Part shown: piece by piece, positions 1 to 64,000 of the stretch
Numbering within the stretch: the first letter of the stretch is position 1
Layout: each line of letters opens with the position of its first letter
Source: Tardiphaga sp.
Lineage (GTDB): Bacteria; Pseudomonadota; Alphaproteobacteria; Rhizobiales; Xanthobacteraceae
Direction: 5' to 3'
Assembly (NCBI RefSeq): GCF_028290495.1
Contig: NZ_JAQGJT010000124.1
Coordinates: forward strand, 1-64,000
DNA length: 64,000 nt
The notes under the pieces: model-generated
What the model was told of the DNA's origin: nothing
The model's input: the letters and a program-made list of their open reading frames with translations, nothing else
Database searches by the model: none
Translations under genes and position numbers: made by a program

Positions 1-800
1 ACAAGGATTTCCAGGAGCTCAAGGCCGTCGGCAAACTCGACATCGTGTCGCTGCCGTTCTCCAACGGCATCCAGTATATCGGCATGAAAGTCACCAAGCC
101 GCCGTTCGACAATCCGAAGGTGCGCCAGGCCGTGGCCTACGCAATCCCGTACCAGAAGATCATCGACGCGGTTCTGTTCGGCCTCGCCAACCCGATGTTC
201 GGGGCGTCGGCCGACAAGCCCACCGAGGTGGCGTGGCCGCAGGCCACCAAGTACAATACCGACATCGCCAAGGCCAAGGCGCTGCTCGCTGAAGCCGGTT
301 ATCCCAACGGTTTCGAGACCACCATCTCGTTCGATCTCGGCTTCGCCGTGGTCAACGAGCCGCTCTGCGTGCTGGTGCAGGAGAGCCTCGGCCAGATCGG
401 CATCAAGACCACCATCAACAAGATCCCCGGCGCCAACTGGCGTACCGAACTGAACAAGAAGGAGATGCCGCTTTACACCAACGTGTTCTCCGGCTGGCTC
501 GATTATCCCGAATACTTCTTCTACTGGTGCTATCACGGCGACAATTCGGTGTTCAACACCATGAGCTACAAGTCGCCGGAGATGGACAAGTTCATCAATG
601 GCGCCCGCGTGGCGGCCGCGACCGGCGACACCGCGGGCTATGACAAGGACGTCAAGGGATTCGTCGATCTTGCCTTCAGCGATTTGCCGCGAATTCCACT
701 GTACCAGCCTTACGTCAACGTCGCGATGCAGAAGAATATCTCGGGCTATCAGTACTGGTTCCACCGCCGGCTCGACTACCGCGCGCTGGTCAAGGCGTAA
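1..800 (+). CDS. ABC transporter substrate-binding protein, family 5 (C-terminal part)
   Basis: The reading frame is open from the window edge to the TAA at 798-800, so only about the last 265 residues are present. The visible part resembles the C-terminal lobe of DppA/OppA-type periplasmic solute-binding proteins: a stretch near codon 35 reads NPKVRQAVAYAI, typical of the family, and is followed by an AKALLAEAGYPNGFE segment. It would deliver solute to the two permeases and fused ATPase just downstream on the same strand. Because atzG/E/H-like amidase genes follow in the same run, the solute may be a small peptide or ureide, but that is inference from position only. Confidence 0.9.
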   Translation, partial: KDFQELKAVGKLDIVSLPFSNGIQYIGMKVTKPPFDNPKVRQAVAYAIPYQKIIDAVLFGLANPMFGASADKPTEVAWPQATKYNTDIAKAKALLAEAGYPNGFETTISFDLGFAVVNEPLCVLVQESLGQIGIKTTINKIPGANWRTELNKKEMPLYTNVFSGWLDYPEYFFYWCYHGDNSVFNTMSYKSPEMDKFINGARVAAATGDTAGYDKDVKGFVDLAFSDLPRIPLYQPYVNVAMQKNISGYQYWFHRRLDYRALVKA

Positions 801-831
801 GGGCGATGGCTGAAGCGGGGCGCACTTGCTG

Positions 832-881
832 CCTTCCCCTCCCACCCTGCAAAGCTTCGCTTTGCTCGGGGGAGAGGGGAA
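832..881. repeat. Imperfect palindrome between binding protein and permease
   Basis: Arms of the type TTCCCCT (834-840) and AGGGGAA enclose an inner perfect stem, GCAAAGC at 849-855 and GCTTTGC at 859-865 with a 3-nt loop. It sits in the only sizeable gap of the transporter operon, after the binding-protein gene. A hairpin there often stabilises the abundant binding-protein mRNA or attenuates permease expression. That role is inferred. Confidence 0.55.
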
Positions 882-900
882 AGAAGGACCGGAGTGGATC

Positions 901-1914
901 ATGCTGACCCTGATCGGAAAACGCCTGATGTTCGCGATCCCGAGCCTGATCGGGGTCGTGATCGTGACGTTCCTTTTGACACGCGCGCTGCCCGGCGATC
1001 CCGCGGCATATTTCGCCGGGCCTTCGGCCGACAAGAATGCGATCGAGGAAATCCGCAAGAAGCTCGGCCTCGACAAACCGCTGATCGAGCAATTCTTTCG
1101 CTATACCGCCGATCTCGCGCATGGTGATTTCGGCAACTCGCTGACCACCGGCCAGCCGGTCGCCACCGAAATCCGCAACCGGTTGCCGGCCTCCGCCGAG
1201 CTCACGCTGCTCGGCCTGATCGTCTCCGTCGTGATCGCGATTCCGCTCGGCATTCTCGCTGCGACAAAACCGGGCTCGTGGATCGATCACCTGTGTCGCA
1301 TCACGACGACGGCGGGCGTCTCGCTGCCGGTGTTCTTCACAGGCCTGGTACTGGTCTATGTGTTCTATTTCCGGCTCGGCTGGTCGCCGGCGCCACTCGG
1401 CCGGCTCGACGTGTTCGCCACCACGCCGCCGTCCGTCACCAATTTCTACCTGATCGACAGCATCATCGCGCGTGACTGGGAGGCGTTCCGCTCCTCGTTC
1501 AACCAGCTTATCCTGCCGACCGCGACCTTGGCGATCTTCTCGCTGGCGCCGATTGCGCGAATGACGCGCGCCTCGATGCTGGCGATCCTGTCGTCGGATT
1601 TCGTCCGCACCGCGCGCGCATCCGGCCTGTCGCCGCGCACCGTGATCGTCACCTACGCGTTCCGCAACGCGATGCTTCCGGTCATCACCACGCTGTCGAT
1701 GACGTTCTCGTTCCTGCTCGGCGCCAACGTGCTGGTGGAGAAGGTGTTCGCCTGGCCGGGCATCGGCTCCTACGCCGTGGAAGCGCTGATCTCGTCGGAC
1801 TTCGCGCCGGTACAGGGCTTCGTGCTGACGATGGCCGTGATGTACGTCATGATCAACCTGATCATCGACATTCTCTACGGCGTGATTGATCCCCGTGTCA
1901 GGCTGGAAGGCTAG
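901..1914 (+). CDS. ABC transporter permease, DppB/OppB type
   Basis: Inner-membrane permease of a peptide-type (family 5) importer, 337 residues from the ATG at 901. That start is preferred because GGAG lies at 891-894 and because the protein then begins MLTLIGKRLMFAIPSL, the usual DppB start. An upstream in-frame ATG at 826 would read through the intergenic palindrome. Several hydrophobic segments are visible, and the EAA-type loop near residues 230-250 (RTARASGLSPRTV) is the ATPase-contact motif. It pairs with the DppC-type permease that begins 3 nt after its stop. Confidence 0.92.
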   Translation: MLTLIGKRLMFAIPSLIGVVIVTFLLTRALPGDPAAYFAGPSADKNAIEEIRKKLGLDKPLIEQFFRYTADLAHGDFGNSLTTGQPVATEIRNRLPASAELTLLGLIVSVVIAIPLGILAATKPGSWIDHLCRITTTAGVSLPVFFTGLVLVYVFYFRLGWSPAPLGRLDVFATTPPSVTNFYLIDSIIARDWEAFRSSFNQLILPTATLAIFSLAPIARMTRASMLAILSSDFVRTARASGLSPRTVIVTYAFRNAMLPVITTLSMTFSFLLGANVLVEKVFAWPGIGSYAVEALISSDFAPVQGFVLTMAVMYVMINLIIDILYGVIDPRVRLEG

Positions 1915-1917
1915 AGT

Positions 1918-2817
1918 ATGAGCACCGCGGCCCCCGCAGTCGAACCCGTCCCCGCAGTCCGCACTTCGGCCATTGCGGCGACGTTCCAGCACACCCGCTA
2001 TATTCTCGGCGAGAACCGCGTCACCGCCTTCGCCTTTGGGCTGCTGGTGTTGATCGTCTTCGCCGCGATTTTCGGCCCCTATATCGTGCCGTACGATCCG
2101 CTGGCCTCCGACACCGCGCAGGCCTTGAAGGCGCCGTCGGCGCTGCACTGGTTCGGCACCGACCAGCTCGGCCGGGATATCTTCAGCCGCGTCATCGTCG
2201 CGACCCGGCTGGATTTCTTCATAGCCATCGCCTCGGTGCTGCTGGTGTTCGCGATGGGGGGCCTTGCCGGCATCGCGTCGGGCTATTTCGGTGGCTGGAC
2301 CGACCGCATCGTCGGCCGCATCGCCGATACCATCATGGCGTTCCCGCTGTTCGTGCTGGCGATGGGCATCGTCGCGGCACTCGGCAACACCGTGCAGAAC
2401 ATCATCATCGCGACCGCGATCGTGAACTTCCCGCTTTATGCCCGCGTGGCGCGCGCGGAGGCCAACGTACGGCGCGACGCCGGCTTCGTGCAGGCGGCGC
2501 GGCTCTCGGGCAATAGCGAGATGCGCATCCTGCTGGTGCACATCTTGCCCAACATCATGCCGATCATGATCGTGCAGATGTCACTCACCATGGGCTACGC
2601 CATCCTGAATGCCGCCGGCCTCTCTTTCATCGGTCTCGGCGTCCGCCCGCCGACCGCCGAGTGGGGCATCATGGTCGCCGAGGGCGCGTCCTTCATGGTG
2701 TCCGGCGAATGGTGGATCGCTTTGTTTCCCGGCCTGGCGCTGATGATCGCGGTGTTCTGCTTCAACCTGCTCGGCGACGGCCTGCGCGATATCGTCGATC
2801 CGCAGCGAAGGACGTGA
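1918..2817 (+). CDS. ABC transporter permease, DppC/OppC type
   Basis: Second inner-membrane subunit of the same importer, 299 residues. A short N-terminal tail precedes the first membrane segment (about residues 38-58). The typical periplasmic block PHWFGTDQLGRDIFSR-like is present (HWFGTDQLGRDIFSRVI), a reliable mark of DppC proteins, and the EAA loop (VQAARLSGNSEMRIL) lies near residue 190. The start is 3 nt after the dppB-like stop, so the genes are probably translationally coupled. The fused ATPase follows after 10 nt. Confidence 0.93.
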   Translation: MSTAAPAVEPVPAVRTSAIAATFQHTRYILGENRVTAFAFGLLVLIVFAAIFGPYIVPYDPLASDTAQALKAPSALHWFGTDQLGRDIFSRVIVATRLDFFIAIASVLLVFAMGGLAGIASGYFGGWTDRIVGRIADTIMAFPLFVLAMGIVAALGNTVQNIIIATAIVNFPLYARVARAEANVRRDAGFVQAARLSGNSEMRILLVHILPNIMPIMIVQMSLTMGYAILNAAGLSFIGLGVRPPTAEWGIMVAEGASFMVSGEWWIALFPGLALMIAVFCFNLLGDGLRDIVDPQRRT

Positions 2818-2827
2818 GGATAATTTC

Positions 2828-4558
2828 ATGGCTGCGAAACCTCTCCTCGACGTCAACGACCTCACCGTCGAATTCGCCACCCGCCGCGGCATCGTCAAGG
2901 CGGTGCAACATGTCGATATCACGGTCGCCAAGGGCGAGACGCTGGGTATCGTCGGCGAGTCCGGCTCCGGCAAGTCGGTGACTTCCTATGCCGTGATGCG
3001 GATCCTCGATCGCGCCGGCAAGATTGCCGAGGGATCGGTGATGTTCTCCGGCGTCGACATCAAGGGCGCCACCGAAAGCCAGATGCGCGACCTGCGCGGC
3101 CGGGAGATCTCGATGATCTTCCAGAACCCGCGCGCGGCGCTGAACCCGATCCGCAAGGTCGGCGACCAGATCGAGGATGTGCTGCGCCAGCACGCTCAGG
3201 CCGGCAGCCATCAGCGTGCCGACAAGGCGATCGAGGTGCTGGAGCAGGTCAAGATCGCCCGGCCGCGCGAGCGCTACCATGCCTATCCGTTTGAGCTGTC
3301 CGGCGGCATGTGCCAGCGCGTCGTCATTGCGCTGGCGCTGGCCTGCAATCCACAGCTGCTCATTGCGGACGAGCCGACCACCGGCCTCGACGTCACCACG
3401 CAGAAGGCCGTGATGGATCTGATCGTCGAACTGACCAAGAGCCGGGGCATGTCGACGATCCTGATCACCCACGATCTCGGCCTTGCCGCCGCCTATTGCG
3501 ACCGCGTCGTGGTGATGGAGAAAGGCCGCGTCGTTGAGACGGCCCTGTCGGCGGATATCTTCGCCAATCCGCAGCACGCCTACACCAGGAAGCTGATGCA
3601 AGCCACGCCGCGGCTCGGCGTGTCGTTGCGTGATCTGCTGCCGGCCGAAGAGCGCGCCGCGATGCCGGTGCAGACGGTGACCGCGGCCGCCGCGGCGACC
3701 AGTGAAATCCCGCTGCTGCGCGTGGATAATCTGGTCAAGGAATATGCCCGCCAGGGCGCCACCGCGAGTCTTGCCAAGCTGTTCTCGCGAAAGGTTGCCG
3801 CCGAGCCCGATAAATTCCGGGCGGTGGACGGCATCAGCTTCACGGTCAGCCACGGCGAGAGCGTCGGTCTGGTCGGCGAATCCGGCTGCGGCAAATCCAC
3901 CACGTCGATGATGGTGATGCGGCTGATCGACAAGACCTCCGGCAATATCATCTTCGATGGCGACGACATCGGCAGCATGCCGCCGAACCAGTTTGCGCGG
4001 CTGCCGCTGCGCAAGAGCATCCAGATGGTGTTCCAGGATCCCACCGACAGTCTCAACCCGCGCTTCACCGCGGCCCGCGCCATCGCCGATCCGATCATGC
4101 AGCTCGGCGACATCAAGGGCGGCGATGCGCTGCGCGCCAGATGCGAGGACCTCGCGCGCCAGGTCGGGCTGCCGCTCGATTTGCTCGATCGCTTTCCGCA
4201 CCAGATGTCCGGCGGACAGAAGGCCCGCGTCGGCATCGCGCGCGCCATTGCGCTGCAGCCGAAGCTGATCATTCTGGACGAGCCGACGGCCGCGCTCGAC
4301 GTCTCGGTGCAGGCGGTGGTCCTGAACCTGCTGCAGGACCTCAAACTGTCGATGGGGATGAGCTATCTTTTCGTGTCGCACGATTTGAATGTGGTGCGGC
4401 TGTTGTGCGATCGTGTCATCGTGATGCGATCAGGGCGAATCGTGGAGCAGGGCCAGACCGACGCCGTGCTTGACGCGCCGCAGGACGATTACACCCGCGA
4501 ACTGCTGTCGGCGATCCCGCATCCGCCGCTGCCGGTTCACCGAGTTTCTAACGATTGA
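2828..4558 (+). CDS. Fused double ABC ATPase of peptide-type importer (DppD-DppF)
   Basis: A 576-residue cytoplasmic protein with two complete ABC ATPase domains that energise the permeases just upstream. Domain 1 has Walker A GESGSGKS near residue 45, signature LSGGMCQR near 157 and Walker B LLIADEPT. Domain 2 has Walker A GESGCGKS near 350, signature MSGGQKAR near 459 and Walker B LIILDEPT. Each half ends with a family-typical switch His (ITHD, VSHD). The linker around residues 275-300 is Ala-rich. DppD and DppF are separate genes in many bacteria, but the fused form is common in rhizobia. Confidence 0.94.
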   Translation: MAAKPLLDVNDLTVEFATRRGIVKAVQHVDITVAKGETLGIVGESGSGKSVTSYAVMRILDRAGKIAEGSVMFSGVDIKGATESQMRDLRGREISMIFQNPRAALNPIRKVGDQIEDVLRQHAQAGSHQRADKAIEVLEQVKIARPRERYHAYPFELSGGMCQRVVIALALACNPQLLIADEPTTGLDVTTQKAVMDLIVELTKSRGMSTILITHDLGLAAAYCDRVVVMEKGRVVETALSADIFANPQHAYTRKLMQATPRLGVSLRDLLPAEERAAMPVQTVTAAAAATSEIPLLRVDNLVKEYARQGATASLAKLFSRKVAAEPDKFRAVDGISFTVSHGESVGLVGESGCGKSTTSMMVMRLIDKTSGNIIFDGDDIGSMPPNQFARLPLRKSIQMVFQDPTDSLNPRFTAARAIADPIMQLGDIKGGDALRARCEDLARQVGLPLDLLDRFPHQMSGGQKARVGIARAIALQPKLIILDEPTAALDVSVQAVVLNLLQDLKLSMGMSYLFVSHDLNVVRLLCDRVIVMRSGRIVEQGQTDAVLDAPQDDYTRELLSAIPHPPLPVHRVSND

Positions 4559-4568
4559 GAGAGTGCCA

Positions 4569-4748
4569 GTGGCCGAACCACTAGATGACTATATCGACAC
4601 CGTGGCGAAAGTGCTCGGCCTGCCGATCGAAGACGCCTGGAAGCCGATGATCCGTGCCAACCTCGCCGTGACGTTGAAACTGGCCGGTATGGTCGATGAA
4701 TTCGCGCTGCCCGATGAATCCGAACCGGCCGGCATCTATGCAGCCTGA
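4569..4748 (+). CDS. atzG: AtzG-like small subunit (DUF4089)
   Basis: A protein of about 59 residues that matches the AtzG family: a short helical protein ending in the diagnostic pattern FALPDESEPAGIY. In Pseudomonas sp. ADP, AtzG is needed as a structural partner for the amidase AtzE. The start is either GTG 4569, with GAGAGAG just upstream, or GTG 4563; there is no ATG. The 3' end overlaps the amidase start at 4738, the usual coupling of atzG with atzE. Family assignment is strong; the exact start is not. Confidence 0.85.
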   Translation: MAEPLDDYIDTVAKVLGLPIEDAWKPMIRANLAVTLKLAGMVDEFALPDESEPAGIYAA

Positions 4749-6153
4749 TCCCGTAATGAGCCCCGCCGGCGAATGGCTGCCCGCTTCCGAAATCGCGCAG
4801 GCCGTGGCCGCGAAGAAAATCTCCGCGCTTGCCGTCACCGAAACCGCCCTGGCGCGGATCGCCGCGCATGATCCGGTGCTCAACGCCTTCACCGATGTCA
4901 CCGCCGAACGCGCGCGCGCCACGGCGAAAGTTGTCGATGCAGCAATTGCGGCCGGCCAAAGCGTCGGCCCGCTGGCCGGCGTGCCGTTCGCCGTGAAGAA
5001 CCTGTTCGATATCGAGGGCTTGCCGACCCGCGCCGGCTCCAAGATCAACCGCGACCGTCCGGCCTCGACCCGCGACGCCACACTGATCGAGCGCATGGAA
5101 GCCTCGGGCGCCGTGCTACTCGGTGGACTCAACATGGGCGAATACGCCTATGATTTCACCGGCGAGAACGTCCATGACGGCGCCTCGCGTAATCCGCACG
5201 ACACCACGCGAATGACCGGCGGATCGTCGGGCGGTTCGGGCGCTGCGGTTGGCGGCGGGCTGGTGCCGCTGGCGCTGGGCTCCGATACCAACGGCTCGAT
5301 CCGCGTGCCGTCGTCGTTTTGCGGCATCTTCGGCCTGAAGCCGACCTATGGCCGGCTGTCGCGCGCGCGCTCGTTCCCCTTCGTTGCCAGCTTCGATCAC
5401 CTCGGCCCGTTCGCGCGCACGGTCGAAGACCTCGCGCTATCCTATGATGCGATGCAGGGACCGGACACCGACGACGCGGCGTGCTCGACACGCCACGTCG
5501 AGCCGGTGACCTCGCTGCTGAAGCAGGACATCGGCGATCTGCGCGTGGCGCTGGCCGGCGGCTACTTCAGGAAGAACCTGTTTCCCGAAGCCAGGGAAGC
5601 CATCGCCCGCGTCACCAAGGCGCTCGGCGTCACCCGCGAGGTGGAGATCCCCGAAGCCGCGCGTGCGCGTTCGGCAGCCTATGTGATCTCGACCGCTGAG
5701 GGCGGCTCGCTGCATCTCGACCGGCTGCGAACGCGTCCGAACGATTTCGACCCGGCGACGCGCGACCGGCTGATCGCTGGCGCGATGGTGCCCGCGCCTT
5801 TCGTCGACCGTGCGCAAAAATTCCGTCGCTGGTACCGTCAGCAGGTGCTGGAGCTTTTCAAGACGGTCGATATCATCATCGCGCCGGCGACGCCGTGCAT
5901 CGCGCCGAAGCTCGGCCAGGTGAACTTCACGCTGGACGGCGTCGAACTGCCGGTGCGCGCCAATATCGGCATCCATACCCAGCCGATCTCGTTCATCGGC
6001 CTGCCGGTAGTGGCTGTACCGATCCCGCTCGATCCGATGCCGATCGGCGTCCAGATCATTGCCGCACCCTGGCGCGAAGATCTCGCGCTGCGAGTTGCTT
6101 ATGCGTTGCAGCAGGCCGGTGTCGCCGCGGCGCTTCGCCCGAAAGGATTCTGA
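4738..6153 (+). CDS. atzE: AtzE-like amidase (amidase signature family)
   Basis: A 471-residue cytoplasmic amidohydrolase with the complete Ser-cisSer-Lys triad: Lys87 (PFAVKN), Ser163 (GGSSGGS) and Ser187 (DTNGSIR). AtzE of Pseudomonas sp. ADP, in complex with AtzG, deaminates 1-carboxybiuret. The pairing with an atzG-like gene upstream and an atzH-like gene downstream supports an AtzE-type role on a carboxylated ureide. Sequence alone cannot exclude another amide. The ATG at 4738 lies inside the atzG end, and a second in-frame ATG at 4756 is possible. Confidence 0.85.
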   Translation: MQPDPVMSPAGEWLPASEIAQAVAAKKISALAVTETALARIAAHDPVLNAFTDVTAERARATAKVVDAAIAAGQSVGPLAGVPFAVKNLFDIEGLPTRAGSKINRDRPASTRDATLIERMEASGAVLLGGLNMGEYAYDFTGENVHDGASRNPHDTTRMTGGSSGGSGAAVGGGLVPLALGSDTNGSIRVPSSFCGIFGLKPTYGRLSRARSFPFVASFDHLGPFARTVEDLALSYDAMQGPDTDDAACSTRHVEPVTSLLKQDIGDLRVALAGGYFRKNLFPEAREAIARVTKALGVTREVEIPEAARARSAAYVISTAEGGSLHLDRLRTRPNDFDPATRDRLIAGAMVPAPFVDRAQKFRRWYRQQVLELFKTVDIIIAPATPCIAPKLGQVNFTLDGVELPVRANIGIHTQPISFIGLPVVAVPIPLDPMPIGVQIIAAPWREDLALRVAYALQQAGVAAALRPKGF

Positions 6154-6155
6154 AA

Positions 6156-6557
6156 ATGGATATCGATCTTCCCGACGTGCTTGCCGAAGTGAGCGCGGCC
6201 TTTGCGCGCTATGAGACGGCGCTGGTCAGCAACGACACCGCCGTGCTCGGCGAACTGTTCCGCAACGACTCGCGCACCCTGCGCTACGGCATGGCCGAAA
6301 ACCTCTATGGTTACGATGAGATCCAGGCCTTTCGCAGTGCACGCCCGGCCGTCGGATTGATGCGCCGCACTGCACGCACGGTGATCACCGCCTACGGCCG
6401 CGACAATGCCGTCGCCTCGACGCTATTTTACCGGGATAACGCGCCGGGTAAGGTCGGGCGGCAGATGCAGACCTGGGTGCGGTTCGCCGAAGGCTGGCGC
6501 ATCGTCGCAGCCTCCGTCAGTATCATCGACGAGCCCAAAGAAGCGACCAAGGACTGA
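6156..6557 (+). CDS. atzH: AtzH-like protein (DUF3225, SnoaL-like fold)
   Basis: A 133-residue protein of the AtzH/DUF3225 group. AtzH has been proposed to hydrolyse 1,3-dicarboxyurea to allophanate between AtzE and AtzF, with a Tyr and an Arg needed for activity. The local equivalents are probably Tyr19 (FARYE) and Arg39 or Arg42 (DSRTLRYG), read by eye. It starts 2 nt after the amidase stop and is followed 2 nt later by the GntR gene. The atzG-E-H order is conserved in many proteobacteria that lack the cyanuric acid hydrolase AtzD. Confidence 0.82.
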   Translation: MDIDLPDVLAEVSAAFARYETALVSNDTAVLGELFRNDSRTLRYGMAENLYGYDEIQAFRSARPAVGLMRRTARTVITAYGRDNAVASTLFYRDNAPGKVGRQMQTWVRFAEGWRIVAASVSIIDEPKEATKD

Positions 6558-6559
6558 GC

Positions 6560-7273
6560 ATGAGTTTAGACGACATGCTGGTGGTGCCCGGATCGAAGCG
6601 ACCCGGCCGCAAGGCCGGCGCGTCGGCTGTCGAAAAAATCACGCGCGCCGAGGAACTCCGGCTGCAGCTGGCCGATGATATCGTCCGCGGCGTACTTGCG
6701 CCGGGCGCGGCGCTGGACGAAACAGAAATTGCGCGGCGTTTCGAGGTGTCGCGCACGCCGGTGCGCGAAGCGCTGCGGCAGTTGGCCGCCAGCGGGCTGG
6801 TCGATTCCCGTGCGCATCGCGGCGCCTTCGTGGCGCAACCGTCGCTGGAACGGCTGTCGGGCATGTTCGAGGCGATGGCCGAACTGGAAGCTTTGTGCGC
6901 GGGGCTGGCCGCCGAGCGCATGCTCGCGGTCGAACGTCAGGCGCTGGAGGCCGTGCACGAGGAATTGCGCGTGCTCAGCTATGACGGAAATCCCGAACGC
7001 TTTGCCGAGGTCAATGAGAGCTTCCACAACGCGATCTATACGGGCTCGCAGAACGGCTACATCGCCGAGATCACGCTGGCGACGCGGGTGCGCGTGCAGC
7101 CGTTCCGCCGCGCCCAGTTCCGCAATCTCGGTCGTCTCGCCAAATCGCAGGCCGAGCATGATCGCGTCGTCGTCGCCATCCTGCGCGGCGACCGCGCTGG
7201 CGCGGCTGCCGCGATGCGCGCGCATATCGAACTGGTGCGCGGCGAGTATGAGCACTACGCGGTGACGGTGTAG
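6560..7273 (+). CDS. GntR-family regulator, FCD (FadR) subfamily
   Basis: A 237-residue DNA-binding regulator. An N-terminal winged helix (about residues 28-95) carries the typical recognition stretch FEVSRTPVREALRQLAASGLV. A C-terminal all-helical FCD ligand domain has spaced Asp/His metal-ligand candidates (NESFHNAIY, HIELVRGEYEHY). It is the last gene of the transporter-atzGEH run. FCD regulators usually bind short palindromes centred on GTATAC, and TTGTATACAA at 11673-11682 before the cysteine hydrolase fits. It probably controls both arms in response to a ureide or carboxylate ligand; the ligand is unknown. Confidence 0.9.
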   Translation: MSLDDMLVVPGSKRPGRKAGASAVEKITRAEELRLQLADDIVRGVLAPGAALDETEIARRFEVSRTPVREALRQLAASGLVDSRAHRGAFVAQPSLERLSGMFEAMAELEALCAGLAAERMLAVERQALEAVHEELRVLSYDGNPERFAEVNESFHNAIYTGSQNGYIAEITLATRVRVQPFRRAQFRNLGRLAKSQAEHDRVVVAILRGDRAGAAAAMRAHIELVRGEYEHYAVTV

Positions 7274-7308
7274 CGGCAGCAGGCAGTAAACGCTTCGACT
7301 TGAAGAAA

Positions 7309-7375
7309 ATGCTGTCATTCCGGGATGCACTCCAGACGGCGAAGCCGGCTGGAGTGCATCCCGGAATGACAGCAT
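7309..7375. repeat. Long perfect inverted repeat between convergent genes
   Basis: The left arm 7309-7335 and right arm 7349-7375 are exact reverse complements over 27 bp. Pairing continues inward with one mismatch to a GAA loop at 7341-7343. The outer sequence (CATCCCGGAATGACAG) recurs at 38756-38771, so this is a copy of a dispersed palindromic element. It fills the gap between the GntR gene and the converging atzF-like gene and could terminate transcription in both directions. Confidence 0.9.
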
Positions 7376-7380
7376 AAGAG

Positions 7381-9213
7381 CTACTTCGCCGCTTCCGCCG
7401 TATATGCCCGCCAGCCGCCGAAGCTGGAAATATCCCGCGCGCCATCGACCGCGGTGGCTTCGACCAGAAACCCCTTCACGTTCGATCCGTCCGCGAGTTG
7501 CAGCGTACCGATCGACAGCGGTGAGGGGATCGCCGCGACGAATGTTCCGAATGCGGCCGCCGACAGCGCCCAGACCTCGATCGCGATCGCCGAGCCGGAG
7601 CCGGCTTCGACGCGCAACAGGCCGGGCTTCGCTGGCGTGGTGCCGTTCAGCGCGTAGAAGCGATAGTCCGGCGCGGTCGAGGTCGCCTTCAGCAGCCGGC
7701 CGCCGAGTGCCGTCAACTCGCCGTTCAGCGCCATGCCCGTCAGATGCGCGCCGACCACGGCGATGGCGATCTCGTCGCCATGCGTAGTTGCGGGCAAAGC
7801 CGGCAGCGGCGGTTGCGGCAGCTTCTTGCCGCCCAGAGGCAGCTTGGTATCGGCGTGGAAGGCACGGCCGAAGCTGGCGAGCTGTGCATCATGGCCACCG
7901 GGCGCCAGCAGCGTGATGCCGAACGGGATGCCGTCGGCACGCATCGCGGACGGCAGCGCCAGACCGCACAGGTCGAGCAGATTGACGAAGTTGGTATAGG
8001 TGCCGAGCCGGCTGTTGAGCTCGATCGGATTGGCCAGCACTTGCGCCGTCGTATAGGCGGTTGGCGCCGTCGGCAGCACCAATGCGTCGATATCGGCAAA
8101 GGCCGCCTCGGCGGTGCGCTTGAGGCCTTGCAATTTGTAGAGGGCAGCGAAGGTGTCGGTGGCGCTCAGGCGGGCGCCGGCGATGGTGATCTCGCGCGTT
8201 ACCGGATGAATGGCATCCGGCGCCGAGGCCAGCAGATCGCGGATCACCAACAGGCGTTCCGCCACCCACGGCCCATCATAGAGCAGCCGCGCGGTCTCGT
8301 AGAACGGCTCAAGGTCGAACTCGACCAAGGTTGCGCCGAGCGCCGTCCAGCGCTTCAGCGCATCGCCATAAGCCTTCTCGGACACCGTGTCGCCGAAAAA
8401 GATCAATTGGCCGTTGCGCGGCACGCCGAGGCGAAGCGCTTTCGGGAACTCCGTCAGCGCGCCGACCGGGCGCTGGCGGGAATAGGGATCCTTGACGTCA
8501 TAGCCGCCCATGACGTCGAGGGCGGCCACCGCGTCATCGACGGTGAGTGTGAAGATCGAGACGCAGTCCAGCGTGCGGCAGGCCGGCACCACGCCCGCGG
8601 TCGGGATCAGGCCGAGGCTGGGCTTCAGGCCGACGATGTTGTTGAGCATCGCCGGCACGCGGCCGGAGCCGGCGGTGTCGGTGCCCAGTGACAGCGGCAC
8701 GAGGCCGGCGGAGACCGCGACCGCGGAGCCGGAGCTCGAGCCACCGGGGATCAGGTCGTCGCGCACCGCGTTCTTCGGGATGCCGTAGGGCGAGCGCACG
8801 CCGACGAGGCCGGTGGCAAACTGGTCGAGATTGGTCTTGCCGATGATGATGGCGCCGGCCGCGCGCAGCCGCGCGACGGCGGAGGCGTCGCGGGTCGGCG
8901 TATAGGCATAGGCCGGGCAGGCGGCCGTCGTCGGCAATCCGGCGACGTCGATGTTGTCCTTCACGGCGACCGGCACGCCGTACAGCGGCAACGTGGCGGC
9001 GTCCTTTGCGGCGAGCGCGACCGCTTCAGCCAGCGCCTCGGCCTCGTCACGCAGCGTGATGAAGATCGCGGGGTCGCCATGCGCACGGATGCGCGCAAAG
9101 CTGCGTGCTATTGTCTGCGCAGGCGTCTGGGTGCCGGCGCGGTGCGCGGCGACGATGTCGGCAATGGTTTCGGTCACGAGGCGAACCTGCTGCGGACGGC
9201 GCGCGGGCGCCAT
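7381..9213 (-). CDS. atzF: Allophanate hydrolase (AtzF-like)
   Basis: A 610-residue cytoplasmic enzyme that would hydrolyse allophanate to ammonia and CO2. The N-terminal amidase domain (about 1-450) has the triad Lys85 (AVKDN), Ser159 (GGSSSG) and Ser183 (DTAGSGR); the spacing 85-159-183 equals that of the Pseudomonas AtzF triad 91-165-189. The C-terminal domain (about 460-610) is the extra domain found in AtzF and urea amidolyase, and the length matches AtzF. It shares a strand with the permease and cysteine hydrolase upstream and ends against the GntR gene. Confidence 0.9.
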   Translation of the reverse strand: MAPARRPQQVRLVTETIADIVAAHRAGTQTPAQTIARSFARIRAHGDPAIFITLRDEAEALAEAVALAAKDAATLPLYGVPVAVKDNIDVAGLPTTAACPAYAYTPTRDASAVARLRAAGAIIIGKTNLDQFATGLVGVRSPYGIPKNAVRDDLIPGGSSSGSAVAVSAGLVPLSLGTDTAGSGRVPAMLNNIVGLKPSLGLIPTAGVVPACRTLDCVSIFTLTVDDAVAALDVMGGYDVKDPYSRQRPVGALTEFPKALRLGVPRNGQLIFFGDTVSEKAYGDALKRWTALGATLVEFDLEPFYETARLLYDGPWVAERLLVIRDLLASAPDAIHPVTREITIAGARLSATDTFAALYKLQGLKRTAEAAFADIDALVLPTAPTAYTTAQVLANPIELNSRLGTYTNFVNLLDLCGLALPSAMRADGIPFGITLLAPGGHDAQLASFGRAFHADTKLPLGGKKLPQPPLPALPATTHGDEIAIAVVGAHLTGMALNGELTALGGRLLKATSTAPDYRFYALNGTTPAKPGLLRVEAGSGSAIAIEVWALSAAAFGTFVAAIPSPLSIGTLQLADGSNVKGFLVEATAVDGARDISSFGGWRAYTAEAAK

Positions 9214-9231
9214 CCGCCGATGGCAAGAAGT

Positions 9232-10887
9232 CTATTCAGCAGGTACGGCAAGATGTGGCTCCGATTGCGGGACAGTAAGTGGCGCGGTGCCGAACTTCTC
9301 CGCTGCATACAGCCCGGCCGCGACCACAGCATAGGCCAGCGCAACGCCGGGCGTCACCCCCAAACCGCCGCCGATCCCCACCGCTTCGCCGTGCATGAAG
9401 CCGAAATAGGTCATCACCGCGCCGGCCAAAGCGAAGGCCGATGCCTTGACGAATTCGCGATCGATGATGAACACGCCGACCGCGCCGAGGATCAGGCCGC
9501 CGAGAATCGAGCCGCCGCCCATCACGTCGAGCCCGTGATACATGACGCCCTGCTGCGGCAATGATGCGATCGCGGCTTCCTTGACGGCGCCGACCTTGTC
9601 GGGTGCCAGCGCGCCCACGGTCTGCGCCGCGCTTAGTGTGGCGCCGAGCATGGTATCGATCTGCAGCTTCGCCCAAGCCGCCAGGTGCGGCGTCAGCGCC
9701 AGCACGACGGCGGGGGCGTGCTTGATCGGCGTGGTCTGGAACGCCTGCGCGCCGATCAGCATGCCGATGTAGAGCAGGATTGGTGAGATCGCCACGACGG
9801 GTACCAGCGCCAGCAGTAGCGAGATGATGCCGAAAAACGACAGCACCACGACCATCAGGCCGGTCGCCGCGGAGTAACCGATCCGGCCGCCCATCGCCTT
9901 CCAGCCGGGATGGCCGATATAAACCGCGTTGATGAACGGATTGCCCATCATGCAGCCGATCAGCGACACCACGCCGTCGGCGGTCAGCACGCGGGTGGTC
10001 GGATATTCGTCGCCTGCGGCCTCCGCGGATTCGACGTTGTCCATCGCCTCGACCAGATCGTAGATACCGAACGGAATCGCCGTCACCAGGATGATGCCCA
10101 GAAATTCGAATCCAGAGAATACATAGCCGACGGCCGGGATCGGCAATGAGAAGCCGAAGCTCGCGAAGGCATCGCCGACGCCCTTGACGCTGAGGCCGCC
10201 GAGCCCGAGCCCGAACAGGTTGGAGCCCCAGGCGATCACCATGCCGACGCCAATGGCGACGAGGCCGGCCGGAATGTTCTTCGGATACTTGATGCCGCCG
10301 AACCAGCTCAGCAGGATGATGGCGAAGGATACCAGACCGATCTGCGGCGTCATGTACATCTCCAGCGCCGGGCGCATCGAGATGAAGGTGACGGAGACGC
10401 CGGCTAACGTGCCGAGCAGTGCGGCGCGCGGCGTGATCTTGCGGATATACGGCGCGATGAAGCCGCCGATCATCAGGATGAAGCTCTGGAAGAACACCCA
10501 GACCAGTCCGGCCGACCAGCCTTTTAGCGGATCGCCGGTCTTGATGGTGATAGGCAGCATGATCACGAAGGTGACGATAAACATGTGCGGCACGCTGACG
10601 CCGGACGGCAGCGCGCAGACGTCAGAGCGGCCTGTCTTCTGCGCCAGCCGGTAGGCGAGATACGCATAGTAAAATGTCGACAGGCACATCATCAGGCCGA
10701 GCGCCGGCAGGATACGGCCGAACACCAGCGAGTCCGGCATCTTCAGCACGAAGCGCAGCAGCCCGGTGAGCACCAGCATGTTGACGAGGATGTTGGTGCC
10801 GAAACCGAAAAATGCATTCCAGTCGCCCGGCGTCCACAACACTGGCTTGAAATCGGATTTGCCGGCATTCCCCGCGATCGTGCTCAT
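9232..10887 (-). CDS. NCS2-like permease (xanthine/uracil/AzgA type)
   Basis: A 551-residue polytopic inner-membrane protein with about 12-14 hydrophobic segments, resembling the NCS2 nucleobase permease superfamily (AzgA side). Such permeases recur beside ureide and biuret hydrolase genes, so it probably imports a ureide, pyrimidine or other planar amide. The substrate cannot be read from sequence. GGGGAG precedes the ATG at 10887. It lies 15 nt downstream of the cysteine hydrolase gene and 18 nt upstream of atzF, so all three look like one operon. Confidence 0.82.
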   Translation of the reverse strand: MSTIAGNAGKSDFKPVLWTPGDWNAFFGFGTNILVNMLVLTGLLRFVLKMPDSLVFGRILPALGLMMCLSTFYYAYLAYRLAQKTGRSDVCALPSGVSVPHMFIVTFVIMLPITIKTGDPLKGWSAGLVWVFFQSFILMIGGFIAPYIRKITPRAALLGTLAGVSVTFISMRPALEMYMTPQIGLVSFAIILLSWFGGIKYPKNIPAGLVAIGVGMVIAWGSNLFGLGLGGLSVKGVGDAFASFGFSLPIPAVGYVFSGFEFLGIILVTAIPFGIYDLVEAMDNVESAEAAGDEYPTTRVLTADGVVSLIGCMMGNPFINAVYIGHPGWKAMGGRIGYSAATGLMVVVLSFFGIISLLLALVPVVAISPILLYIGMLIGAQAFQTTPIKHAPAVVLALTPHLAAWAKLQIDTMLGATLSAAQTVGALAPDKVGAVKEAAIASLPQQGVMYHGLDVMGGGSILGGLILGAVGVFIIDREFVKASAFALAGAVMTYFGFMHGEAVGIGGGLGVTPGVALAYAVVAAGLYAAEKFGTAPLTVPQSEPHLAVPAE

Positions 10888-10902
10888 CGTGATACTCCCC
10901 TG

Positions 10903-11613
10903 TCAGATCGATGAAGTCTCCAGTACGTCTTGCTTGCTCACGGCTTCCAGCACCGCTGCGGAGTTGCTGACCCAGCCGAAGATGCCGCCCTGGGCCTTGA
11001 TCATTTTCAGGCCCATCTCGTGGAATTCCGGAAAGTAGGACGCGCAGCCGTCGGCCAGCACGATGCAGCGGTAGCCGCGATCGTTGCCCTCGCGCACGGT
11101 GGTGTTGACGCAGACCTCGGTGGTGACGCCGCAGACCAGCAGCGTGTCGATGCCGCGCATCTTGAGGTCGGCGCCGAGCGTGGTCGCGTAGAACGCGCCC
11201 TTGCCGGGCTTGTCGATGACGATCTCGCCCTCGACCGGATACAATGCGGGAATGATATCGTGGCCGGCCTCGCCACGGATGAGAATGCGGCCCATCGGGC
11301 CGGGATCTCCGATCCGCAGGGAGGGCGCGCCGCGTTCGACCTTGGCCTTCGGCGCGTCGGACAGATCGGGCAGGTGGCCTTCGCGGGTGTGCACCACCAT
11401 CATGCCGGTTTCGCGCGCGGCCTTCAGCACGGCCGCGATCGGGGCCACGGCGCGGGCCAGTTGCGAGACGTCGTTGCCGAGCGTTTCGCCGAAGCCGCCG
11501 GGCTCCATGAAGTCGCGTTGCATGTCGATGATCAGGAGCGCGGTCGTCGCCCAGTCGACGTCGATCGGGCCGGGTTCGGCCGTCAAGGTTGCTATATGCA
11601 GTGAGTCTTCCAT
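10903..11613 (-). CDS. Isochorismatase-like cysteine hydrolase, biuret-hydrolase-like
   Basis: A 236-residue cytoplasmic hydrolase of the isochorismatase superfamily. The catalytic triad is visible: Asp30 ([10 protein letters not shown]), Lys135 (IDKPGKGAF) and Cys168 ([11 protein letters not shown]), after a cis-peptide region GVTT. The spacing 30-135-168 is close to rhizobial biuret hydrolase BiuH (Asp36, Lys142, Cys175). It could turn biuret into allophanate, which the AtzF-like enzyme of the same operon would finish. Ureidoacrylate and carbamoyl-amino-acid hydrolases share this fold, so the substrate is a well-supported guess. It is the first gene of the operon, 60 nt from the candidate operator. 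Confidence 0.8.
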
Positions 11614-11672
11614 GGCCGATCCGTTCTCCGATCGATGGTGATCTCACGGTAAACGAAGCAAGCGTCGTGCCA

Positions 11673-11682
11673 TTGTATACAA
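11673..11682. promoter_or_regulatory. Candidate GntR/FCD operator TTGTATACAA
   Basis: A perfect 10-bp palindrome 60 nt upstream of the cysteine hydrolase ATG, with the GTATAC core typical of FadR-subfamily (FCD) operators. The GntR/FCD gene at 6560-7273 in the same ureide module is the obvious candidate to bind it. No other full copy was noticed in intergenic DNA of this window. The transporter operon's own promoter lies outside the window. Confidence 0.6.
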
Positions 11683-11795
11683 CGCAGGCAGGCCGAAGGA
11701 TTTCGCCGGAAATGATGCGACAGAAGGCTGAAATTGACGATTGCGTGCGGCGCGCGACGCGCCGGTCCTGCCGCAAAAACCCCGATCACAGCAAA

Positions 11796-11819
11796 ACGCC
11801 CAGCATAAAAGCTGAGCGT
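11796..11819 (-). terminator. Hairpin terminator after the small Cys-rich protein gene
   Basis: Arms 11796-11804 and 11811-11819 pair with one mismatch around a 6-nt loop. Read on the minus strand, the stem is followed by TTTTG. It lies 84 nt beyond the stop of the Cys-rich gene (11903), so it probably ends that transcript. Confidence 0.5.
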
Positions 11820-11902
11820 GCGCAAAATATGGACGGTTTCAGCTTCGGCGCGGCAACGGCGAAAATCGGAAGACCGTTTTCAGTGGAGGCGAGGTCGCTT
11901 GT

Positions 11903-12136
11903 CTATTGGCCGTGGCTGACCAGTACCTGGTTACAGGCCGGCGAGATGTTCGGGCGGTTCTGCTGCAGGCAGGAGAGGATGACGAGGTCGCCCTGATCGA
12001 TAACCCTCGCGCAGAACTTCTTGACGTCAGGCGCGCAGGCTTTTTGCTCCTGTTCGGTGCCGCTCTGCTGCGCGGACGCAGCGGTGGCGACGAGGGCAAA
12101 CAGGATGGCGGCGGCAACAGTCGATTTGAAAAACAT
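11903..12136 (-). CDS. Small exported cysteine-rich repeat protein
   Basis: A 77-residue protein with a clear signal peptide (MFFKSTVAAAILFALVATAAS, cut after about residue 22). The mature part has four Cys in the spacing seen in the cysteine-rich GLG1-type repeat: ACAPDVKKFC, then LSCLQQN and ACNQVL. Proteins like this are common in Bradyrhizobium and probably periplasmic, with two disulfides; their function is unknown. It lies on the same strand as the catalase remnant but about 75 nt after it, and has its own terminator. Confidence 0.82.
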   Translation of the reverse strand: MFFKSTVAAAILFALVATAASAQQSGTEQEQKACAPDVKKFCARVIDQGDLVILSCLQQNRPNISPACNQVLVSHGQ

Positions 12137-12211
12137 GATGATCCCCGGTTTCGTAACTCAAGCGATTGGCGACGTGATCGTTCCCTGCGGCGCATAAATG
12201 CTGGTTGGAAC

Positions 12212-13388
12212 TCAATGCGCCTTGACGCCGGGTTCGCGGTTCCACAGCCGCAGCTTGCCGAGGTTATCGATGAAGCCATCGATAACCTCGGGACCGCCCA
12301 GTTCGATGAATCCTTCGTCGATCGAATCCGCGATGCCGGCTTGGCAAACAGCGGCACTGCGGCGTCCACATAACCGATGAACTTGCAATGCGCGAAGGCG
12401 TCGGTGACGAAGTCACGGGCAGTGAATTCGCCAAGCAGGTCGTCGATGCCCTTGTCGCCGGGCAGCAGGGCCGCCGCGTCGTAGAGCACCGAAGGGCCAC
12501 CATCGATCATCTGGTCGGCCGGGATCAGGCTGCCGTCGCTGGCGTCGGCACCGCCGACTTTCGGCGCGATGATTTCGAAGGTGGCGCCGGCCTTGACGAT
12601 CGCGGCCTGCAAGGCCGCCAGCAGCCTGGCGTCGGCGCCGTCGGTGACCACGATGCCGAGCTTGCGGCCTTCGAAGCGTTCCGGCCCTTTCATCACGATG
12701 CTCAATGCCGCGGACTTCGGCTCGGGCATGTCCTTGAGGCCAAGCATGGCTGCAACCTTGTTGGCGATGCCTTCCTCGATGTTCAGCAGATGCGATATCA
12801 TTCGCTCACGGATCAAATGCGGAATCCGGCTCTTCCTTGACGGAGTGGATCAGGTCGGGAAACTTGATGGTGTCCTGGATGAAGAACACCGGGATGTTGT
12901 TGCCGACCAGATCCCAGTTGCCTTCTTGCGTGTAAAGCTTGACAGCGAAGCCGCGGACGTCGCGCGCCAGATCGAACGAGCCCTTGCTGCCGGCGACTGT
13001 GGAGAACCGCACGAAGGCCGGCGTGCGTTCGTCGGCGCGCTGTAACAGGTCTGCGCGGGTATACTTTGCCAGCGAATCGTAAGTCTCGAAGAAGCCGTGC
13101 GCGCCGTAGCCGCGGGCATGCACCACGCGTTCGGGAATGCGCTCATGGTCGAAGTGGAAAATCTTTTCGCGAAAGTGGAAATCCTCGATCAGCGAGGGCC
13201 GCGCGGACCGACCTTTAATGTGTTCTGATCACGAGCACCGGGCCGCCCTGTGCGGTGGTGAGCAGCGGCGTCTCGCCTTCTGCGATCTGGTGAAGTTCTC
13301 CGCCGGCGCCGCGGACAAGCTGCTGGTCATGGATAGTTGCGGTCGCTGGCGCGTGGCTAGGCCGGGTCGTGGATTTTGCCATTTTCAT
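12212..13388 (-). pseudogene. katE: Broken large-subunit catalase (katE remnant)
   Basis: Pieces of an HPII-type catalase are spread over several frames. The N-terminal start (ATG at 13388) reads through a HDQQLVRGAGGELHQ-like segment, then runs into a frameshift and TAA near 13225. A second frame gives [21 protein letters not shown], with another small frame change nearby, and continues through [12 protein letters not shown] to PDSAFDP with a stop near 12806. The next frame jumps straight to the C-terminal flavodoxin-like domain ([11 protein letters not shown]...). That domain is frameshifted again near 12345 and ends ...NREPGVKAH at 12212. The middle of the protein, including most of the haem domain, is missing (roughly 350-400 residues by comparison with the family). 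No active enzyme can be made. Confidence 0.9.
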
Positions 13389-13593
13389 ATCCCGCGTGAG
13401 AAGTAACTCCCGTCGATGCCGCAGCTGTGATTGCGTTCCAGTCAGGCTTGTTGCGGAAGCGTTCTGGAAAAAAAGCGGCGGGAAACGACACTTTATGTTC
13501 AGTCACCGGCGGTGATACAGATGTTCGACGTTATCCGTGCTATGTCGGTCCGGCGGCTATCGTGCTGCCGTCGGTCCAGCTAGAGGAAGGTCC

Positions 13594-14457
13594 ATGTCCA
13601 TCCGTGCCGCGCTCACCATTATCGCGATGTTGGGTCTGGCGGCTCCTGTGGCCGCGTGTGCGGACGAGATCGACACCGAGCATCTGTTCGGCTTCATGAT
13701 CGGAAGCGACATTGGCCGGGTCGGTGAGCGCGAATTCGAAACCCGGACCGGCGCGCGGCTGTCCCGTAATGGCGGACACTATCGCGCGTTCGGCCAAGAG
13801 TTCGAGCTGGAATTCGTGCCGATGCAGGATTTCCGCGTCGAGCTGGGGACTTCTTTTGCGGCGCATGATATCGGCGGCGTCGCCGGCCTCGCCGATCGCC
13901 GCCAGGCCGGCTGGCAGGGTCTGTCGGTCGATCTGCGTTATCGCTTTCTCGATCGCGAGCACCGGCCGTTCGGCATGACGCTGGCGGTGGAAGCGGATGT
14001 CAGCCGGATTGAGGACGGCAGCGGGGCGCCGGCGCGGTCGCACGGCACCGGGATCACGCTGGCGTTCGACCGCGAGTTGATCCCCGGCACGCTCGTTGCG
14101 GCGCTTAACCTGAGCTACCAGCCGGAATGGACCCGATTGAACGGCACGCTCGCCACCGAGCGGGATTCCACCATCGGCGTCGCTGGTGCGTTGATGGCGC
14201 AGTTGCGGCCCGGTTTCTATCTCGGCGGCGAGGCGCGGTATCTGCGCGCCTATGAGGGGATCGGCCTGCAGGAATTTTCCGGCGACGCGCTGTTCATCGG
14301 GCCGACGGCGTATCTGCAGTTTTCGCCGGAGAAGCGGCTGACGGTGGCGTGGAGCACGCAGGCGTGGGGACGCGACGGCAGCAGCCCGGGTCGCGCGCTC
14401 AATCTCACCGGCTTCGAGCGGCACCAGGCGCGGCTGATCTACGGGGTCAATTTTTGA
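13594..14457 (+). CDS. Predicted outer-membrane beta-barrel protein
   Basis: A 287-residue protein with a signal peptide (MSIRAALTIIAMLGLAAPVAACA, about 23 residues). Regular amphipathic strands with aromatic girdle residues follow, ending in Phe (IYGVNF), the usual signature for insertion by the BAM complex. Strand pairs such as VELGTSF, LSVDLRYRFL, GMTLAVEAD and PGFYLGGEARYL fit a barrel of about 10-12 strands. GAGGAAGG lies 6-12 nt before the ATG at 13594, which is preferred over the upstream in-frame start at 13537. No specific family was recognised, so no substrate is proposed. Confidence 0.8.
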   Translation: MSIRAALTIIAMLGLAAPVAACADEIDTEHLFGFMIGSDIGRVGEREFETRTGARLSRNGGHYRAFGQEFELEFVPMQDFRVELGTSFAAHDIGGVAGLADRRQAGWQGLSVDLRYRFLDREHRPFGMTLAVEADVSRIEDGSGAPARSHGTGITLAFDRELIPGTLVAALNLSYQPEWTRLNGTLATERDSTIGVAGALMAQLRPGFYLGGEARYLRAYEGIGLQEFSGDALFIGPTAYLQFSPEKRLTVAWSTQAWGRDGSSPGRALNLTGFERHQARLIYGVNF

Positions 14458-14573
14458 ATGGTGTTCAACTGCCCGCCGGTATCATCGACCGCGACAATGT
14501 AGCCATCCTGAAACTTCGTTGCTGCGCGGCCGTTTCTGCTTGTGCTATCCTGTCGCCCAGCAAGGAGTGTGGC

Positions 14574-14801
14574 ATGAATCCCATCGAACTCGTTGTGACC
14601 GTTTGCGCGGTATTGTCGCCGGCCACCTGTGAAGAGACCCATCTGACGTTCACTTCGTCGATCTCGCTGCAGCAATGCACGATGGGCGCTATGCCCTACA
14701 TCGCCCAATGGGTCGGCGAGCACCCGAAATGGACGGCCGTGAAATGGCGCTGCGAATATCCGCACAGCCGGGCTGATGCCGGCGGCAGCCGCGCCGGCTA
14801 G
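14574..14801 (+). CDS. Small conserved-type protein with paired cysteines, function unknown
   Basis: A 75-residue ORF with a good ribosome site (AAGGAG 14561-14566) before the ATG. The sequence has Cys at about 11, 19, 35 and 60 and a Trp-rich C-terminal part (VGEHPKWTAVKWRCEYP). There is no strong signal peptide. The pattern resembles small rhizobial proteins of unknown role. The C-terminal tail is Ala/Gly-rich. It converges on the 14803-15147 gene with a 1-nt gap. Confidence 0.65.
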   Translation: MNPIELVVTVCAVLSPATCEETHLTFTSSISLQQCTMGAMPYIAQWVGEHPKWTAVKWRCEYPHSRADAGGSRAG

Positions 14802-14802
14802 G

Positions 14803-15147
14803 TTATTTGCTGCATTCCTTGAGGTCCTTGTCGGCGATCGAGAACACGGCGTTGGCGCGGATCTCGATGCCATGCACCATGCAGGAACGTCCGTCACGAT
14901 AGCCGACACGGGCGTCATAGCGCCCCGGGGCGACATCGGTGATGCGCAGCCGCTCGTCGTGGTCGACTTCCTTGTCCTTGTCGTTCAGCGTCTGGTTCGC
15001 GCCCCACAGGTTCTGGCCTGGCGCGGATAGCTGGAAGCTGGAGATCGTCTCGGCGGTCAGGTTCCACAGGCGGATGCCCTTGCCCTGCGCGGCCACGGGG
15101 CTGATGCCGGTGACGAGCAGAGCGACAATCATCAACATGGTGCGCAT
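14803..15147 (-). CDS. Small exported protein, function unknown
   Basis: A 114-residue protein with a signal peptide (MRTMLMIVALLVTGISPVAA, about 20 residues). The mature domain contains IRLWNLTAETISSFQLS and ends in a segment with two Cys (SCMVHG and LKECSK). The layout resembles small periplasmic proteins with an Ig-like or pre-albumin fold. No named family was recognised. It is read away from the XoxF-associated genes and shares no operon with them. Confidence 0.7.
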   Translation of the reverse strand: MRTMLMIVALLVTGISPVAAQGKGIRLWNLTAETISSFQLSAPGQNLWGANQTLNDKDKEVDHDERLRITDVAPGRYDARVGYRDGRSCMVHGIEIRANAVFSIADKDLKECSK

Positions 15148-15304
15148 GGCGGGGCTCCGGTTGGATCGGTGGTGATTGCTATCATGGCGGTTGCCGATCT
15201 CGCCAGCGTTACGTGTTACGTATCGTGCGATGCAGCACGGCTGCCATATTTTCGCCGACGGGATTTTGTGTAGGATGCTGTGATCCGTGGCCGGGAGGAT
15301 TGTG

Positions 15305-15652
15305 ATGAGACCCCGTACTATTTATAGCCTCGTCGGAACCCTGCTGTTGCTGGCTACGCCGATTGTGGCTGCCGAATTCAACGACTACCCGACCTCGATC
15401 CGTTCCGACTATGTGTTCGGCTGCATGAAAGCCAATGGCGAGAGCCGCCAATCGCTGGAGCAGTGCTCCTGTTCGATCGACGTGGTGGCGACGCTGCTGC
15501 CCTATGACCGCTACGTGATGGCCGAGACGGTGCTCAGCATGGCGCAGGTGCAGGGAAATCTCGGCGGCCAGTTCCGTTCCGCGCCGCAATCGACCGCCGC
15601 CCTCACGGATTTGCGCCGCGCCCAGGCCGAGGCTGAGGTGCGGTGCTTCTAG
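15305..15652 (+). CDS. Small exported cysteine-containing protein of the quinoprotein cluster
   Basis: A 115-residue protein from the ATG at 15305, with GGGAGGAT just upstream; GTG 15302 is an alternative. A signal peptide (about 1-24, ending VAA) is followed by a helical domain with four Cys (FGCMK, CSCSID, RCF). It converges on the SoxYZ-like carrier gene with a gap of 11 nt. Small proteins of this kind accompany PQQ-dependent dehydrogenase clusters in Bradyrhizobium-type genomes. Its role is unknown; a periplasmic redox or assembly helper is a guess from the cysteines and neighbours. Confidence 0.7.
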   Translation: MRPRTIYSLVGTLLLLATPIVAAEFNDYPTSIRSDYVFGCMKANGESRQSLEQCSCSIDVVATLLPYDRYVMAETVLSMAQVQGNLGGQFRSAPQSTAALTDLRRAQAEAEVRCF

Positions 15653-15663
15653 GGCTTGCTGTG

Positions 15664-16479
15664 TTAAATCCCGGAACCTTCCGCCTTCCACTCGCCGGCG
15701 AAAACATGCCCCTCGGTATCTCGCGCCTCGACGCGGTAGCGCTTCGCGCCCTGCGGCAGATAGGTGAAGCGGATGTTGGGGTCTTCGGAGATTGAAATGC
15801 CGCCTTCCAGCGACAGCAGCAACTGGTCATCCTGCCATATCTTGATGTCGTTGACGAAGAACGCCGGAACATAGAGTCGCGTGACCTGATCCATTTGCAG
15901 GCCGGAATTGTTGGGGTGGCCGATCATCAGCTGCGCTTCGCGGGCGCCGCTCGCCGGATTGTCGCCCGATTTGGCGAATTGCCGGAAACGGATCTGGCCG
16001 AGCTTGCCCTTGGCCTCTTCGGCGTTCTTTGCCGCTGGCGCCGAGCAACCGCCGGAAGCCTTGACGTAGATCTTCGTCACATAGAGTTGGCCGTCGCTGA
16101 GTTCGGCCACAGCGTGGACGTCCGTATAGTTGTTGATGCGGACCCGCGTGGAGATTTCCGACACCGAGGAATTTGGCCCGAACTCAAAGCGGCCGGCCAT
16201 CGGCGCCGGGTTCTGGTCGATCACCAGCGTGATCGCGCGGACGCGGCGGCTGTCGCCCGGCGGCAGCGTGGTGCGCAAGGTCACCGGCACGATGGCGGCG
16301 TCCTCGGCGCGGGTGGGCATCTCGATTGCGACGATGCCCGTGCCATCCTGCATCGGGCGGTTGTCGAAAATATCCTGCACCAGCCCGGGCCACGGATCGT
16401 AAGGCTCGTCCGCGGCCAGCGCGGGGCCGTGCAGCGCAATAGCGAAAAGGGCTACTCGAAAAAGACGACCTGCGATCAT
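15664..16479 (-). CDS. Quinoprotein dehydrogenase-associated SoxYZ-like carrier
   Basis: A 271-residue exported protein with a signal peptide of about 23 residues. The N-terminal half resembles SoxY and ends in a motif ASGGCSAPA near residue 145, comparable to the SoxY Cys-bearing motif. The C-terminal half resembles SoxZ (sulfur-carrier partner). Such fused SoxY-SoxZ proteins are known from clusters with PQQ dehydrogenases, where they are thought to work with a metallohydrolase; that metallohydrolase is the next gene upstream on the same strand. The carried group is not established. Confidence 0.85.
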   Translation of the reverse strand: MIAGRLFRVALFAIALHGPALAADEPYDPWPGLVQDIFDNRPMQDGTGIVAIEMPTRAEDAAIVPVTLRTTLPPGDSRRVRAITLVIDQNPAPMAGRFEFGPNSSVSEISTRVRINNYTDVHAVAELSDGQLYVTKIYVKASGGCSAPAAKNAEEAKGKLGQIRFRQFAKSGDNPASGAREAQLMIGHPNNSGLQMDQVTRLYVPAFFVNDIKIWQDDQLLLSLEGGISISEDPNIRFTYLPQGAKRYRVEARDTEGHVFAGEWKAEGSGI

Positions 16480-16524
16480 GGCGCGATCTCCTGAGCGAAC
16501 CGGTACTTTATCCCGGCGTCATAA

Positions 16525-17457
16525 CTATTCCCATTCAATTTCCGAGTAGGCGGCGGTGGCGTTGCGAGCATGATAGTCGTCGAACATCTGCCAGCGCGGT
16601 TTCTCCGACAGGCCTGCCTGCTGCACCGCACGCGACAACGGCACGCCTTTGGCGATCAGCGCACGGATATCCGCATCCAGCACCTGCAGATACCGCCGCT
16701 GGTCATCGAGCGCGTCCGGCCAAGCGCCGATCGCGCCGTGGCCGGGCACCACGCGCCGCGCCGGCAGCGCTGCCAGCTGCTCGAGCATGCCGCGCCAGCC
16801 ACGCAGGCTGCCGTCGACGATCGGGATGTGCTCCCTGAACACCAGGTCACCGGCGAACAATGTCGCGGTGGTGATATCGAGTACTGTGAGGTCGCTGTCG
16901 CTGTGCGCCGTCGGCCAACCGCGCAGCGCCAGCGTGCGGCCGCCAAGGTCGAGCGTCATCTCACCGTCGACCAGCATGGTCGGCGCGATGATGCGGACGT
17001 CATCGATCAGCGCGTCGCCGAGCAGGCGGCGAAACGCATCAAGATAAAACGGTCCGCGTTGCGCCAGCGCCTGCGGCAGGTTTTTGTGCCCGACGAAGAT
17101 CGCGCCGTCGGCGACAAAGGCGGCGTTGCCAAATACATGATCGGGATGGCCGTGGGTGTTGATGACATAGCGCACCGGAAGCTTGGTGCGCTGCCGGATC
17201 GCCGCGCGTAGCTGTTTGCCTTCGCGCACGCTGCCGCCGCTGTCGATCACCGCCACCGCATCGCGGCCGATGATGAAGCCGATATTGGCGATGCCGCCGT
17301 CATTCTGCGGAGTCATCAGCGCGATCTGGCCGATATGCACGAAGACGCCCGGCGCGATCTCGCTAACCGCGAGTGGCTGGTCTTGCTGCGCCTGCACAGT
17401 GGCGATCGTTAAAATGATTGATATTGATAGTGTGACCGTCAGCCATCGGTGCATCAT
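16525..17457 (-). CDS. Quinoprotein relay metallohydrolase (MBL fold, SoxH-like)
   Basis: A 310-residue exported metallo-beta-lactamase-fold hydrolase. A signal peptide (MMHRWLTVTLSISIILTIATVQA) is followed by the zinc motif NTHGHPDHVFGN, further His/Asp ligands at AHSDSDLTVLD and FAGDLVF, and VVPGHGAIG. It belongs to the SoxH-related group that accompanies PQQ-dependent dehydrogenases. It lies 45 nt upstream of the SoxYZ-like carrier gene and is divergent from xoxF, so both probably answer to the same growth condition. The ATG at 17457 gives a clean signal peptide; longer in-frame starts exist up to 17541. Confidence 0.85.
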   Translation of the reverse strand: MMHRWLTVTLSISIILTIATVQAQQDQPLAVSEIAPGVFVHIGQIALMTPQNDGGIANIGFIIGRDAVAVIDSGGSVREGKQLRAAIRQRTKLPVRYVINTHGHPDHVFGNAAFVADGAIFVGHKNLPQALAQRGPFYLDAFRRLLGDALIDDVRIIAPTMLVDGEMTLDLGGRTLALRGWPTAHSDSDLTVLDITTATLFAGDLVFREHIPIVDGSLRGWRGMLEQLAALPARRVVPGHGAIGAWPDALDDQRRYLQVLDADIRALIAKGVPLSRAVQQAGLSEKPRWQMFDDYHARNATAAYSEIEWE

Positions 17458-17797
17458 GCGTAAGTATCCATGACACATTTTGGAACTCGCGCGTTGTTCG
17501 GCAGTGCGAAAAAGCGAACTACTCGAAAGAGGTACTATCATTTGTAATTTGTGTTGCGTGCAGGAAATGTCGGGATTAGCATTTCCATGCTTTCGACTTC
17601 AACTGGACTTCGGTTCGTTGGGATAGCCGGGGTCTTTGGAATCGGCGGCAAGCGAAGAGACGAGAATGTCCTCCGCCGCTACCGCTGCGACTTTCCGTTT
17701 GAAGTATATCCCGCTGCAGGTGTGAGTGCTGGGCGTGCGTCTCGGGCCCATCGCAAGGTTAAGCAACAACGAACAATATCACGTGGGAGGATACGAC
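17458..17797. other. Divergent control region between metallohydrolase gene and xoxF
   Basis: About 340 nt without a convincing gene. It must hold the promoter of xoxF on the plus strand and of the relay metallohydrolase on the minus strand. GTGGGAGG at 17783-17790 is the xoxF ribosome site. I found no clear palindromic operator or textbook promoter by eye. Short ORFs here lack ribosome sites and family resemblance. Confidence 0.6.
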
Positions 17798-19603
17798 ATG
17801 CACAAGGTGCTATTCGCTACCTGTCTCGGCGCTGTAGCGGTCGTTGCCGCGGGCGCGGCAAATGCCAACGACGAACTGCTCAAGATGCAGCAGAATCCGA
17901 AGGACTGGGTGATTCCGGCCGGCAATTATGCCAGCCAGCGCTATTCGGAATTGAAGCAGATCACGGCCGCCAATGTCGGCAAGATGCAGGTCGCGTGGAC
18001 GTTCTCCACGGGCGTGCTGCGCGGCCATGAAGGCGGCCCGCTGGTGATCGGCAACATGATGTATGTTCACACACCGTTCCCGAACATTGTCTATGCGCTC
18101 GACCTCGCCAACGAGAACAAGATCGTCTGGAAGTACGAGCCCAAGCAGGATCCCAACGTCATCCCGGTGATGTGCTGTGATACGGTGAATCGTGGCGTCG
18201 CCTATGCCGACGGTAAGATCTTCCTGCACCAGGCCGACACAACGTTGGTGGCGCTCGACGCCAAGACCGGCAAGGTCGAATGGTCGGTGAAGAACGGCGA
18301 TCCCGGCAAGGGCGGTACCGGCACTTCGGCACCGCTGGTGATCAAGGACAAGGTTCTGATCGGCATCTCCGGCGGCGAATTCGGCGTGCAGTGCCACGTC
18401 ACCGCCTATGATCTCAAGACGGGCAAGCAGGTCTGGCGCGCCTTCTCGGAGGGTCCGGACGACCAGATCATGGTCGATCCCGTCAAGACTACGGAACTCG
18501 GCAAGCCGGTCGGCAAGGATTCCAGCCTCAAGACATGGCAGGGCGATCAGTGGAAGATCGGCGGCGGCTGCACATGGGGTTGGCTGTCCTACGATCCCGC
18601 GCTGAACATGGTCTATTACGGATCCGGCAATCCCTCGACCTGGAATCCCAAGCAGCGCCCGGGCGACAACAAGTGGTCGATGACCATCTTCGCGCGCAAT
18701 CCGGACACCGGCTTGGCCAGCTGGGTCTACCAGATGACTCCGCATGACGAATGGGACTATGACGGCGTCAACGAGATGATCCTGAGCGACCAGGAGATGG
18801 GCGGCCAGCCGCGCAAGCTTCTCACGCACTTCGACCGCAACGGCATCGGCTACACGCTCGACCGCGTCAACGGCGAATTGCTGGTCGCCGAGAAGTACGA
18901 TCCGAAGGTGAACTGGACCTCCGGCGTCGATATGAACAAGGCCTCGCCAACCTACGGCCGGCCGAAGGTGCTCCCGCAGTACTCGACCGAGTCCGGCGGC
19001 GAGGACAAGAACACCAAGGGCATCTGCCCGGCCGCGCTCGGCACCAAGGACGAGCAGCCGGCGGCCTATTCGCCGGAAACGCAGCTGTTCTACGTGCCGA
19101 CCAACCACGTCTGCATGGACTATGAGCCGTTCAAGGTGAGCTACACCGCCGGCCAGCCCTATGTCGGGGCCACGCTGTCGATGTATCCGCCCCAGGGCGA
19201 TTCCCACATGGGGAATTTCATCGCCTGGGACAACAAGACCGGCAAGATCGTATGGTCCAACAAGGAGCAGTTCTCGGTGTGGTCCGGTGCGCTCGCCACC
19301 GCTGGCGGCGTGGTGTTCTACGGCACGCTGGAAGGCTACCTGAAGGCGGTCGATGCCAAGACGGGCAAGGAACTCTACAAGTTCAAGACCCCGTCCGGCA
19401 TCATCGGCAACGTCACCACCTATGAGCAGGGCGGCCGGCAATATATCGCCGTGTTGTCCGGCGTCGGCGGCTGGGCAGGCATCGGGCTTGCGGCCGGTCT
19501 GACCGATCCGACCGCCGGCCTCGGCGCGGTGGGTGGCTATGCAGCACTGACGAACTACACCGCGCTCGGTGGCGGGCTCACGGTGTTCGCGCTGCCGCAA
19601 TAG
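17798..19603 (+). CDS. xoxF: Lanthanide-dependent PQQ methanol dehydrogenase XoxF
   Basis: A 601-residue periplasmic quinoprotein that oxidises methanol (and possibly formaldehyde), passing electrons to cytochrome c. It has a signal peptide of about 23 residues, an eight-bladed propeller with repeated W-motifs, and the vicinal disulfide Cys126-Cys127 (VMCCD) that sits over PQQ. The motif DEWDYDG supplies catalytic Asp320 and, two residues later, Asp322. That second Asp marks lanthanide-binding XoxF; the calcium enzyme MxaF has Ala there. GTGGGAGG precedes the ATG at 17798. xoxG, xoxJ and the CXXCW gene follow on the same strand, with a strong hairpin right after the stop. Confidence 0.97.
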
Positions 19604-19618
19604 ACGGAGCCGCTAACG

Positions 19619-19648
19619 ACCGGCGCGTGGAGCGATCCACGCGCCGGT
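19619..19648 (+). terminator. 12-bp perfect hairpin between xoxF and xoxG
   Basis: Arms 19619-19630 and 19637-19648 are exact reverse complements (ACCGGCGCGTGG) with the 6-nt loop AGCGAT. No T-run follows, so it may be a partial terminator or an mRNA-stabilising end rather than a full stop. Placement just after the abundant dehydrogenase gene would favour more xoxF than xoxG transcript. Confidence 0.7.
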
Positions 19649-19704
19649 TGCTCGGTCCAAGGGCGCTCCCGCCAGACGCATCCCGCAATAAGAAACTCAA
19701 GGAA

Positions 19705-20229
19705 ATGCCCGTGCGTGCTATTCTCTGTGTGGCGGCGTTTGCGGCCGTCGTGACCTTCGTTCATCCTGTTTTTGCTGAAGCTCCACCCGATCCCGCCGCC
19801 GTCAAGGAAGAGGACGGAAAATATTTCGACAAGGAAGACAACCCGACCTTCAAGGTCACCAATGGCAGCACCGACTGGTACACTTATTCCGGCTATCGCC
19901 GTTACCATTCGGAATGTCACGTCTGCCACGGCCCCGATGGCGAGGGCTCAAGTTACGCGCCGGCGCTGAAGGAATCCGTCAAGACCTTGAGCTATGGCGA
20001 GTTCTTGGAAGTGGTCGCCAGCGGCCGCAAGAACGTCAATACCTCGCACACCAATGTGATGCCGGCTTTCGGCGATAATCCCAATGTCGCCTGTTATATC
20101 GATGATCTCTACGTCTACCTGCGCGCCCGCGGTGCCGATGCGGTTGGCCGCGTGCGGCCGGCCAAGCACGACGACAAGCCGCCGGCCGCGCAGCAGGCGG
20201 AGGATTCCTGCATGGGCGTCAAGAAGTAA
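19705..20229 (+). CDS. xoxG: Cytochrome c, XoxF electron acceptor (XoxG)
   Basis: A 174-residue periplasmic c-type cytochrome. A signal peptide (about residues 1-23, ending VFA) is followed by a single haem site CHVCH at residues 71-75 (Cys71, Cys74, His75) and a distal Met candidate in NVMPAFG. Directly after xoxF, it is the expected one-electron acceptor of the dehydrogenase. The C-terminal tail is Lys/Pro/Ala-rich. AAGGA sits very close to the ATG at 19705, so GTG 19711 could be the real start. Confidence 0.92.
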   Translation: MPVRAILCVAAFAAVVTFVHPVFAEAPPDPAAVKEEDGKYFDKEDNPTFKVTNGSTDWYTYSGYRRYHSECHVCHGPDGEGSSYAPALKESVKTLSYGEFLEVVASGRKNVNTSHTNVMPAFGDNPNVACYIDDLYVYLRARGADAVGRVRPAKHDDKPPAAQQAEDSCMGVKK

Positions 20230-20277
20230 CCGACGGTCGCATCCGTTGCAGGCGGAGGATCGAAGGAGATGACGGCG

Positions 20278-21171
20278 ATGACATTTTTCGTAGCCCGTCG
20301 ATATCAGGCCATCGCTTTTGCCTTTGCCGCCGTGGCCGCATGGCTGGATGTCGCGCCGTCCGGCGCGCAGCCACGGCCGGAGGGTGGCGATCTGTCGATC
20401 GAACTGATCGATCCCGAAGTGCTGCGGGTCTGCGCCGATCCGCGCAACCTGCCGCTTTCCAACGACAAGGGCGAGGGCTACGAGAACAAGATCGCCGAAC
20501 TGCTGGCCGCCAAGTTGCAGAAGCGTCTGGCCTACACCTTCTTTCCGCAGGCCACCGGCTTCTTTCGCATGACGCTTGGCGCGCATCGCTGCGACGTCGT
20601 GATGGGCTATCCGCAGGGCGACGACCTCGTGCAGGGCACCAACCCCTATATGCGCACGGCGTATGCGATGGTGGCAAAATCCGGCAGCGGACTTGAGGGG
20701 GTCTCGACGCTCAGTGATCCCCGCCTGAAGGACAAGCACATCGGTGTCGTTGCCGCGACGCCGCCGGCCACGAACATCGCCGTCAACGGGTTGATGGGCA
20801 ACGCCAAGCCCTATCCGCTGATGGTCGACACAAGGATCGATTCCTCGGCCGAGGCGATGATCGCGGACATCGCCAGCGGCGTGGTTGATGTGGGCGTACT
20901 GTGGGGGCCGATGGCCGGCTACCATGCCAAGCGGGCCAATCCGCCTTTGCACGTCACGCCGCTGGTCAAGGAAACCAGCGGGCCGCGGCTGGCATACCGG
21001 ATCGGCATGGGCGTGCGCGCCGCCGACCAGAACTGGAAGCGGCTGCTGAACCGCTTCATTCAGGATAACCAGGCCGAGATCAATACGATCCTGCTGGGCT
21101 ACGGGGTGCCGCTGCTCGATGACAACGACCGGCCGATCTCCGCGCAAACATCAGTGCCGAAGCAGCCGTGA
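20278..21171 (+). CDS. xoxJ: Quinoprotein-associated periplasmic binding protein XoxJ
   Basis: A 297-residue periplasmic solute-binding-protein-like protein of the MxaJ/XoxJ family, thought to help activate or assemble the dehydrogenase. A signal peptide of about 27 residues is followed by the family-typical LRVCADPRNLPLSNDKGEGYENKIAEL-type opening (seen at LRVCADPRNLPLSN). AAGGAG at 20263-20268 is well spaced for ATG 20278 but too close for ATG 20269, hence the choice. It overlaps the following CXXCW gene by 4 nt. Confidence 0.9.
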   Translation: MTFFVARRYQAIAFAFAAVAAWLDVAPSGAQPRPEGGDLSIELIDPEVLRVCADPRNLPLSNDKGEGYENKIAELLAAKLQKRLAYTFFPQATGFFRMTLGAHRCDVVMGYPQGDDLVQGTNPYMRTAYAMVAKSGSGLEGVSTLSDPRLKDKHIGVVAATPPATNIAVNGLMGNAKPYPLMVDTRIDSSAEAMIADIASGVVDVGVLWGPMAGYHAKRANPPLHVTPLVKETSGPRLAYRIGMGVRAADQNWKRLLNRFIQDNQAEINTILLGYGVPLLDDNDRPISAQTSVPKQP

Positions 21172-21725
21172 TCCGGCATCTCGCATGGTTCGTGGCTTTC
21201 GCATGGATCGCTGCGATGCCTGCGCGGGCGCAGGATGTCGTTGCGGAGCCGCCGGGTTATCGTATGGAGAATTACCGCGCGCCGGTGCCGGCGACCTTGC
21301 GGGGCGCGCAGGTGTTGACCACGGCGCAGGCCGAGGCGCGCTGGCGTTCGGGTGCTGCCGCCTTCATCGATGTGCTGCCGCGGCCGCCGAAGCCAACGAA
21401 CCTGCCGGCCGGCACTGTGTGGCGCGAAGCGCCGCGGCCGCATATCCCGGGTAGCCTGTGGCTGCCTGATACAGGCTACGGCGAACTGGCTGAAGTCACC
21501 GAGGATTACCTCAAGCGCGGCCTGCAACGCGCCAGTGGCGGCGATAAAGCGCGGTTGCTGGTGTTCTATTGTCAGGCCAATTGCTGGATGTCCTGGAACG
21601 CGGCCAAGCGCGCGCTGACCTATGATTATACGAATGTCGCCTGGTATTCCGAAGGCACCGACGGCTGGCGCCAGGCCGACTTGCCGATGGTCGACGCCAA
21701 GCCGGAGCCGCGGGCAGGGGAGTGA
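21168..21725 (+). CDS. PQQ-dependent catabolism-associated CXXCW protein (rhodanese-like)
   Basis: A 185-residue exported protein with a rhodanese-like fold and the defining motif CQANCW near residue 127 (FYCQANCWMSWNAAKRA). The group is known only from genomes with PQQ-dependent alcohol oxidation clusters, and a redox or sulfur-handling role near the quinoprotein is presumed. A signal peptide of about 22 residues is present. The start is GTG 21168, overlapping the xoxJ stop (GTGA), so translation is coupled. A hairpin follows at 21765. Confidence 0.88.
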   Translation: MIRHLAWFVAFAWIAAMPARAQDVVAEPPGYRMENYRAPVPATLRGAQVLTTAQAEARWRSGAAAFIDVLPRPPKPTNLPAGTVWREAPRPHIPGSLWLPDTGYGELAEVTEDYLKRGLQRASGGDKARLLVFYCQANCWMSWNAAKRALTYDYTNVAWYSEGTDGWRQADLPMVDAKPEPRAGE

Positions 21726-21764
21726 AGCCGCGCGGCATGCGATCGCTCAAGGGGTTCAAATGAC

Positions 21765-21800
21765 AACGGCGCGACACTCCCTCGAGAATGCCGCGCCGTT
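21765..21800. terminator. Hairpin between convergent CXXCW and HU genes
   Basis: AACGGCGCG (21765-21773) and CGCGCCGTT (21792-21800) form a perfect 9-bp stem with an 18-nt loop in the gap between two converging genes. It is a likely terminator for one or both. Confidence 0.55.
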
Positions 21801-21839
21801 CTCACTTCAATGCGGCGCCTGAGGGCTGCCGCGTGTCGC

Positions 21840-22142
21840 TTAGACTGCGTCCTTGGCGGCCTTGACCGGACGGGCGCGAACGATCTTGCGGGCCGGCTTG
21901 GCCTTGAAGGTCATCGGCTCGCCGTTGAAGGGGTTGGTGCCCTTGCGTGCCTTGGTGGCGGGCTTCTTGATGACCACGAACTTGGCGAAGCCGGGGACCA
22001 GGAACACGCCGTTCTTCTTCAATTCCTTGTAGCCGACCACGGCCAGAGTCTCGAGAACGCCCTTGACGTCCTTCTTGGTCAGATCCGGATGGGACTCGTT
22101 GATCTTCTCGATGAGCTGCGATTTGGTCATTTGATCGGCCAT
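21840..22142 (-). CDS. HU-family DNA-binding protein
   Basis: A 100-residue histone-like protein that binds and bends DNA as a dimer. The N-terminal helical part (MTKSQLIEKINESHPDLTKKDVK) is followed by the beta-arm motif NPFNGEPMTFKAKPARKI, the HU/IHF signature region with the intercalating Pro. The C-terminal tail is Lys/Arg/Ala-rich. The start is ATG 22142 (MADQMTK); a longer in-frame start exists but enters AT-rich promoter DNA. It is unrelated to the flanking quinoprotein genes and points away from them. Confidence 0.95.
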   Translation of the reverse strand: MADQMTKSQLIEKINESHPDLTKKDVKGVLETLAVVGYKELKKNGVFLVPGFAKFVVIKKPATKARKGTNPFNGEPMTFKAKPARKIVRARPVKAAKDAV

Positions 22143-22401
22143 TGGGCACCTTTGCGTGAGTGATTCGGTGAAACTGACACTATTGAAAATTACAGAAAAA
22201 AACCCGGATTGAATGGGATCTGCACAGATTTTGCCTGAAAAAATAGTGTTTTCGACGCCGCAAGCCACGATTCGACTTGTGCGACAGGCTTTCGCAGGAC
22301 CGAGACGCCGATTCAACATGTATCGCAGGCCTCACGACATCGACCACCCCCGGAGTTCCGGCGCTGGTTGCGCCGATGTGCTGCCGCTTTATGGTCGATC
22401 C

Positions 22402-23097
22402 ATGACCGATTTCCCCCGCTATGCGATCTATTACGCGCCGCCCGCCGATGCCCCTCTCGCGTGCTTCGGCGCCAACGTGCTCGGCTACGATGCCTTTGTC
22501 GGCCAGGATGTGCCGTTCCCGGACCGGCTCGTCGCCGATATTCCGGACTGGGCCGAGCTGACGCAGGACCCGCGCAAATACGGCTTCCACGCTACGCTGA
22601 AAGCGCCGTTCGCGCTGGCGCCGGGCATTGGCGAAGCCGGATTGATCGCCGCGTTCGATCGCTTCGCCGCCACGCCGCGCGCGATCCCGGTGATTGCACC
22701 GGTGGTCCGCGGTGTCGGCGGCTTCATCGCGATCGTGGCCGCCGAACCGGTGGCCGAACTCCACGCGCTGGCGCAGGAGTGTGTCGAGACGTTCGATCCC
22801 ATGCGCGCACCGATGACGGCGGCCGATCGCGCCCGGCGCAAGCCGGAGACATTTACGCCGCGCCAGGCCGAACAACTCGACCGCTTCGGCTATCCTTTCG
22901 TGTGTGACGACTTCCTGTTCCATATGACGCTGACTGGCCGGTTGCCGCCGCCGCGCGGCGCGGAGGTGCTGGCGAGACTGCAGGCGGATTTCGCCGCGCT
23001 CGCGCTCACGACGCTTCGCATCGACCGCATCGGGGTGTTCCGGCAACCGGATGCGAAGTCGCGGTTCCGCGTCCTCCACGAAGCAAACTTGATCTGA
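22402..23097 (+). CDS. DUF1045 protein, 2H-phosphoesterase-like
   Basis: A 231-residue cytoplasmic protein with two His-x-Thr motifs, FHATLKAPF near residue 61 and FHMTLTGRL near 174, the catalytic pattern of 2H phosphoesterases. It matches the DUF1045 group usually found in phosphonate (phn) operons. No phn gene is nearby, so it is isolated here and its substrate is open; a cyclic-phosphate intermediate is likely from the family. The start ATG 22402 gives the usual short N-terminus (MTDFPRYAIYYAP). Confidence 0.85.
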   Translation: MTDFPRYAIYYAPPADAPLACFGANVLGYDAFVGQDVPFPDRLVADIPDWAELTQDPRKYGFHATLKAPFALAPGIGEAGLIAAFDRFAATPRAIPVIAPVVRGVGGFIAIVAAEPVAELHALAQECVETFDPMRAPMTAADRARRKPETFTPRQAEQLDRFGYPFVCDDFLFHMTLTGRLPPPRGAEVLARLQADFAALALTTLRIDRIGVFRQPDAKSRFRVLHEANLI

Positions 23098-23312
23098 TAC
23101 TTCGCAGGTGCGGCTGCTGCGTTTGCGATATCGCTACGCAGCATCCCTGCTGTGCGCGAATTCGTATCAAAAAAGCTCGAAGCCTGCCTCAGCATCCTTG
23201 ACGTTGCGCGCAGCCGTGCAATGATTTGGGTAGCAACTGGAGAGTGAACCTGTTTGCAGGGCTATGCATCGCCGCCAACTATCAAAACAAAATCGGACAG
23301 GAGGATTGACCC

Positions 23313-23882
23313 ATGACCGTTCACATCCACCCCTCGGTCGACAACGGCGTCAAGGCCGGTAGCGGAAGCTTCGCTGGCGGAACACTGGTCTGCAAATGCA
23401 AGGATCGACCAGTCAAGGTCGGCATTCGCGGCGACGTCGCACACAACCATGCCTGCGGCTGCAGCAAATGCTGGAAACCCGAAGGCGCAACCTTCTCGGT
23501 GGTCGCCGTGGTGCCGCGCGATAATGTCACGGTGCTAGAGAACGGCGACAAGCTGCAGGTCGTGGACGCTTCCGCGACGATCCAGCGCCACGCCTGCAAA
23601 GTCTGCGGCACGCATATGTACGGCCGGATCGAGAACAAGGCGCATCCGTTCTACGGGCTCGATTTCATCCACCCCGAACTGTTTGAGCACGGCGGCTCAG
23701 CCGCACCGGGCTTTGCGGCCTTCGTGTCGTCGGTGATCGAATCCGGCGTCGATGCCAAGGAAATGCCAGGTATCCGCGCACGGCTGAAGGAGCTGGGGTT
23801 GGAACCCTATGACTGCCTGTCGCCGGCCTTGATGGACGCGATTTCCAGTCACGTCGCTCAGTCCCGCGCCAAGGCGGCCTGA
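23313..23882 (+). CDS. gfa: S-(hydroxymethyl)glutathione synthase
   Basis: A 189-residue zinc protein of the GFA/CENP-V family that promotes condensation of formaldehyde with glutathione. Zinc-ligand cysteines are visible as CKCK, ACGCSKC and ACKVCG. It carries out the first step of formaldehyde detoxification after XoxF. GGAGGAT lies 7-13 nt before the ATG. FghA, the last step of the pathway, is next. The middle enzyme, glutathione-dependent formaldehyde dehydrogenase, is not in this window and must be elsewhere. Confidence 0.93.
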
Positions 23883-23910
23883 CGCCATCGGCCGGACTTG
23901 ATCCGGTCCC

Positions 23911-23938
23911 GCCGGCGGGCGCATATGCACCCGCCGGC
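23911..23938. terminator. Hairpin between gfa and fghA
   Basis: GCCGGCGGG (23911-23919) and CCCGCCGGC (23930-23938) are perfect 9-bp arms around a loop that contains the palindrome GCATATGC. There is no T-run, so it could separate or attenuate expression of the two formaldehyde genes rather than fully terminate. Confidence 0.5.
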
Positions 23939-23978
23939 GCGTTGCCGGCGGTTTATATTTTGCGCCGGAGCATGCTTC

Positions 23979-24824
23979 ATGACGATCGAAACCGTTTCGC
24001 TGATCCGCTCGCATGGCGGCACGCAGGGCGTCTATAAGCACGCCAGCAGCACAACCGGCACCGGCATGACGTTTTCGGTGTTCGTGCCGCCGCAGGCCGG
24101 CGTCAGGCCATGCCCGGTGGTGTGGTATCTCTCCGGCCTGACATGCACCCATGCCAATGTCACCGAGAAGGGCGAATTCCGCCGCGCCTGCGCTGAACTC
24201 GGCGTGATCTTCGTCGCGCCCGATACCAGCCCGCGCGGCGAGGGCGTGCCCGGCGATCCCGCCAATGCCTATGATTTCGGCCTCGGCGCCGGCTTCTATG
24301 TGGACGCGACGCAAGCGCCGTTCGCCACGAACTACCGGATGTGGAGCTACATCACGGCAGAATTGCCGGCGGTGATCGGCGCGAACTTTTCCGCCGACAT
24401 GAACAGGCAATCGATCATGGGCCATTCGATGGGAGGCCACGGCGCGCTGACAATCGGGTTGCGCCATCCCGACCGCTACCGCGCCGTCAGCGCATTCTCG
24501 CCGATCGCCGCGCCCTCGCAGGCGCCGTGGGGCATCAAGGCTCTGGGCGGCTATCTCGGCGAGGATCGCGCGGCGTGGCGGGCGCATGACGCGGTGGCGC
24601 TGATCGAGGACGGCGCGCGGATAGGCGAATTGCTGGTCGATGTCGGCGACGCCGATCCGTTCCTTACCGAGCAGCTCCATCCCGGTCTGCTGGAAAACGC
24701 CTGTGCCGACGCCGGCATCCCGCTGACCCTACGCCGCCAGCCAGGCTACGATCACAGCTATTACTTCATCTCCACCTTCATGGAGGACCATCTGCGCTGG
24801 CACGCGGTGCGGCTGCAGGGCTAG
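23979..24824 (+). CDS. fghA: S-formylglutathione hydrolase
   Basis: A 281-residue cytoplasmic esterase of the esterase D family that releases formate and glutathione from S-formylglutathione. The nucleophile elbow is GHSMGGHGAL (Ser near 149). The Asp is expected in LVDVGDADPF and the His in GYDHSYYF near residue 260. The N-terminal block LSGLTCTHANVTEKGEF is typical of the family. With gfa it forms two of the three steps of glutathione-linked formaldehyde oxidation, fitting the neighbouring methanol dehydrogenase. Confidence 0.95.
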   Translation: MTIETVSLIRSHGGTQGVYKHASSTTGTGMTFSVFVPPQAGVRPCPVVWYLSGLTCTHANVTEKGEFRRACAELGVIFVAPDTSPRGEGVPGDPANAYDFGLGAGFYVDATQAPFATNYRMWSYITAELPAVIGANFSADMNRQSIMGHSMGGHGALTIGLRHPDRYRAVSAFSPIAAPSQAPWGIKALGGYLGEDRAAWRAHDAVALIEDGARIGELLVDVGDADPFLTEQLHPGLLENACADAGIPLTLRRQPGYDHSYYFISTFMEDHLRWHAVRLQG

Positions 24825-24835
24825 AGATAGCGATC

Positions 24836-24914
24836 GTGTCCCGGACGCGGTGCGGCACTCTCAAGCGATGCACTTGCATCGCCGCTGTACCGCTCCGCAG
24901 ATCCGGGATCCCGG
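24836..24914. repeat. Dispersed palindromic repeat (TCCCGGACGCGG type)
   Basis: GTCCCGGACGCGGTGCGGCA opens the element and CCGCTCCGCAGATCCGGGA closes it, with a GCGATGCACTTGCATCGC hairpin inside. The layout resembles a repeat family common between genes in Bradyrhizobium. It lies between converging fghA and the DUF2380 gene. Confidence 0.7.
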
Positions 24915-24947
24915 CTACTATTCAAGCCACCGGGGAACGAACCCGCA

Positions 24948-25454
24948 CTACTTCGGCACGCCGAAATTCGGCTCAAGCAGCCGGTTGCGCAGCAGGAAGC
25001 TGGCGGTGCGCGACCAGGATTCGTCGCTGTTGCTGCGGAAATCCGCGTTTGCGGCCGTGATCAGGTGCCCGGTCCGCGCATTGCGGACGAAGATCGTCAT
25101 GTTGAGGATCAGCGTTGACACCTTGTGCACGACACCAGTGATCGCAAGGTCGGCGTTCAGTCTTTGCGCATATTGTACGTCGCAGCCGCCGCAAGCCTGC
25201 AGGTTGCTGTTATGCGCCTCGGCGCGGACCGGGGCGATATCAAGCACTTCAAATTGGCCGGAATCGGCGAGCCCCTTACGCAACTGATCGCTGACAAGCA
25301 ACAGCCGTGCCTGTTCGTCGGTGCGCGGCCCGTTCTTTTCGCCTTCCAGGCTGGAATCTGCCAATTCGAAATCGAACACCGCGGCCTTTGGTGTCTGCGC
25401 GTGCGCCGGTGACAGCGCCAGCAGCAAGACGACAATAACCCCTATCGCGCGCAT
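24948..25454 (-). CDS. DUF2380-type exported protein of the PQQ cluster
   Basis: A 168-residue protein with a signal peptide (MRAIGVIVVLLLALSPAHA). The mature part starts KAAVFDFELADSS, the usual opening of DUF2380/DUF3280 proteins that occur beside PQQ-dependent alcohol oxidation genes. A CGGC motif (LQACGGCDVQ) could hold a disulfide. The function is unknown. GGAG is 8 nt before ATG 25454, favouring it over the in-frame start at 25478. It is divergent from the ABC binding-protein gene. Confidence 0.82.
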   Translation of the reverse strand: MRAIGVIVVLLLALSPAHAQTPKAAVFDFELADSSLEGEKNGPRTDEQARLLLVSDQLRKGLADSGQFEVLDIAPVRAEAHNSNLQACGGCDVQYAQRLNADLAITGVVHKVSTLILNMTIFVRNARTGHLITAANADFRSNSDESWSRTASFLLRNRLLEPNFGVPK

Positions 25455-25576
25455 GATCGATGCTCCGGTCCGGGCCACACCAAAATGTTCGTTGCAACTT
25501 AGGACGGATCAGCCATGTTTCAAGTCAGAAGTCTTCGGATCGGCGGATGTCGAAGGAGGCTTGGGAGGAGGTTTCT

Positions 25577-26761
25577 TTGGCTCTGCAGTGGTGGGCAATC
25601 GCCAGTTGCGTGCTGCTCACCGCGGCGTCGGCGGCAGCCGAACCGGTCGAGATCCGGATCGGCTATCTCGGCCCGGCCGGGTTTCGCCCGAGTCTTTCGC
25701 TGTTGCAGCAAGGCGCCGACAATGACGGCCTTGCCGGCGCGCGGCTGGCGATCGAGGACAACAGCACCACGGGCCGCTTTCTCGACCAGCGCTTTACGCT
25801 CGATGAGGTCCGCCTGAAGAAGGACGACGATGCCGCCGCAGCAGCGAACGCGCTGGCCGATCGCAAGGCCGGCTTCATAGTTGCGGACCTTGCGGCCGAC
25901 GATTTGCTGAAAGTCGCCGACGCGGTGCGCGAGCGCGGCGTGGTCTTGCTCAATGCCGGCGCTACCGACGACCGTTTGCGCGAGGAGGATTGCCGTAGCA
26001 ACGTGCTGCACATTGCGCCGACGCGCTCGATGCTGGCCGATGCGCTGGCGCAGTATCTGGTGTGGAAGCAATGGAAGCGCTGGCTCTTGGTGTCGGGCTC
26101 GCATCCGCCCGACCAGCTCTATGCTGACGCGCTGCGCCGCGCCGCCGCGAGGTTCGGGGCGAAGATCGTGCAGGAGCGGACCTTCGAGGATAAAGGTGGC
26201 GCGCGGCGCACCGACAGCGGCGTCACGCTAATCCAGCGCCAGATGCCTGCCTTCACGCAATCTGCGCCCGCTTACGATGTGCTGGTCGCCGCCGACGAGA
26301 GCGAGGTGTTCGCTTTGTATCTACCGTACCGCACATGGGACGCGCGGCCGGTCGCCGGTTCTGCCGGACTGGTGCCGACCAGCTGGGACGCGGCCCATGA
26401 TCAGTGGGGCGCGATCCAGTTGCAGAACCGCTTCGTCAAGCTCAATGCTCGCCGTATGACCGCAAGGGACATGCAGGCCTGGACCGCGGTGCGGATGATC
26501 GGCGAGGCTGCATCGCGTACGAAATCCGGCGATGCGAAAACGATCACCACGTTTCTCAAGAGCCCCAATTTCGAGATTGCGGCCTTCAAGGGCCAGCCAC
26601 TGACCTTGCGCGACTGGAACAGGCAACTGCGCCAGCCGATCCTGCTCGCCGATGGTCGCATGGTGGTGTCGGTGTCGCCGCAGGAGGGGTTTCTGCACCA
26701 GACATCGGAACTGGACACGCTGGGCGTCGATCGACCGGAGAGCAAATGCAAGTTGAACTGA
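25577..26761 (+). CDS. ABC substrate-binding protein, PQQ-dependent alcohol oxidation system
   Basis: A periplasmic binding protein of about 394 residues, with a Leu-Ile-Val-type fold but divergent. It belongs to the group found with PQQ dehydrogenases, a beta-propeller and an ABC ATPase/permease, all of which follow here. The sequence opens EPVEIRIGYLGPAGFRPS after a signal peptide. TTG 25577 has GGAGG 6-8 nt upstream and yields a clean signal peptide (MALQWWAIASCVLLTAASAAA). ATG 25547 is the alternative and adds ten residues. The solute is unknown. The stop overlaps possible starts of the next gene. Confidence 0.85.
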   Translation: MALQWWAIASCVLLTAASAAAEPVEIRIGYLGPAGFRPSLSLLQQGADNDGLAGARLAIEDNSTTGRFLDQRFTLDEVRLKKDDDAAAAANALADRKAGFIVADLAADDLLKVADAVRERGVVLLNAGATDDRLREEDCRSNVLHIAPTRSMLADALAQYLVWKQWKRWLLVSGSHPPDQLYADALRRAAARFGAKIVQERTFEDKGGARRTDSGVTLIQRQMPAFTQSAPAYDVLVAADESEVFALYLPYRTWDARPVAGSAGLVPTSWDAAHDQWGAIQLQNRFVKLNARRMTARDMQAWTAVRMIGEAASRTKSGDAKTITTFLKSPNFEIAAFKGQPLTLRDWNRQLRQPILLADGRMVVSVSPQEGFLHQTSELDTLGVDRPESKCKLN

Positions 26762-26769
26762 CCAAGGGT

Positions 26770-27822
26770 ATGGATATACGAACGGCTTGCCACCCGCTCC
26801 GTCATTGCGAACGTAGCGAAGCAATCCAGAAGCCAAAAGCGAAGGGCTGGATTGCTTCGTCGCACGTGCTCCTCGCAATGACGACGTCTATTTTTCTGGC
26901 TGCACCTGCCTGCGCCACCATCGCTTATGTCTCCAACGAGAAGGGCAACACCGTCTCGGTGATCGACACCGATACGTGGACCGTGACGAAGACCATCACC
27001 GTCGGCCAGCGCCCGCGCGGCATCGAGTTCACGCGCGACGGCAAGTTCGTGCTGGTTGCGGTCGGCGACGACGACACCATCCAGGTGATCGATGTGGCGA
27101 AGCAGGAGGTGGTGGACACACTTCCGTCCGGCCCCGATCCGGAACTGTTCGTGCAGGACGCCGCCGGCAAGATCCTCTACGTCGCCAACGAGAACGACAA
27201 CACCGTGACGATCATCGACATCGCTCGCCGCGCGCGACTGGGCGAGGTGCAGGTCGGCGTCGAGCCGGAGGGCATGGCGATCAGCCCGGACGGCAAGATT
27301 CTGATCAACACCTCCGAGACCACCAACATGGCGCATTTCATCGATACCGAGACGCGCCAGATCGTCGCCAACGTGCTGGTCGATGGCCGGCCGCGCTACG
27401 CAGAATTCAAGCGCGACCACTCCGAGCTGTGGGTTTCCGCCGAGATCGGCGGCACCGTCACCATCATCGATCCCGTCAAGCGCGAGGCCACCGGCAAGAT
27501 CAATTTTGCGATTCCCGGGCTGCGCCGCGAGGCGATCCAGCCGGTTGGAATGGCGATCACCAAAGACGGCAAGACCGGCTTTGTTGCGCTGGGTCCCGCC
27601 AACCGCGTCGCGGTGGTCGATGCAACCACGCATCAGGTGACGAAGTATTTGCTGGTCGGGCAGCGTGTCTGGCACATGGCGTTTACGCCCGACGAAAAAT
27701 ATCTACTCACCACCAACGGCATTTCCAACGACGTCTCGGTGATCGATGTGGCCGCAATGAAGGTCATCAAAACCATCCAGGTCGGTGAACTGCCCTGGGG
27801 CATTACGATGGCGCCACCATGA
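26770..27822 (+). CDS. PQQ-associated YVTN beta-propeller protein with repeat-derived signal peptide
   Basis: An exported seven-bladed propeller of YVTN-type repeats: IAYVSNEKGNTVSVIDT, ILYVANENDNTVTIIDI and further copies at about 42-residue spacing. The group occurs with the PQQ-linked ABC system. The N-terminus is odd: from ATG 26770 the first 50 residues run through a dispersed DNA palindrome (26800-26883), and its translation (RHCERSEAIQ, then WIASSHVLLAMT) supplies the basic region and most of the hydrophobic core of the signal peptide ending PACA. ATG 26746 and ATG 26878 are alternatives; the last leaves only a 13-residue leader. Confidence 0.85.
   Translation: MDIRTACHPLRHCERSEAIQKPKAKGWIASSHVLLAMTTSIFLAAPACATIAYVSNEKGNTVSVIDTDTWTVTKTITVGQRPRGIEFTRDGKFVLVAVGDDDTIQVIDVAKQEVVDTLPSGPDPELFVQDAAGKILYVANENDNTVTIIDIARRARLGEVQVGVEPEGMAISPDGKILINTSETTNMAHFIDTETRQIVANVLVDGRPRYAEFKRDHSELWVSAEIGGTVTIIDPVKREATGKINFAIPGLRREAIQPVGMAITKDGKTGFVALGPANRVAVVDATTHQVTKYLLVGQRVWHMAFTPDEKYLLTTNGISNDVSVIDVAAMKVIKTIQVGELPWGITMAPP
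26800..26883. repeat. Dispersed palindromic repeat (CGTCATTGCGA type) inside a coding region
   Basis: CGTCATTGCGA...GAAGCAATCCAG on the left and CTGGATTGCTTCG...CTCGCAATGACG on the right form a long imperfect hairpin. A related copy lies at 30439-30516. This copy overlaps the 5' end of the beta-propeller gene and is probably translated. Confidence 0.85.
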
Positions 27823-28607
27823 TGCCGAACCCTGCCGAGCACATGAACAGCGATCTGCACGGCGAACCGGCGATGGCGGCTGCGTTGTCGATCGACGCCG
27901 TCTGCCACGATTACGGCGCCCGCCGCGCGCTCGACCACGTCAGTCTCGACGTGGCACCGGGCGCGTTCACCGCGCTGCTTGGCTTGAACGGTGCTGGCAA
28001 GAGCACGCTGGTGGCGCTGGTGACGCGGCTGTTTGGTGTGCAGCACGGCCACATCCGCATCTTCGGCCACGACATCGGCGCTGAGCCCGGCGAGGCGCTG
28101 CGACGGCTCGGCGTCGTGTTCCAGTCGCGGACGCTTGATCTCGATCTGTCGGTGACGCAAAATCTTTTGTACCATGCAGCACTGCACGGCATTGGCCGGC
28201 GCGAAGCACGCGTGCGCGCCGCCGAAGTGCTGGCGCAGATCGATCTGTCCGATCGCGGCAACAGCAAGTGCCGCGACTTGTCCGGCGGCCAGATGCGGCG
28301 GCTGGAGATTGCGCGCGCGCTGCTGCACCGGCCGCGCTTGCTGCTGCTCGATGAGCCCACGGTTGGCCTTGATGTCAGGTCGCGCGCCGACATGCTGGGC
28401 CATGTCCGTGCGCTGGTACGCGAGCAGGGCATCGGCGTGCTCTATGCGACGCATCTGTTCGACGAGATCGCCGACGGCGACCGTCTCGTCGTTCTGCATC
28501 AGGGACGCGTGCTCGCACGCGGCACGCTGGCGGACATCCTCGCTACATCCGGCGCGCGCGACCTTCACGCCGCCTTCATGCGGCTGACCGCGGAGGTCGC
28601 GCCATGA
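27819..28607 (+). CDS. ABC ATPase of the PQQ-associated transporter
   Basis: A 262-residue cytoplasmic ATPase. Walker A is GLNGAGKST near residue 57, the signature LSGGQMRRLEIARAL near 150, Walker B LLLLDEPTVGLD and the switch His in YATHLFDE. It resembles exporter-type (ABC-2) ATPases and the PQQ-dependent alcohol system subgroup. The ATG overlaps the propeller stop (ATGA), and its own stop overlaps the permease start by 4 nt, so the three genes are translationally coupled. Confidence 0.92.
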   Translation: MMPNPAEHMNSDLHGEPAMAAALSIDAVCHDYGARRALDHVSLDVAPGAFTALLGLNGAGKSTLVALVTRLFGVQHGHIRIFGHDIGAEPGEALRRLGVVFQSRTLDLDLSVTQNLLYHAALHGIGRREARVRAAEVLAQIDLSDRGNSKCRDLSGGQMRRLEIARALLHRPRLLLLDEPTVGLDVRSRADMLGHVRALVREQGIGVLYATHLFDEIADGDRLVVLHQGRVLARGTLADILATSGARDLHAAFMRLTAEVAP

Positions 28608-29449
28608 CGATTGAGGCGATCCCATCGCCGCGCGGCTTTACGTTGGCGCAATACGCCGTCTGCATGAACGGCATTGTCTGGCGCGAAGCGCTGCGCTTCC
28701 TGCATCAGCGCGAACGTTTCGTCTCGGCGCTGGTGCGGCCACTGGTGTGGCTGTTCATCTTTGCCGCCGGCTTCCGTCAGGTGCTGGGCATCTCGATCAT
28801 CCCGCCTTACGAGACCTATATCCTTTACGAGGTCTACATCACGCCCGGCCTGATGGCGATGATCCAGTTGTTCAACGGCATGCAGTCTTCGCTGTCGATG
28901 GTCTATGACCGCGAGATGGGCAACATGCGCACGCTGCTGGTGAGCCCGCTGCCGCGCTGGTATCTGCTGTTCTGCAAGCTGCTGGCCGGCACGGCGGTAT
29001 CGGTGCTGCAGGTCTATGCTTTTCTGGCGATTGCCTGGTTCTGGGAGATCGAGCCACCGCCGATCGGTTATCTCACCGTGCTGCCGGCGCTGATCCTGTC
29101 CGGACTGATGCTCGGTGCGCTCGGCATGTTGATCTCGTCGGGGATCAAGCAGCTGGAGAATTTCGCCGGCGTGATGAATTTCGTGATCTTCCCGATGTTC
29201 TTTGCTTCCTCCGCACTCTATCCGCTGTGGCGCGTGCAGGAGGGCAGCCCGATGCTGGCCTTTATATGCGAAATCAACCCCTTCACCCACGCGGTCGAAC
29301 TAATCCGCTTCGCGCTATACGGCCGCCTCAACGGCGTGTCGCTGGCGGTGGTCGGCGGTTGCGCCATCGTGTTCATGGTCGCGGCGGCAATGGCCTATGA
29401 CCCGTCGCGCGGCATCGCGCGTCGCGGTCCTGCGGGAGGCGAGGCATGA
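28604..29449 (+). CDS. ABC-2 type permease of the PQQ-associated transporter
   Basis: A 281-residue inner-membrane protein with about six membrane segments and the ABC-2 permease layout: SALVRPLVWLFIFAAGFR at the first helix and the late block GVMNFVIFPMFFASSALYPLWR. ABC-2 permeases mainly export, which is odd beside an import-type binding protein and suggests this complex does something other than classic uptake. It overlaps the ATPase gene and the following exported-protein gene by 4 nt each. Confidence 0.92.
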   Translation: MTIEAIPSPRGFTLAQYAVCMNGIVWREALRFLHQRERFVSALVRPLVWLFIFAAGFRQVLGISIIPPYETYILYEVYITPGLMAMIQLFNGMQSSLSMVYDREMGNMRTLLVSPLPRWYLLFCKLLAGTAVSVLQVYAFLAIAWFWEIEPPPIGYLTVLPALILSGLMLGALGMLISSGIKQLENFAGVMNFVIFPMFFASSALYPLWRVQEGSPMLAFICEINPFTHAVELIRFALYGRLNGVSLAVVGGCAIVFMVAAAMAYDPSRGIARRGPAGGEA

Positions 29450-30057
29450 AATTCAAGCTCATCTTCGCGATGCTGATGCTGGGCTTTTGGCCCGGTGCCG
29501 GCCATGCCGCCGATCCGCGCTATCCGGACTGGCCCTGTATGCAGGCGAAGGTTCCCGAGGTCTCGCTTGCTGCGGTGTGGGCGGGGCCCGACCTCGGCGA
29601 TGCCACACAGAAATGGAAGGACGACATCGCCGTCAGCGCGCTGGTGGCGAGGCTTGCGGCGCGGCGTACGCCGCTTGATGAGGCCGACAGAGCGGTGACG
29701 GAATTTCTCGCGGGCTCCAGCGAGCGCAAACTGGACAAAGGCAAGCGCCTGTTCGCCGGTCTGTTCGAGACGCTGAACGGGCAACGTTCTTCGGTGATGA
29801 GCGGGCTGGAACGCATCACCCGCAAGCAGCGCGAAGCCGCGGACGCGATCCGCGCCGCCGGCCAGTCGATGCATGCGCTGCAGGACGAGACGACCTCGGA
29901 CCCGGCGAAGATCGAACAGATCAGTAACCAGTTGCTGTGGCAGACGAGAATTTTCGAAGACCGCCAGCGCGTCATCAAATTCGTCTGCGAAGTTCCGGTC
30001 GCGATAGATCAACGCCTGTTCGCGCTCGGCCGTAGCATCCAGCAGGGCATGGAGTAG
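29446..30057 (+). CDS. Exported helical protein at the end of the PQQ-ABC operon
   Basis: A 203-residue protein with a signal peptide (MKFKLIFAMLMLGFWPGAGHA, about 21 residues). The short motif YPDWPCMQAKVPEVS comes next, then a long, mostly helical charged domain with heptad-like spacing (RITRKQREAADAIRAAGQSMHALQDET). The start overlaps the permease stop, so it belongs to the operon. No functional family was recognised; a periplasmic partner of the ABC system is inferred from position. Confidence 0.75.
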   Translation: MKFKLIFAMLMLGFWPGAGHAADPRYPDWPCMQAKVPEVSLAAVWAGPDLGDATQKWKDDIAVSALVARLAARRTPLDEADRAVTEFLAGSSERKLDKGKRLFAGLFETLNGQRSSVMSGLERITRKQREAADAIRAAGQSMHALQDETTSDPAKIEQISNQLLWQTRIFEDRQRVIKFVCEVPVAIDQRLFALGRSIQQGME

Positions 30058-30061
30058 GGGC

Positions 30062-30406
30062 TCAGCCCAGCAGCCGCTTCTTGTAGGCCACCGGGTCCAT
30101 GTCGCGGATATCGACGCTGAGGCTCTTCGTCTGCGGCAGCAATTGCACCATCGTCGTACGAATAGCTTCGCTCAGCAGCACCTTCTGCTCGGGCGTCCGC
30201 CCCTCCAGCAGGTACAGCGTGACATGGCAGAAGCCGTCGCGTTGGCCCGCAACCAGATAATCCGAATAGGCCAATGTGCGGATCTTGAGGTCGGCGGCCT
30301 GCACCACGCCGGTGCCGGCGGCGGCGTCATGCAACGCGCGCATGAGGGCGGCGGCATCGAACTGCGCGTGGCCGTCGGTGGAATGTTCGATGATGATGTG
30401 CGGCAT
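30062..30406 (-). CDS. 5-carboxymethyl-2-hydroxymuconate isomerase-like tautomerase
   Basis: A 114-residue protein of the CHMI branch of the tautomerase superfamily. ATG 30406 gives MPHIIIEHS, placing the catalytic Pro right after the initiator Met, which decides the start. Members isomerise ring-cleavage products in aromatic catabolism (homoprotocatechuate pathway). No ring-cleavage dioxygenase is nearby, but the IclR-Rieske module begins just upstream on the same strand, so a role in aromatic degradation is plausible. Confidence 0.85.
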   Translation of the reverse strand: MPHIIIEHSTDGHAQFDAAALMRALHDAAAGTGVVQAADLKIRTLAYSDYLVAGQRDGFCHVTLYLLEGRTPEQKVLLSEAIRTTMVQLLPQTKSLSVDIRDMDPVAYKKRLLG

Positions 30407-30438
30407 GTCTGAATTTCCTCGGGAGCAGTTTACCATTT

Positions 30439-30516
30439 CCCCGTCATTGCAAGGAGCGCTAGTTCTTCTCTCGCACGAGGCTTCTGGATTGCTTTGCTGC
30501 GCTCGGAATGACGGGG
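30439..30516. repeat. Dispersed palindromic repeat (CGTCATTGC type)
   Basis: CCCCGTCATT (30439-30448) and AATGACGGGG (30507-30516) are the outer arms, with CTGGATTGCTTTG inside. It is related to the copy at 26800-26883. It lies between the IclR stop and the tautomerase start and may separate their transcripts. Confidence 0.8.
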
Positions 30517-30525
30517 AGGGCCTTG

Positions 30526-31314
30526 TTACAGCAGCATCGACTTCACGGAATCGGAAGCCTCGCGCAGCAGCGGCAAGAAGCGGTCGATCATCTCGCCGGT
30601 GGAGATGCGGTCGACATGCGCGCCCATGTTGATGGCGGCGACGATCTCGCCGTCATAGCGGCGCACCGGCACCGAGATCGAGCGGAAACCCGGCTCGGCC
30701 TCGCGGTCGACCAGCGAATAGCCTTTCTCACGGTCGGTCATGATGGAGGCGAGCAACAGATCCCGGTCGATGACGGTGAACGGCGTCATCGCCTTAAGCT
30801 CCATCGCGGCCAGGGCTGCGGCGAGATCGCTGTTGCTGTACTTGCCGAGCATCGCCCGGCCGACCGAGGTGCAGTAGGCCGGCAGCCGGTAGCCGAGATC
30901 GATCCCCGCCGAGAAAACCCGCGCCGGGCTGGCGCGCGCGATGAAGATCACCTCGTCGCCATCAAGGATCGCCAGCGAGGAGATTTCCTGCGCGGCGCTG
31001 GAGACGCGGTCGAGCACCGGCTGAAGCACCGCCACGATCTGGTTCGACGAAAGGTACGACGCTGCCAGTACCAGCACACGCGGCGTCAGCGTGAACATCT
31101 TGCCGTCGATGGCGACATAGCCGGCGCGCTCCAGCGTGAACAGAATGCGCCGGGCCGTGGCGCGCGGCAGGCCCGCGGCCTTGGCCAGATCGCTCAGCGT
31201 CATCGGCCTGGGGTCGGCGCCGAACAATTCAAACACGCGCAAGCCGCGGTCGAGGCTTTCGATGAAGTCGGTGTTTCCGCGCTCCTCGCCCTCGGCGCGC
31301 TTCGGCTTCACCAT
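30526..31314 (-). CDS. IclR-family regulator of the amide/Rieske module
   Basis: A 262-residue regulator. The N-terminal winged helix (about 15-75: LDRGLRVFELFG..MTLSDLAKAAGLPRATARRILFTLERAGYV) is followed by an IclR effector domain with GYRLPAYCTSVGRAMLG, the usual ligand-pocket block. It belongs to the Pca/Pob-type activators or repressors of aromatic catabolism. The gene follows the FAD reductase by 13 nt on the same strand. Two GTTC-N4-ATTGAAC sites in the divergent promoter at 32616 and 32775 are its probable targets. Confidence 0.9.
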   Translation of the reverse strand: MVKPKRAEGEERGNTDFIESLDRGLRVFELFGADPRPMTLSDLAKAAGLPRATARRILFTLERAGYVAIDGKMFTLTPRVLVLAASYLSSNQIVAVLQPVLDRVSSAAQEISSLAILDGDEVIFIARASPARVFSAGIDLGYRLPAYCTSVGRAMLGKYSNSDLAAALAAMELKAMTPFTVIDRDLLLASIMTDREKGYSLVDREAEPGFRSISVPVRRYDGEIVAAINMGAHVDRISTGEMIDRFLPLLREASDSVKSMLL

Positions 31315-31327
31315 GCGCGGTCCCCCG

Positions 31328-32548
31328 TCACGCGGCGGCTTCCACTTTCTTGAGATCGAATGAAAGGTCCGCGGCCTGTTCCGGCGAAGGCGACAGCGAT
31401 GCCGCGATCAGCCGACGCGCGATCATCTGGTCACCCGGCTTGTTGATGCTGTCCACGGCCATCAACCTGGCCTCGCGATAATAGAACACCGAGAACTTGC
31501 CGTCACTGAGCGCGCCGCGGATGACGGCCGTATCGTCGGGGCCGGACAGTCCGACGATCTGCAGCTTCGCATCATATTGGTCGGACCAGAAGCGGGGTAC
31601 GGCGACATAGGGTTCGAGGTGGCCGGCGATCGCCGTGCCCGCGGCCTTGCCCTGGTCGGTGGCATTCTGCACCGATTCCAGCCGCACGCGGCGGCCGGCG
31701 AAGATGTTGTGATGGTTGCTGCAATCGCCGGCGGCATAGATGCCCGGCACGCCGGTGCGGCCGTATTCGTCGACATCGATGCCGTTGGCGCAGGGAATGC
31801 CTGCAGCGGAGGCGATTTCGTCATTGGCGATGCCGCCGATGCCGGCGACGATCAGGTCGCCGCGGACGCGGTCGCCGTTCGAGCAGATCACCTCATGCAA
31901 TGCGCCGTAGTTCTCGATCGCCGTGACGCTCTGGTGGAAACGGATATCGACGCCGTGCGCAACATGCATGTCGAGCAGGAACTGCGAGATCAGCGGCGAC
32001 ACCGCGCGCTCCAGCAGCCGCGACACCGCCTCGATCATCACCACCTTCTTGCCGGCCTTTGCCGCGGTGGCCGCGACTTCGAGCCCGATGAAGCCGCCGC
32101 CGATGATGACGACCTCGTTCGCCGCCTCCAGCCGTGGCTTCAGGTCCACCGCATGATCCAGCGTGCGCAGATAGACGATGTCCGCGCCACCCGCGCCCGG
32201 CACGGTGAGCTGCCGCGCCCGCGATCCGGTGGCGATCAGCAATTGATCAAAGGCCAGGTGCTCGCCTCCTTCGAGTTCGACGCGGCCCGCGTCGCGATCG
32301 ATGCGAACGGCGCGATGGCCGAGCATCATCTCGATATTCTGCGCTTTAAAGTAATCGTCGCCGCGCAGGATCAGGTTGCTGTGGGCGACGCTGCCCGACA
32401 GGAACCCCTTCGACAGCGGCGGCCGCTGATAGGGCAGGTGGATCTCGTCGGCGACGATGCGGATCGGCCCCTGATAGCCCTTCTCCCGGGCGCTGATGCC
32501 GGCCTGCACGCCAGCATAGGACGCGCCGATGATGACCAGGCCGCTCAT
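31328..32548 (-). CDS. FAD-dependent ferredoxin/rubredoxin reductase-like oxidoreductase
   Basis: A 406-residue NAD(P)H-dependent flavoprotein of the BphA4/rubredoxin-reductase type. The FAD fold is at the N-terminus (VIIGASYAGVQAGISAREKGY). The NAD fold is VVIIGGGFIGLEVAATAAKAG near 150, and the second FAD contact is GIYAAGDCSNHHN near 275. It could feed electrons to the Rieske oxygenase encoded divergently at 34548. Enzymes of this type normally reduce a small ferredoxin, and none is encoded here. ATG 32548 starts the protein directly at MSGLVIIG; an upstream in-frame start exists. Confidence 0.9.
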   Translation of the reverse strand: MSGLVIIGASYAGVQAGISAREKGYQGPIRIVADEIHLPYQRPPLSKGFLSGSVAHSNLILRGDDYFKAQNIEMMLGHRAVRIDRDAGRVELEGGEHLAFDQLLIATGSRARQLTVPGAGGADIVYLRTLDHAVDLKPRLEAANEVVIIGGGFIGLEVAATAAKAGKKVVMIEAVSRLLERAVSPLISQFLLDMHVAHGVDIRFHQSVTAIENYGALHEVICSNGDRVRGDLIVAGIGGIANDEIASAAGIPCANGIDVDEYGRTGVPGIYAAGDCSNHHNIFAGRRVRLESVQNATDQGKAAGTAIAGHLEPYVAVPRFWSDQYDAKLQIVGLSGPDDTAVIRGALSDGKFSVFYYREARLMAVDSINKPGDQMIARRLIAASLSPSPEQAADLSFDLKKVEAAA

Positions 32549-32615
32549 GAGAACAAACCCCTGCAGGGGGTCTGGGCAATACAAGTCACAGTCATGTAGG
32601 GATTTCCGCCGTTTG

Positions 32616-32630
32616 GTTCAGTGATTGAAC
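32616..32630. promoter_or_regulatory. Candidate IclR operator, copy 1
   Basis: GTTC-AGTG-ATTGAAC, which is also the perfect inverted repeat GTTCA-N5-TGAAC. It lies 68 nt upstream of the FAD reductase ATG, in the region divergent with the amidohydrolase gene. It shares GTTC-N4-ATTGAACA with the site at 32775. Pca/Pob-type IclR proteins bind GTTC-containing palindromes, so the local IclR is the likely ligand. Confidence 0.55.
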
Positions 32631-32774
32631 AATAGTTCCTGGACCCGGCTTGGCAAGGCGCAACGCCTGCGGCCACGCCACTGCGGCAAATTGCCGGTTT
32701 TATTCGCGCGCTGATCCAAATTGAGGCTTGTCAGTTTCCCAGTTCAGAGTCAGTCTAATCAAATACGGACATAC

Positions 32775-32789
32775 GTTCGTCTATTGAAC
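32775..32789. promoter_or_regulatory. Candidate IclR operator, copy 2
   Basis: GTTC-GTCT-ATTGAAC, 20 nt before the ATG of the exported amidohydrolase. It is the second copy of the motif at 32616. A matching ATTGAAC half-site lies at 34530-34536, just ahead of the Rieske gene. Confidence 0.55.
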
Positions 32790-32809
32790 ATTTGCGGCGG
32801 GGGCTGTTC

Positions 32810-34510
32810 ATGAATCGATCTGCGAGGTTGCTGGTTTCGTGCATGATGGCGGGCGGTGTGCTGGGCCAACCGGCTTGGGCGCAACAGGCTGACCGGACTG
32901 CCCCCGGGCTGGTGCTGGCCGGCGGCAAGATCCTCACCATGGACGGCAGATCCACGGTCGCCGAGGCGCTGGCTATCCGCGACGGGCGGATACTCGCGGT
33001 TGGCAGCGATGCCGCTATCAGGATGCTGGCCGGGCCGCAGACCCGGGTGATCGATCTGGCCGGCAGGACCGTGCTGCCCGGCCTGATCGATACGCACACG
33101 CATTTCAGGGCAGCAGGCCTCGGCGAGTACGTGGTCAACCTCGGCGCCGCGAAAAACGTCGCCGGCGCGCTTGAACTCATCAAGGCGTTCGTCGCGAAGA
33201 AGAAGCCCGGCGAATGGATCGTCACCGGCGGCTGGCATCCGCCGTCGCAACTCGCCGAGAAGCGCTACCTCACCCGCCAGGAGCTCGACAGCGTTTCGCC
33301 GGACAATCCGGTCTATCTGCGCACCGTCGGACACTTCGCCATGGCCAACTCGCTGGCCCTGAAGCAGGCGGGGATCGATCGGACCACGTCCGATCCGGTG
33401 GGTGGATCCTTCGAGCGGGATGCCTCGGGCGACGTTACCGGCGTTCTGGTGGAAACCGCGATCCCGCAGGTCGAAAAACTCGTGCCTGCCTACAGCGAGG
33501 ACGACGAAATCCGACAGTACACCATTGCCCAAAAGACGCTCAACAGTTTCGGAATCACCAGCGTCGTCGAAGGCGCCACCAGTGCGCATGACACCCGTAC
33601 CCTTGAGAAGATCGCGCTTTCTGGCGCGGCGACCGTGCGGGTCGGCACCATGTTCTGGCCGGAGCCGCCGGCCGATCTGGCGGTGTGGGACGCGATCATG
33701 AACGGCAACGGGACCGCATCGGGCTTTGGCGACGAGTGGCTCAAGCTCGGCGGCATCAAGATCTTCTACGACGGCGGCATGACCCTGAAGACTGCGATGA
33801 TGCGCGAGGCCTACCCGGACTCGCACAACGACTATCATGGCGTTGCCCAGCAGACTCCAGAGCGGCTGAGGCAGCTTGTGTCGATCGCCAACAAGTACAA
33901 CTGGCGTGTCGGAGTGCACGTGGTTGGCGATCTCGGCATCGATCAGGTGCTCGACGCGCTCGAGGCGGTCGACAAGGAGAAATCCATCCGGGACCGCCGT
34001 TTCGGTCTGATCCACGCCAGCCTGATACGGCCTGAGCAGGTGGAGCGTGCGGCGAAGCGGGGCGTCCGCATCGATTTCCAGAATGTGTTCATGTGGGACA
34101 AGGCGGCGACCGTCGAGCGCTTTCTCGGCAGGCCAACCGCCGATCGCGCCGTTCCCACTAAAACCATGATCGACAAGATGGGGCTCGATAACCTCGGCGC
34201 CGGCACTGACTTTCCGGTCAACCCGATCAACCCGTTTCTCAACATGTACATCATGGTGACGCGGAAGGATCCGGCCGGCCAGGTTTACGGTCCATCGGAG
34301 GCGATCAGCCGCGAGCAGGCGCTGCGCCTCTATACAAGCGCCGCATCCCGATACATGTTCGAGGAAGCGCAGAAGGGCACGCTGGAGGCCGGCAAACTCG
34401 CCGATCTCGTAGTCCTCTCCGCGGATTTCATGAGCGTTCCGGAAGACCAGATCAAGGATATTAAGGCCGAGTTGACGGTGGTCGGTGGCAAGATTGTATT
34501 TCAGCGCTGA
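32810..34510 (+). CDS. Exported amidohydrolase, YtcJ-like (amidohydrolase 3 type)
   Basis: A 566-residue metal-dependent hydrolase. A signal peptide (MNRSARLLVSCMMAGGVLG..AWA) is unusual for this family and places it in the periplasm. The metal motif GLIDTHTHF lies near residue 95, VGVHVVGDLGID near 370, HASLIRPEQ near 400 and GAGTDFPVNPINP near 465. The composite beta-domain holds both ends of the protein. Known relatives include N-substituted formamide deformylase, so amide hydrolysis outside the cytoplasm is plausible. ATG 32810 has GGCGGGGG upstream; the TTG at 32792 is not favoured. Confidence 0.88.
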   Translation: MNRSARLLVSCMMAGGVLGQPAWAQQADRTAPGLVLAGGKILTMDGRSTVAEALAIRDGRILAVGSDAAIRMLAGPQTRVIDLAGRTVLPGLIDTHTHFRAAGLGEYVVNLGAAKNVAGALELIKAFVAKKKPGEWIVTGGWHPPSQLAEKRYLTRQELDSVSPDNPVYLRTVGHFAMANSLALKQAGIDRTTSDPVGGSFERDASGDVTGVLVETAIPQVEKLVPAYSEDDEIRQYTIAQKTLNSFGITSVVEGATSAHDTRTLEKIALSGAATVRVGTMFWPEPPADLAVWDAIMNGNGTASGFGDEWLKLGGIKIFYDGGMTLKTAMMREAYPDSHNDYHGVAQQTPERLRQLVSIANKYNWRVGVHVVGDLGIDQVLDALEAVDKEKSIRDRRFGLIHASLIRPEQVERAAKRGVRIDFQNVFMWDKAATVERFLGRPTADRAVPTKTMIDKMGLDNLGAGTDFPVNPINPFLNMYIMVTRKDPAGQVYGPSEAISREQALRLYTSAASRYMFEEAQKGTLEAGKLADLVVLSADFMSVPEDQIKDIKAELTVVGGKIVFQR

Positions 34511-34547
34511 GCGGTGACGCGATCGTAATTGAACGGGGAAACTCACC

Positions 34548-35906
34548 ATGATGAGCCAAGAGCAGAATGACCTGATCACGCGCATCGGTCCGAAGGCGCC
34601 CGCCGGCAAGTTGATGCGCCAATACTGGCAGCCCGCGGCGCTGGTCGACGAGTTGGAAGGCGAACGGCCGATCCGGCCCGTCAAACTGCTTGGCGAGGAT
34701 TTCGTGCTGTTTCGCGACGATCAGGGCCGCTACGGCCTGCTCGATCGCGACTGTCCGCACCGCGGCGCCGATCTGGCATTCGGCCGGCTCGAAGGCGGCG
34801 GCGTGCGCTGCGCGTTCCATGGCTGGCTATTCGATGTCGAAGGCAAGTGCCTGGAAACCCCGGCCGAGCCGGTCACCTCCAAACTTTGCGCCGGCATCAA
34901 GCAGCGCGCGTTCCCCGTCGTCGAGAAGGGCGGCATCCTGTGGGCCTATCTCGGCGAAGGCGAGCCGCCGGCCTTCCCGGAGCTGGATTGTTTCGCCGCA
35001 CCCGGAGTCTACACCTTTGCCTTCAAGGGCTTGTTCGACTGCAACTGGCTGCAGGCGCTGGAAGTCGGCATCGATCCCGCGCACGCCTCGTTCCTGCACC
35101 GTTTCTTCGAGGACGAGGATACTTCGGCTGCCTATGGCAAGCAGTTCCGCGGCGCCTCGTCCGGCAGCGAGATGCCGATGACCAAGATCTTGCGGGAATA
35201 CGATCGGCCGATCATCAACGTCGAGTCGACCGAATTCGGCCTGCGGCTGATCGCCCTGCGCCAGCTCGACGACGAGCGCACCCATGTGCGCGTCACCAAC
35301 CAGATTTTCCCGCACGGCTTTGCGATTCCGATGAGCACGGAGATGACCATCACGCAGTGGCACGTACCGGTCGATGATGAGAGCTGCTACTGGTATGCGA
35401 TCTTCACCAGTTACACCAAGCCGGTGGACAAGGTGAAAATGCGCGAGCAGCGCCTCGAACTCTACGAGCTGCCAAACTATGTCTCGCGCAAGAATCGCAG
35501 CAACGATTACGGCTTCGATCCGCACGAGCAGGCGCATGAGACCTATACCGGCATGGGCGCCGACATCAACGTTCACGATCAGTGGGCGGTGGAATCGATG
35601 GGCAAGATCCAGGATCGCACCCGCGAGCATCTCGGCACCTCAGACAAGGCGATTATCGCTTATCGAAAACTGCTGCGGCAGGAGATCGAGAAGGTCGCCG
35701 GCGGCCAGAAGCCGATGATGTTCCTCGACGCGGGCAACGCGCGCAGCATCCAGGGCCCCGCCACGATGGACGGCATCGGCCCGACCCGCGGCTGGGAAAC
35801 CTACTGGATGGAAGTCGACGTCGCCCGCCGTCGTGGCGCGCCGTGGGCTGCGCCCGTGCCGAACGAAACGCCGGCCACCGTCACGCGCCTCACGGCCGCC
35901 GAGTGA
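34548..35906 (+). CDS. Rieske non-haem iron oxygenase, alpha subunit (phthalate-dioxygenase-like)
   Basis: A 452-residue terminal oxygenase. The Rieske 2Fe-2S motif is CPHRGAD-x9-CAFHGW (about residues 67-92). The mononuclear-iron ligands are in the block ALEVGIDPAHASFLHRFF near 170-187 (Asp, His, His). The domain order and length match the single-component-type oxygenases (phthalate, phenoxybenzoate, vanillate group), which hydroxylate or dealkylate aromatics. No beta subunit is present, as expected for this group. It follows the amidohydrolase by 37 nt and precedes the GS-like ligase by 31 nt. Confidence 0.93.
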   Translation: MMSQEQNDLITRIGPKAPAGKLMRQYWQPAALVDELEGERPIRPVKLLGEDFVLFRDDQGRYGLLDRDCPHRGADLAFGRLEGGGVRCAFHGWLFDVEGKCLETPAEPVTSKLCAGIKQRAFPVVEKGGILWAYLGEGEPPAFPELDCFAAPGVYTFAFKGLFDCNWLQALEVGIDPAHASFLHRFFEDEDTSAAYGKQFRGASSGSEMPMTKILREYDRPIINVESTEFGLRLIALRQLDDERTHVRVTNQIFPHGFAIPMSTEMTITQWHVPVDDESCYWYAIFTSYTKPVDKVKMREQRLELYELPNYVSRKNRSNDYGFDPHEQAHETYTGMGADINVHDQWAVESMGKIQDRTREHLGTSDKAIIAYRKLLRQEIEKVAGGQKPMMFLDAGNARSIQGPATMDGIGPTRGWETYWMEVDVARRRGAPWAAPVPNETPATVTRLTAAE

Positions 35907-35937
35907 TCGGCTTCCCATTGTTTTACAGGAGAGTGCG

Positions 35938-37374
35938 TTGAGTTTCGTCGAACGCCACGGCCTGTGGTCCGCAGAACAGAAGGACGCCGCCGTCCGGCTC
36001 AGACGCATCGTCGAGGAACAGAAGCTGGAAGTGATCCGGCTGTCGTTTCCGGATCAGCACGGCATCCTGCGCGGCAAGACGCTGATCGCCAGCGAGGCGC
36101 TGCGCGTATTGGAGAACGGCTGCAACATCACCACCACGATGTTCGCCAAGGACACTTCGCACAAGTCGGTCTTTCCGGTGTTCACAGCCGGTGGCGGTTT
36201 CGGCATTCCGGAAATGCAGGGCGCAGCAGACGCCCTGATGATTCCTGACCCCTTGACCTTTCGCGTGCTGCCGTGGGCCGAGGCCACCGGCTGGCTGTTG
36301 TGCGACGTGCATTTCGCCGATGGCCGCCCGGTGCCGTTCGCGACGCGCCATCTCTACAAGGGCGTGCTCGCCGACCTCAACAGACGCGGCTATGACTTCG
36401 TCGCCGGTCTCGAGGTCGAGTGTCACATCTTCAAGAGCGAAGAGACCCGGATGGCGCCGGAAGATGCCGGGCAGCCCGGACGCCCGCCGGATGTAAGCCT
36501 TCTCTCGCACGGCTTTCAGTATCTCACCGAGCAGCGCTACGACCAGATGGAACCGGTGCTTGAATTCATCCGCCGCGATGTGATGGCGCTCGGCCTGCCG
36601 CTGCGGTCGGTGGAAGTGGAATACGGACCGAGCCAGTGCGAATTCACCTTCGCGCCCACCGTCGGCCTGACGCCGGCGGATTCCATGGTGCTGTTTCGGA
36701 GCGCCGTAAAGCAGATATGCCATCGCCGCGGCTATCACGCCACGTTTATGTGCCGGCCGAAGATTCCCAACGTGGTGTCGTCCGGCTGGCATCTGCATCA
36801 GTCGTTGGTGTCGCGCGACACCGGCAAGAACGCATTTATGTCCACGGATGACGGCGAGCCGTTGTCGCCCTTCGGTCGCGGCTATCTCGCGGGCTTGCTG
36901 GCGCACGCGCGCGCGGCGACCGTGTTCACGACGCCGACCATCAACGGCTACAAGCGCTACCGTTCCTATTCGCTGGCGCCGGACCGCGCGATCTGGGGCC
37001 GCGACAACCGTGGCGCGATGATCCGCGTGCTGGGCGGTCCGAACGATTCCGCGACGCGACTGGAAAATCGCGTCGGCGAGCCCGCCGCCAATCCGTACCT
37101 CTATATGTCTTCGCAAATTCTCGCCGGACTCGACGGCGTCGATCGCGCGCTCGACCCCGGCCTGTCGGCGGATACACCCTATGACAGCGACGCACCGCTG
37201 TTGCCGAAATCGTTGCGCGAGGCGGTGTTCGCGCTGAAGGACGATCCGTTCTTCCGCGAGAAGATGGGCGCGACGATGGTGGATTACTACACCCACATCA
37301 AGAATGCCGAGATCGAGCGATTCCAGGCCGAAGTCTCCGACTGGGAGCAGCGCGAATACTTCGAGATGTTTTGA
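35938..37374 (+). CDS. Glutamine synthetase-like ligase
   Basis: A 478-residue protein of the GS catalytic superfamily, in the branch of gamma-glutamyl-amine ligases rather than GlnA. Metal and ATP blocks are LEVECHIF, VEVEYGPSQCEFTF and SGWHLHQSL. The substrate-side block is PTINGYKRYRSYSLAPDRAIWGRDNRGAMIRV, and ENRVGEPAANPYLYMS comes near the end. Relatives glutamylate amines such as putrescine, anilines or ethanolamine. The start is TTG 35938 (MSFVERHG), chosen because AGGAGAG lies just before it and no ATG is near. Position suggests it activates an amine handled by the Rieske enzyme. Confidence 0.88.
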   Translation: MSFVERHGLWSAEQKDAAVRLRRIVEEQKLEVIRLSFPDQHGILRGKTLIASEALRVLENGCNITTTMFAKDTSHKSVFPVFTAGGGFGIPEMQGAADALMIPDPLTFRVLPWAEATGWLLCDVHFADGRPVPFATRHLYKGVLADLNRRGYDFVAGLEVECHIFKSEETRMAPEDAGQPGRPPDVSLLSHGFQYLTEQRYDQMEPVLEFIRRDVMALGLPLRSVEVEYGPSQCEFTFAPTVGLTPADSMVLFRSAVKQICHRRGYHATFMCRPKIPNVVSSGWHLHQSLVSRDTGKNAFMSTDDGEPLSPFGRGYLAGLLAHARAATVFTTPTINGYKRYRSYSLAPDRAIWGRDNRGAMIRVLGGPNDSATRLENRVGEPAANPYLYMSSQILAGLDGVDRALDPGLSADTPYDSDAPLLPKSLREAVFALKDDPFFREKMGATMVDYYTHIKNAEIERFQAEVSDWEQREYFEMF

Positions 37375-37457
37375 AGCGGCGGCTTGCGGTCTTTCCGGCA
37401 CGTTTATTGAATACAGCTTTCCGACAAAGTTTTCTCCCTTCAACGAGGACTGCTCTG

Positions 37458-38636
37458 ATGAACCGATCCACAAAATCGATCCTGTCCGTCGCCATCCTGG
37501 CCTTGATGAGCGGCACCGCTTCCGCCGACGTCATCAAGGTCGGCGTGATCGGCACGATGTCCGGTCCCTACGCGCTGTTCGGCGCCAACTACAAGATGGG
37601 CATCGACGCCTGGGTCGCCGAGCATGGCAACAAGGTCGGCGAGCACACCATCGAATTCATCTACAAGGACGAGGAAGGCCCGAATCCCGCGAAGTCCAAG
37701 GCGCTGGCGCAGGAGTTGATCGTCAAGGACAAGGTGCAGTATCTCGCCGGCATGTACTTCACGCCGAACGCAATGGCCGTGGCGCCGCTGCTGGAAGAAT
37801 CCAAGACGCCGCTGGTGGTGATGAATGCCGCGACGTCCTCGATCGTCGAAAAGAGCCCCTATATCGTGCGCACCTCGTTCACGATGTGGCAGAACACCGT
37901 GCCCGCTGCCAACATCGCCTTCAAGAACGGCTCGAAGAAGGTTGCCATCGCCGTCAGCGACTATGGTCCGGGTATCGATGCTGAAGCCGCGTTCAAGAAG
38001 ACGTTTGAAACCGACGGCGGCGCCGTCGTCGAAGCGATCCGGATTTCGCTCAACACTACCGACTTCAGCCCCATCATGCAGCGCATCAAGGCGGCCGGCG
38101 CCGACACCATCTTCACCTTCCTGCCGTCCGGTCCGCCGACACTTGGTTTCATCAAGGCCTATGTCGACAACGGCCTAAAGGCCGATGGCGTCAAGCTGAT
38201 GTCGACCGGCGACGTCGTCACCGAGATCGATTTGCCGGGGATCGGCGACAACAGTCTCGGCATCCTCTCGACCTATCACTACGCGGTGTCGCACGAGAGC
38301 CCGGAAAACAAGGCGTTTCTCGCGTCCATCGTCAAGAATGGCGGCAAGGTCGAGGACGTCGCGATGACCGGCGTCGCGGCCTATGACGGCGCGCGCGTGA
38401 TCTATGAGATGATCAAGGCCACCGACGGCAAGCGCGATCCGGACAAGGCGATAGCTGCGGTGAAGGGCATGAAGTGGGTCAGCCCGCGCGGCCCGGTATC
38501 GATCGACCCCGACACCCGCCACATCCGCCAGAACGTCTACCTGCGCACCGTAGTCAAAGAGAACGGCAGACTGATCAACAAGGAAAGCGGCACCGTGTTT
38601 CCGGATCAGCCGGATTGGGCGCTGAGCAAGAAGTAA
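37458..38636 (+). CDS. ABC substrate-binding protein, branched-chain amino acid (LivJ/K) type
   Basis: A 392-residue periplasmic binding protein. A signal peptide (MNRSTKSILSVAILALMSGTASA) leads into DVIKVGVIGTMSGPYALFGANYKMG, the LivK-type opening. The two-lobed type I fold is clear over the full length. In catabolic clusters such proteins often bind aromatic acids, amides or ureides instead of amino acids. Here it follows the GS-like gene by 83 nt and heads the importer that continues after a repeat-filled gap. Confidence 0.93.
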   Translation: MNRSTKSILSVAILALMSGTASADVIKVGVIGTMSGPYALFGANYKMGIDAWVAEHGNKVGEHTIEFIYKDEEGPNPAKSKALAQELIVKDKVQYLAGMYFTPNAMAVAPLLEESKTPLVVMNAATSSIVEKSPYIVRTSFTMWQNTVPAANIAFKNGSKKVAIAVSDYGPGIDAEAAFKKTFETDGGAVVEAIRISLNTTDFSPIMQRIKAAGADTIFTFLPSGPPTLGFIKAYVDNGLKADGVKLMSTGDVVTEIDLPGIGDNSLGILSTYHYAVSHESPENKAFLASIVKNGGKVEDVAMTGVAAYDGARVIYEMIKATDGKRDPDKAIAAVKGMKWVSPRGPVSIDPDTRHIRQNVYLRTVVKENGRLINKESGTVFPDQPDWALSKK

Positions 38637-38644
38637 CAACTAAA

Positions 38645-38771
38645 CTGTCGTTCCGGGGCGCGAGCGCACCTGCGCGAGCGAGCCCGGAACCTCGGAATGA
38701 GACGATGAACATCTCGGGATTCCGGATCTGCATCGGCCGGCTTTGCCGTCCGCTGCATCCCGGAATGACAG
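38645..38771. repeat. Dispersed palindromic repeat between binding protein and LivH-type permease
   Basis: CTGTCGTTCCGGGGCGCGAG opens and GCATCCCGGAATGACAG closes the element. The last 16 bases match the arm of the repeat at 7309-7375. It lies in the longest gap of the importer operon and may hold back read-through from the binding protein into the permeases. Confidence 0.8.
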
Positions 38772-38797
38772 TATTGTGGCCCTTTACCGAGTACACC

Positions 38798-39667
38798 ATG
38801 CGCCTTGCTCTCAGCATCCTTACCGACGCGTTGGCCTATGGCATGGTGCTGTTCATCATCTCGATCGGCCTGTCGATCATGATGGGCCTGATGCGCGTGG
38901 TGAATCTGGCGCACGGCGCCTTCGCGATGATCGGCGGTTACCTCGCCTCCTACGCGATCCGCGACCTCAATGTGCATTACAGCGTCGCCATTCTCCTGGC
39001 GGTCGTCGGCACCATCATCGTGTCAATCCCGTTCGAATTGCTGCTGTACCGCCGCATCTATCGCAAGTCCGATCCACTGATCCAGGTGCTGATGACCATC
39101 GGCATCACCTTCCTGATCATCGGCGTGGTCAATTTCATCTTCGGCCCGACGCTGAAGCCGATCCCGCTGCCGCCATTGTTGAGCGGTCCGCTCGATATCG
39201 GCTTTCGTTCGATCCCGACGCACCGGCTGTTCGTTGTCGCCTGCGGCGTCGTCACGGCGCTTTCACTGTGGTGGCTGATCGAGAAGACCGAGTTCGGCAT
39301 CAAGCTGCGCGCCTCCGTCGATCACAGCGGCATGGCGGATTCGCTGGGTATTCGGACCGAGATTATCTACGCCGTCACCTTCGCGCTGGCGATCGGGCTT
39401 GGTGCCTTCGGCGGCGTGGTCGGCGCCGAAATCCTGCTGATCGAGCCGTTCTACGCCCTGCGCTACATGGTGACGTTCCTCGTCGTGGTCTCGGTCGGCG
39501 GCGCCGGTTCGATCATGGGGGCGCTGTCGGCCTCCATGCTGCTCGGCCTCGCCGATACCACCGGAAAATATCTCGCGCCGGAGTTCGGCGAGTTCTTCTT
39601 CTACCTCACCGTCATCGTCATCGTGTTTCTGTTTCCGCACGGCTTGTTCGGGAGATCGCACGCATGA
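38798..39667 (+). CDS. Branched-chain-type ABC permease LivH
   Basis: A 289-residue inner-membrane permease with about eight membrane segments. The LivH signature GLMRVVNLAHGAFAMIGGYLA occurs near residue 35, and the late block VVSVGGAGSIMGALSASMLLGLAD carries the ATPase contact. ATG 38798 (MRLALSIL) is chosen because longer in-frame starts would read through the repeat element. Its stop overlaps the LivM start (ATGA). Confidence 0.93.
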   Translation: MRLALSILTDALAYGMVLFIISIGLSIMMGLMRVVNLAHGAFAMIGGYLASYAIRDLNVHYSVAILLAVVGTIIVSIPFELLLYRRIYRKSDPLIQVLMTIGITFLIIGVVNFIFGPTLKPIPLPPLLSGPLDIGFRSIPTHRLFVVACGVVTALSLWWLIEKTEFGIKLRASVDHSGMADSLGIRTEIIYAVTFALAIGLGAFGGVVGAEILLIEPFYALRYMVTFLVVVSVGGAGSIMGALSASMLLGLADTTGKYLAPEFGEFFFYLTVIVIVFLFPHGLFGRSHA

Positions 39668-40665
39668 GCGAGATCGCGATCAACCACGTGCTGACGAGGC
39701 GGCACACGCCGCTCCTGCATGAAGCGCTGAGCACGCTGGCGATCGCCGCGCTCGGCGCGGTCGGCTATTTCCTGTTTCCGGACGATCTGGCCTTCCTGAC
39801 GCGGCTGATCGGCATCTGCTTCATCGTGTTGTCGCTCGATCTGGTCACCGGCTATTGCGGTATCGCCACGCTCGGCCACGCCGCGAATTTCGGCGTCGCC
39901 GCCTATGCTGTCGGCGTCGCCTGTGTCCGCGGCGTCACTGATCCCCTGGCGTTGCTCGCGGTCGGCCTCTTCGCCGGCGCGGTGATGGGGCTGATCTCCG
40001 GCGCGCTGATTGCGCGGTTCCGCGGGCTGCCGCAGCTGGTGCTGTCGATCGCGGTGGGACAGCTCGTCGCTGCGCTCGCCAACAAGCTGCAATGGCTGAC
40101 CGGCGGCAGCGACGGCCTGTCCGGCATCGTGCCCGGCAAGGTGCTCGGCCTCTATAATTTCGATATGTACAGCCGGACCGCCTACCTGTTCTCGCTCACG
40201 GTTCTCGTCATCGTCTTCGTCGCCTTGTCGCGTTTCGTGCGCTCGCCGTTCGGGCTGATGTGCCGGGCCATCAAGGATGATGACCTGCGCGCCCGGATGA
40301 TCGGCGTTGCGGTCTATCCGCGCCTCGTCCTCATGTACGGCGTGTCGGGCGCGGTCGCCGGCATCGGCGGTGCGCTCACCGCGATGAGTACCGGCGTGGT
40401 CGGGTTGGATGGAGTCAGTTTTGAGCGTTCCGCCGAAGTGCTTGTCATGCTGGTGCTCGGCGGCGCGGGCCATCTGTGGGGCGCGCTGGCCGGCGCGGTG
40501 CTGTTCCAGATCTTCGAGCACATCGTCTCGGCCGCCAATCCGTTCCACTGGATGACGCTGGTGGGGTTGCTGCTGATCCTGATCGTGGTGTTCGCCCCCA
40601 AGGGATTGATCGCGCCGGTGCTGGCGCTAGCGGCACGCCTGACCGGACGGGGCAGGGTGTCATGA
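39664..40665 (+). CDS. Branched-chain-type ABC permease LivM
   Basis: A 333-residue inner-membrane permease, partner of LivH. The family block SLDLVTGYCGIATLGHAANFGVAAYAVG occurs near 60 and the EAA-like loop MCRAIKDDDLRARMIGVAVYPRL near 205. Overlaps of 4 nt on both sides (LivH stop, LivG start) show tight coupling. A much longer upstream extension of the frame is a non-coding shadow across livH. Confidence 0.93.
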   Translation: MSEIAINHVLTRRHTPLLHEALSTLAIAALGAVGYFLFPDDLAFLTRLIGICFIVLSLDLVTGYCGIATLGHAANFGVAAYAVGVACVRGVTDPLALLAVGLFAGAVMGLISGALIARFRGLPQLVLSIAVGQLVAALANKLQWLTGGSDGLSGIVPGKVLGLYNFDMYSRTAYLFSLTVLVIVFVALSRFVRSPFGLMCRAIKDDDLRARMIGVAVYPRLVLMYGVSGAVAGIGGALTAMSTGVVGLDGVSFERSAEVLVMLVLGGAGHLWGALAGAVLFQIFEHIVSAANPFHWMTLVGLLLILIVVFAPKGLIAPVLALAARLTGRGRVS

Positions 40666-41426
40666 GCGGCCTGCTCGAAGCCCGCAACGTCTCGCTCGCC
40701 TTTGGCGGATTGCAGGTGACCCGCGACGTCAGCTTCAGCCTCAACGCCGGCGACCGTGTCGCGCTGATCGGTCCGAACGGCGCCGGCAAGACAACGCTGG
40801 TCAACCTCATCACCGGCGATCTCATGCCGAGTGCCGGCCAGTTCTGGATGGGCGACGACGAGATCACGGGGCACAGCATTCCCGAGCGCGTGCAGCGCGG
40901 GCTGGTGCGCACGTTCCAGACCACGCGGCTGTTCCAGAACCTCACGGTCGCCGACAACGTCGCGCTCGCCATCATGCAGCGCAGGGGGATCAGCAAGCGG
41001 TTCTTCTCGTCAGCGACCGAACAGCCCGAAGTGCGGGCCGAATGGAGCGAGATCCTGAGCAATCTCGGGCTCGATCGCCTCGCTTATCGCCGGGTGATCG
41101 AACTCGCTTACGGCCAGCAGCGGCTGGTCGAACTTGCCATCGGTCTCGCACTGCGCCCCAAAGTGTTGCTGCTCGACGAGCCCGCGGCCGGCGTGCCGCA
41201 TGACGAGGCGCCGAAGATCCTGGAGGCGATCAACTCGCTGCCGGCGGACATCGCGGTGCTGATGATCGAGCACGACATGGATCTGGTGTTCAAGTTCGCC
41301 GCCCGCGTGCTGGTGCTGGCGGCCGGTCGGCTGATCTTCGAGGGATCGCCGAAGGATGTGACCGCGGATCACGAAGTGCGCCGCGCCTATCTCGGGAGCT
41401 ATGCCGATGCCCGCCGCGGCGCTTGA
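40662..41426 (+). CDS. Branched-chain-type ABC ATPase LivG
   Basis: A 254-residue cytoplasmic ATPase. Walker A is GPNGAGKTT near residue 37, the signature LAYGQQRLVELAIGL near 150 and Walker B VLLLDEPAAGVP. The C-terminal LivG motif (DHEVRRAYLGSYADA) is present. It overlaps the LivM stop by 4 nt and the LivF start by about 26 nt. Confidence 0.94.
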   Translation: MSGLLEARNVSLAFGGLQVTRDVSFSLNAGDRVALIGPNGAGKTTLVNLITGDLMPSAGQFWMGDDEITGHSIPERVQRGLVRTFQTTRLFQNLTVADNVALAIMQRRGISKRFFSSATEQPEVRAEWSEILSNLGLDRLAYRRVIELAYGQQRLVELAIGLALRPKVLLLDEPAAGVPHDEAPKILEAINSLPADIAVLMIEHDMDLVFKFAARVLVLAAGRLIFEGSPKDVTADHEVRRAYLGSYADARRGA

Positions 41427-42120
41427 AATCAACGGCCTTTGCGCCGGCTACGGCCCGACCCGGATCATCGAGGACATCGCGTTTTCGGTGCAGGCCGGCG
41501 ATCGCCTCGCCGTGCTCGGCCGCAACGGGATGGGCAAGACCACGTTGCTGGCGACCCTGATGGGCCTTACTACGCGCCACAGTGGCCGGATCGGCATCGG
41601 CGGCGAGGACGCCACGTCGATGCGGACGTCCGCGCGCGTCGGGCTTGGTATCGGCTACGTGCCGCAGACCCGCGATATCTTTCCATCCTTGACGGTGGAG
41701 GAAAATCTGCGCACCGGGCTGAAGGGGCGTCTGCCCACGGCGCTGGACGAGGCCTATGCGATGTTTCCGCGGCTGCGCGACCGCCGCCGCAACTACGGCA
41801 TGCAGCTCTCGGGCGGCGAGCAGCAGATGTTGTCGATGGCCCGCACGCTGCTGGGCAAACCGCAGGTGCTGCTGCTCGATGAACCGCTGGAAGGTCTGGC
41901 GCCGGTGATCTGCGACGAGTTGATGGCGCTCTTGGGCCAGCTCGCCGCCAGCAAGGAGGTCACCATCATCCTGGTCGAGCAGCAGATCGAGCGCGCGCTG
42001 GATTTCGCCGACAGCGTCATGGTGCTGGAGCGCGGCCGCACCAGCTGGACCGGCAGACCGGAGGCGTTGAGATTGGACCGCGCGCTGGTCGACAGACTGG
42101 TCGGCGTGGGCATCCATTAG
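41401..42120 (+). CDS. Branched-chain-type ABC ATPase LivF
   Basis: A 239-residue ATPase that pairs with LivG. Walker A is GRNGMGKTT near 42, the signature LSGGEQQMLSMAR near 138 and Walker B VLLLDEPLEGLAP, typical of LivF. ATG 41401 or 41407 starts it inside the livG end. A weak 5-6 bp GC hairpin just after the stop (42122-42140) may end the operon. It completes an importer whose substrate probably feeds the amidohydrolase/Rieske/GS-like enzymes. Confidence 0.94.
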   Translation: MPMPAAALEINGLCAGYGPTRIIEDIAFSVQAGDRLAVLGRNGMGKTTLLATLMGLTTRHSGRIGIGGEDATSMRTSARVGLGIGYVPQTRDIFPSLTVEENLRTGLKGRLPTALDEAYAMFPRLRDRRRNYGMQLSGGEQQMLSMARTLLGKPQVLLLDEPLEGLAPVICDELMALLGQLAASKEVTIILVEQQIERALDFADSVMVLERGRTSWTGRPEALRLDRALVDRLVGVGIH

Positions 42121-42162
42121 TCCGGGAAACCTGTCCCCGGGCCGCGAAGGGGATCAGCCCGG

Positions 42163-42336
42163 TCAGGCCCTGAAGATCGTGATGCCGAGCAACAGCAGCA
42201 CGATGAAGATCGCAACGAAGATGTAGAACAGCGCGCGGGCGACGTCGGCCGAGGCCGCGGACACCCCGGTGAAGCCGAAGATGCCGGCCACGATCGAGAC
42301 GAAGAAGAAGATCAAGGCCCATTTCAAGATGCTCAT
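42163..42336 (-). CDS. DUF1328 small membrane protein (YtjA/UPF0391 type)
   Basis: A 57-residue protein made of two hydrophobic helices: [21 protein letters not shown] and a second of [18 protein letters not shown] type, with the family motif [23 protein letters not shown]. It is an inner-membrane protein of unknown function, common in proteobacteria and often linked to envelope stress. AGGAG lies upstream of ATG 42336. Longer in-frame extensions are not credible. Confidence 0.9.
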
Positions 42337-42669
42337 TGCGCAGCTCCTGTTTGCATGCGGCGAAAACGCGCGGCTCCCATAGTTGGTTCCTCCAGCCGCG
42401 CAGAAGCCTACCGATTGGGCCTGCAAAGCGAGAAAAGCCCAATTTAAACGGCCCCTTAACCAAAACATCCCTAAATGTAGAGGCGCGCGGCGGGCTCGAA
42501 CGAGCGGTCCTGCGGCTTCGACGTTGACCGCCAATTGGCTGTTTCCGCGACGGCAAAGGTCCGGATTTTCCGGGTGAGTAGGGTTCAGGATGGGCGTCGC
42601 TTGCAGGGATGGCTGGTTGCTTCGTGAAGGCTGCGCTACCGCAGCCCGCAGCCTTGGCGTGAATGCGTG
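42337..42669. other. Intergenic region before the exopolysaccharide locus
   Basis: About 333 nt between divergent genes, with no convincing ORF. An AT-richer stretch near 42445-42480 could hold a promoter. A GC-rich part around 42480-42520 looked briefly like a tRNA arm but does not fold into a cloverleaf. No clear operator was found. Confidence 0.5.
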
Positions 42670-44994
42670 ATGGCCGAGATGCAACAACAGCCCTCCACCA
42701 TTCCCGCGCCTCCGGACGCCGCCGGTCCCAGCCCGGTGCAGACGATCTGGCGCCATCGCTCGTTGTTCGCCGCAGTGTTCTGCGGCGTGCTCGTGCTGAC
42801 CGCCGTGCTGCTGGTCGTGCTGCCGGTGCGCTATCTCGCGGTCGGCTCGGTGATCGTCGCCGAGCAGGAGCCGGGCGGCACCGCGAACGTTAATTCCTCG
42901 GTATGGGCGCAGAAGATCGGCGATCCCGCGGACGTCGAGAGCCAGTTGCTGGTGATCCGCTCGCCGCGGCTGATGCGGCTGGCGATGGCGGCGCCGGGCG
43001 TGGTCGATGCCGCGGTCCTGGAGTGCCAGACCGGTTTCGGCGGCGGCTCGTCCTGCGACAAGATGAAGACCGACAGCGGCGCTTTCGTCGATTACGTTTC
43101 CTCGCGCTATTCGATCGGCGCGGTCGGCCGCTCCCGCGTCATCAACATCTCCTATACTTCCTCGCTGGGCGAAGTCGCGCAGACAATGGCCAATGCGCTG
43201 ACCAATGCTTTCCTTGCCGATCAACGCGTTGCCGGCTCCGACAGTCGCGAGATCGCCGCCTCCTATCTCTGGAAAGAAGTACGCCAGCTCGATGCGGAAG
43301 TGCGCGAGGCCGACAGCAAGATCCAGGCATTTCGTCGCACCAAGGGTTTGATGCGCGGCTCGATCGCGCCGATCAGTTCGGAACGTCTCACCAGCATCAG
43401 CCAGCAGCTCTCGACCGCCGAGGCGGCACGCGCTGATGCGCTCGCGAGGCTGCAGGAGATCAAGGCCAGCGCTTCGCGCGGCGCCTTCGATGCGCCCTCG
43501 GTGCTGGCGAACCGCTCGATCGCCGATCTCAAACAGCAGCTCACCGTGGTCGCCGCGCAATATGCCAGCCAGGCCAATGTGCTCGGCCCCCGCCATCCGT
43601 CGCTGCGCGCGCTGGAGCAGGAGCAGATCGCGATCAAGGACCGCATGACGGCGGAAGTCGCCAACATCTCCTCCAGTGCCCAGAAGGCCTATGATGCCAA
43701 CGATACGCTGGTCAATTCGCTGAAGAAGCAGATGGAGACGGTGAAGTCCGAAGTCGGCTCCGCGACATCCGACGAAGCTTCGATCGAGAGCATGGTGCGT
43801 GGCACCGAGATCAAGCGCCAGCAATATGCCGACCTCTACAAGCGCGCCTCCGAGCTGGAGACCGAACGCCGCGTGCTGATCGGTAGCACAAGGCTGGTCA
43901 GCCTGGCCGAGTTGCCGGCCAAGCCGTTCTTCCCGAAGAAGATCCCGTTCCTCGCCGCCGGCGCCACTATCGGCCTGCTCCTGGCGCTGAGCGCCGCTTT
44001 CTTTGGCGACCGGTTCAAGTTTGGCAACCTGCGGCAGTTCACTCCCGCGCCGCGTCGTGATGTGCCCGACGAGGCTGTGCCGGCCAGCACCATGCCGGCT
44101 GCCGCTGCGCCGCCTGCCGCTGTGTCAGCAGCCGCTGCGCCGTTGATCGTGCCGGAAGTCACGGGCGCGAGGCCGATCCCGATGGCTGCGCCGGCGCCGG
44201 CCGGTTCGTTGTCTGAACTGGCCGTCGTCACGGGTGCGCCGATTCTGGCCCGGCTGCCGTCGATCCGGAAACCCCCGGAATCCGCGATTGGCGCTATCCT
44301 CACCGCGCAGTCCGGCGCATCGCTGACGAAGTCGCTGGCGCTGGCGCAGCAGGACCGCGCCTTCCAGGACGGGCTGCGGCAACTGTCGGCTGGATTGTTT
44401 GCCGGTCATGATAGCAAGCGACGCCATCTGCTGGTGGCGTCACCGGCGCCGGCTGAAGGCAAGACTTTCCTGACGTTGGCGCTGGCGCAGTATCTGGCGA
44501 TGTCCGGCCGTAACGTGCTGGTCGTGGAATGCGATCTCGGCGCGCCGAAGTTCGAAGCCGCGCTCGGGCTGCGCGGCAGTATGGGGTTGCAAGGCATTTT
44601 GCGAGGCGACGTCCAGCCGCGTGACGTCGTGGTCCGCACCTCCACGGCCAATCTCGATGCCATCGCGGCGGGGCCGTTCGCAAACTCGGCCGATTTGATC
44701 ATGCAAAAGCCGCTGGCCGATCTGCTGCAGTGGAGCCAGATTTACGACGTTGTGCTGATCGATGGCCCGTCGCCGACCGTACAGCTCGATATCGGCGTGC
44801 TGGCGCGGCAGGTCGATGGCGTCCTGATGTGCATGCGCACGGGCCGCTCCTCGATCGGTCAGGCCATCGCCACCTCGGCTTCGATCCGTGCCGCCGGCGG
44901 CGACCTCGTCGGCATCGCCATCACCATGGCGCAGTCCGACACCGCCGCCGCCCGTGAGGTCGAACGGATGCCGGCCTATGCCGGCGCGGTCTGA
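42670..44994 (+). CDS. Wzc/GumC-like polysaccharide chain-length and export protein
   Basis: A 774-residue inner-membrane protein. A Wzz domain begins with a membrane helix near 35-58, a long periplasmic coiled-coil region occupies about 190-400, and a second helix sits near 415-440. A Pro/Ala-rich linker leads to a C-terminal BY-kinase-like domain with Walker [10 protein letters not shown] near 605, Walker A' VLVVECDLG and Walker B VVLIDGPS. The Tyr-rich tail of true BY-kinases is absent; only one Tyr lies near the end. So autophosphorylation control may be lost or different. ATG 42670 is preferred over GTG 42667. The stop overlaps the next start (TGATG). Confidence 0.9.
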
Positions 44995-46145
44995 TGGCCA
45001 AGCCGCGCGTTCTGTTCGTCTGCCACACCGGAGCGATTTCCGGTGCAGAGCTGGTACTGGTCGATCTCGTGCAACCCTGGGCCGGTGAGTCGGCGCTGCT
45101 GTTCGAGAACGGCCCGTTGGCGCCTGCGCTGGCGGCCAAGGGACTCAAGGTCACGGTGTCGCGCTGGGGACAAGGGCTGACGCAGGTGCGCCGCGACAGC
45201 TCGATCCTCAAGGTCATTCCGCTGGTCGGCCGGTTGTTCGGGATCGTCCTTGAGACCATCGCCGCGGCGCGCCGCCATGACGTTGTCTACGCCAATTCGC
45301 AGAAGGCTTTCGTGCTCTCCGCGCTTGCGGTCAGCGTCGCGCGACGGCCGCTGATATGGCACCTGCATGATATTATCAGCTCCGTGCACTTCGGTGCTAT
45401 GCAGCGCCGCGTGCAGGTGACGCTGGCAAACCTCTTCGCCAGCCGCGTCGTGGTGCCCTCAAAGGCCTGCGCCGATGCCTTCATTGCAGAGGGCGGCAAG
45501 CAGCCGCTGGTCGTCGTGGTGCCGAACGGCCTCGACATCGCGCCGGAGGCGCTTTCGCCGGCGCAGATCAGGCAACAGCTGCAATTGCCGGAAGGTCCGC
45601 TGGTCGGCGTGTTCAGCCGTCTGGCGGCGTGGAAGGGCCAGCATGTCGTCTTGCAGGCACTGGCCAGGACGCCCGGCGTGAGCTGTATCATTGCCGGCGA
45701 CGCGATGTTCGGCGAGCAGGCCTATGCGGCCAAACTCAACCAGATGGTCATCGATCTTGATCTCGGCGACCGCGTGCATTTTCTCGGTCGGCGCAGCGAC
45801 GTGCCGCGGTTGATGCGCGCCGTCGATGCGGTCGTGCACCCCTCGATCGATCCCGAACCGTTTGGCCGTACCCTGGTCGAAGCGATGCTGGCCGGTGTGC
45901 CGGTTATCGCCACCGATGCGGGGGCTGCGTCCGACATTCTCCAAGCTGGCCGCGCCGGCACGCTGGTGCCGCCGGGCGATGCCGACGCGCTGGCTGCGGC
46001 GATCATCAACATCATGTCGAAGCCGCCCGAACTGGCAGCACAGCTTAACTATGCGGAAGCGCGTGCCAAATCGCATTACGGCGCTGCGCAGATGCTGCGG
46101 GCCATCGCCGGCGTCATCGACGATGCCTCGGGAGCGCGCGCGTGA
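44994..46145 (+). CDS. Glycosyltransferase family 4 (GT-B fold)
   Basis: A 383-residue transferase that adds a sugar to the lipid-linked repeat unit. The N-terminal block VLFVCHTGAISGAELVLVDL is the acceptor side. The donor-site E-x7-E motif appears as EPFGRTLVEAMLAGVPVIA near 285. The start overlaps the Wzc-like stop, and the stop overlaps the polymerase start (GTGA), so it belongs to the same operon. Sugar specificity cannot be told. Confidence 0.92.
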   Translation: MAKPRVLFVCHTGAISGAELVLVDLVQPWAGESALLFENGPLAPALAAKGLKVTVSRWGQGLTQVRRDSSILKVIPLVGRLFGIVLETIAAARRHDVVYANSQKAFVLSALAVSVARRPLIWHLHDIISSVHFGAMQRRVQVTLANLFASRVVVPSKACADAFIAEGGKQPLVVVVPNGLDIAPEALSPAQIRQQLQLPEGPLVGVFSRLAAWKGQHVVLQALARTPGVSCIIAGDAMFGEQAYAAKLNQMVIDLDLGDRVHFLGRRSDVPRLMRAVDAVVHPSIDPEPFGRTLVEAMLAGVPVIATDAGAASDILQAGRAGTLVPPGDADALAAAIINIMSKPPELAAQLNYAEARAKSHYGAAQMLRAIAGVIDDASGARA

Positions 46146-47527
46146 CCGCGGTCACCCTGTCCAGTTTCAGGGCCAGCGTCTGGCCGGTGCCGGGCTGGGT
46201 CGTCGCCTTGGCGCTGCTCGCCGGGACGGCGCTGATTGGCGGCGCGCTCGGTTCGATCTCGCGACCGCTCTTCATGCTCGGCTGCGTCGGTGTCGGCTGG
46301 TATGCATGGCGGCAGGGGCCGGCGGCGCATTTGCAGGCGGCGCTGATGCTGTTCGCCTTTGCGCCGTTCGTGCGCCGCGTCGTCGATCTGACGGCCGGCT
46401 TCGACCAGTCCGGCCTGCTGCTGGTCGGCCCGTTGCTCGCGATCCTCGCGCCGGCGCCGCGGCTTTGGCGACTGCTGGAGGCGCGGCTGTCGCCGAGCCG
46501 TGAATTATGGCCGGTGCTGATCGTTGGGATCTGCGTCGTCTATGGCACGGCGCTTTCGATCATGCAGGCCGACTGGATGAATGCTGCGTCCGGCGCGTTG
46601 AAATGGATCGCTCCGCTGGTCTATGCCGCGGCGTTGATCGAGACCGACAAACGCGACGAACTGGTGCAGGCCGCCGCGTGGGCGTTCCTGCTGATCCTGC
46701 CGGCGATCGGCGTCTATGGCATTTTGCAGTACATCAATCCGCCGGATTGGGATGTGTACTGGATGCAGTATGCGTCGATCACATCGGCCGGCCTGCCGCT
46801 GCCCTATATGGTGCGCACCTACAGCACGATGAACTCGCCGGCCTCCTTCGCCACCTTCGTGGCGGTCGGCCTGATGATCGTATGCTTTGCGCGCCTGCCC
46901 TGGTTGGCGCTGTTGCTGACCACGCCCGCAGCCTTCGCGCTGTTGCTGTCGTCGTACCGCACGGCGTGGATCTCGCTCGCAGTCGGCATCCTGTTCTGCC
47001 TGCTGTTCGGCGCTACCCGCCGCAAGGCCGCCGTGATCTCCATCGGCGTGGTCGTGGTCGTCGTGCTGGCAGCGACGCTGACGCCGTTCGGCGAAAGCAT
47101 CGCTGAGCGTGTCGCGACGCTCGGCGAGGGCTCGCAGGACGGCAGTGCGCAGGAACGGCTCGAGGAATTCGTCACGCTGTGGAGCCAGTGGGATTCTTCC
47201 GCAATCGGCAGCGGGTTTACGACGACCGACGCCGGCACCGCCGGCGCGATGCCGATCGACGGCATGATCATCGCCTGCTGGGTGACGATGGGCATCTTCT
47301 TCGGGCTGATCTGCCTGGCCGCGCTGGTCTGGGCGGGGCTCAATACGATATGGACGGCATGGCATGACACCAGCCGCGAGGCCGTGATCGTCGGCGCGCT
47401 GGGCCTCGGCGGGCTGATGCAGATTCCGCTGGCAAACATTACTTCCGGCGAGGCCGGGTTCTTTTTCTGGACCTTTGCGGTGTTGTCTACGCCGCGGCTG
47501 CGCGGATCGGTGGACTCACGGAGATGA
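46142..47527 (+). CDS. O-antigen/exopolysaccharide polymerase-like (Wzy) membrane protein
   Basis: A 461-residue polytopic membrane protein with about 11-12 hydrophobic helices and one larger periplasmic loop (about residues 310-370, rich in Glu/Gln/Ser), the Wzy/WaaL layout. The loop motif RLEEFVTLWSQWDSSAIGSGF resembles the O-antigen polymerase/ligase family. It starts at GTG 46142 overlapping the upstream stop. It would polymerise repeat units delivered by the flippase encoded next. Confidence 0.85.
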   Translation: MTAVTLSSFRASVWPVPGWVVALALLAGTALIGGALGSISRPLFMLGCVGVGWYAWRQGPAAHLQAALMLFAFAPFVRRVVDLTAGFDQSGLLLVGPLLAILAPAPRLWRLLEARLSPSRELWPVLIVGICVVYGTALSIMQADWMNAASGALKWIAPLVYAAALIETDKRDELVQAAAWAFLLILPAIGVYGILQYINPPDWDVYWMQYASITSAGLPLPYMVRTYSTMNSPASFATFVAVGLMIVCFARLPWLALLLTTPAAFALLLSSYRTAWISLAVGILFCLLFGATRRKAAVISIGVVVVVVLAATLTPFGESIAERVATLGEGSQDGSAQERLEEFVTLWSQWDSSAIGSGFTTTDAGTAGAMPIDGMIIACWVTMGIFFGLICLAALVWAGLNTIWTAWHDTSREAVIVGALGLGGLMQIPLANITSGEAGFFFWTFAVLSTPRLRGSVDSRR

Positions 47528-47609
47528 CAAGTCCAAACAGCATTGCCGTGATCGGCGCAGTCCCTGAAGCCGGCCCAATGGGCTCCCTCCGAGCCGTGGC
47601 GGTATAGCC

Positions 47610-49106
47610 TTGTCCAAATCCTCGACGCGCCGCTTTACCGCCATCCTGATCAGCGGCGCCCTGGCCAGCAAGGTGCTCGGCTTCGGGCGCGAGATACTGA
47701 TGGCCAACGTGCTCGGCGCCTCTCTGGTCGCCGACGGCTTTCGCGGCGCGATCACCGCGGTGATGCTGCCGCTGGCGTTCCTGCAGAACGAGAGCGTGCC
47801 GGCGATCATGATCCCGATGCATCGCGATGCGTTGAAAGCGGGCAACGGGCCGCAGCGTCTCGGTGCGCTCACGGTCGCCGTCACCGCCGTTGCGACGCTG
47901 CTGATGATCGGCATCCAGATCCTCGGTGAATACTGGATCCACGCCTTTGTCGGCGGTTTTTCGGCGGAGGGCCGCAGCCTGACGCTGGACTTCGTGCGGA
48001 TCATGGCGCTCGGCATGCCGGCTTCGGCGATGATCAACGTGCTGGCCGCCGGCGAGATTGCGCTCGGCCGCACGCGGCTTACCAATGTCCGCGCCAGCAT
48101 CCTCAACATCGCGGTGCTGATCGGCATCGCGCTGCTGTCGGCGTCCGGCAATTTCCACACCTTGGCCTGGTCGTTTTCGATCGCTTTCAATGTGCTCGGC
48201 GCCTGGGGCCTCTACACGATGTGGCGCGAGGGCGTGCTCAGCTTCCGCGGGCTGACGCTGGCGGATGTGGCGTCGGCAGGCCGTGAATACCTGCGCCGGC
48301 TGCGGCCGTTGCTGGCGCTGCCGGTCGCGGAGCAGGCCAATGTCTGGGTCGAGCGGCTGCTTGCGTCGCGGGTCGCGACGGGCGCCGTGGCATCGATGGA
48401 CTATGCGCGCACGCTGACCGAAAGCGCGCTGCTGTTGATCAGCCAGCCGGTCGGGTTGGCCGTGCTGTCGAGCCATCCGCCGAAGGATCCCGCCGCCCAG
48501 GTCGAGTCGATCGCCCGCCCGATCCTGGCCCTGGCGCTGCCGGCTTCGGCGTTCCTGGTCATGTTCGCCCCCGAGATCGTGCGGCTGGTATTCTTCCGCG
48601 GCGCCTTCAACGACCACGCGGTTACGCTGACCAGCCAAGCGTTGCGCGGCATCGCCTTCGGCCTGTGGGCCTCGACGCTGGGCTGGATCCTGATACGAAT
48701 TCTTAACGGTGCCGGCCGGAATTTTGCGGCCGCAGTGATTATTGTAACCGCCTACGTGGTAAATACCGCTGTCAACTTCCTGACGTTGCAGGTTTTGGGC
48801 GCTGGCGACGGCACACTGATGTTGGGTGTTGGTGAAACTGCCCGCGGCTTTGTGCTGTTGGCCGGCGTCGTGATTGCTCTGGATTCGCGCCGCAAGCTGT
48901 TGTGGCTGATCCTGCTGGCGAGCTTCCCTGCGGCGCTGATGGCGCTGCTGGGCTGGCAGATTCACGAGCGTATCGACGGCACGTTGCCCCGTCTGATGGC
49001 CGGCGGTCTTGCTTATCTGGCGTGCATCGCCCTGGGCGTTGCGATGTTGATACCGAGCCTATGCGTTGCGGCATTTGCGCGCGTGCGGCTCTTGCTACGA
49101 ATTTAG
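47610..49106 (+). CDS. MurJ/MviN-like flippase (Wzx role)
   Basis: A 498-residue membrane protein with about 14 helices of the MOP exporter superfamily, MurJ branch. The opening FTAILISGALASKVLGFGREILMANVLG is typical, and PLAFLQNESVPAIMIPMH follows. In a polysaccharide locus, such a protein usually flips lipid-linked repeat units. The only nearby start is TTG 47610 with a weak ribosome site, so the exact N-terminus is unsure. An 82-nt gap separates it from the polymerase gene. Confidence 0.87.
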   Translation: MSKSSTRRFTAILISGALASKVLGFGREILMANVLGASLVADGFRGAITAVMLPLAFLQNESVPAIMIPMHRDALKAGNGPQRLGALTVAVTAVATLLMIGIQILGEYWIHAFVGGFSAEGRSLTLDFVRIMALGMPASAMINVLAAGEIALGRTRLTNVRASILNIAVLIGIALLSASGNFHTLAWSFSIAFNVLGAWGLYTMWREGVLSFRGLTLADVASAGREYLRRLRPLLALPVAEQANVWVERLLASRVATGAVASMDYARTLTESALLLISQPVGLAVLSSHPPKDPAAQVESIARPILALALPASAFLVMFAPEIVRLVFFRGAFNDHAVTLTSQALRGIAFGLWASTLGWILIRILNGAGRNFAAAVIIVTAYVVNTAVNFLTLQVLGAGDGTLMLGVGETARGFVLLAGVVIALDSRRKLLWLILLASFPAALMALLGWQIHERIDGTLPRLMAGGLAYLACIALGVAMLIPSLCVAAFARVRLLLRI

Positions 49107-49150
49107 AGGATGTTTTGGGATAGAACGCGCTCTGTGGTTGGGAAGTTTCC

Positions 49151-50173
49151 ATGAAACATTTTTTGTCCGGCGTCGCGAAGCAATTAGCTACCTCGGAAGC
49201 GTTGATCCGGCCGATCACGATGGCCGCTGATTTTTTCATGAGCGCACGCGGTTGCCTGGTGACCTTTCATCGCGGCGCATCGGCGCAAGCGTGGGAAAAA
49301 CTGCCGAACCGCGATTTCTATCTCGACCTCGATTTTCTCGATCAGTTCCTGTCCTATCTGACGCATCGCGGCTGGGACGTGGTGACGATGGAGGAGGCGC
49401 TGCGCCGCTCCGCGCTCGGTCGGGCCAATGATCGCTTCATCAACTTCTCGATCGACGATTGCTACCGCGATACGTTCGAGCAAGTGGTGCCGCTGTTTCG
49501 CCGCCACGATCTGCCGGTGACGTTGTTTGTTACCACCGGGATACCCGACGCTACGCTGCCGCTGTGGGCGGCAGGACTTGAGGACGTGTTGCTCACCCAT
49601 GATCGCGTGATGTTCGAGGACGGCGCTGTCGATGTCGCGACCTTCGAGGACAAGAATGCCGCGTTTCACCGCGTTGCCGGACAATGGGACGGCCCGCATG
49701 CCGCCGCGTGCTACGTCGAATTCTGCAAGCTCAACGATATCGACATCGACGCGATGCACTGGAAGCACGCGATCTCCTGGGAAATGCTGGAAGCGCTGCG
49801 CGACGATCCCCTGGTCGAGATCGGCGCCCATACTGTCAGCCATCCCCACGTCTCGTCGCTGACGCCCGAGCGCGCGCGCGCCGAACTGCAGGGCAGCCGC
49901 GACCGGCTGATCGAAAAGCTCGGAATTCCGTGCCGGCACTTTGCGTTTCCCTATGGCCGCAGCGCCGATTGCGGGCCGCGCGATTTTGAGATCGCGCGCG
50001 ACAGCGGCTTCGTCAGCGCCGCGACCACGCGGAAAGGCCTGATGCGCAGCGGGCAGGATGCCTTCGACCTGCCGCGTAATACGATCAACGGCGCGCACCG
50101 TAGCCTGGCGACGATGGAATTGCATCTCACCGGCCTGACCGGCGCGGCCGCGAGGATGACCGGGCGTGTCTGA
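49151..50173 (+). CDS. Polysaccharide deacetylase (NodB-like, CE4)
   Basis: A 340-residue CE4 enzyme. The motif INFSIDDCYRDTF supplies the catalytic/metal Asp pair near 110. GAHTVSHPHVSSL near 230 supplies the two metal His, and FAFPYGRS near 265 is motif 3. It would remove acetyl groups from sugars of the repeat unit or polymer. There is no signal peptide, so it probably acts in the cytoplasm. It overlaps the next glycosyltransferase start. Confidence 0.9.
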   Translation: MKHFLSGVAKQLATSEALIRPITMAADFFMSARGCLVTFHRGASAQAWEKLPNRDFYLDLDFLDQFLSYLTHRGWDVVTMEEALRRSALGRANDRFINFSIDDCYRDTFEQVVPLFRRHDLPVTLFVTTGIPDATLPLWAAGLEDVLLTHDRVMFEDGAVDVATFEDKNAAFHRVAGQWDGPHAAACYVEFCKLNDIDIDAMHWKHAISWEMLEALRDDPLVEIGAHTVSHPHVSSLTPERARAELQGSRDRLIEKLGIPCRHFAFPYGRSADCGPRDFEIARDSGFVSAATTRKGLMRSGQDAFDLPRNTINGAHRSLATMELHLTGLTGAAARMTGRV

Positions 50174-51311
50174 TTCCAAGCGTCTGAAGATTCTGTCGAT
50201 CGCCCACCCTGCCATGACCGCCGACGGCGGCCGGCTGCGCTATTACGAAATGGTCAAGCGCAGTGATGTCGATGTCCACCTCGTGGTGCCTGCAGATTGG
50301 CACCAGTTCGGCCGTACGCTGCATGCCGATCTCTCCCGTGATGATCGCCTGAAACTGCATATCCTGCCGATCGCGTTCAAGCGCGCGGGGCCGATGAGCT
50401 GGTACCTGCATTTCTATCCCGGCCTGCGCCGGTTGATCAGGGAAATCGATCCTGACGTCATTCACCTATGGGAGGAGCCCTGGAGCGTCGTCGCCTTGCA
50501 GGCGCGCTTCGTGAAGGGCCGGGCGGCGATGGTCATGGAAGTCGACCAGAACATCCTGAAGCGGTTGCCGCCGCCGTTCGAATTTATCCGCAAGCAGGTG
50601 CTGGGCCACACCGACCACGTGCTGTCGCGCAGCCCCGACGCCACGGCGGTGGTGCGCGCAAGGGGTTATCAGGGTCCGGTGACGTCAATCGGCTACGGCG
50701 TCGATCTGGTGACCTTTCATCCAGCCGCAGAAGCCTCGCCTGCTCGCGCGACGCGGCCGGATTTTCGCATCGGCTATGTCGGGCGGATCGTCGAGGAAAA
50801 GGGCCTCGACGACGCGCTCGATGCTTTGAAGATGACGGCGGCGCGGGTGTCGCTGGCGATCATGGGTGAGGGGCCGCACGAGGCGCGGCTGCGCGAGCGG
50901 ATCGTGGAACTCGGCCTCTGCGACCGGGTGACTATCCGTGGTTGGGGCACACCGACTGATGTCGCGTCATTCCTGCGCAGTCTTGACGTCATGATCTTGC
51001 TGACGCGCACCACCAAATCGGTGCGCGAGCAGTTCGGCCGCGTCATCGTCGAGGCGCAGGCCTGTGGCATTCCGGTGATCGGCTCGCAGGGCGGCGCCAT
51101 TCCGGATGTCGTCGGCGACGGCGGCTGGATCGTGCCGGAGCGCGATCCCTCGGCTTTGGCCAAACTGCTCGATGTGATTGCTGATGATCCCTACGCGCTT
51201 CGGGCGCAAGGTCTGGCCGCACAGTCGAACGTCTCCGACCGTTTTACGTACCGCGTCGTCGCTGACGACCTGATTTCGGCCTGCGCAGCCGCGGCGGCGC
51301 GGCGAGGCTAG
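50166..51311 (+). CDS. Glycosyltransferase family 4 (GT-B fold)
   Basis: A 381-residue transferase. The N-terminal acceptor domain starts LKILSIAHPAMTADGGRLRYYEM, and IGYVGRIVEEKGLDDALDAL begins the donor domain near 200. The E-x7-E site is REQFGRVIVEAQACGIPVIG near 295. The start is GTG 50166, overlapping the deacetylase end by 8 nt. Its stop TAG shares the palindrome CTAG with the stop of the converging glycosyltransferase gene. Confidence 0.92.
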   Translation: MSDSKRLKILSIAHPAMTADGGRLRYYEMVKRSDVDVHLVVPADWHQFGRTLHADLSRDDRLKLHILPIAFKRAGPMSWYLHFYPGLRRLIREIDPDVIHLWEEPWSVVALQARFVKGRAAMVMEVDQNILKRLPPPFEFIRKQVLGHTDHVLSRSPDATAVVRARGYQGPVTSIGYGVDLVTFHPAAEASPARATRPDFRIGYVGRIVEEKGLDDALDALKMTAARVSLAIMGEGPHEARLRERIVELGLCDRVTIRGWGTPTDVASFLRSLDVMILLTRTTKSVREQFGRVIVEAQACGIPVIGSQGGAIPDVVGDGGWIVPERDPSALAKLLDVIADDPYALRAQGLAAQSNVSDRFTYRVVADDLISACAAAAARRG

Positions 51312-52486
51312 ACCGTGGCGGTGATCGTGCGCGCCGAACGGGCTTCCTTGGAAGCCTGCACCTGCTCCAGCAGCGCGATGTAGCGCGCGCCGACATGGTC
51401 CCATCCGTAGTCGAGGGCGGTGGCGCGAGCGCCGTCGCGCAGCCGCTGCGTCAGTTCGGAATTGGAAAACGCGTGCTCGATTTTGGCCGCGATGTCCGCG
51501 CCGTCCATCCGGATCTGGTAGCCGTTGACGCCATCGACCAGATAATCCTCAATGCCGCCGACCGGGGTTGCGAACACCGGCACCGAACAGGCCATCGCTT
51601 CCATGCAGACCAGCGAGAACGTCTCGTAGGAGGTCGGCAGCACGAAGCCGTCGGCGGCCGAATACAGCGCCGGCATGTCGGTGCGCGACCCTGCGAATAC
51701 CAGACGGTCGGCCGAAGTCGTCGCCATCTTGCGATATGACGCGGGATTGTCGGAGCCGACGACCAGCAGCCAGACATTGGGGCCGAGCCGTTCCAGCGCA
51801 GCGATGGCATGCGCCAGCCCCTTGCGGCGGAATTCATGGCCGGCGAACAGCAGTAGTCGAGCGTCCTCGGGAATGTTGAACTCGACGCGCACCGCGCGGC
51901 CGGCAGCGGAATCCTGCACGAAGCGGGTGAGGTCGATGCCGTTCGGGATCACCTGGATCCGCGACGGAGGCACCGCGTAGATTGCTTGCAACTCGGTGGA
52001 GACCCGCGGCGACACCGCGACAAACATCCGGTAACGCAAGCCGCCGATCATCCAGCGGTCGCGCAGCGCCACCCAGAGATGAAGCGGATTGAGCAGCCAC
52101 GACCAGTCCTGCGCGTTGCGCTTTTCGGCGAGGCTTTGCGCGTTGACGGCGTGGACCACCAGCACATCGCCCGTCAGGCTGTCGCCGTGGCTGATGATGA
52201 CCGCGTTGGGATGCCGGATCGCCGCGCGCGTCGCCAGGATCGTGAACACCGGGACCACAATGAAACGGCCAAAGTAGCGTAGTACACCACGCGTGCGGAT
52301 CCGGGATAGCCAGGCGCCGACCCGCTCGATCCGCGTCTCCGGGTTGATACGGTTGCCGACGGCACTGGCCAGCACGGTGTTGGCGACCTTGGCGCGGCTG
52401 AACGCGGCGGCAAGTTCGCAGGCGACGCTTTCGACGCCGCCAACCGTGCTCAGCTCCTGGACTATTTGAACGATCTCGATTGTCAT
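51308..52486 (-). CDS. Glycosyltransferase family 4 (GT-B fold), convergent
   Basis: A 392-residue transferase. The opening IEIVQIVQELSTVGGVESVACELAAAF is typical of GT4 enzymes, and the E-x7-E motif is YETFSLVCMEAMACSVPVFA near 290. It is transcribed against the preceding glycosyltransferase and divergently from the glycosidase gene, 24 nt apart, so it is part of the locus but in a separate transcript. Confidence 0.92.
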   Translation of the reverse strand: MTIEIVQIVQELSTVGGVESVACELAAAFSRAKVANTVLASAVGNRINPETRIERVGAWLSRIRTRGVLRYFGRFIVVPVFTILATRAAIRHPNAVIISHGDSLTGDVLVVHAVNAQSLAEKRNAQDWSWLLNPLHLWVALRDRWMIGGLRYRMFVAVSPRVSTELQAIYAVPPSRIQVIPNGIDLTRFVQDSAAGRAVRVEFNIPEDARLLLFAGHEFRRKGLAHAIAALERLGPNVWLLVVGSDNPASYRKMATTSADRLVFAGSRTDMPALYSAADGFVLPTSYETFSLVCMEAMACSVPVFATPVGGIEDYLVDGVNGYQIRMDGADIAAKIEHAFSNSELTQRLRDGARATALDYGWDHVGARYIALLEQVQASKEARSARTITATV

Positions 52487-52510
52487 AAGGTGACGCTATA
52501 AGGGGACCGA

Positions 52511-53848
52511 ATGAACCAGTATCAGAAATGGATGGCCGTGGCCGTCTTGTTATCTTTATCGATGTCGCACGTTCATGCTGCGGACGCCATTGTACCGGTT
52601 TCACCTTTGCGAGATCGCATCGGTGGCGGAAACCTTGTGACACATATGACTGGGGCGCCGTCCGTGCAGCTATATACCGCCCTGCACGGCGTCGGCGCCA
52701 AAATGGGACGGATGGACTCCTACGGCTGGCGTCACCTCGATCGCAAGCCCATTCCGAAAAATTTCGATGCCGCGATGCTGGAAGCACATCGCAATGGTAT
52801 TATGCCGATCATCCTGTTGGAATACGAAGGCAGCTATCAAACGCTGCAACCTCCGCAACCGACAGGATCATACGACGATTGGTTCGCGGCAGGGCAGGCT
52901 TTCGCCAGGCGTTTTCGTCCAAATGGTGAATGGGGTGTTGAAAACGGTATCAAAAACTGGGGTGTGGAAATATATACCGCGATCAACGAGCCCGACGTGC
53001 AGGCGACGATCCCGCGCGATGTCTACCGCGATGCGATGGCCGGGCTCGCTGACGGCGTGCACAGCATCGACGCGAAACTGCGCGTCGTGCCCGGTGGTTT
53101 TGCGACCTGCAATTCGCACCATGACGCAACCTTGCGCGGCTACGGCCCCGCCATCGCCGGCCTGTTGCAGGACGGCCGGCTCGACGGTATCGATCTGCAC
53201 ACCTACTACCATGCGCAGTGGTACCCGCTGACCCGCGGCCGCGAATTTTCGGCGCAGACCTGCTTTGAGCGTATCAAAACGACGATGGGCCTGACACGCG
53301 ACATCAATTTCTATTCCACCGAATTCAACATCACCCGCGACGGCGCCTGGTTCGATCCACACCTTGCCGCCAAACTGTTTCTCACGGCGTTGTGGGACAA
53401 TGCCGGCGTCGTCCGTGCCGACGGCAAGACCTCGGCGACCGTGCTGGCGTTTCCTTGGAATCTCGCCGACACCGGCCGCATCGAAGGCCCGGCCTATGCG
53501 ATGGCCGCGTCCGAAACGCCGTGGACGCCGGACCCGCGCGCGAAAGTTTTGCGCATGGTGCTCGAGCTGGCCGGCGACATGACCTTCACGGCGCTGGATC
53601 GGCAGTCCGGCAAGTACACGCTGGAAGGCGCGGCCGGCCAGTTGCAGGTCTGGCAGGACGTGAAGGGCTGGACCGAAACCTGGGGACCAGTCTGGGAAGT
53701 ACAATTGCCGCCATGGGCAACAACAGCCGAATTATGGGCCTGGGACGGCAAGCGCCGCGACCTCGCGGTCAGCAATGGCCGCGTGGTGCTCACCGGCCTG
53801 CCGGCCGATGAAACCTACATGCTGTACCTTCCGCGTCTGAGGAAATAA
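52511..53848 (+). CDS. Exported clan-A glycoside hydrolase (GH39/PslG-like)
   Basis: A 445-residue exported glycosidase. A signal peptide (MNQYQKWMAVAVLLSLSMSHVHA) is followed by a TIM barrel with two catalytic Glu in clan-A positions: acid/base in IYTAINEPDVQ near 160 and nucleophile in FYSTEFNITRD near 275. A C-terminal beta domain (about 360-445) follows. PslG of Pseudomonas, a GH39 enzyme in an exopolysaccharide locus, is the closest functional analogue I can name. Here it would trim or edit the polymer in the periplasm. The exact GH family is not certain. Confidence 0.78.
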   Translation: MNQYQKWMAVAVLLSLSMSHVHAADAIVPVSPLRDRIGGGNLVTHMTGAPSVQLYTALHGVGAKMGRMDSYGWRHLDRKPIPKNFDAAMLEAHRNGIMPIILLEYEGSYQTLQPPQPTGSYDDWFAAGQAFARRFRPNGEWGVENGIKNWGVEIYTAINEPDVQATIPRDVYRDAMAGLADGVHSIDAKLRVVPGGFATCNSHHDATLRGYGPAIAGLLQDGRLDGIDLHTYYHAQWYPLTRGREFSAQTCFERIKTTMGLTRDINFYSTEFNITRDGAWFDPHLAAKLFLTALWDNAGVVRADGKTSATVLAFPWNLADTGRIEGPAYAMAASETPWTPDPRAKVLRMVLELAGDMTFTALDRQSGKYTLEGAAGQLQVWQDVKGWTETWGPVWEVQLPPWATTAELWAWDGKRRDLAVSNGRVVLTGLPADETYMLYLPRLRK

Positions 53849-53878
53849 TCGGCATCTGAAAGGGGTACGCAGCAGTCC

Positions 53879-53905
53879 TGGATCAAAACGTCTTGGATCA
53901 AAACG
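53879..53905. repeat. 15-nt tandem duplication across the IclR stop codon
   Basis: TGGATCAAAACG occurs at 53879-53890 and 53894-53905, a 15-nt (in-frame) duplication that repeats the last codons and stop of the minus-strand IclR gene. The regulator therefore has a second in-frame stop five codons later. Confidence 0.7.
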
Positions 53906-54713
53906 CCATTTCGTCGAAAGCCCGCGCAATATCCGTGGCGGCGTCTTGCAGATGCTGCATCAGCCTGTTCTGCGCCACCTTCGGCGTACGGTAGACCGGC
54001 GCGACGAAGGAGATTGCGGTGACGATGCCGCTGTCGTCAACGATACCGACCGCGCCTGACACGACATGCGGCGTAATCTCGGCGTAGGATTCCGCCCAGC
54101 CCTGGCGGCGGATGGCGGTGAGTTCGTCGCGCAGCGCCGTGCGTTGCGGAGCAAACGCTGGATTGCGCGCCACGACGTCGTCGAGCGTCGCCTCGATCTG
54201 CGCCGGCGGAAGCTGCGCCAGCAATATCTTCGGCGCGGCGCCGCGATGCAGCGGCAGCGCCATGCCGACCTCAAACGTCATCTGGAAACGCGAGGTCGCC
54301 TCGACACGTTCAAGACAGACGGCGCGGTCGCCGGAGCGGCGTACCAGCATCACGGTCTCGCCGGTCTGCTGCGACAGGCTGCGCAGCCGCGGTCGCGCGA
54401 TCGAGGCGAGGCCGGTACCGGCGCGGGCGGCCTGCGCCAGCCCGATCACGCGCGGTGCCAGCACAAAGTTCCCGCGGCCGTCTTCGTCGATCAGCGCGGC
54501 TTCCTTGAGGATGTTGAGATAGCGATAGGTCGAGGATAGCGGCAACCCGATACAGGCGGCGAGGCTTTCGGCCGTATGCCGCGGTCGGTCGATCGAGAAC
54601 GCCAATAGCGCGCGCAATACCTTCCGCGAGCTGCCTTCGGCGGAAGGCAACGCGTTGCGGATATTGCTTTCGGCTTGCAGAACCGTGTCGTGATCGAGCA
54701 CCGACATCACCAT
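53898..54713 (-). CDS. IclR-family regulator of the FAD/deaminase operon
   Basis: A regulator of about 271 residues. The winged helix (about 28-90, SRKVLRALLAFSIDRPRHTAESLAACIGLPLSSTYRYLNIL) is followed by an effector domain with MALPLHRGAAPKILLA, the IclR pocket block. ATG 54713 or 54707 is the likely start; a TTG at 54752 is in frame. It is the last gene of a same-strand set with the FAD/NAD(P) protein and the cytosine-deaminase-like enzyme, and probably controls them. Confidence 0.88.
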   Translation of the reverse strand: MVMSVLDHDTVLQAESNIRNALPSAEGSSRKVLRALLAFSIDRPRHTAESLAACIGLPLSSTYRYLNILKEAALIDEDGRGNFVLAPRVIGLAQAARAGTGLASIARPRLRSLSQQTGETVMLVRRSGDRAVCLERVEATSRFQMTFEVGMALPLHRGAAPKILLAQLPPAQIEATLDDVVARNPAFAPQRTALRDELTAIRRQGWAESYAEITPHVVSGAVGIVDDSGIVTAISFVAPVYRTPKVAQNRLMQHLQDAATDIARAFDEMAF

Positions 54714-54819
54714 CCGATCCGCGTCATCGCGGATAAAGAATACAGCCTGCAAATACCATAAAATAAGATGCGGTTACCGGCAAACGGGAAACACGGTAGG
54801 GAATTTTCTATTGAGTTTC

Positions 54820-56190
54820 TTAGCTAATTTGGTTGGTGGACCGCAGGTAATCGGCGACCCCTAGCAACTGCTTCCGGATATTGCTTGCCGCAGTGACTTC
54901 CCAGAACGCGCCACGCGTTGCGGGTCCCACCGCATAGAGGCCTTGATGGGCATAGCCTGCGGCGTCGCGCAGCCGGCAGTTTGGATCGACGTCGAGGCCG
55001 AGGCCGAGCGCACCGCGCCGTGCCTGGCCCCCTGCCAGCAACGAGCCGATTAGCGGATCGCCGATCCGGTCGTAGCGTTCTTCCGGGCCGGTGCAGTTCA
55101 GGATCCAGTTGGTCGCAAGATGCTGTTCGCTGCCGCCGCGCCGGCGCAGCCTGGCATCGTGTCCCGTCGGCGTGGCGACGGCCGAGACGATATTGCCGGC
55201 GACCACGGATAGCCGGCCATCGCTCTGCCACTGTTCCAGCGAAGTCGCGACATCCGGCGCCAGCCGGTGGCGGTGCGACAGCCAGTAGGCGCGCAGATGT
55301 CGCGAGAACCGCGCTTGTTCGCCTGTCGAAAGCCCCTGCCAGAATCCGGCGGTCTGCAGCCGGAATGTATCGATCGAAGTCTGCCACGGCAGACCGGCCG
55401 CCTGTTTGCGGCGGATGTCCTCCCGCAGTGAATGCAGCAGCCCGCGCACCGTGCGTATCGGCCAGATCTCGACCGGATCGGGATCGGCGACCGTCGCCAC
55501 GTCAACGCGCGGCAGCAGGCCGCGGCGGGAGAGCATCGTGACCTCTTTTCGGATGCCACGATGCATGAGGTCGATGACGATATCGACCGCGGTGGCGCCG
55601 GTGCCGATCACCAGCACGCGGTCGTCCGGTGCAATCGCATCGAGCGCACCACTAGTCCAGACATTGTCGATTGAGCGCGCCGACGGCTCGATGCCGGGAA
55701 ACGGTGATGGCGGCTGGTTGCCGATGCAGAGCACCGCCATGTCGGACTCGATCGCATCGCCCGAAGCAAGCTCGATCCGGTAGCGGTCGCCGCTGCGCGC
55801 AACGGCGACCGCTGTGGCCGTGCGCTGCTCGAGCCGGCCGGTGGCGTCGATCTTTGCGAGCTGGTCGCAAAGGAAATCGCCGTAGGTCCATCGCGGCACG
55901 AAGGAATCGGAGTATTCCGGCCCGGTCACGTCGCCGCGTGCGGCGAGCCAGTCGACGAAGGCCTCGGAATCTTCGGCATCGACGCCGCCCATCTTGATGG
56001 CGGGGACATTGATGCGATGCCATTTTTCCGGTGCGGAATAGGCGAGGCCGCGGCCGAACCGGCCGTCGCGATCGAGCAGCGTGAGGCGACCGATACCAGG
56101 CAATTTCGAGAGAATGATCGCAGCCAGCGTGCCGGCAGCGCCGCCGCCGACGATGGCGACGTGGCGAAGTGTGGAAGGAAGAGAAGTCAT
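54820..56190 (-). CDS. FAD/NAD(P)-binding oxidoreductase (FAD-NAD(P)-binding domain type)
   Basis: A 456-residue flavoprotein. The N-terminal dinucleotide fold VAIVGGGAAGTLAAIILSKLPG and the following RLTLLDRDGRFGRGLAYS are typical of the HI0933-unrelated FAD-NAD(P)-binding (PF13454-like) group. A second nucleotide site VLVIGTGATAVDIVIDLMHRG lies near 195, and the late FAD contact QGLYAVGPATRGAFWE near 420. No specific substrate is known for most of the group. It lies 51 nt downstream of the amidohydrolase on the same strand. Confidence 0.85.
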   Translation of the reverse strand: MTSLPSTLRHVAIVGGGAAGTLAAIILSKLPGIGRLTLLDRDGRFGRGLAYSAPEKWHRINVPAIKMGGVDAEDSEAFVDWLAARGDVTGPEYSDSFVPRWTYGDFLCDQLAKIDATGRLEQRTATAVAVARSGDRYRIELASGDAIESDMAVLCIGNQPPSPFPGIEPSARSIDNVWTSGALDAIAPDDRVLVIGTGATAVDIVIDLMHRGIRKEVTMLSRRGLLPRVDVATVADPDPVEIWPIRTVRGLLHSLREDIRRKQAAGLPWQTSIDTFRLQTAGFWQGLSTGEQARFSRHLRAYWLSHRHRLAPDVATSLEQWQSDGRLSVVAGNIVSAVATPTGHDARLRRRGGSEQHLATNWILNCTGPEERYDRIGDPLIGSLLAGGQARRGALGLGLDVDPNCRLRDAAGYAHQGLYAVGPATRGAFWEVTAASNIRKQLLGVADYLRSTNQIS

Positions 56191-56241
56191 GCGGTGTTCT
56201 ATTCGCTCAAAGGCTATGCGTCGCCATGAATCGTTCTGGCG

Positions 56242-57531
56242 TCATTCTGGCGGCGAGTAGCCGGCAGGATCGATGGCGCCGGGCCGTCCCGCCAGCGACA
56301 GCTGCGCGATGCGGGCCGGCGTTTCCGCAATCACGCGGCCGCGGCGGATGACCGCGAGCCGCGTTGCCTTCAACCGGATCGCCTCGATCGGATCGCGCGC
56401 CTGCAGCAGTACCAGGTCGCCGTTGCAGCCGACATCAAGGCCGTAGCCTTCGAGCCCCATTATTGTCGCCGGGTTCGTCGTCACCGTGTCGAAGCAATAG
56501 CGCATTGCCTCGCGGCTGGTCATTTGCGCAACATGCAGGCCCATATGCGCGACCTCCAGCATGTCGGCGGAACCCAGCGAATACCACGGGTCCATGCAGC
56601 AGTCCTGACCGAACGCGACATTGATGCCGTGCGGTCGCATCTCCGGCACCCGCGTCATGCCGCGGCGCTTCGGGTAGCTGTCATGGCGGCCCTGCAGCAC
56701 GATGTTGATCAGCGGATTGGCGATTGCTGCTACACCGGCTTCGGCCATCAGCGGCAGCAGTTTGGAGACGTAGTAGTTGTCCATCGAATGCATCGAGGTG
56801 AGATGCGAGCCAGCGACGCGGTCGTGCAGGCCGAGCCGCTGCGTCTCGTAAGCCAGCGTTTCAATATGACGCGACAGCGGATCGTCGCTCTCGTCGCAAT
56901 GCATATCGACGCGCAATCCGCGCTTTGCCGCGATCTCGCACAGCGCCTTCACCGATGCCGCGCCATCCTGCATCGTGCGTTCGAAATGCGGGATGCCGCC
57001 AACGACGCTGACGCCCTTGTCGAGCGCCCGTGCCAGATTGGCGGCGGCCGTGGGCGAACGAAAATAGCCGTCCTGTGGAAATGCCACCAGTTCGAGATCG
57101 AGATAGGGCGCGACCTGCTTCTTGACGTCGAGCAGCGCATCGACGGCCAGTAAGCGGTCGTCGCAAATATCGATATGGCTGCGCACCGCCAGCAGGCCCT
57201 GTGCCACCGCGAGGTCGCAATAGCGCAGCGCGCGCTCGACCAGCGCCTCGTAGGTCAAAAGCGGCTTCAGCTCGCCCCACAGCGCGATGCCTTCCAGCAG
57301 CGTGCCGGAGACGTTGAGGCGGGGCAGGCCGAGCGACAAGGTCGCATCCATGTGGAAATGGATGTCGACGAATGGCGGCGACACCAGATGTCCGGCGGCA
57401 TCGATGACGCGGCCGGCGTCACCCTCAAGCTTCGGCTGCACCGCAACGATGCGACCGCCCGCGATGGCGATAGCCTGGCCGCGGCGGCCATCCGGCAGGT
57501 TCGCGTTGCGAATGAGAAGATCGAACGTCAT
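56242..57531 (-). CDS. Cytosine-deaminase-like amidohydrolase
   Basis: A 429-residue metal-dependent deaminase of the CodA group. Metal ligands are the HFH pair in PFVDIHFHMDATLS near 60 and a His in DMHCDESDDP near 215, whose HCDE block also holds the catalytic Glu. A further His lies in GSHLTSMHSM and an Asp in AFGQDCCMDPW near 310. These match the CodA scheme. Substrate could be cytosine, creatinine or another cyclic ureide. It heads a set with the FAD protein and IclR regulator. Confidence 0.87.
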   Translation of the reverse strand: MTFDLLIRNANLPDGRRGQAIAIAGGRIVAVQPKLEGDAGRVIDAAGHLVSPPFVDIHFHMDATLSLGLPRLNVSGTLLEGIALWGELKPLLTYEALVERALRYCDLAVAQGLLAVRSHIDICDDRLLAVDALLDVKKQVAPYLDLELVAFPQDGYFRSPTAAANLARALDKGVSVVGGIPHFERTMQDGAASVKALCEIAAKRGLRVDMHCDESDDPLSRHIETLAYETQRLGLHDRVAGSHLTSMHSMDNYYVSKLLPLMAEAGVAAIANPLINIVLQGRHDSYPKRRGMTRVPEMRPHGINVAFGQDCCMDPWYSLGSADMLEVAHMGLHVAQMTSREAMRYCFDTVTTNPATIMGLEGYGLDVGCNGDLVLLQARDPIEAIRLKATRLAVIRRGRVIAETPARIAQLSLAGRPGAIDPAGYSPPE

Positions 57532-57596
57532 GCGGCCCTTTGCGTCGTTGCAGGGGAATTATCGACGCTGCGCCGCAGCAATGCAAGATGTGCGGC

Positions 57597-57776
57597 TCAA
57601 GCGGGCTCCCGCCCGGCATCCGTCGAGATCGCTTCCACCGTGCGCGCTACGAGATCCACCACGCCGTCCGAACGTGCGATTCGGACCTCCCTGCCGGTGG
57701 CGGTGAAGTTGCCTAACGGAGTGGAGAACGCGACGCTTGGCAGTGTCGCATAGCTTCTCGGAACGACGATCTGCAT
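57597..57776 (-). CDS. Small protein coupled to the response regulator, function unknown
   Basis: A 59-residue ORF. Its ATG (57776) overlaps the response-regulator stop as TGATG, the usual sign of translational coupling, which is the main support. The sequence (MQIVVPRSYATLPSV..) has no signal peptide, membrane helix or recognised domain. It could be a signalling adaptor or simply a conserved small protein. Confidence 0.45.
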   Translation of the reverse strand: MQIVVPRSYATLPSVAFSTPLGNFTATGREVRIARSDGVVDLVARTVEAISTDAGREPA

Positions 57777-58228
57777 CAATGGATCGTTTGCTGCGCGACC
57801 CTCAGCACATCGATCCGGTTCCAGGGCTTCGGCATGAACAGCGCGCCGTGGGGCAGGCCCGGCACGCGCGCGGCGCCGGAGGTGACGATGACATGCATGT
57901 CGGGATAACTCTCCTTGGCGATATGGGCCAGTTCGACGCCGTCCATCAGGCCCGCCAGTTCCTCATCGGTGTACACCATCGACACGGTATCACCGGACTC
58001 TTCCAGCACCAGGGCTGCGGCCTCCGCGCTTTCACACTCGATGACGTTCATTTCGCTTTCTTCAAGTAGTATACTCACCAGCTCGCGCTGCAATCCGTCG
58101 TCCTCGACCACATCAGTGCGGTTGTTCGGTGTGCATAAGCCATGTGGAACTCCCTGGTTGTTGATATCAGGGGCAATGCACCAGTCCACTGGCGGTTCAT
58201 ATAAAAGTGAGGTTCCGCTGCTCAACAA
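57776..58228 (-). CDS. Single-domain response regulator (CheY-like receiver), unusual N-terminus
   Basis: A receiver domain with the acidic cluster VVEDDG, the phospho-acceptor Asp in MVYTDEELAGLMDG, the Thr/Ser site in VIVTSGA and the conserved Lys in LFMPKPW. No output domain is present. The N-terminus is uncertain: the open frame reaches a TTG at 58228 and would add about 40 residues unlike any receiver. A GTG just before the VEDD motif would give a slightly short first strand. A small frame error or degraded 5' end is possible. Confidence 0.75.
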   Translation of the reverse strand: MLSSGTSLLYEPPVDWCIAPDINNQGVPHGLCTPNNRTDVVEDDGLQRELVSILLEESEMNVIECESAEAAALVLEESGDTVSMVYTDEELAGLMDGVELAHIAKESYPDMHVIVTSGAARVPGLPHGALFMPKPWNRIDVLRVAQQTIH

Positions 58229-58267
58229 AGTTGCAAACTGAATGCGTTGCTTCTTGGCCGTCAGGAA

Positions 58268-59067
<800 letters not shown>

Positions 59068-59071
<4 letters not shown>

Positions 59072-60153
59072 AGCCCCACCAGCCCGCGTTGCCGCAGCAG
59101 GATCAGCAAGAACATCGGCGCGCCGACCGCAGCGGTCAGAATGCCGATCGGCATTTCGGCGGGCGCGACGATGCTGCGCGCCAGCGTATCGGCGCCGACC
59201 AGCAGCACCGCGCCGAGCCCGATCGAGGCCGGCAGCAGCAACCGGTGGCCGGGTCCGATCAGCAATCGCAACAGATGCGGCACCACGATGCCGACGAAGC
59301 CGACCACGCCACAGACCGAGACCGCAGCGCCGGTCATCGCCGACACCAGCACGATGCAGATCCGCTTCAGCCGCTCGACATCGACGCCGGCATGAAACGC
59401 CTCCGATTCACCGAGGATCAGCACGTCGAGCCCGCGGTGGATGAAGGCCATCGCCACGGCGGCCAGCAGCAGAACTGGCGCGAGGATCAGCGCCTTGCTC
59501 CAGGTCGCGCCGCTCAGCGAGCCGAGCATCCAGAAAGTGATGTCGCGCAACTGTCGGTCGTCGGCGACGAACACCAGCATGCCGATCCCGGCATTGGCGA
59601 TTGCGGCGATCGCGATGCCAGCCAGCAGGAAGATCGCGATCGAGGTGCGGCCGCCGCGGCTGGCGATCTTGTATAGCAGCATGGTGGTGCCGAGCGATCC
59701 AAGGAAGGCAGCGAGCGGCAGCAGATAGGGCTGCAGAAATAGGATATGGCTGGCGAAGCGGCTGTCGCTGATCACGATTGCGCTGGCCGCGGCGAGTGCG
59801 CCGCCGCTGGCGACGCCGACTAAAGCGGGATCGGCGAGCGGGTTGCGGAACAACCCCTGCATGATCGCGCCGGCCGCGCCCAGCATGCCGCCGATCATCG
59901 CGGCTACCGCGATGCGCGGAATCCGGATCGACCACAGGATCAACTGATCGCGCCCGGCAAGCGCGCTGCCGGCCTCGGGGGCTATCAGCCCCAGCGCCGC
60001 CGGCAATCGCGCCAGGGGAATCCCGGCCGCGCCGACGGTGGCGGCGAGCAGCATGGTCAGCAGCAACGCGGCGAACAAGCCGCTCAGCACCAGCCATGTC
60101 GGCGGGCGCCGCAGCCTCACCGCGGTATCCGTGGGAACGTCGACAACGCTCAT
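59068..60153 (-). CDS. hmuU: Haem ABC importer permease HmuU
   Basis: A 361-residue FecCD-family permease with about ten membrane helices. Family blocks are IRIPRIAVAAMIGGMLGAAGAIMQGLFRNPLADPALVGV and, near the end, VVGFVGIVVPHLLRLLIGPGHR. It moves haem from HmuT across the inner membrane. It begins 1 nt after the HmuT stop and overlaps hmuV. Confidence 0.95.
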
Positions 60154-60154
60154 C

Positions 60155-61135
60155 TTACTGGCGGCAGTTGACGGTTAGCGACGCCGGCTGGAAGCTTGCG
60201 GCCTCCGCGGCGACGGCAGGATTGAGCTTCATCGCCAGATCGCGGGCGGCGGCGGCGGTGCGCGGGCCGAAGCCGAGCAGATAGAGACCGTCCATCGCGA
60301 CGAAGCTCTTGCTCTTGGCGGCCGGTGTCAGCGCAAAGGCGGGGCTGGCGAACACCGCATCGGACTGTACGCTGTCCTTGCCGCGCTCCATTGACAGCAC
60401 ATGGTCGGGTCGGGCTGCAACGATCGCCTCGTCGTTCATCATCTTGTAGCCATCGAAACTGTCGCCGACATTCACGGCGCCGGCCAGCCTGATGATCTCG
60501 TCGGCTGCGGTCTTGCGGCCCGCGACCATCGCGCGGCCGTCGAGGAACGACATCACGAACATCACACGGGGAGGGGACTTTACCTTGGCGCGGATCGTGC
60601 GCAGCCAGTCGAGATCGCCAGACACTGCCGAGGCGAGGCATTCGCCGCGCTGCTCGACACCGGCGACGCGCGCGACCAGCCGGATCTTCTCCAGCATGCC
60701 GGATTCGGTAAAATTCTCCGGCACCATGATTAACGGCACCTTGGCGGCGTCGATCACCTCGATGGTTTCCTTCGGCCCGGCGCCGGCGATCGCCAGCACC
60801 AGTTGCGGGTTGAGGCCGAGTACGCCTTCGGCGGAGAGCTGACGCATATAGCCGACGTTCGGCTTGTCGGCCATCGCCTTCGGTGGATACAGGCTGGTGG
60901 TATCGACCGCCACAATGCGGTGCTCGACGCCGAGTGCATAGAGGATTTCCGTCACCGCGCCGCCGATCGAGACGATCCGGGTCGGGTGCCCGATTGCGAC
61001 GTCGCGGCCGCGCGCATCATGGATAATGACGTCTTCCGCCACAGCCCTTGCTGGCAGCGCCAGCGTGCAGGAGATCGCAACGCAATGAATCGCCAGAAAT
61101 AGTTTGCTGCGGGACGATGCCAGGCCGCAGCTCAT
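60155..61135 (-). CDS. hmuT: Haem-binding periplasmic protein HmuT
   Basis: A 326-residue periplasmic binding protein. A signal peptide of about 33 residues ends AVA. The type III binding-protein fold is clear (RIVSIGGAVTEILYALGVEHRIVAVD). The haem-ligand Tyr is probably in the VGYMRQLSAEGVL block near 95, the usual HmuT region. Its ATG overlaps the hmuP stop (ATGA), giving a coupled hmuP-hmuT pair. Confidence 0.94.
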   Translation of the reverse strand: MSCGLASSRSKLFLAIHCVAISCTLALPARAVAEDVIIHDARGRDVAIGHPTRIVSIGGAVTEILYALGVEHRIVAVDTTSLYPPKAMADKPNVGYMRQLSAEGVLGLNPQLVLAIAGAGPKETIEVIDAAKVPLIMVPENFTESGMLEKIRLVARVAGVEQRGECLASAVSGDLDWLRTIRAKVKSPPRVMFVMSFLDGRAMVAGRKTAADEIIRLAGAVNVGDSFDGYKMMNDEAIVAARPDHVLSMERGKDSVQSDAVFASPAFALTPAAKSKSFVAMDGLYLLGFGPRTAAAARDLAMKLNPAVAAEAASFQPASLTVNCRQ

Positions 61136-61329
61136 TTGGTGAGTATCAGCTTGTTCTGGAACGTCAGCCGCAGCCGGTAGATATCGTCGCCATGGCTGAT
61201 CAGCAGTTCGCGCTGGTCGGCAAACAATTCGCGGCTGTCGATTCGATTTCCTGTGACCACGACGTTGCGCTCAACTGCTTCTGTCATCTGTAGCGCTGGT
61301 GCGACACCGGCTGGCGTGTTCGTTTCCAT
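61132..61329 (-). CDS. hmuP: Haemin uptake protein HmuP
   Basis: A 65-residue protein with the HmuP/HemP signature: RIDSRELFADQRELLISHGDDIYRLRLT...KLILTK (seen in pieces). In Bradyrhizobium japonicum, HmuP is a co-activator with Irr for the haem receptor gene. ATG 61329 is preferred over the upstream TTG 61338. It leads the minus-strand hmu operon and faces hmuR. Confidence 0.93.
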   Translation of the reverse strand: METNTPAGVAPALQMTEAVERNVVVTGNRIDSRELFADQRELLISHGDDIYRLRLTFQNKLILTK

Positions 61330-61344
61330 TACGTCCAAATACCC

Positions 61345-61374
61345 TTGACCCGAAAGTTCTTGCCGACGTTATAG
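61345..61374 (+). promoter_or_regulatory. Candidate hmuR promoter
   Basis: TTGACC (61345-61350) and TTATAG (61369-61374) with an 18-nt spacer resemble a vegetative promoter reading toward hmuR. It would leave a leader of about 195 nt. No convincing Irr/ICE-type palindrome (TTTAGAA..TTCTAAA) was seen nearby, which is noteworthy for this locus. Confidence 0.4.
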
Positions 61375-61575
61375 TTTGTCGTACCGCAGCGCCAAGCGTG
61401 ACAGTCTACAATTGATATAAACAACGGCCGCGCTTGCTTGACCCCTCGCGATCCGGTCCGTATTCCAATAGTGGCGATATTGGGGAAATCTGAAGTATCG
61501 CCATCAAAGCCAGCAAGCCACTGCCTCGCGCAGCGCCAGCCAGCCAGCCGACATCATCTTCAGTTGGGGTATAAA

Positions 61576-63924
61576 ATGGCTTTTGGGGTCTTGAGGGCGC
61601 GCGCCTTGTTGGGCGCGTCGATCGTATCATTGTGCGTGGTGTTTGCGCATTCCGGTTACGCGCAGGCGATTTCGCCGCCGGCCAATGCCGTGCAGCCGCA
61701 AAAGCCGAAGCCCGCCAAGAAGAAGCGTGTTGCCGTCGCCGCGCCGACGGAGCAGGTCCGTAACGCGCAGGCGCAGGCGTTGCGTTCGGGGCAATCGCTC
61801 GACGAAATCACCGTGACCTCTTCGAAGACGCAGGAGCGCGCGATCGATGCGTTGGCGCCGAGCAGTGTCGTCAGTCTGGAGAAAATTCAGTTGCAGCAGC
61901 CCAACCGGCTGAGCGACCTGTTCTACAATATTCCCGGCGTCTGGATGCAGGATCGCGGCGACGACGCCTCGACTGCCATTAACATCCGCGGCCTGCAGGA
62001 CTTCGGCCGCGTCGCCGTCATCGTTGACGGTGCGCGCCAGAACTATCAGCGCACCGGCCACAATGCCAACGGCTCGTTCTTCCTCGATCCCGAACTGATC
62101 GGCAGTGTCGATGTGACGCGCGGTCCGACCGCCAACGTCTATGGCTCTGGCGCCATCGGCGGCGTCGCCTCGTTCCGCACCAAGGATATTCAGGACGTGC
62201 TGCGTCCCGGCGAGCGCTGGGGCGTTGATGTGAGCGGCTCCTACGGCTCCAACAGCAACCGTGGCCTGGGCTCAGTGTTCGGCGGCGTTCGCGTCGATCC
62301 GACCGTCGACGTGTTTGGCGGTGCGGTCTACCGCACTCAGGGCAATTTCAAGGATGGCTCCGGCACCGAGGTCGGCAACACCGGCAACGACATCGCCGCC
62401 GGCCTATTGAAGGTCACCACGCGCCCGGCCGAAGGTCACGAAATCAAGTTCGGCGCCATGTTCCAGGACTACAGCTATACGATGGGGCAGATGAACCGCG
62501 GCGATGTGTCCACCACGGCGCTGCGAACCCTGAACCAGGGCTCGTCGGTCTATGCATCGGACGCCAAGAACTACACGGGCACCGTGAGCTGGAAGTACTC
62601 AAAGCCCGACGACATGCTGTTTGACTGGAACATGTCGCTGTACGGCAATCGTACCGACAATGACCAGACCAAGACTTACCACTACAGTACCTCGGGCGGA
62701 GCCTTGTGCGGCACGGGAAATTTCGGCAACAATATTTCCGGTTGCGTCGGCGACAGGCGCGGCTACGTGCTCGACACCATCGGATTCGACGCCAGCAACA
62801 CCTCCCGATTCGATTATGGCAACTGGCGGAACGCCGTGACCTACGGTTTCGACATCTTCAACGACAAGGTCGTCACCTCCGACAGCCGCGGCAATTCCAA
62901 TATCACGACGCCGAGCGGTGAGCGCACCGTTTCAGGCGGCTTCATCCAGTTGAAGAACAACTATTCGTCCTGGCTCGAAGTGGTCAGTGCGCTGCGTTAC
63001 GACCGTTACGAGTTGAACTCGACCGGCGTGGCCGGGGGTGGCAACACGTCGTCGAGCGGCGACCGCCTGTCGCCGAAGATCACCGTCGGCGTCACGCCGG
63101 TGGCAGGCTTCACGCCTTACGTCAGCTATGCCGAAGGCTACCGCGCACCGTCGATCACCGAGACCCTGATCGCTGGCGCTCACGCTTCCGGCGGCGGCCC
63201 GAGCTTCTTCACCTGCGCCGACGGCACCTCGGGCGTGTTCTGTTTCCTGCAGAACCCGAACCTTCGCGCCGAAGTAGGCAAGAACAAGGAAGTCGGCGTC
63301 AACCTGAAGTACAATGACGTCTTCACCTCGGGCGACAGCATCCGCGCCAAGTTCAACTTCTTCCGCAACGATGTCGGGGACTATATCGACCTCGTCGGCT
63401 CGACGCCCGAACTGACCGCGTTCGGCTTGTTCAGCCGCAACTACCAATACCAGAACATCGCCAATGCCAGGATCGAGGGTTTCGAAGCCGAAACCGCCTA
63501 TGATGTCGGTCTGTGGTTCGCCGGCGTAGGCGCCACCGTCCAGCGCGGCAAGAACACCGAGACCAATATCGGTCTGGCGACGATCCAGCCGCGCAAGATC
63601 ACCACATCCGGCGGCGTCAGGCTGCTGGACCGCAAGCTGACGATCTCGGCACAGTGGGCGTCGGTGGCAGCCAACAACGACATCCCTGTCGGCTACTCAC
63701 CATCCACCGCCTACGACCTCGTCAATCTCTACGTGGCTTACCAGCCGACCCGGGATATCACGCTGAACTTCTCGGTCGATAATCTGCTCAACCAGTATTA
63801 TCGCCCCTATGCCGTTCCCGGTAATTCCCTGGATGGCACGACACAGAACGACGCGCTGTGGACCAGCGCCGGTCCCGGCATCGTCTACAAGGGTGGCCTG
63901 AAGATCCATTTCGGCGGCGCATGA
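61576..63924 (+). CDS. hmuR: TonB-dependent haem receptor HmuR
   Basis: A 782-residue outer-membrane receptor that takes up haem with TonB energy. A signal peptide (about 34 residues, ending GYAQA) is followed by a Pro/Lys-rich linker (QKPKPAKKKR) and the TonB box region DEITVTSSK. The plug domain covers about 95-215 (NIPGVWMQDRG...INIRGLQDFGRVAVIVDGARQNYQR). The barrel contains the haem-receptor motifs YRAPS near 525 and NPNL near 570, and ends in strand INFSVDNLLN..IHFGGA. ATG 61576 is the last start before a normal signal peptide. It is divergent from hmuPTUV. Confidence 0.95.
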   Translation: MAFGVLRARALLGASIVSLCVVFAHSGYAQAISPPANAVQPQKPKPAKKKRVAVAAPTEQVRNAQAQALRSGQSLDEITVTSSKTQERAIDALAPSSVVSLEKIQLQQPNRLSDLFYNIPGVWMQDRGDDASTAINIRGLQDFGRVAVIVDGARQNYQRTGHNANGSFFLDPELIGSVDVTRGPTANVYGSGAIGGVASFRTKDIQDVLRPGERWGVDVSGSYGSNSNRGLGSVFGGVRVDPTVDVFGGAVYRTQGNFKDGSGTEVGNTGNDIAAGLLKVTTRPAEGHEIKFGAMFQDYSYTMGQMNRGDVSTTALRTLNQGSSVYASDAKNYTGTVSWKYSKPDDMLFDWNMSLYGNRTDNDQTKTYHYSTSGGALCGTGNFGNNISGCVGDRRGYVLDTIGFDASNTSRFDYGNWRNAVTYGFDIFNDKVVTSDSRGNSNITTPSGERTVSGGFIQLKNNYSSWLEVVSALRYDRYELNSTGVAGGGNTSSSGDRLSPKITVGVTPVAGFTPYVSYAEGYRAPSITETLIAGAHASGGGPSFFTCADGTSGVFCFLQNPNLRAEVGKNKEVGVNLKYNDVFTSGDSIRAKFNFFRNDVGDYIDLVGSTPELTAFGLFSRNYQYQNIANARIEGFEAETAYDVGLWFAGVGATVQRGKNTETNIGLATIQPRKITTSGGVRLLDRKLTISAQWASVAANNDIPVGYSPSTAYDLVNLYVAYQPTRDITLNFSVDNLLNQYYRPYAVPGNSLDGTTQNDALWTSAGPGIVYKGGLKIHFGGA

Positions 63925-63953
63925 TCGCAGCCTGACAACGTCGTAAACCTCAA

Positions 63954-63983
63954 GAAATCGCGTTCATGTCCGGGCGCGATTTC
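63954..63983 (+). terminator. Hairpin after hmuR
   Basis: GAAATCGCG (63954-63962) and CGCGATTTC (63975-63983) form a perfect 9-bp stem with a 12-nt loop, 30 nt past the hmuR stop. It ends the transcript or separates it from a following gene outside the window. Confidence 0.55.
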
Positions 63984-64000
63984 CGTTATGATCCGTAGCA

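Follow-up and report, generated by a model that had tools for sequence, protein, structure and literature searches.

The window, a stretch of 64,000 nucleotides of a Tardiphaga sp. contig, carries a divergently arranged gene set between positions 30062 and 42120. Every gene listed by the first-pass annotation is present, in the order and on the strands that it had claimed. Gene starts were refined by eye, using start codons and alignments, and the features are:

30062..30406, minus strand: CHMI-type tautomerase (PF02962, 46.2 bits against a cut-off of 26.5; begins MPHIIIEH, with Pro after Met)
30526..31314, minus strand: IclR-type regulator, PcaR/PcaU/PobR subfamily (TIGR02431, 308.7 bits against a cut-off of 284.75)
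31328..32548, minus strand: FAD ferredoxin reductase, AndAa/HcaD-like (Pyr_redox_2, Reductase_C)
32616..32630, no strand assigned: operator-like site GTTCAGTGATTGAAC, 68 bases off the reductase start
32775..32789, no strand assigned: operator-like site GTTCGTCTATTGAAC, 21 bases 5' of the amidohydrolase ATG
32810..34510, plus strand: exported YtcJ/Amidohydro_3-type amidohydrolase (PF07969, 367.6 bits; signal peptide by eye)
34548..35906, plus strand: Rieske oxygenase alpha subunit, LigXa_C/phthalate type (PF00355, PF19301)
35938..37374, plus strand: GS-like ligase, GoaS type, TTG start (PF00120, 262 bits)
37458..38636, plus strand: predicted aromatic-acid binding protein of the importer (78% to 4EVS/4F06)
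38798..39667, plus strand: LivH-type permease (PF02653; ATG at 38798)
39664..40665, plus strand: LivM-type permease (PF02653), overlapping LivH by 4 bases
40662..41426, plus strand: LivG-type ATPase (PF00005, BCA_ABC_TP_C), overlapping LivM by 4 bases
41401..42120, plus strand: LivF-type ATPase (PF00005; UrtE/LivF-like, under equivalog cut-offs)

The single-component Rieske oxygenase and the GS-like ligase are the core of the gene set. Their genes lie side by side in 126 of 128 related loci (80 from one search, 40 from two others, plus eight plasmid loci), a sample in which strain SA1 is counted twice (L093, L097) and some contigs entered by two routes. The pair spans Alpha- and Betaproteobacteria, with differing regulators and importers, and among 296 genomes from this family the Rieske gene occurs in 144. 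In a set of 17 same-genus loci, selected by the presence of the Rieske gene, all 17 have the binding protein, 16 each have LivH and LivM, 15 have LivG and 14 have LivF. Since the pair is kept across the related loci and the importer genes in those of the same genus, the gene set is more than a chance assembly. Of the neighbourhood of amidohydrolase, Rieske, GS-like and Liv genes named earlier as the one to look for in other genomes, the Rieske-ligase part is conserved, but the amidohydrolase gene is found in only 17 of the 128 loci and so is no conserved core part. The solved chains nearest to the Rieske protein are 9INA, whose source paper concerns isophthalate dioxygenase, and 7FHR, named as a putative phthalate 4,5-dioxygenase. 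Neither a Rieske beta subunit nor a glutamine amidotransferase (GATase) was found among the ORFs scanned in 30062-42120.

Because it is missing from 111 of the 128 loci, the amidohydrolase can only be an accessory step. Its residues H96, H98, H370, H402 and D467, which we take to be metal ligands, are invariant, and an AlphaFold model built on a five-sequence alignment has a mean pLDDT of 39.7. The protein is 50% identical to the product of a gene adjoining the homologous cluster of Cupriavidus pinatubonensis. YtcJ-type amidohydrolases include N-substituted formamide deformylase; the window protein resembles this group in its Amidohydro_3 domain (PF07969) with the expected conserved residues, but is exported and matches no NCBIfam equivalog over cut-off among the 25 matches listed. 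The CHMI-type tautomerase lies within 9 kb of the Rieske gene in 32 of the 128 loci, directly adjoins the ligase in SA1 pSA3 and in Pseudooceanicola algae, and would likewise be an accessory part of the module.

The IclR gene is present in 104 of the 128 loci, and its product is proposed to be the local regulator. Of 102 loci that have the IclR gene, 101 carry a GTTC-N7-GAAC site, predicted to be the site of this regulator, as against 1 of 22 loci lacking the gene (124 loci kept after removal of identical upstream stretches; L109 and L125 have no upstream stretch). Shuffling predicts 0.7 matches in the window, which holds three, the third of them (44204) lying beyond the module. The refined pattern occurs once in the genome, and its reversed control once on each strand. 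Since the pattern is not rare by itself and the reversed control is also found, only conservation together with the IclR gene counts as evidence.

Over 370 amino acids the binding protein matches two crystallised proteins, 4EVS at 78.4% and 4F06 at 78.6% identity. In turn, 4F06 is 99.7% identical to the binding protein of locus L135, and 4EVS, presumably Rhodopseudomonas RPA0985, is 99.5% identical (100% over residues 2-369) to that of genome G199; both loci read IclR-Rieske-ligase-binding protein-LivHMGF. The binding-protein gene and the Rieske gene occur in the same 13 of 16 Rhodopseudomonas genomes, at a distance of 1,570-1,585 bases. According to PMC3223731, 4-hydroxybenzoate causes a thermal shift of 29.5 degrees in RPA0985 and is the compound that most stabilises its binding-protein group. 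The neighbouring locus tag, RPA0984, is annotated as 'putative GS', GlnA4, and its function is called elusive in the literature. As the main text of the two RPA0985 papers, to the extent available, makes no mention of aminobenzoate, binding of 4-aminobenzoate is extrapolated from the hydroxyl analogue. By homology, the importer points to the uptake of an aromatic acid. A urea importer was rejected, all Urt scores lying under their cut-offs.

The window ligase has the GS catalytic domain of the glutamyl-organic amine synthetases (GoaS), and may carry their extra N-terminal (15th) motif loop, aligning gap-free to the loop of NpaA1. Overall it is 44% identical to NpaA1 (PDB 8WWU). Its loop carries K71, H75 and K76, the NpaA1 counterparts being F75, a tunnel bottleneck residue, S79 and S80. 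Among 119 ligases of the window type (distinct sequences at 58% identity or more, eight others set aside), K71 is kept in all 119, H75 in 118 and K/R76 in 118, whereas none of five aniline-type ligases has all three basic residues. The label aniline-type was given from gene layout and, for NpaA1, also from its paper; the name DcaQ for one of these systems is our presumption. All five adjoin two-subunit Rieske enzymes, and four adjoin an annotated glutamine amidotransferase. One aniline-type ligase has His at the K71 position, so K71 fails the strict basic-versus-not filter, which four alignment columns outside the loop pass. Of the eight ligases set aside, K71 is kept by the five whose genes adjoin a single-component Rieske gene and not by the other three. 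Three of those five, all distant sequences, have Asn at 75, a point against the 4-aminobenzoate reading; SA1 also has Asn there and is the sole ligase among the 119 with Asn at both 75 and 77. In a first tree, from which SA1 was absent, the single-component-type ligases split from the rest with support of 99/98; with SA1 added, the deepest split was weak (51/24), and a group of 12 including the window and SA1 had support of 97/95. The basic tunnel residues point to an anionic aromatic amine as the likely substrate.

Electrons for the Rieske protein are proposed to come from the divergent reductase, whose best NCBIfam match is AndAa (321.8 bits, under its cut-off of 650). A search at E 1e-10 found no 2Fe-2S ferredoxin gene on the contig that holds the window and three homologues elsewhere in the genome; the 17 same-genus loci have none. 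Clusters elsewhere pair a ferredoxin with the reductase. That the ferredoxin and glutamine-amidotransferase genes were not found in the window's cluster is an observation against 4-aminobenzoate as the substrate. The genome also encodes PcaHG (protocatechuate 3,4-dioxygenase) above curated cut-offs. Besides its single pcaHG pair it has one further PF00775 protein, with no second ring-cleavage dioxygenase pair of the 4-sulfocatechol kind found in the draft, and three proteins 38-44% identical to the 4-sulfomuconolactone hydrolase of SA1. PnbB had no match in this genome, a point against the 4-aminobenzoate reading, but it had none in the control genomes either, so that the result does not demonstrate its absence. 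The assembly is a draft whose contamination is estimated at 5.95%, and membership of the genome is not assured for genes on other contigs.

Plasmid-borne homologues give further context. PnbB, the 4-hydroxylaminobenzoate lyase of 4-nitrobenzoate breakdown, which by its Pfam name acts on a para-substituted benzoate, has matches in 26 plasmid records out of 72,556; among the 11 that encode a Rieske protein of 60% identity or more the figure is 7, with a distance within 11 kb in 6 of these. Being related large replicons, the records are not independent. Clusters in Cupriavidus and Caballeronia have symporters whose best model is PcaK, under its equivalog cut-off; by an aromatic-acid symporter subfamily model, Cupriavidus scores above the cut-off and Caballeronia just below. 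On pSA3 of Novosphingobium resinovorum SA1, the Rieske protein is 79.6% and the ligase 71% identical to those of the window, with 4-sulfocatechol genes about 40 kb from the cluster. These two are presumed counterparts of the sad genes. As described in PMC5632844, the sad operon encodes the oxygenase SadA, the GS SadB, the ferredoxin SadC and SadD, for a 4-aminobenzenesulfonate 3,4-dioxygenase; aniline and naphthylamine systems likewise combine glutamylation by a GS-like enzyme with a Rieske enzyme (PMC5632844, PMC11335346). According to the former paper (Gan et al., 2017), the operon is conserved among Hydrogenophaga strains that were presumably seldom exposed to xenobiotics, and its original substrate is likely a natural compound very similar to 4-aminobenzenesulfonate.

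Importer type, regulator subfamily, the residues in the ligase tunnel and the genes that lie near homologous clusters all indicate an aromatic acid, most likely 4-aminobenzoate (PABA), and we consider it probable that the stretch is an operon for 4-aminobenzoate uptake and breakdown. 4-Aminobenzoate would be taken up by the Liv-type importer by way of the aromatic-acid binding protein, and the GS-like ligase is proposed to couple L-glutamate to its amino group at the expense of ATP, yielding gamma-glutamyl-4-aminobenzoate. Next, with electrons from the divergent reductase and an unlinked ferredoxin, the Rieske protein would dioxygenate the ring at carbons 3 and 4 with O2. Loss of glutamine would give protocatechuate, which would enter the beta-ketoadipate pathway via PcaHG, encoded at another site of the genome. 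The IclR regulator would sense an aromatic acid and act at the GTTC-N7-GAAC sites of the divergent promoter, and outside the cytoplasm the exported amidohydrolase may release the amine from amides in which it is bound. The part of the earlier proposal in which the ligase turns an aromatic amine into its masked gamma-glutamyl amide, with the Rieske enzyme following and the importer serving, is supported.

The same proposal had a periplasmic amidase freeing a neutral aniline-type amine from an anilide or formanilide, before import, glutamylation and ring attack. An exported Amidohydro_3 protein does head the operon, and its Cupriavidus pinatubonensis relative adjoins a homologous cluster, but with the amidohydrolase so rare, the importer group binding aromatic acids and the aniline-type ligases lacking the basic loop and sitting beside two-subunit Rieske enzymes and, in four of five cases, a GATase, we regard it as very improbable. 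A reading in which the Rieske protein works as an O- or N-demethylase, the ligase serves an unrelated amine and the two genes are mere neighbours is scarcely credible: the LigXa_C domain, which takes its name from an O-demethylase, would allow it, but the pair stays together in nearly all loci, across two proteobacterial classes and beside differing regulators and importers.

Closer in chemistry is the sulfanilate (4-aminobenzenesulfonate) system proper, with 4-sulfocatechol as product. The best-matching cluster with a known phenotype, that of SA1, is tied to sulfanilate, an observation against the 4-aminobenzoate reading; the identity to pSA3 of this sulfanilate degrader (Rieske 80%, ligase 71%) and its 4-sulfocatechol genes favour such a substrate, as does a sulfanilate-degrading Bradyrhizobium cited in PMC5632844, while the three 4-sulfomuconolactone hydrolase homologues alone decide nothing. 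However, the importer and regulator indicate a carboxylate, the genome has a single protocatechuate-dioxygenase pair, and the paired Asn at 75 and 77 is peculiar to SA1 among the 119 ligases, and we judge a sulfanilate system distinctly unlikely here. Another amino-aromatic acid (3-aminobenzoate, anthranilate, 4-aminosalicylate or 4-aminophenylacetate) is an unlikely substrate, if a somewhat easier one to credit, since a basic tunnel and an aromatic-acid importer need merely an anionic aromatic amine; against it, 4-hydroxybenzoate most stabilises the binding-protein group, and the PnbB neighbours would act on a para-substituted benzoate.

With 4-aminobenzoate as the favoured candidate substrate, the gene set is most likely a natural cousin of the sulfanilate system, widely shared in soil bacteria. 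A broader conjecture, which we hold tentatively and at somewhat less than even odds, is that the Rieske/GS-like pair is a widespread natural aerobic route for 4-aminobenzoate, of which sad is an offshoot; that the Rhodopseudomonas 'fourth glutamine synthetase' GlnA4 is a gamma-glutamyl-aminobenzoate ligase; that the K71-H75-K/R76-T/S77 loop helps to set carboxylate versus sulfonate, SA1 differing at 75 and 77; and that, with the exported amidohydrolase, amide-bound PABA such as folate fragments is also harvested. Neighbourhood, binding-protein and tunnel evidence names 4-aminobenzoate as a candidate for the natural substrate of sad-like systems. If true, this assigns a function to GS-like proteins from numerous genomes of Bradyrhizobium and Rhodopseudomonas, and supplies aromatic-amine catabolism with an operator and a specificity loop, both predicted.

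The first-pass annotation had called the combination undescribed, which does not stand for the ligase-Rieske chemistry, because the sad operon has this layout and the aniline and naphthylamine systems share the build. No 4-aminobenzoate glutamyl ligase or dioxygenase was recognised in the open-access literature searched, which included passages of PMC4539516, a review on the degradation of aromatic amines, and of PMC9584955, on 3-aminobenzoate. The consecutive tags RPA0984 (GlnA4) and RPA0985 of Rhodopseudomonas palustris likewise join a GS-like protein to a 4-hydroxybenzoate-binding protein, a pair not interpreted together in the available literature text. The aniline systems (AtdA, DcaQ/TdnQ, NpaA1) share gamma-glutamylation before the Rieske step, the ligases examined being 44-51% identical, but their oxygenases are of the alpha/beta kind, a glutamine amidotransferase gene mostly adjoins, and the basic tunnel loop is missing. 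The gene set here has the loop, with neither a beta subunit nor a GATase found, and membership of this type was rejected. The sad operon is alike in that a single-component Rieske gene, whose counterpart here is presumably of the SadA kind, adjoins a GS-like ligase gene, plus a reductase (31328-32548 in the window). In contrast to it, no ferredoxin gene was found in the window's cluster and no further sulfocatechol-type dioxygenase pair in its genome, and the cluster adds an aromatic-acid ABC importer, a PobR/PcaR-type regulator and, as these suggest, a likely carboxylate substrate.

Every gene that the first-pass annotation had placed between 30062 and 42120 was found, with starts refined by eye, and the module is real. 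Its features are as follows.

Within 30062-42120, minus strand: CHMI-type tautomerase, IclR regulator, ferredoxin reductase
Within 30062-42120, plus strand: exported amidohydrolase, Rieske oxygenase alpha subunit, GS-like ligase, periplasmic binding protein
Within 30062-42120, plus strand: LivH, LivM, LivG, LivF, with ends overlapping across all four
32616-32630 and 32775-32789, divergent promoter: two GTTC-N7-GAAC sites

The host genome is a draft whose 231 contigs total 5.77 Mb, with a completeness of 99.39% and an estimated contamination of 5.95%. Judged by the Rieske protein, its nearest named relatives among the matches listed (80 of at least 591) are Bradyrhizobium sp. LTSP885 and a Tardiphaga MAG. 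Upstream of the module (25460-30057) are consecutive genes for a periplasmic binding protein, a beta-propeller protein, an ABC ATPase and an ABC-2 permease, and downstream (42667-51311) is an exopolysaccharide-type cluster, i.e., a GNVR/CbiA-domain protein, glycosyltransferases, a Wzy-like protein, a MurJ-like flippase and a polysaccharide deacetylase. A short intergenic repeat element occurs at 30470-30516 and 26793-26834, with a similar-looking stretch at ~38640-38790; when 30062-31500 was searched against the own genome, the repeat part had another 18 short matches, 26793-26834 included.

The comparison set consisted of 80 loci from named genomes (the top 80 out of at least 591), 40 Rieske-bearing stretches from relatives, and plasmid regions. 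For a uniform count, 128 loci with Rieske identity of at least 58% were used: the 80, the 40 and eight plasmid loci, with Novosphingobium resinovorum SA1, a sulfanilate degrader, appearing twice among these. Within the family Xanthobacteraceae, the Rieske protein was detected at E 1e-100 or better in 144 of the 296 genomes examined. A conserved neighbourhood of amidohydrolase, Rieske, ligase and importer genes had been proposed; its Rieske-ligase part holds, with a ligase gene within 9 kb of the Rieske gene in 126/128 loci, and the amidohydrolase, present in 17/128, is not a constant member. Both ligase-less loci (L053 and L077) stop right after the Rieske gene. The remaining genes are patchy (regulator 104/128, binding protein 39/128, reductase 39/128, tautomerase 32/128, 2Fe-2S ferredoxin 18/128), and thus Rieske and ligase form the core, whereas transport and regulation are interchangeable: the Polaromonas cluster combines a GntR regulator with a Liv-type importer, those of Cupriavidus and Caballeronia have PcaK-like symporters, and that of Pseudooceanicola algae has a TRAP importer. 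The 17 loci of the own genus, several of them cut by contig ends, contain the ligase (17), binding protein (17), regulator (15), reductase (15), tautomerase (14) and amidohydrolase (7), and a ferredoxin in none.

With a score exceeding the subfamily cut-off, the regulator falls in the PcaR/PcaU/PobR group. In the 350 bases preceding the first plus-strand gene, the 15-base pattern GTTC-N7-GAAC was present in 101 of the 102 loci with an IclR gene and in 1 of the 22 loci without one; 2.38 Mb of sequence outside those upstream stretches contains it 29 times. The lone IclR locus without the site is that of SA1, which is broken up by insertion elements. With a third match at 44204, outside the module, the window has three in all, against 0.7 expected in shuffles. 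The genome has one match to the refined pattern GTTCRNNTANYGAAC, and one on each strand to the reversed control; the evidence is therefore that the sites are conserved next to the regulator gene, not that they are rare. This pattern of conservation predicts GTTC-N7-GAAC as a candidate operator.

Over 370 residues, the window binding protein is 78.4% identical to 4EVS and 78.6% to 4F06, two solved binding proteins. Locus L135 encodes a protein with 99.7% identity to the 4F06 chain, and a Rhodopseudomonas genome, G199, encodes one that matches 4EVS at 99.5% identity (100% for residues 2-369); in both loci the gene order is IclR-Rieske-ligase-binding protein-LivHMGF. The binding protein occurs in 13 of 16 Rhodopseudomonas genomes, and those same 13 carry the Rieske gene on the contig of the binding protein, 1,570-1,585 bases upstream of it. 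We take RPA0985 of R. palustris to be the protein of 4EVS. RPA0985 is described as showing its largest stabilisation, 29.5 degrees, with 4-hydroxybenzoate (PMC3223731); RPA0984, next to it by locus tag, is described as GlnA4, a putative GS (PMC10100968). The main texts of PMC3223731 and PMC6079105 do not mention aminobenzoate, and therefore the amino analogue was seemingly untried there.

The window ligase is 44% identical to NpaA1, described as a 1-naphthylamine gamma-glutamyl ligase (structures 8WWU, 8WWV and 8X6Z) with an amine entry tunnel made up of loop V68-M81 together with F75, F86 and W235 (PMC11335346). We compared 132 distinct ligases: 119 of the present type, 5 aniline-type and 8 more distant. 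In the present type, counted as related sequences and not independent events, Lys occupies the F75 site (window K71) in 119/119, His the S79 site (window H75) in 118/119, and Arg or Lys the S80 site (window K76) in 118/119; the aniline-type ligases have F/H/V, S/G and T/A/S/G, respectively. Of the eight more distant ligases, five, all encoded next to single-component Rieske genes, also have Lys at the K71 site; the other three, the own genome's second ligase among them, lack it. A basic-versus-not filter is also passed by four columns outside the tunnel loop, and the K71 column fails it because one aniline-type ligase has His there. The lone H75 exception is the SA1 ligase, with Asn at this site and also at window position 77, so that the known sulfanilate user deviates in the loop; Asn at 75 alone is seen too in three distant ligases. 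Judged from these residues, a basic tunnel would be compatible with an amine carrying an acid group. The second GS-like organic-amine ligase (~45%; contig C203:44444-45913, or 8442-9995 of locus L106) has genes for a glutamine amidotransferase, a 2Fe-2S ferredoxin and a GntR/aminotransferase-type regulator nearby, and probably belongs to a separate amine pathway.

Three plasmid clusters contain a Pfam-confirmed PnbB (4-hydroxylaminobenzoate lyase) gene, with a nitroreductase gene adjoining it in two and ~9 kb off in the third. PnbB matches occur in 26 of 72,556 plasmid records versus 7 of the 11 with Rieske identity of at least 60%, counts that are inflated by kinship of large plasmids. In six of the seven records PnbB and Rieske lie 2.2 to 10.3 kb apart; the seventh has a distance of 26 kb and a PnbB match of only 38% identity. 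On plasmids 0.3 to 1.9 Mb in size, the short distances argue for a shared para-nitrogen-benzoate theme. In the own genome no PnbB match was obtained, a weak negative as control genomes gave none either. PcaH and PcaG score above equivalog cut-offs on a different contig, making protocatechuate use possible.

Read by eye, the amidohydrolase carries a signal peptide; a gene next to the Cupriavidus pinatubonensis cluster encodes a protein 50% identical to it. A natural guess for the substrate of the amidohydrolase would be the amine in amide-bound form. Of the 38 loci with both binding protein and LivH, 25 have a second Amidohydro_3-like gene between the two (e.g., L118 4647-6329, L110 13016-14692 and L113 4191-5825), which is absent from that position in the window. 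One was confirmed by Pfam, and no signal peptide was evident in three read by eye. The tautomerase begins Met-Pro, and its gene adjoins the ligase in SA1 and P. algae. No ferredoxin gene was found in the module; a ferredoxin would have to be supplied from elsewhere in the genome, which encodes three homologues.

The solved structures nearest to the Rieske protein are 9INA, 7FHR and 7FJL, the first of which appears by name in an isophthalate dioxygenase paper. On SA1 plasmid pSA3, the Rieske and ligase genes are 80% and 71% identical to those of the window, the cluster also holds a tautomerase, a ferredoxin and a reductase, and ~40 kb off are 4-sulfocatechol genes, including a 4-sulfomuconolactone hydrolase and a dioxygenase pair. 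We infer that this Rieske protein and ligase are the sulfanilate enzymes of SA1. A dihydropteroate synthase gene (folP) is located ~8 kb from the pair (20768-21598 of the pSA3 locus, L097); 4-aminobenzoate is a substrate of dihydropteroate synthase. The sad operon is described as encoding 4-aminobenzenesulfonate (sulfanilate) 3,4-dioxygenase (sadA), a glutamine synthetase (sadB) and a ferredoxin (sadC), together with sadD (PMC5632844), the same layout as the Rieske and GS-like ligase set of the window. The module is predicted to work like the sad system, most likely with 4-aminobenzoate as the substrate instead, which provides a definite substrate prediction for a question that the literature left open.
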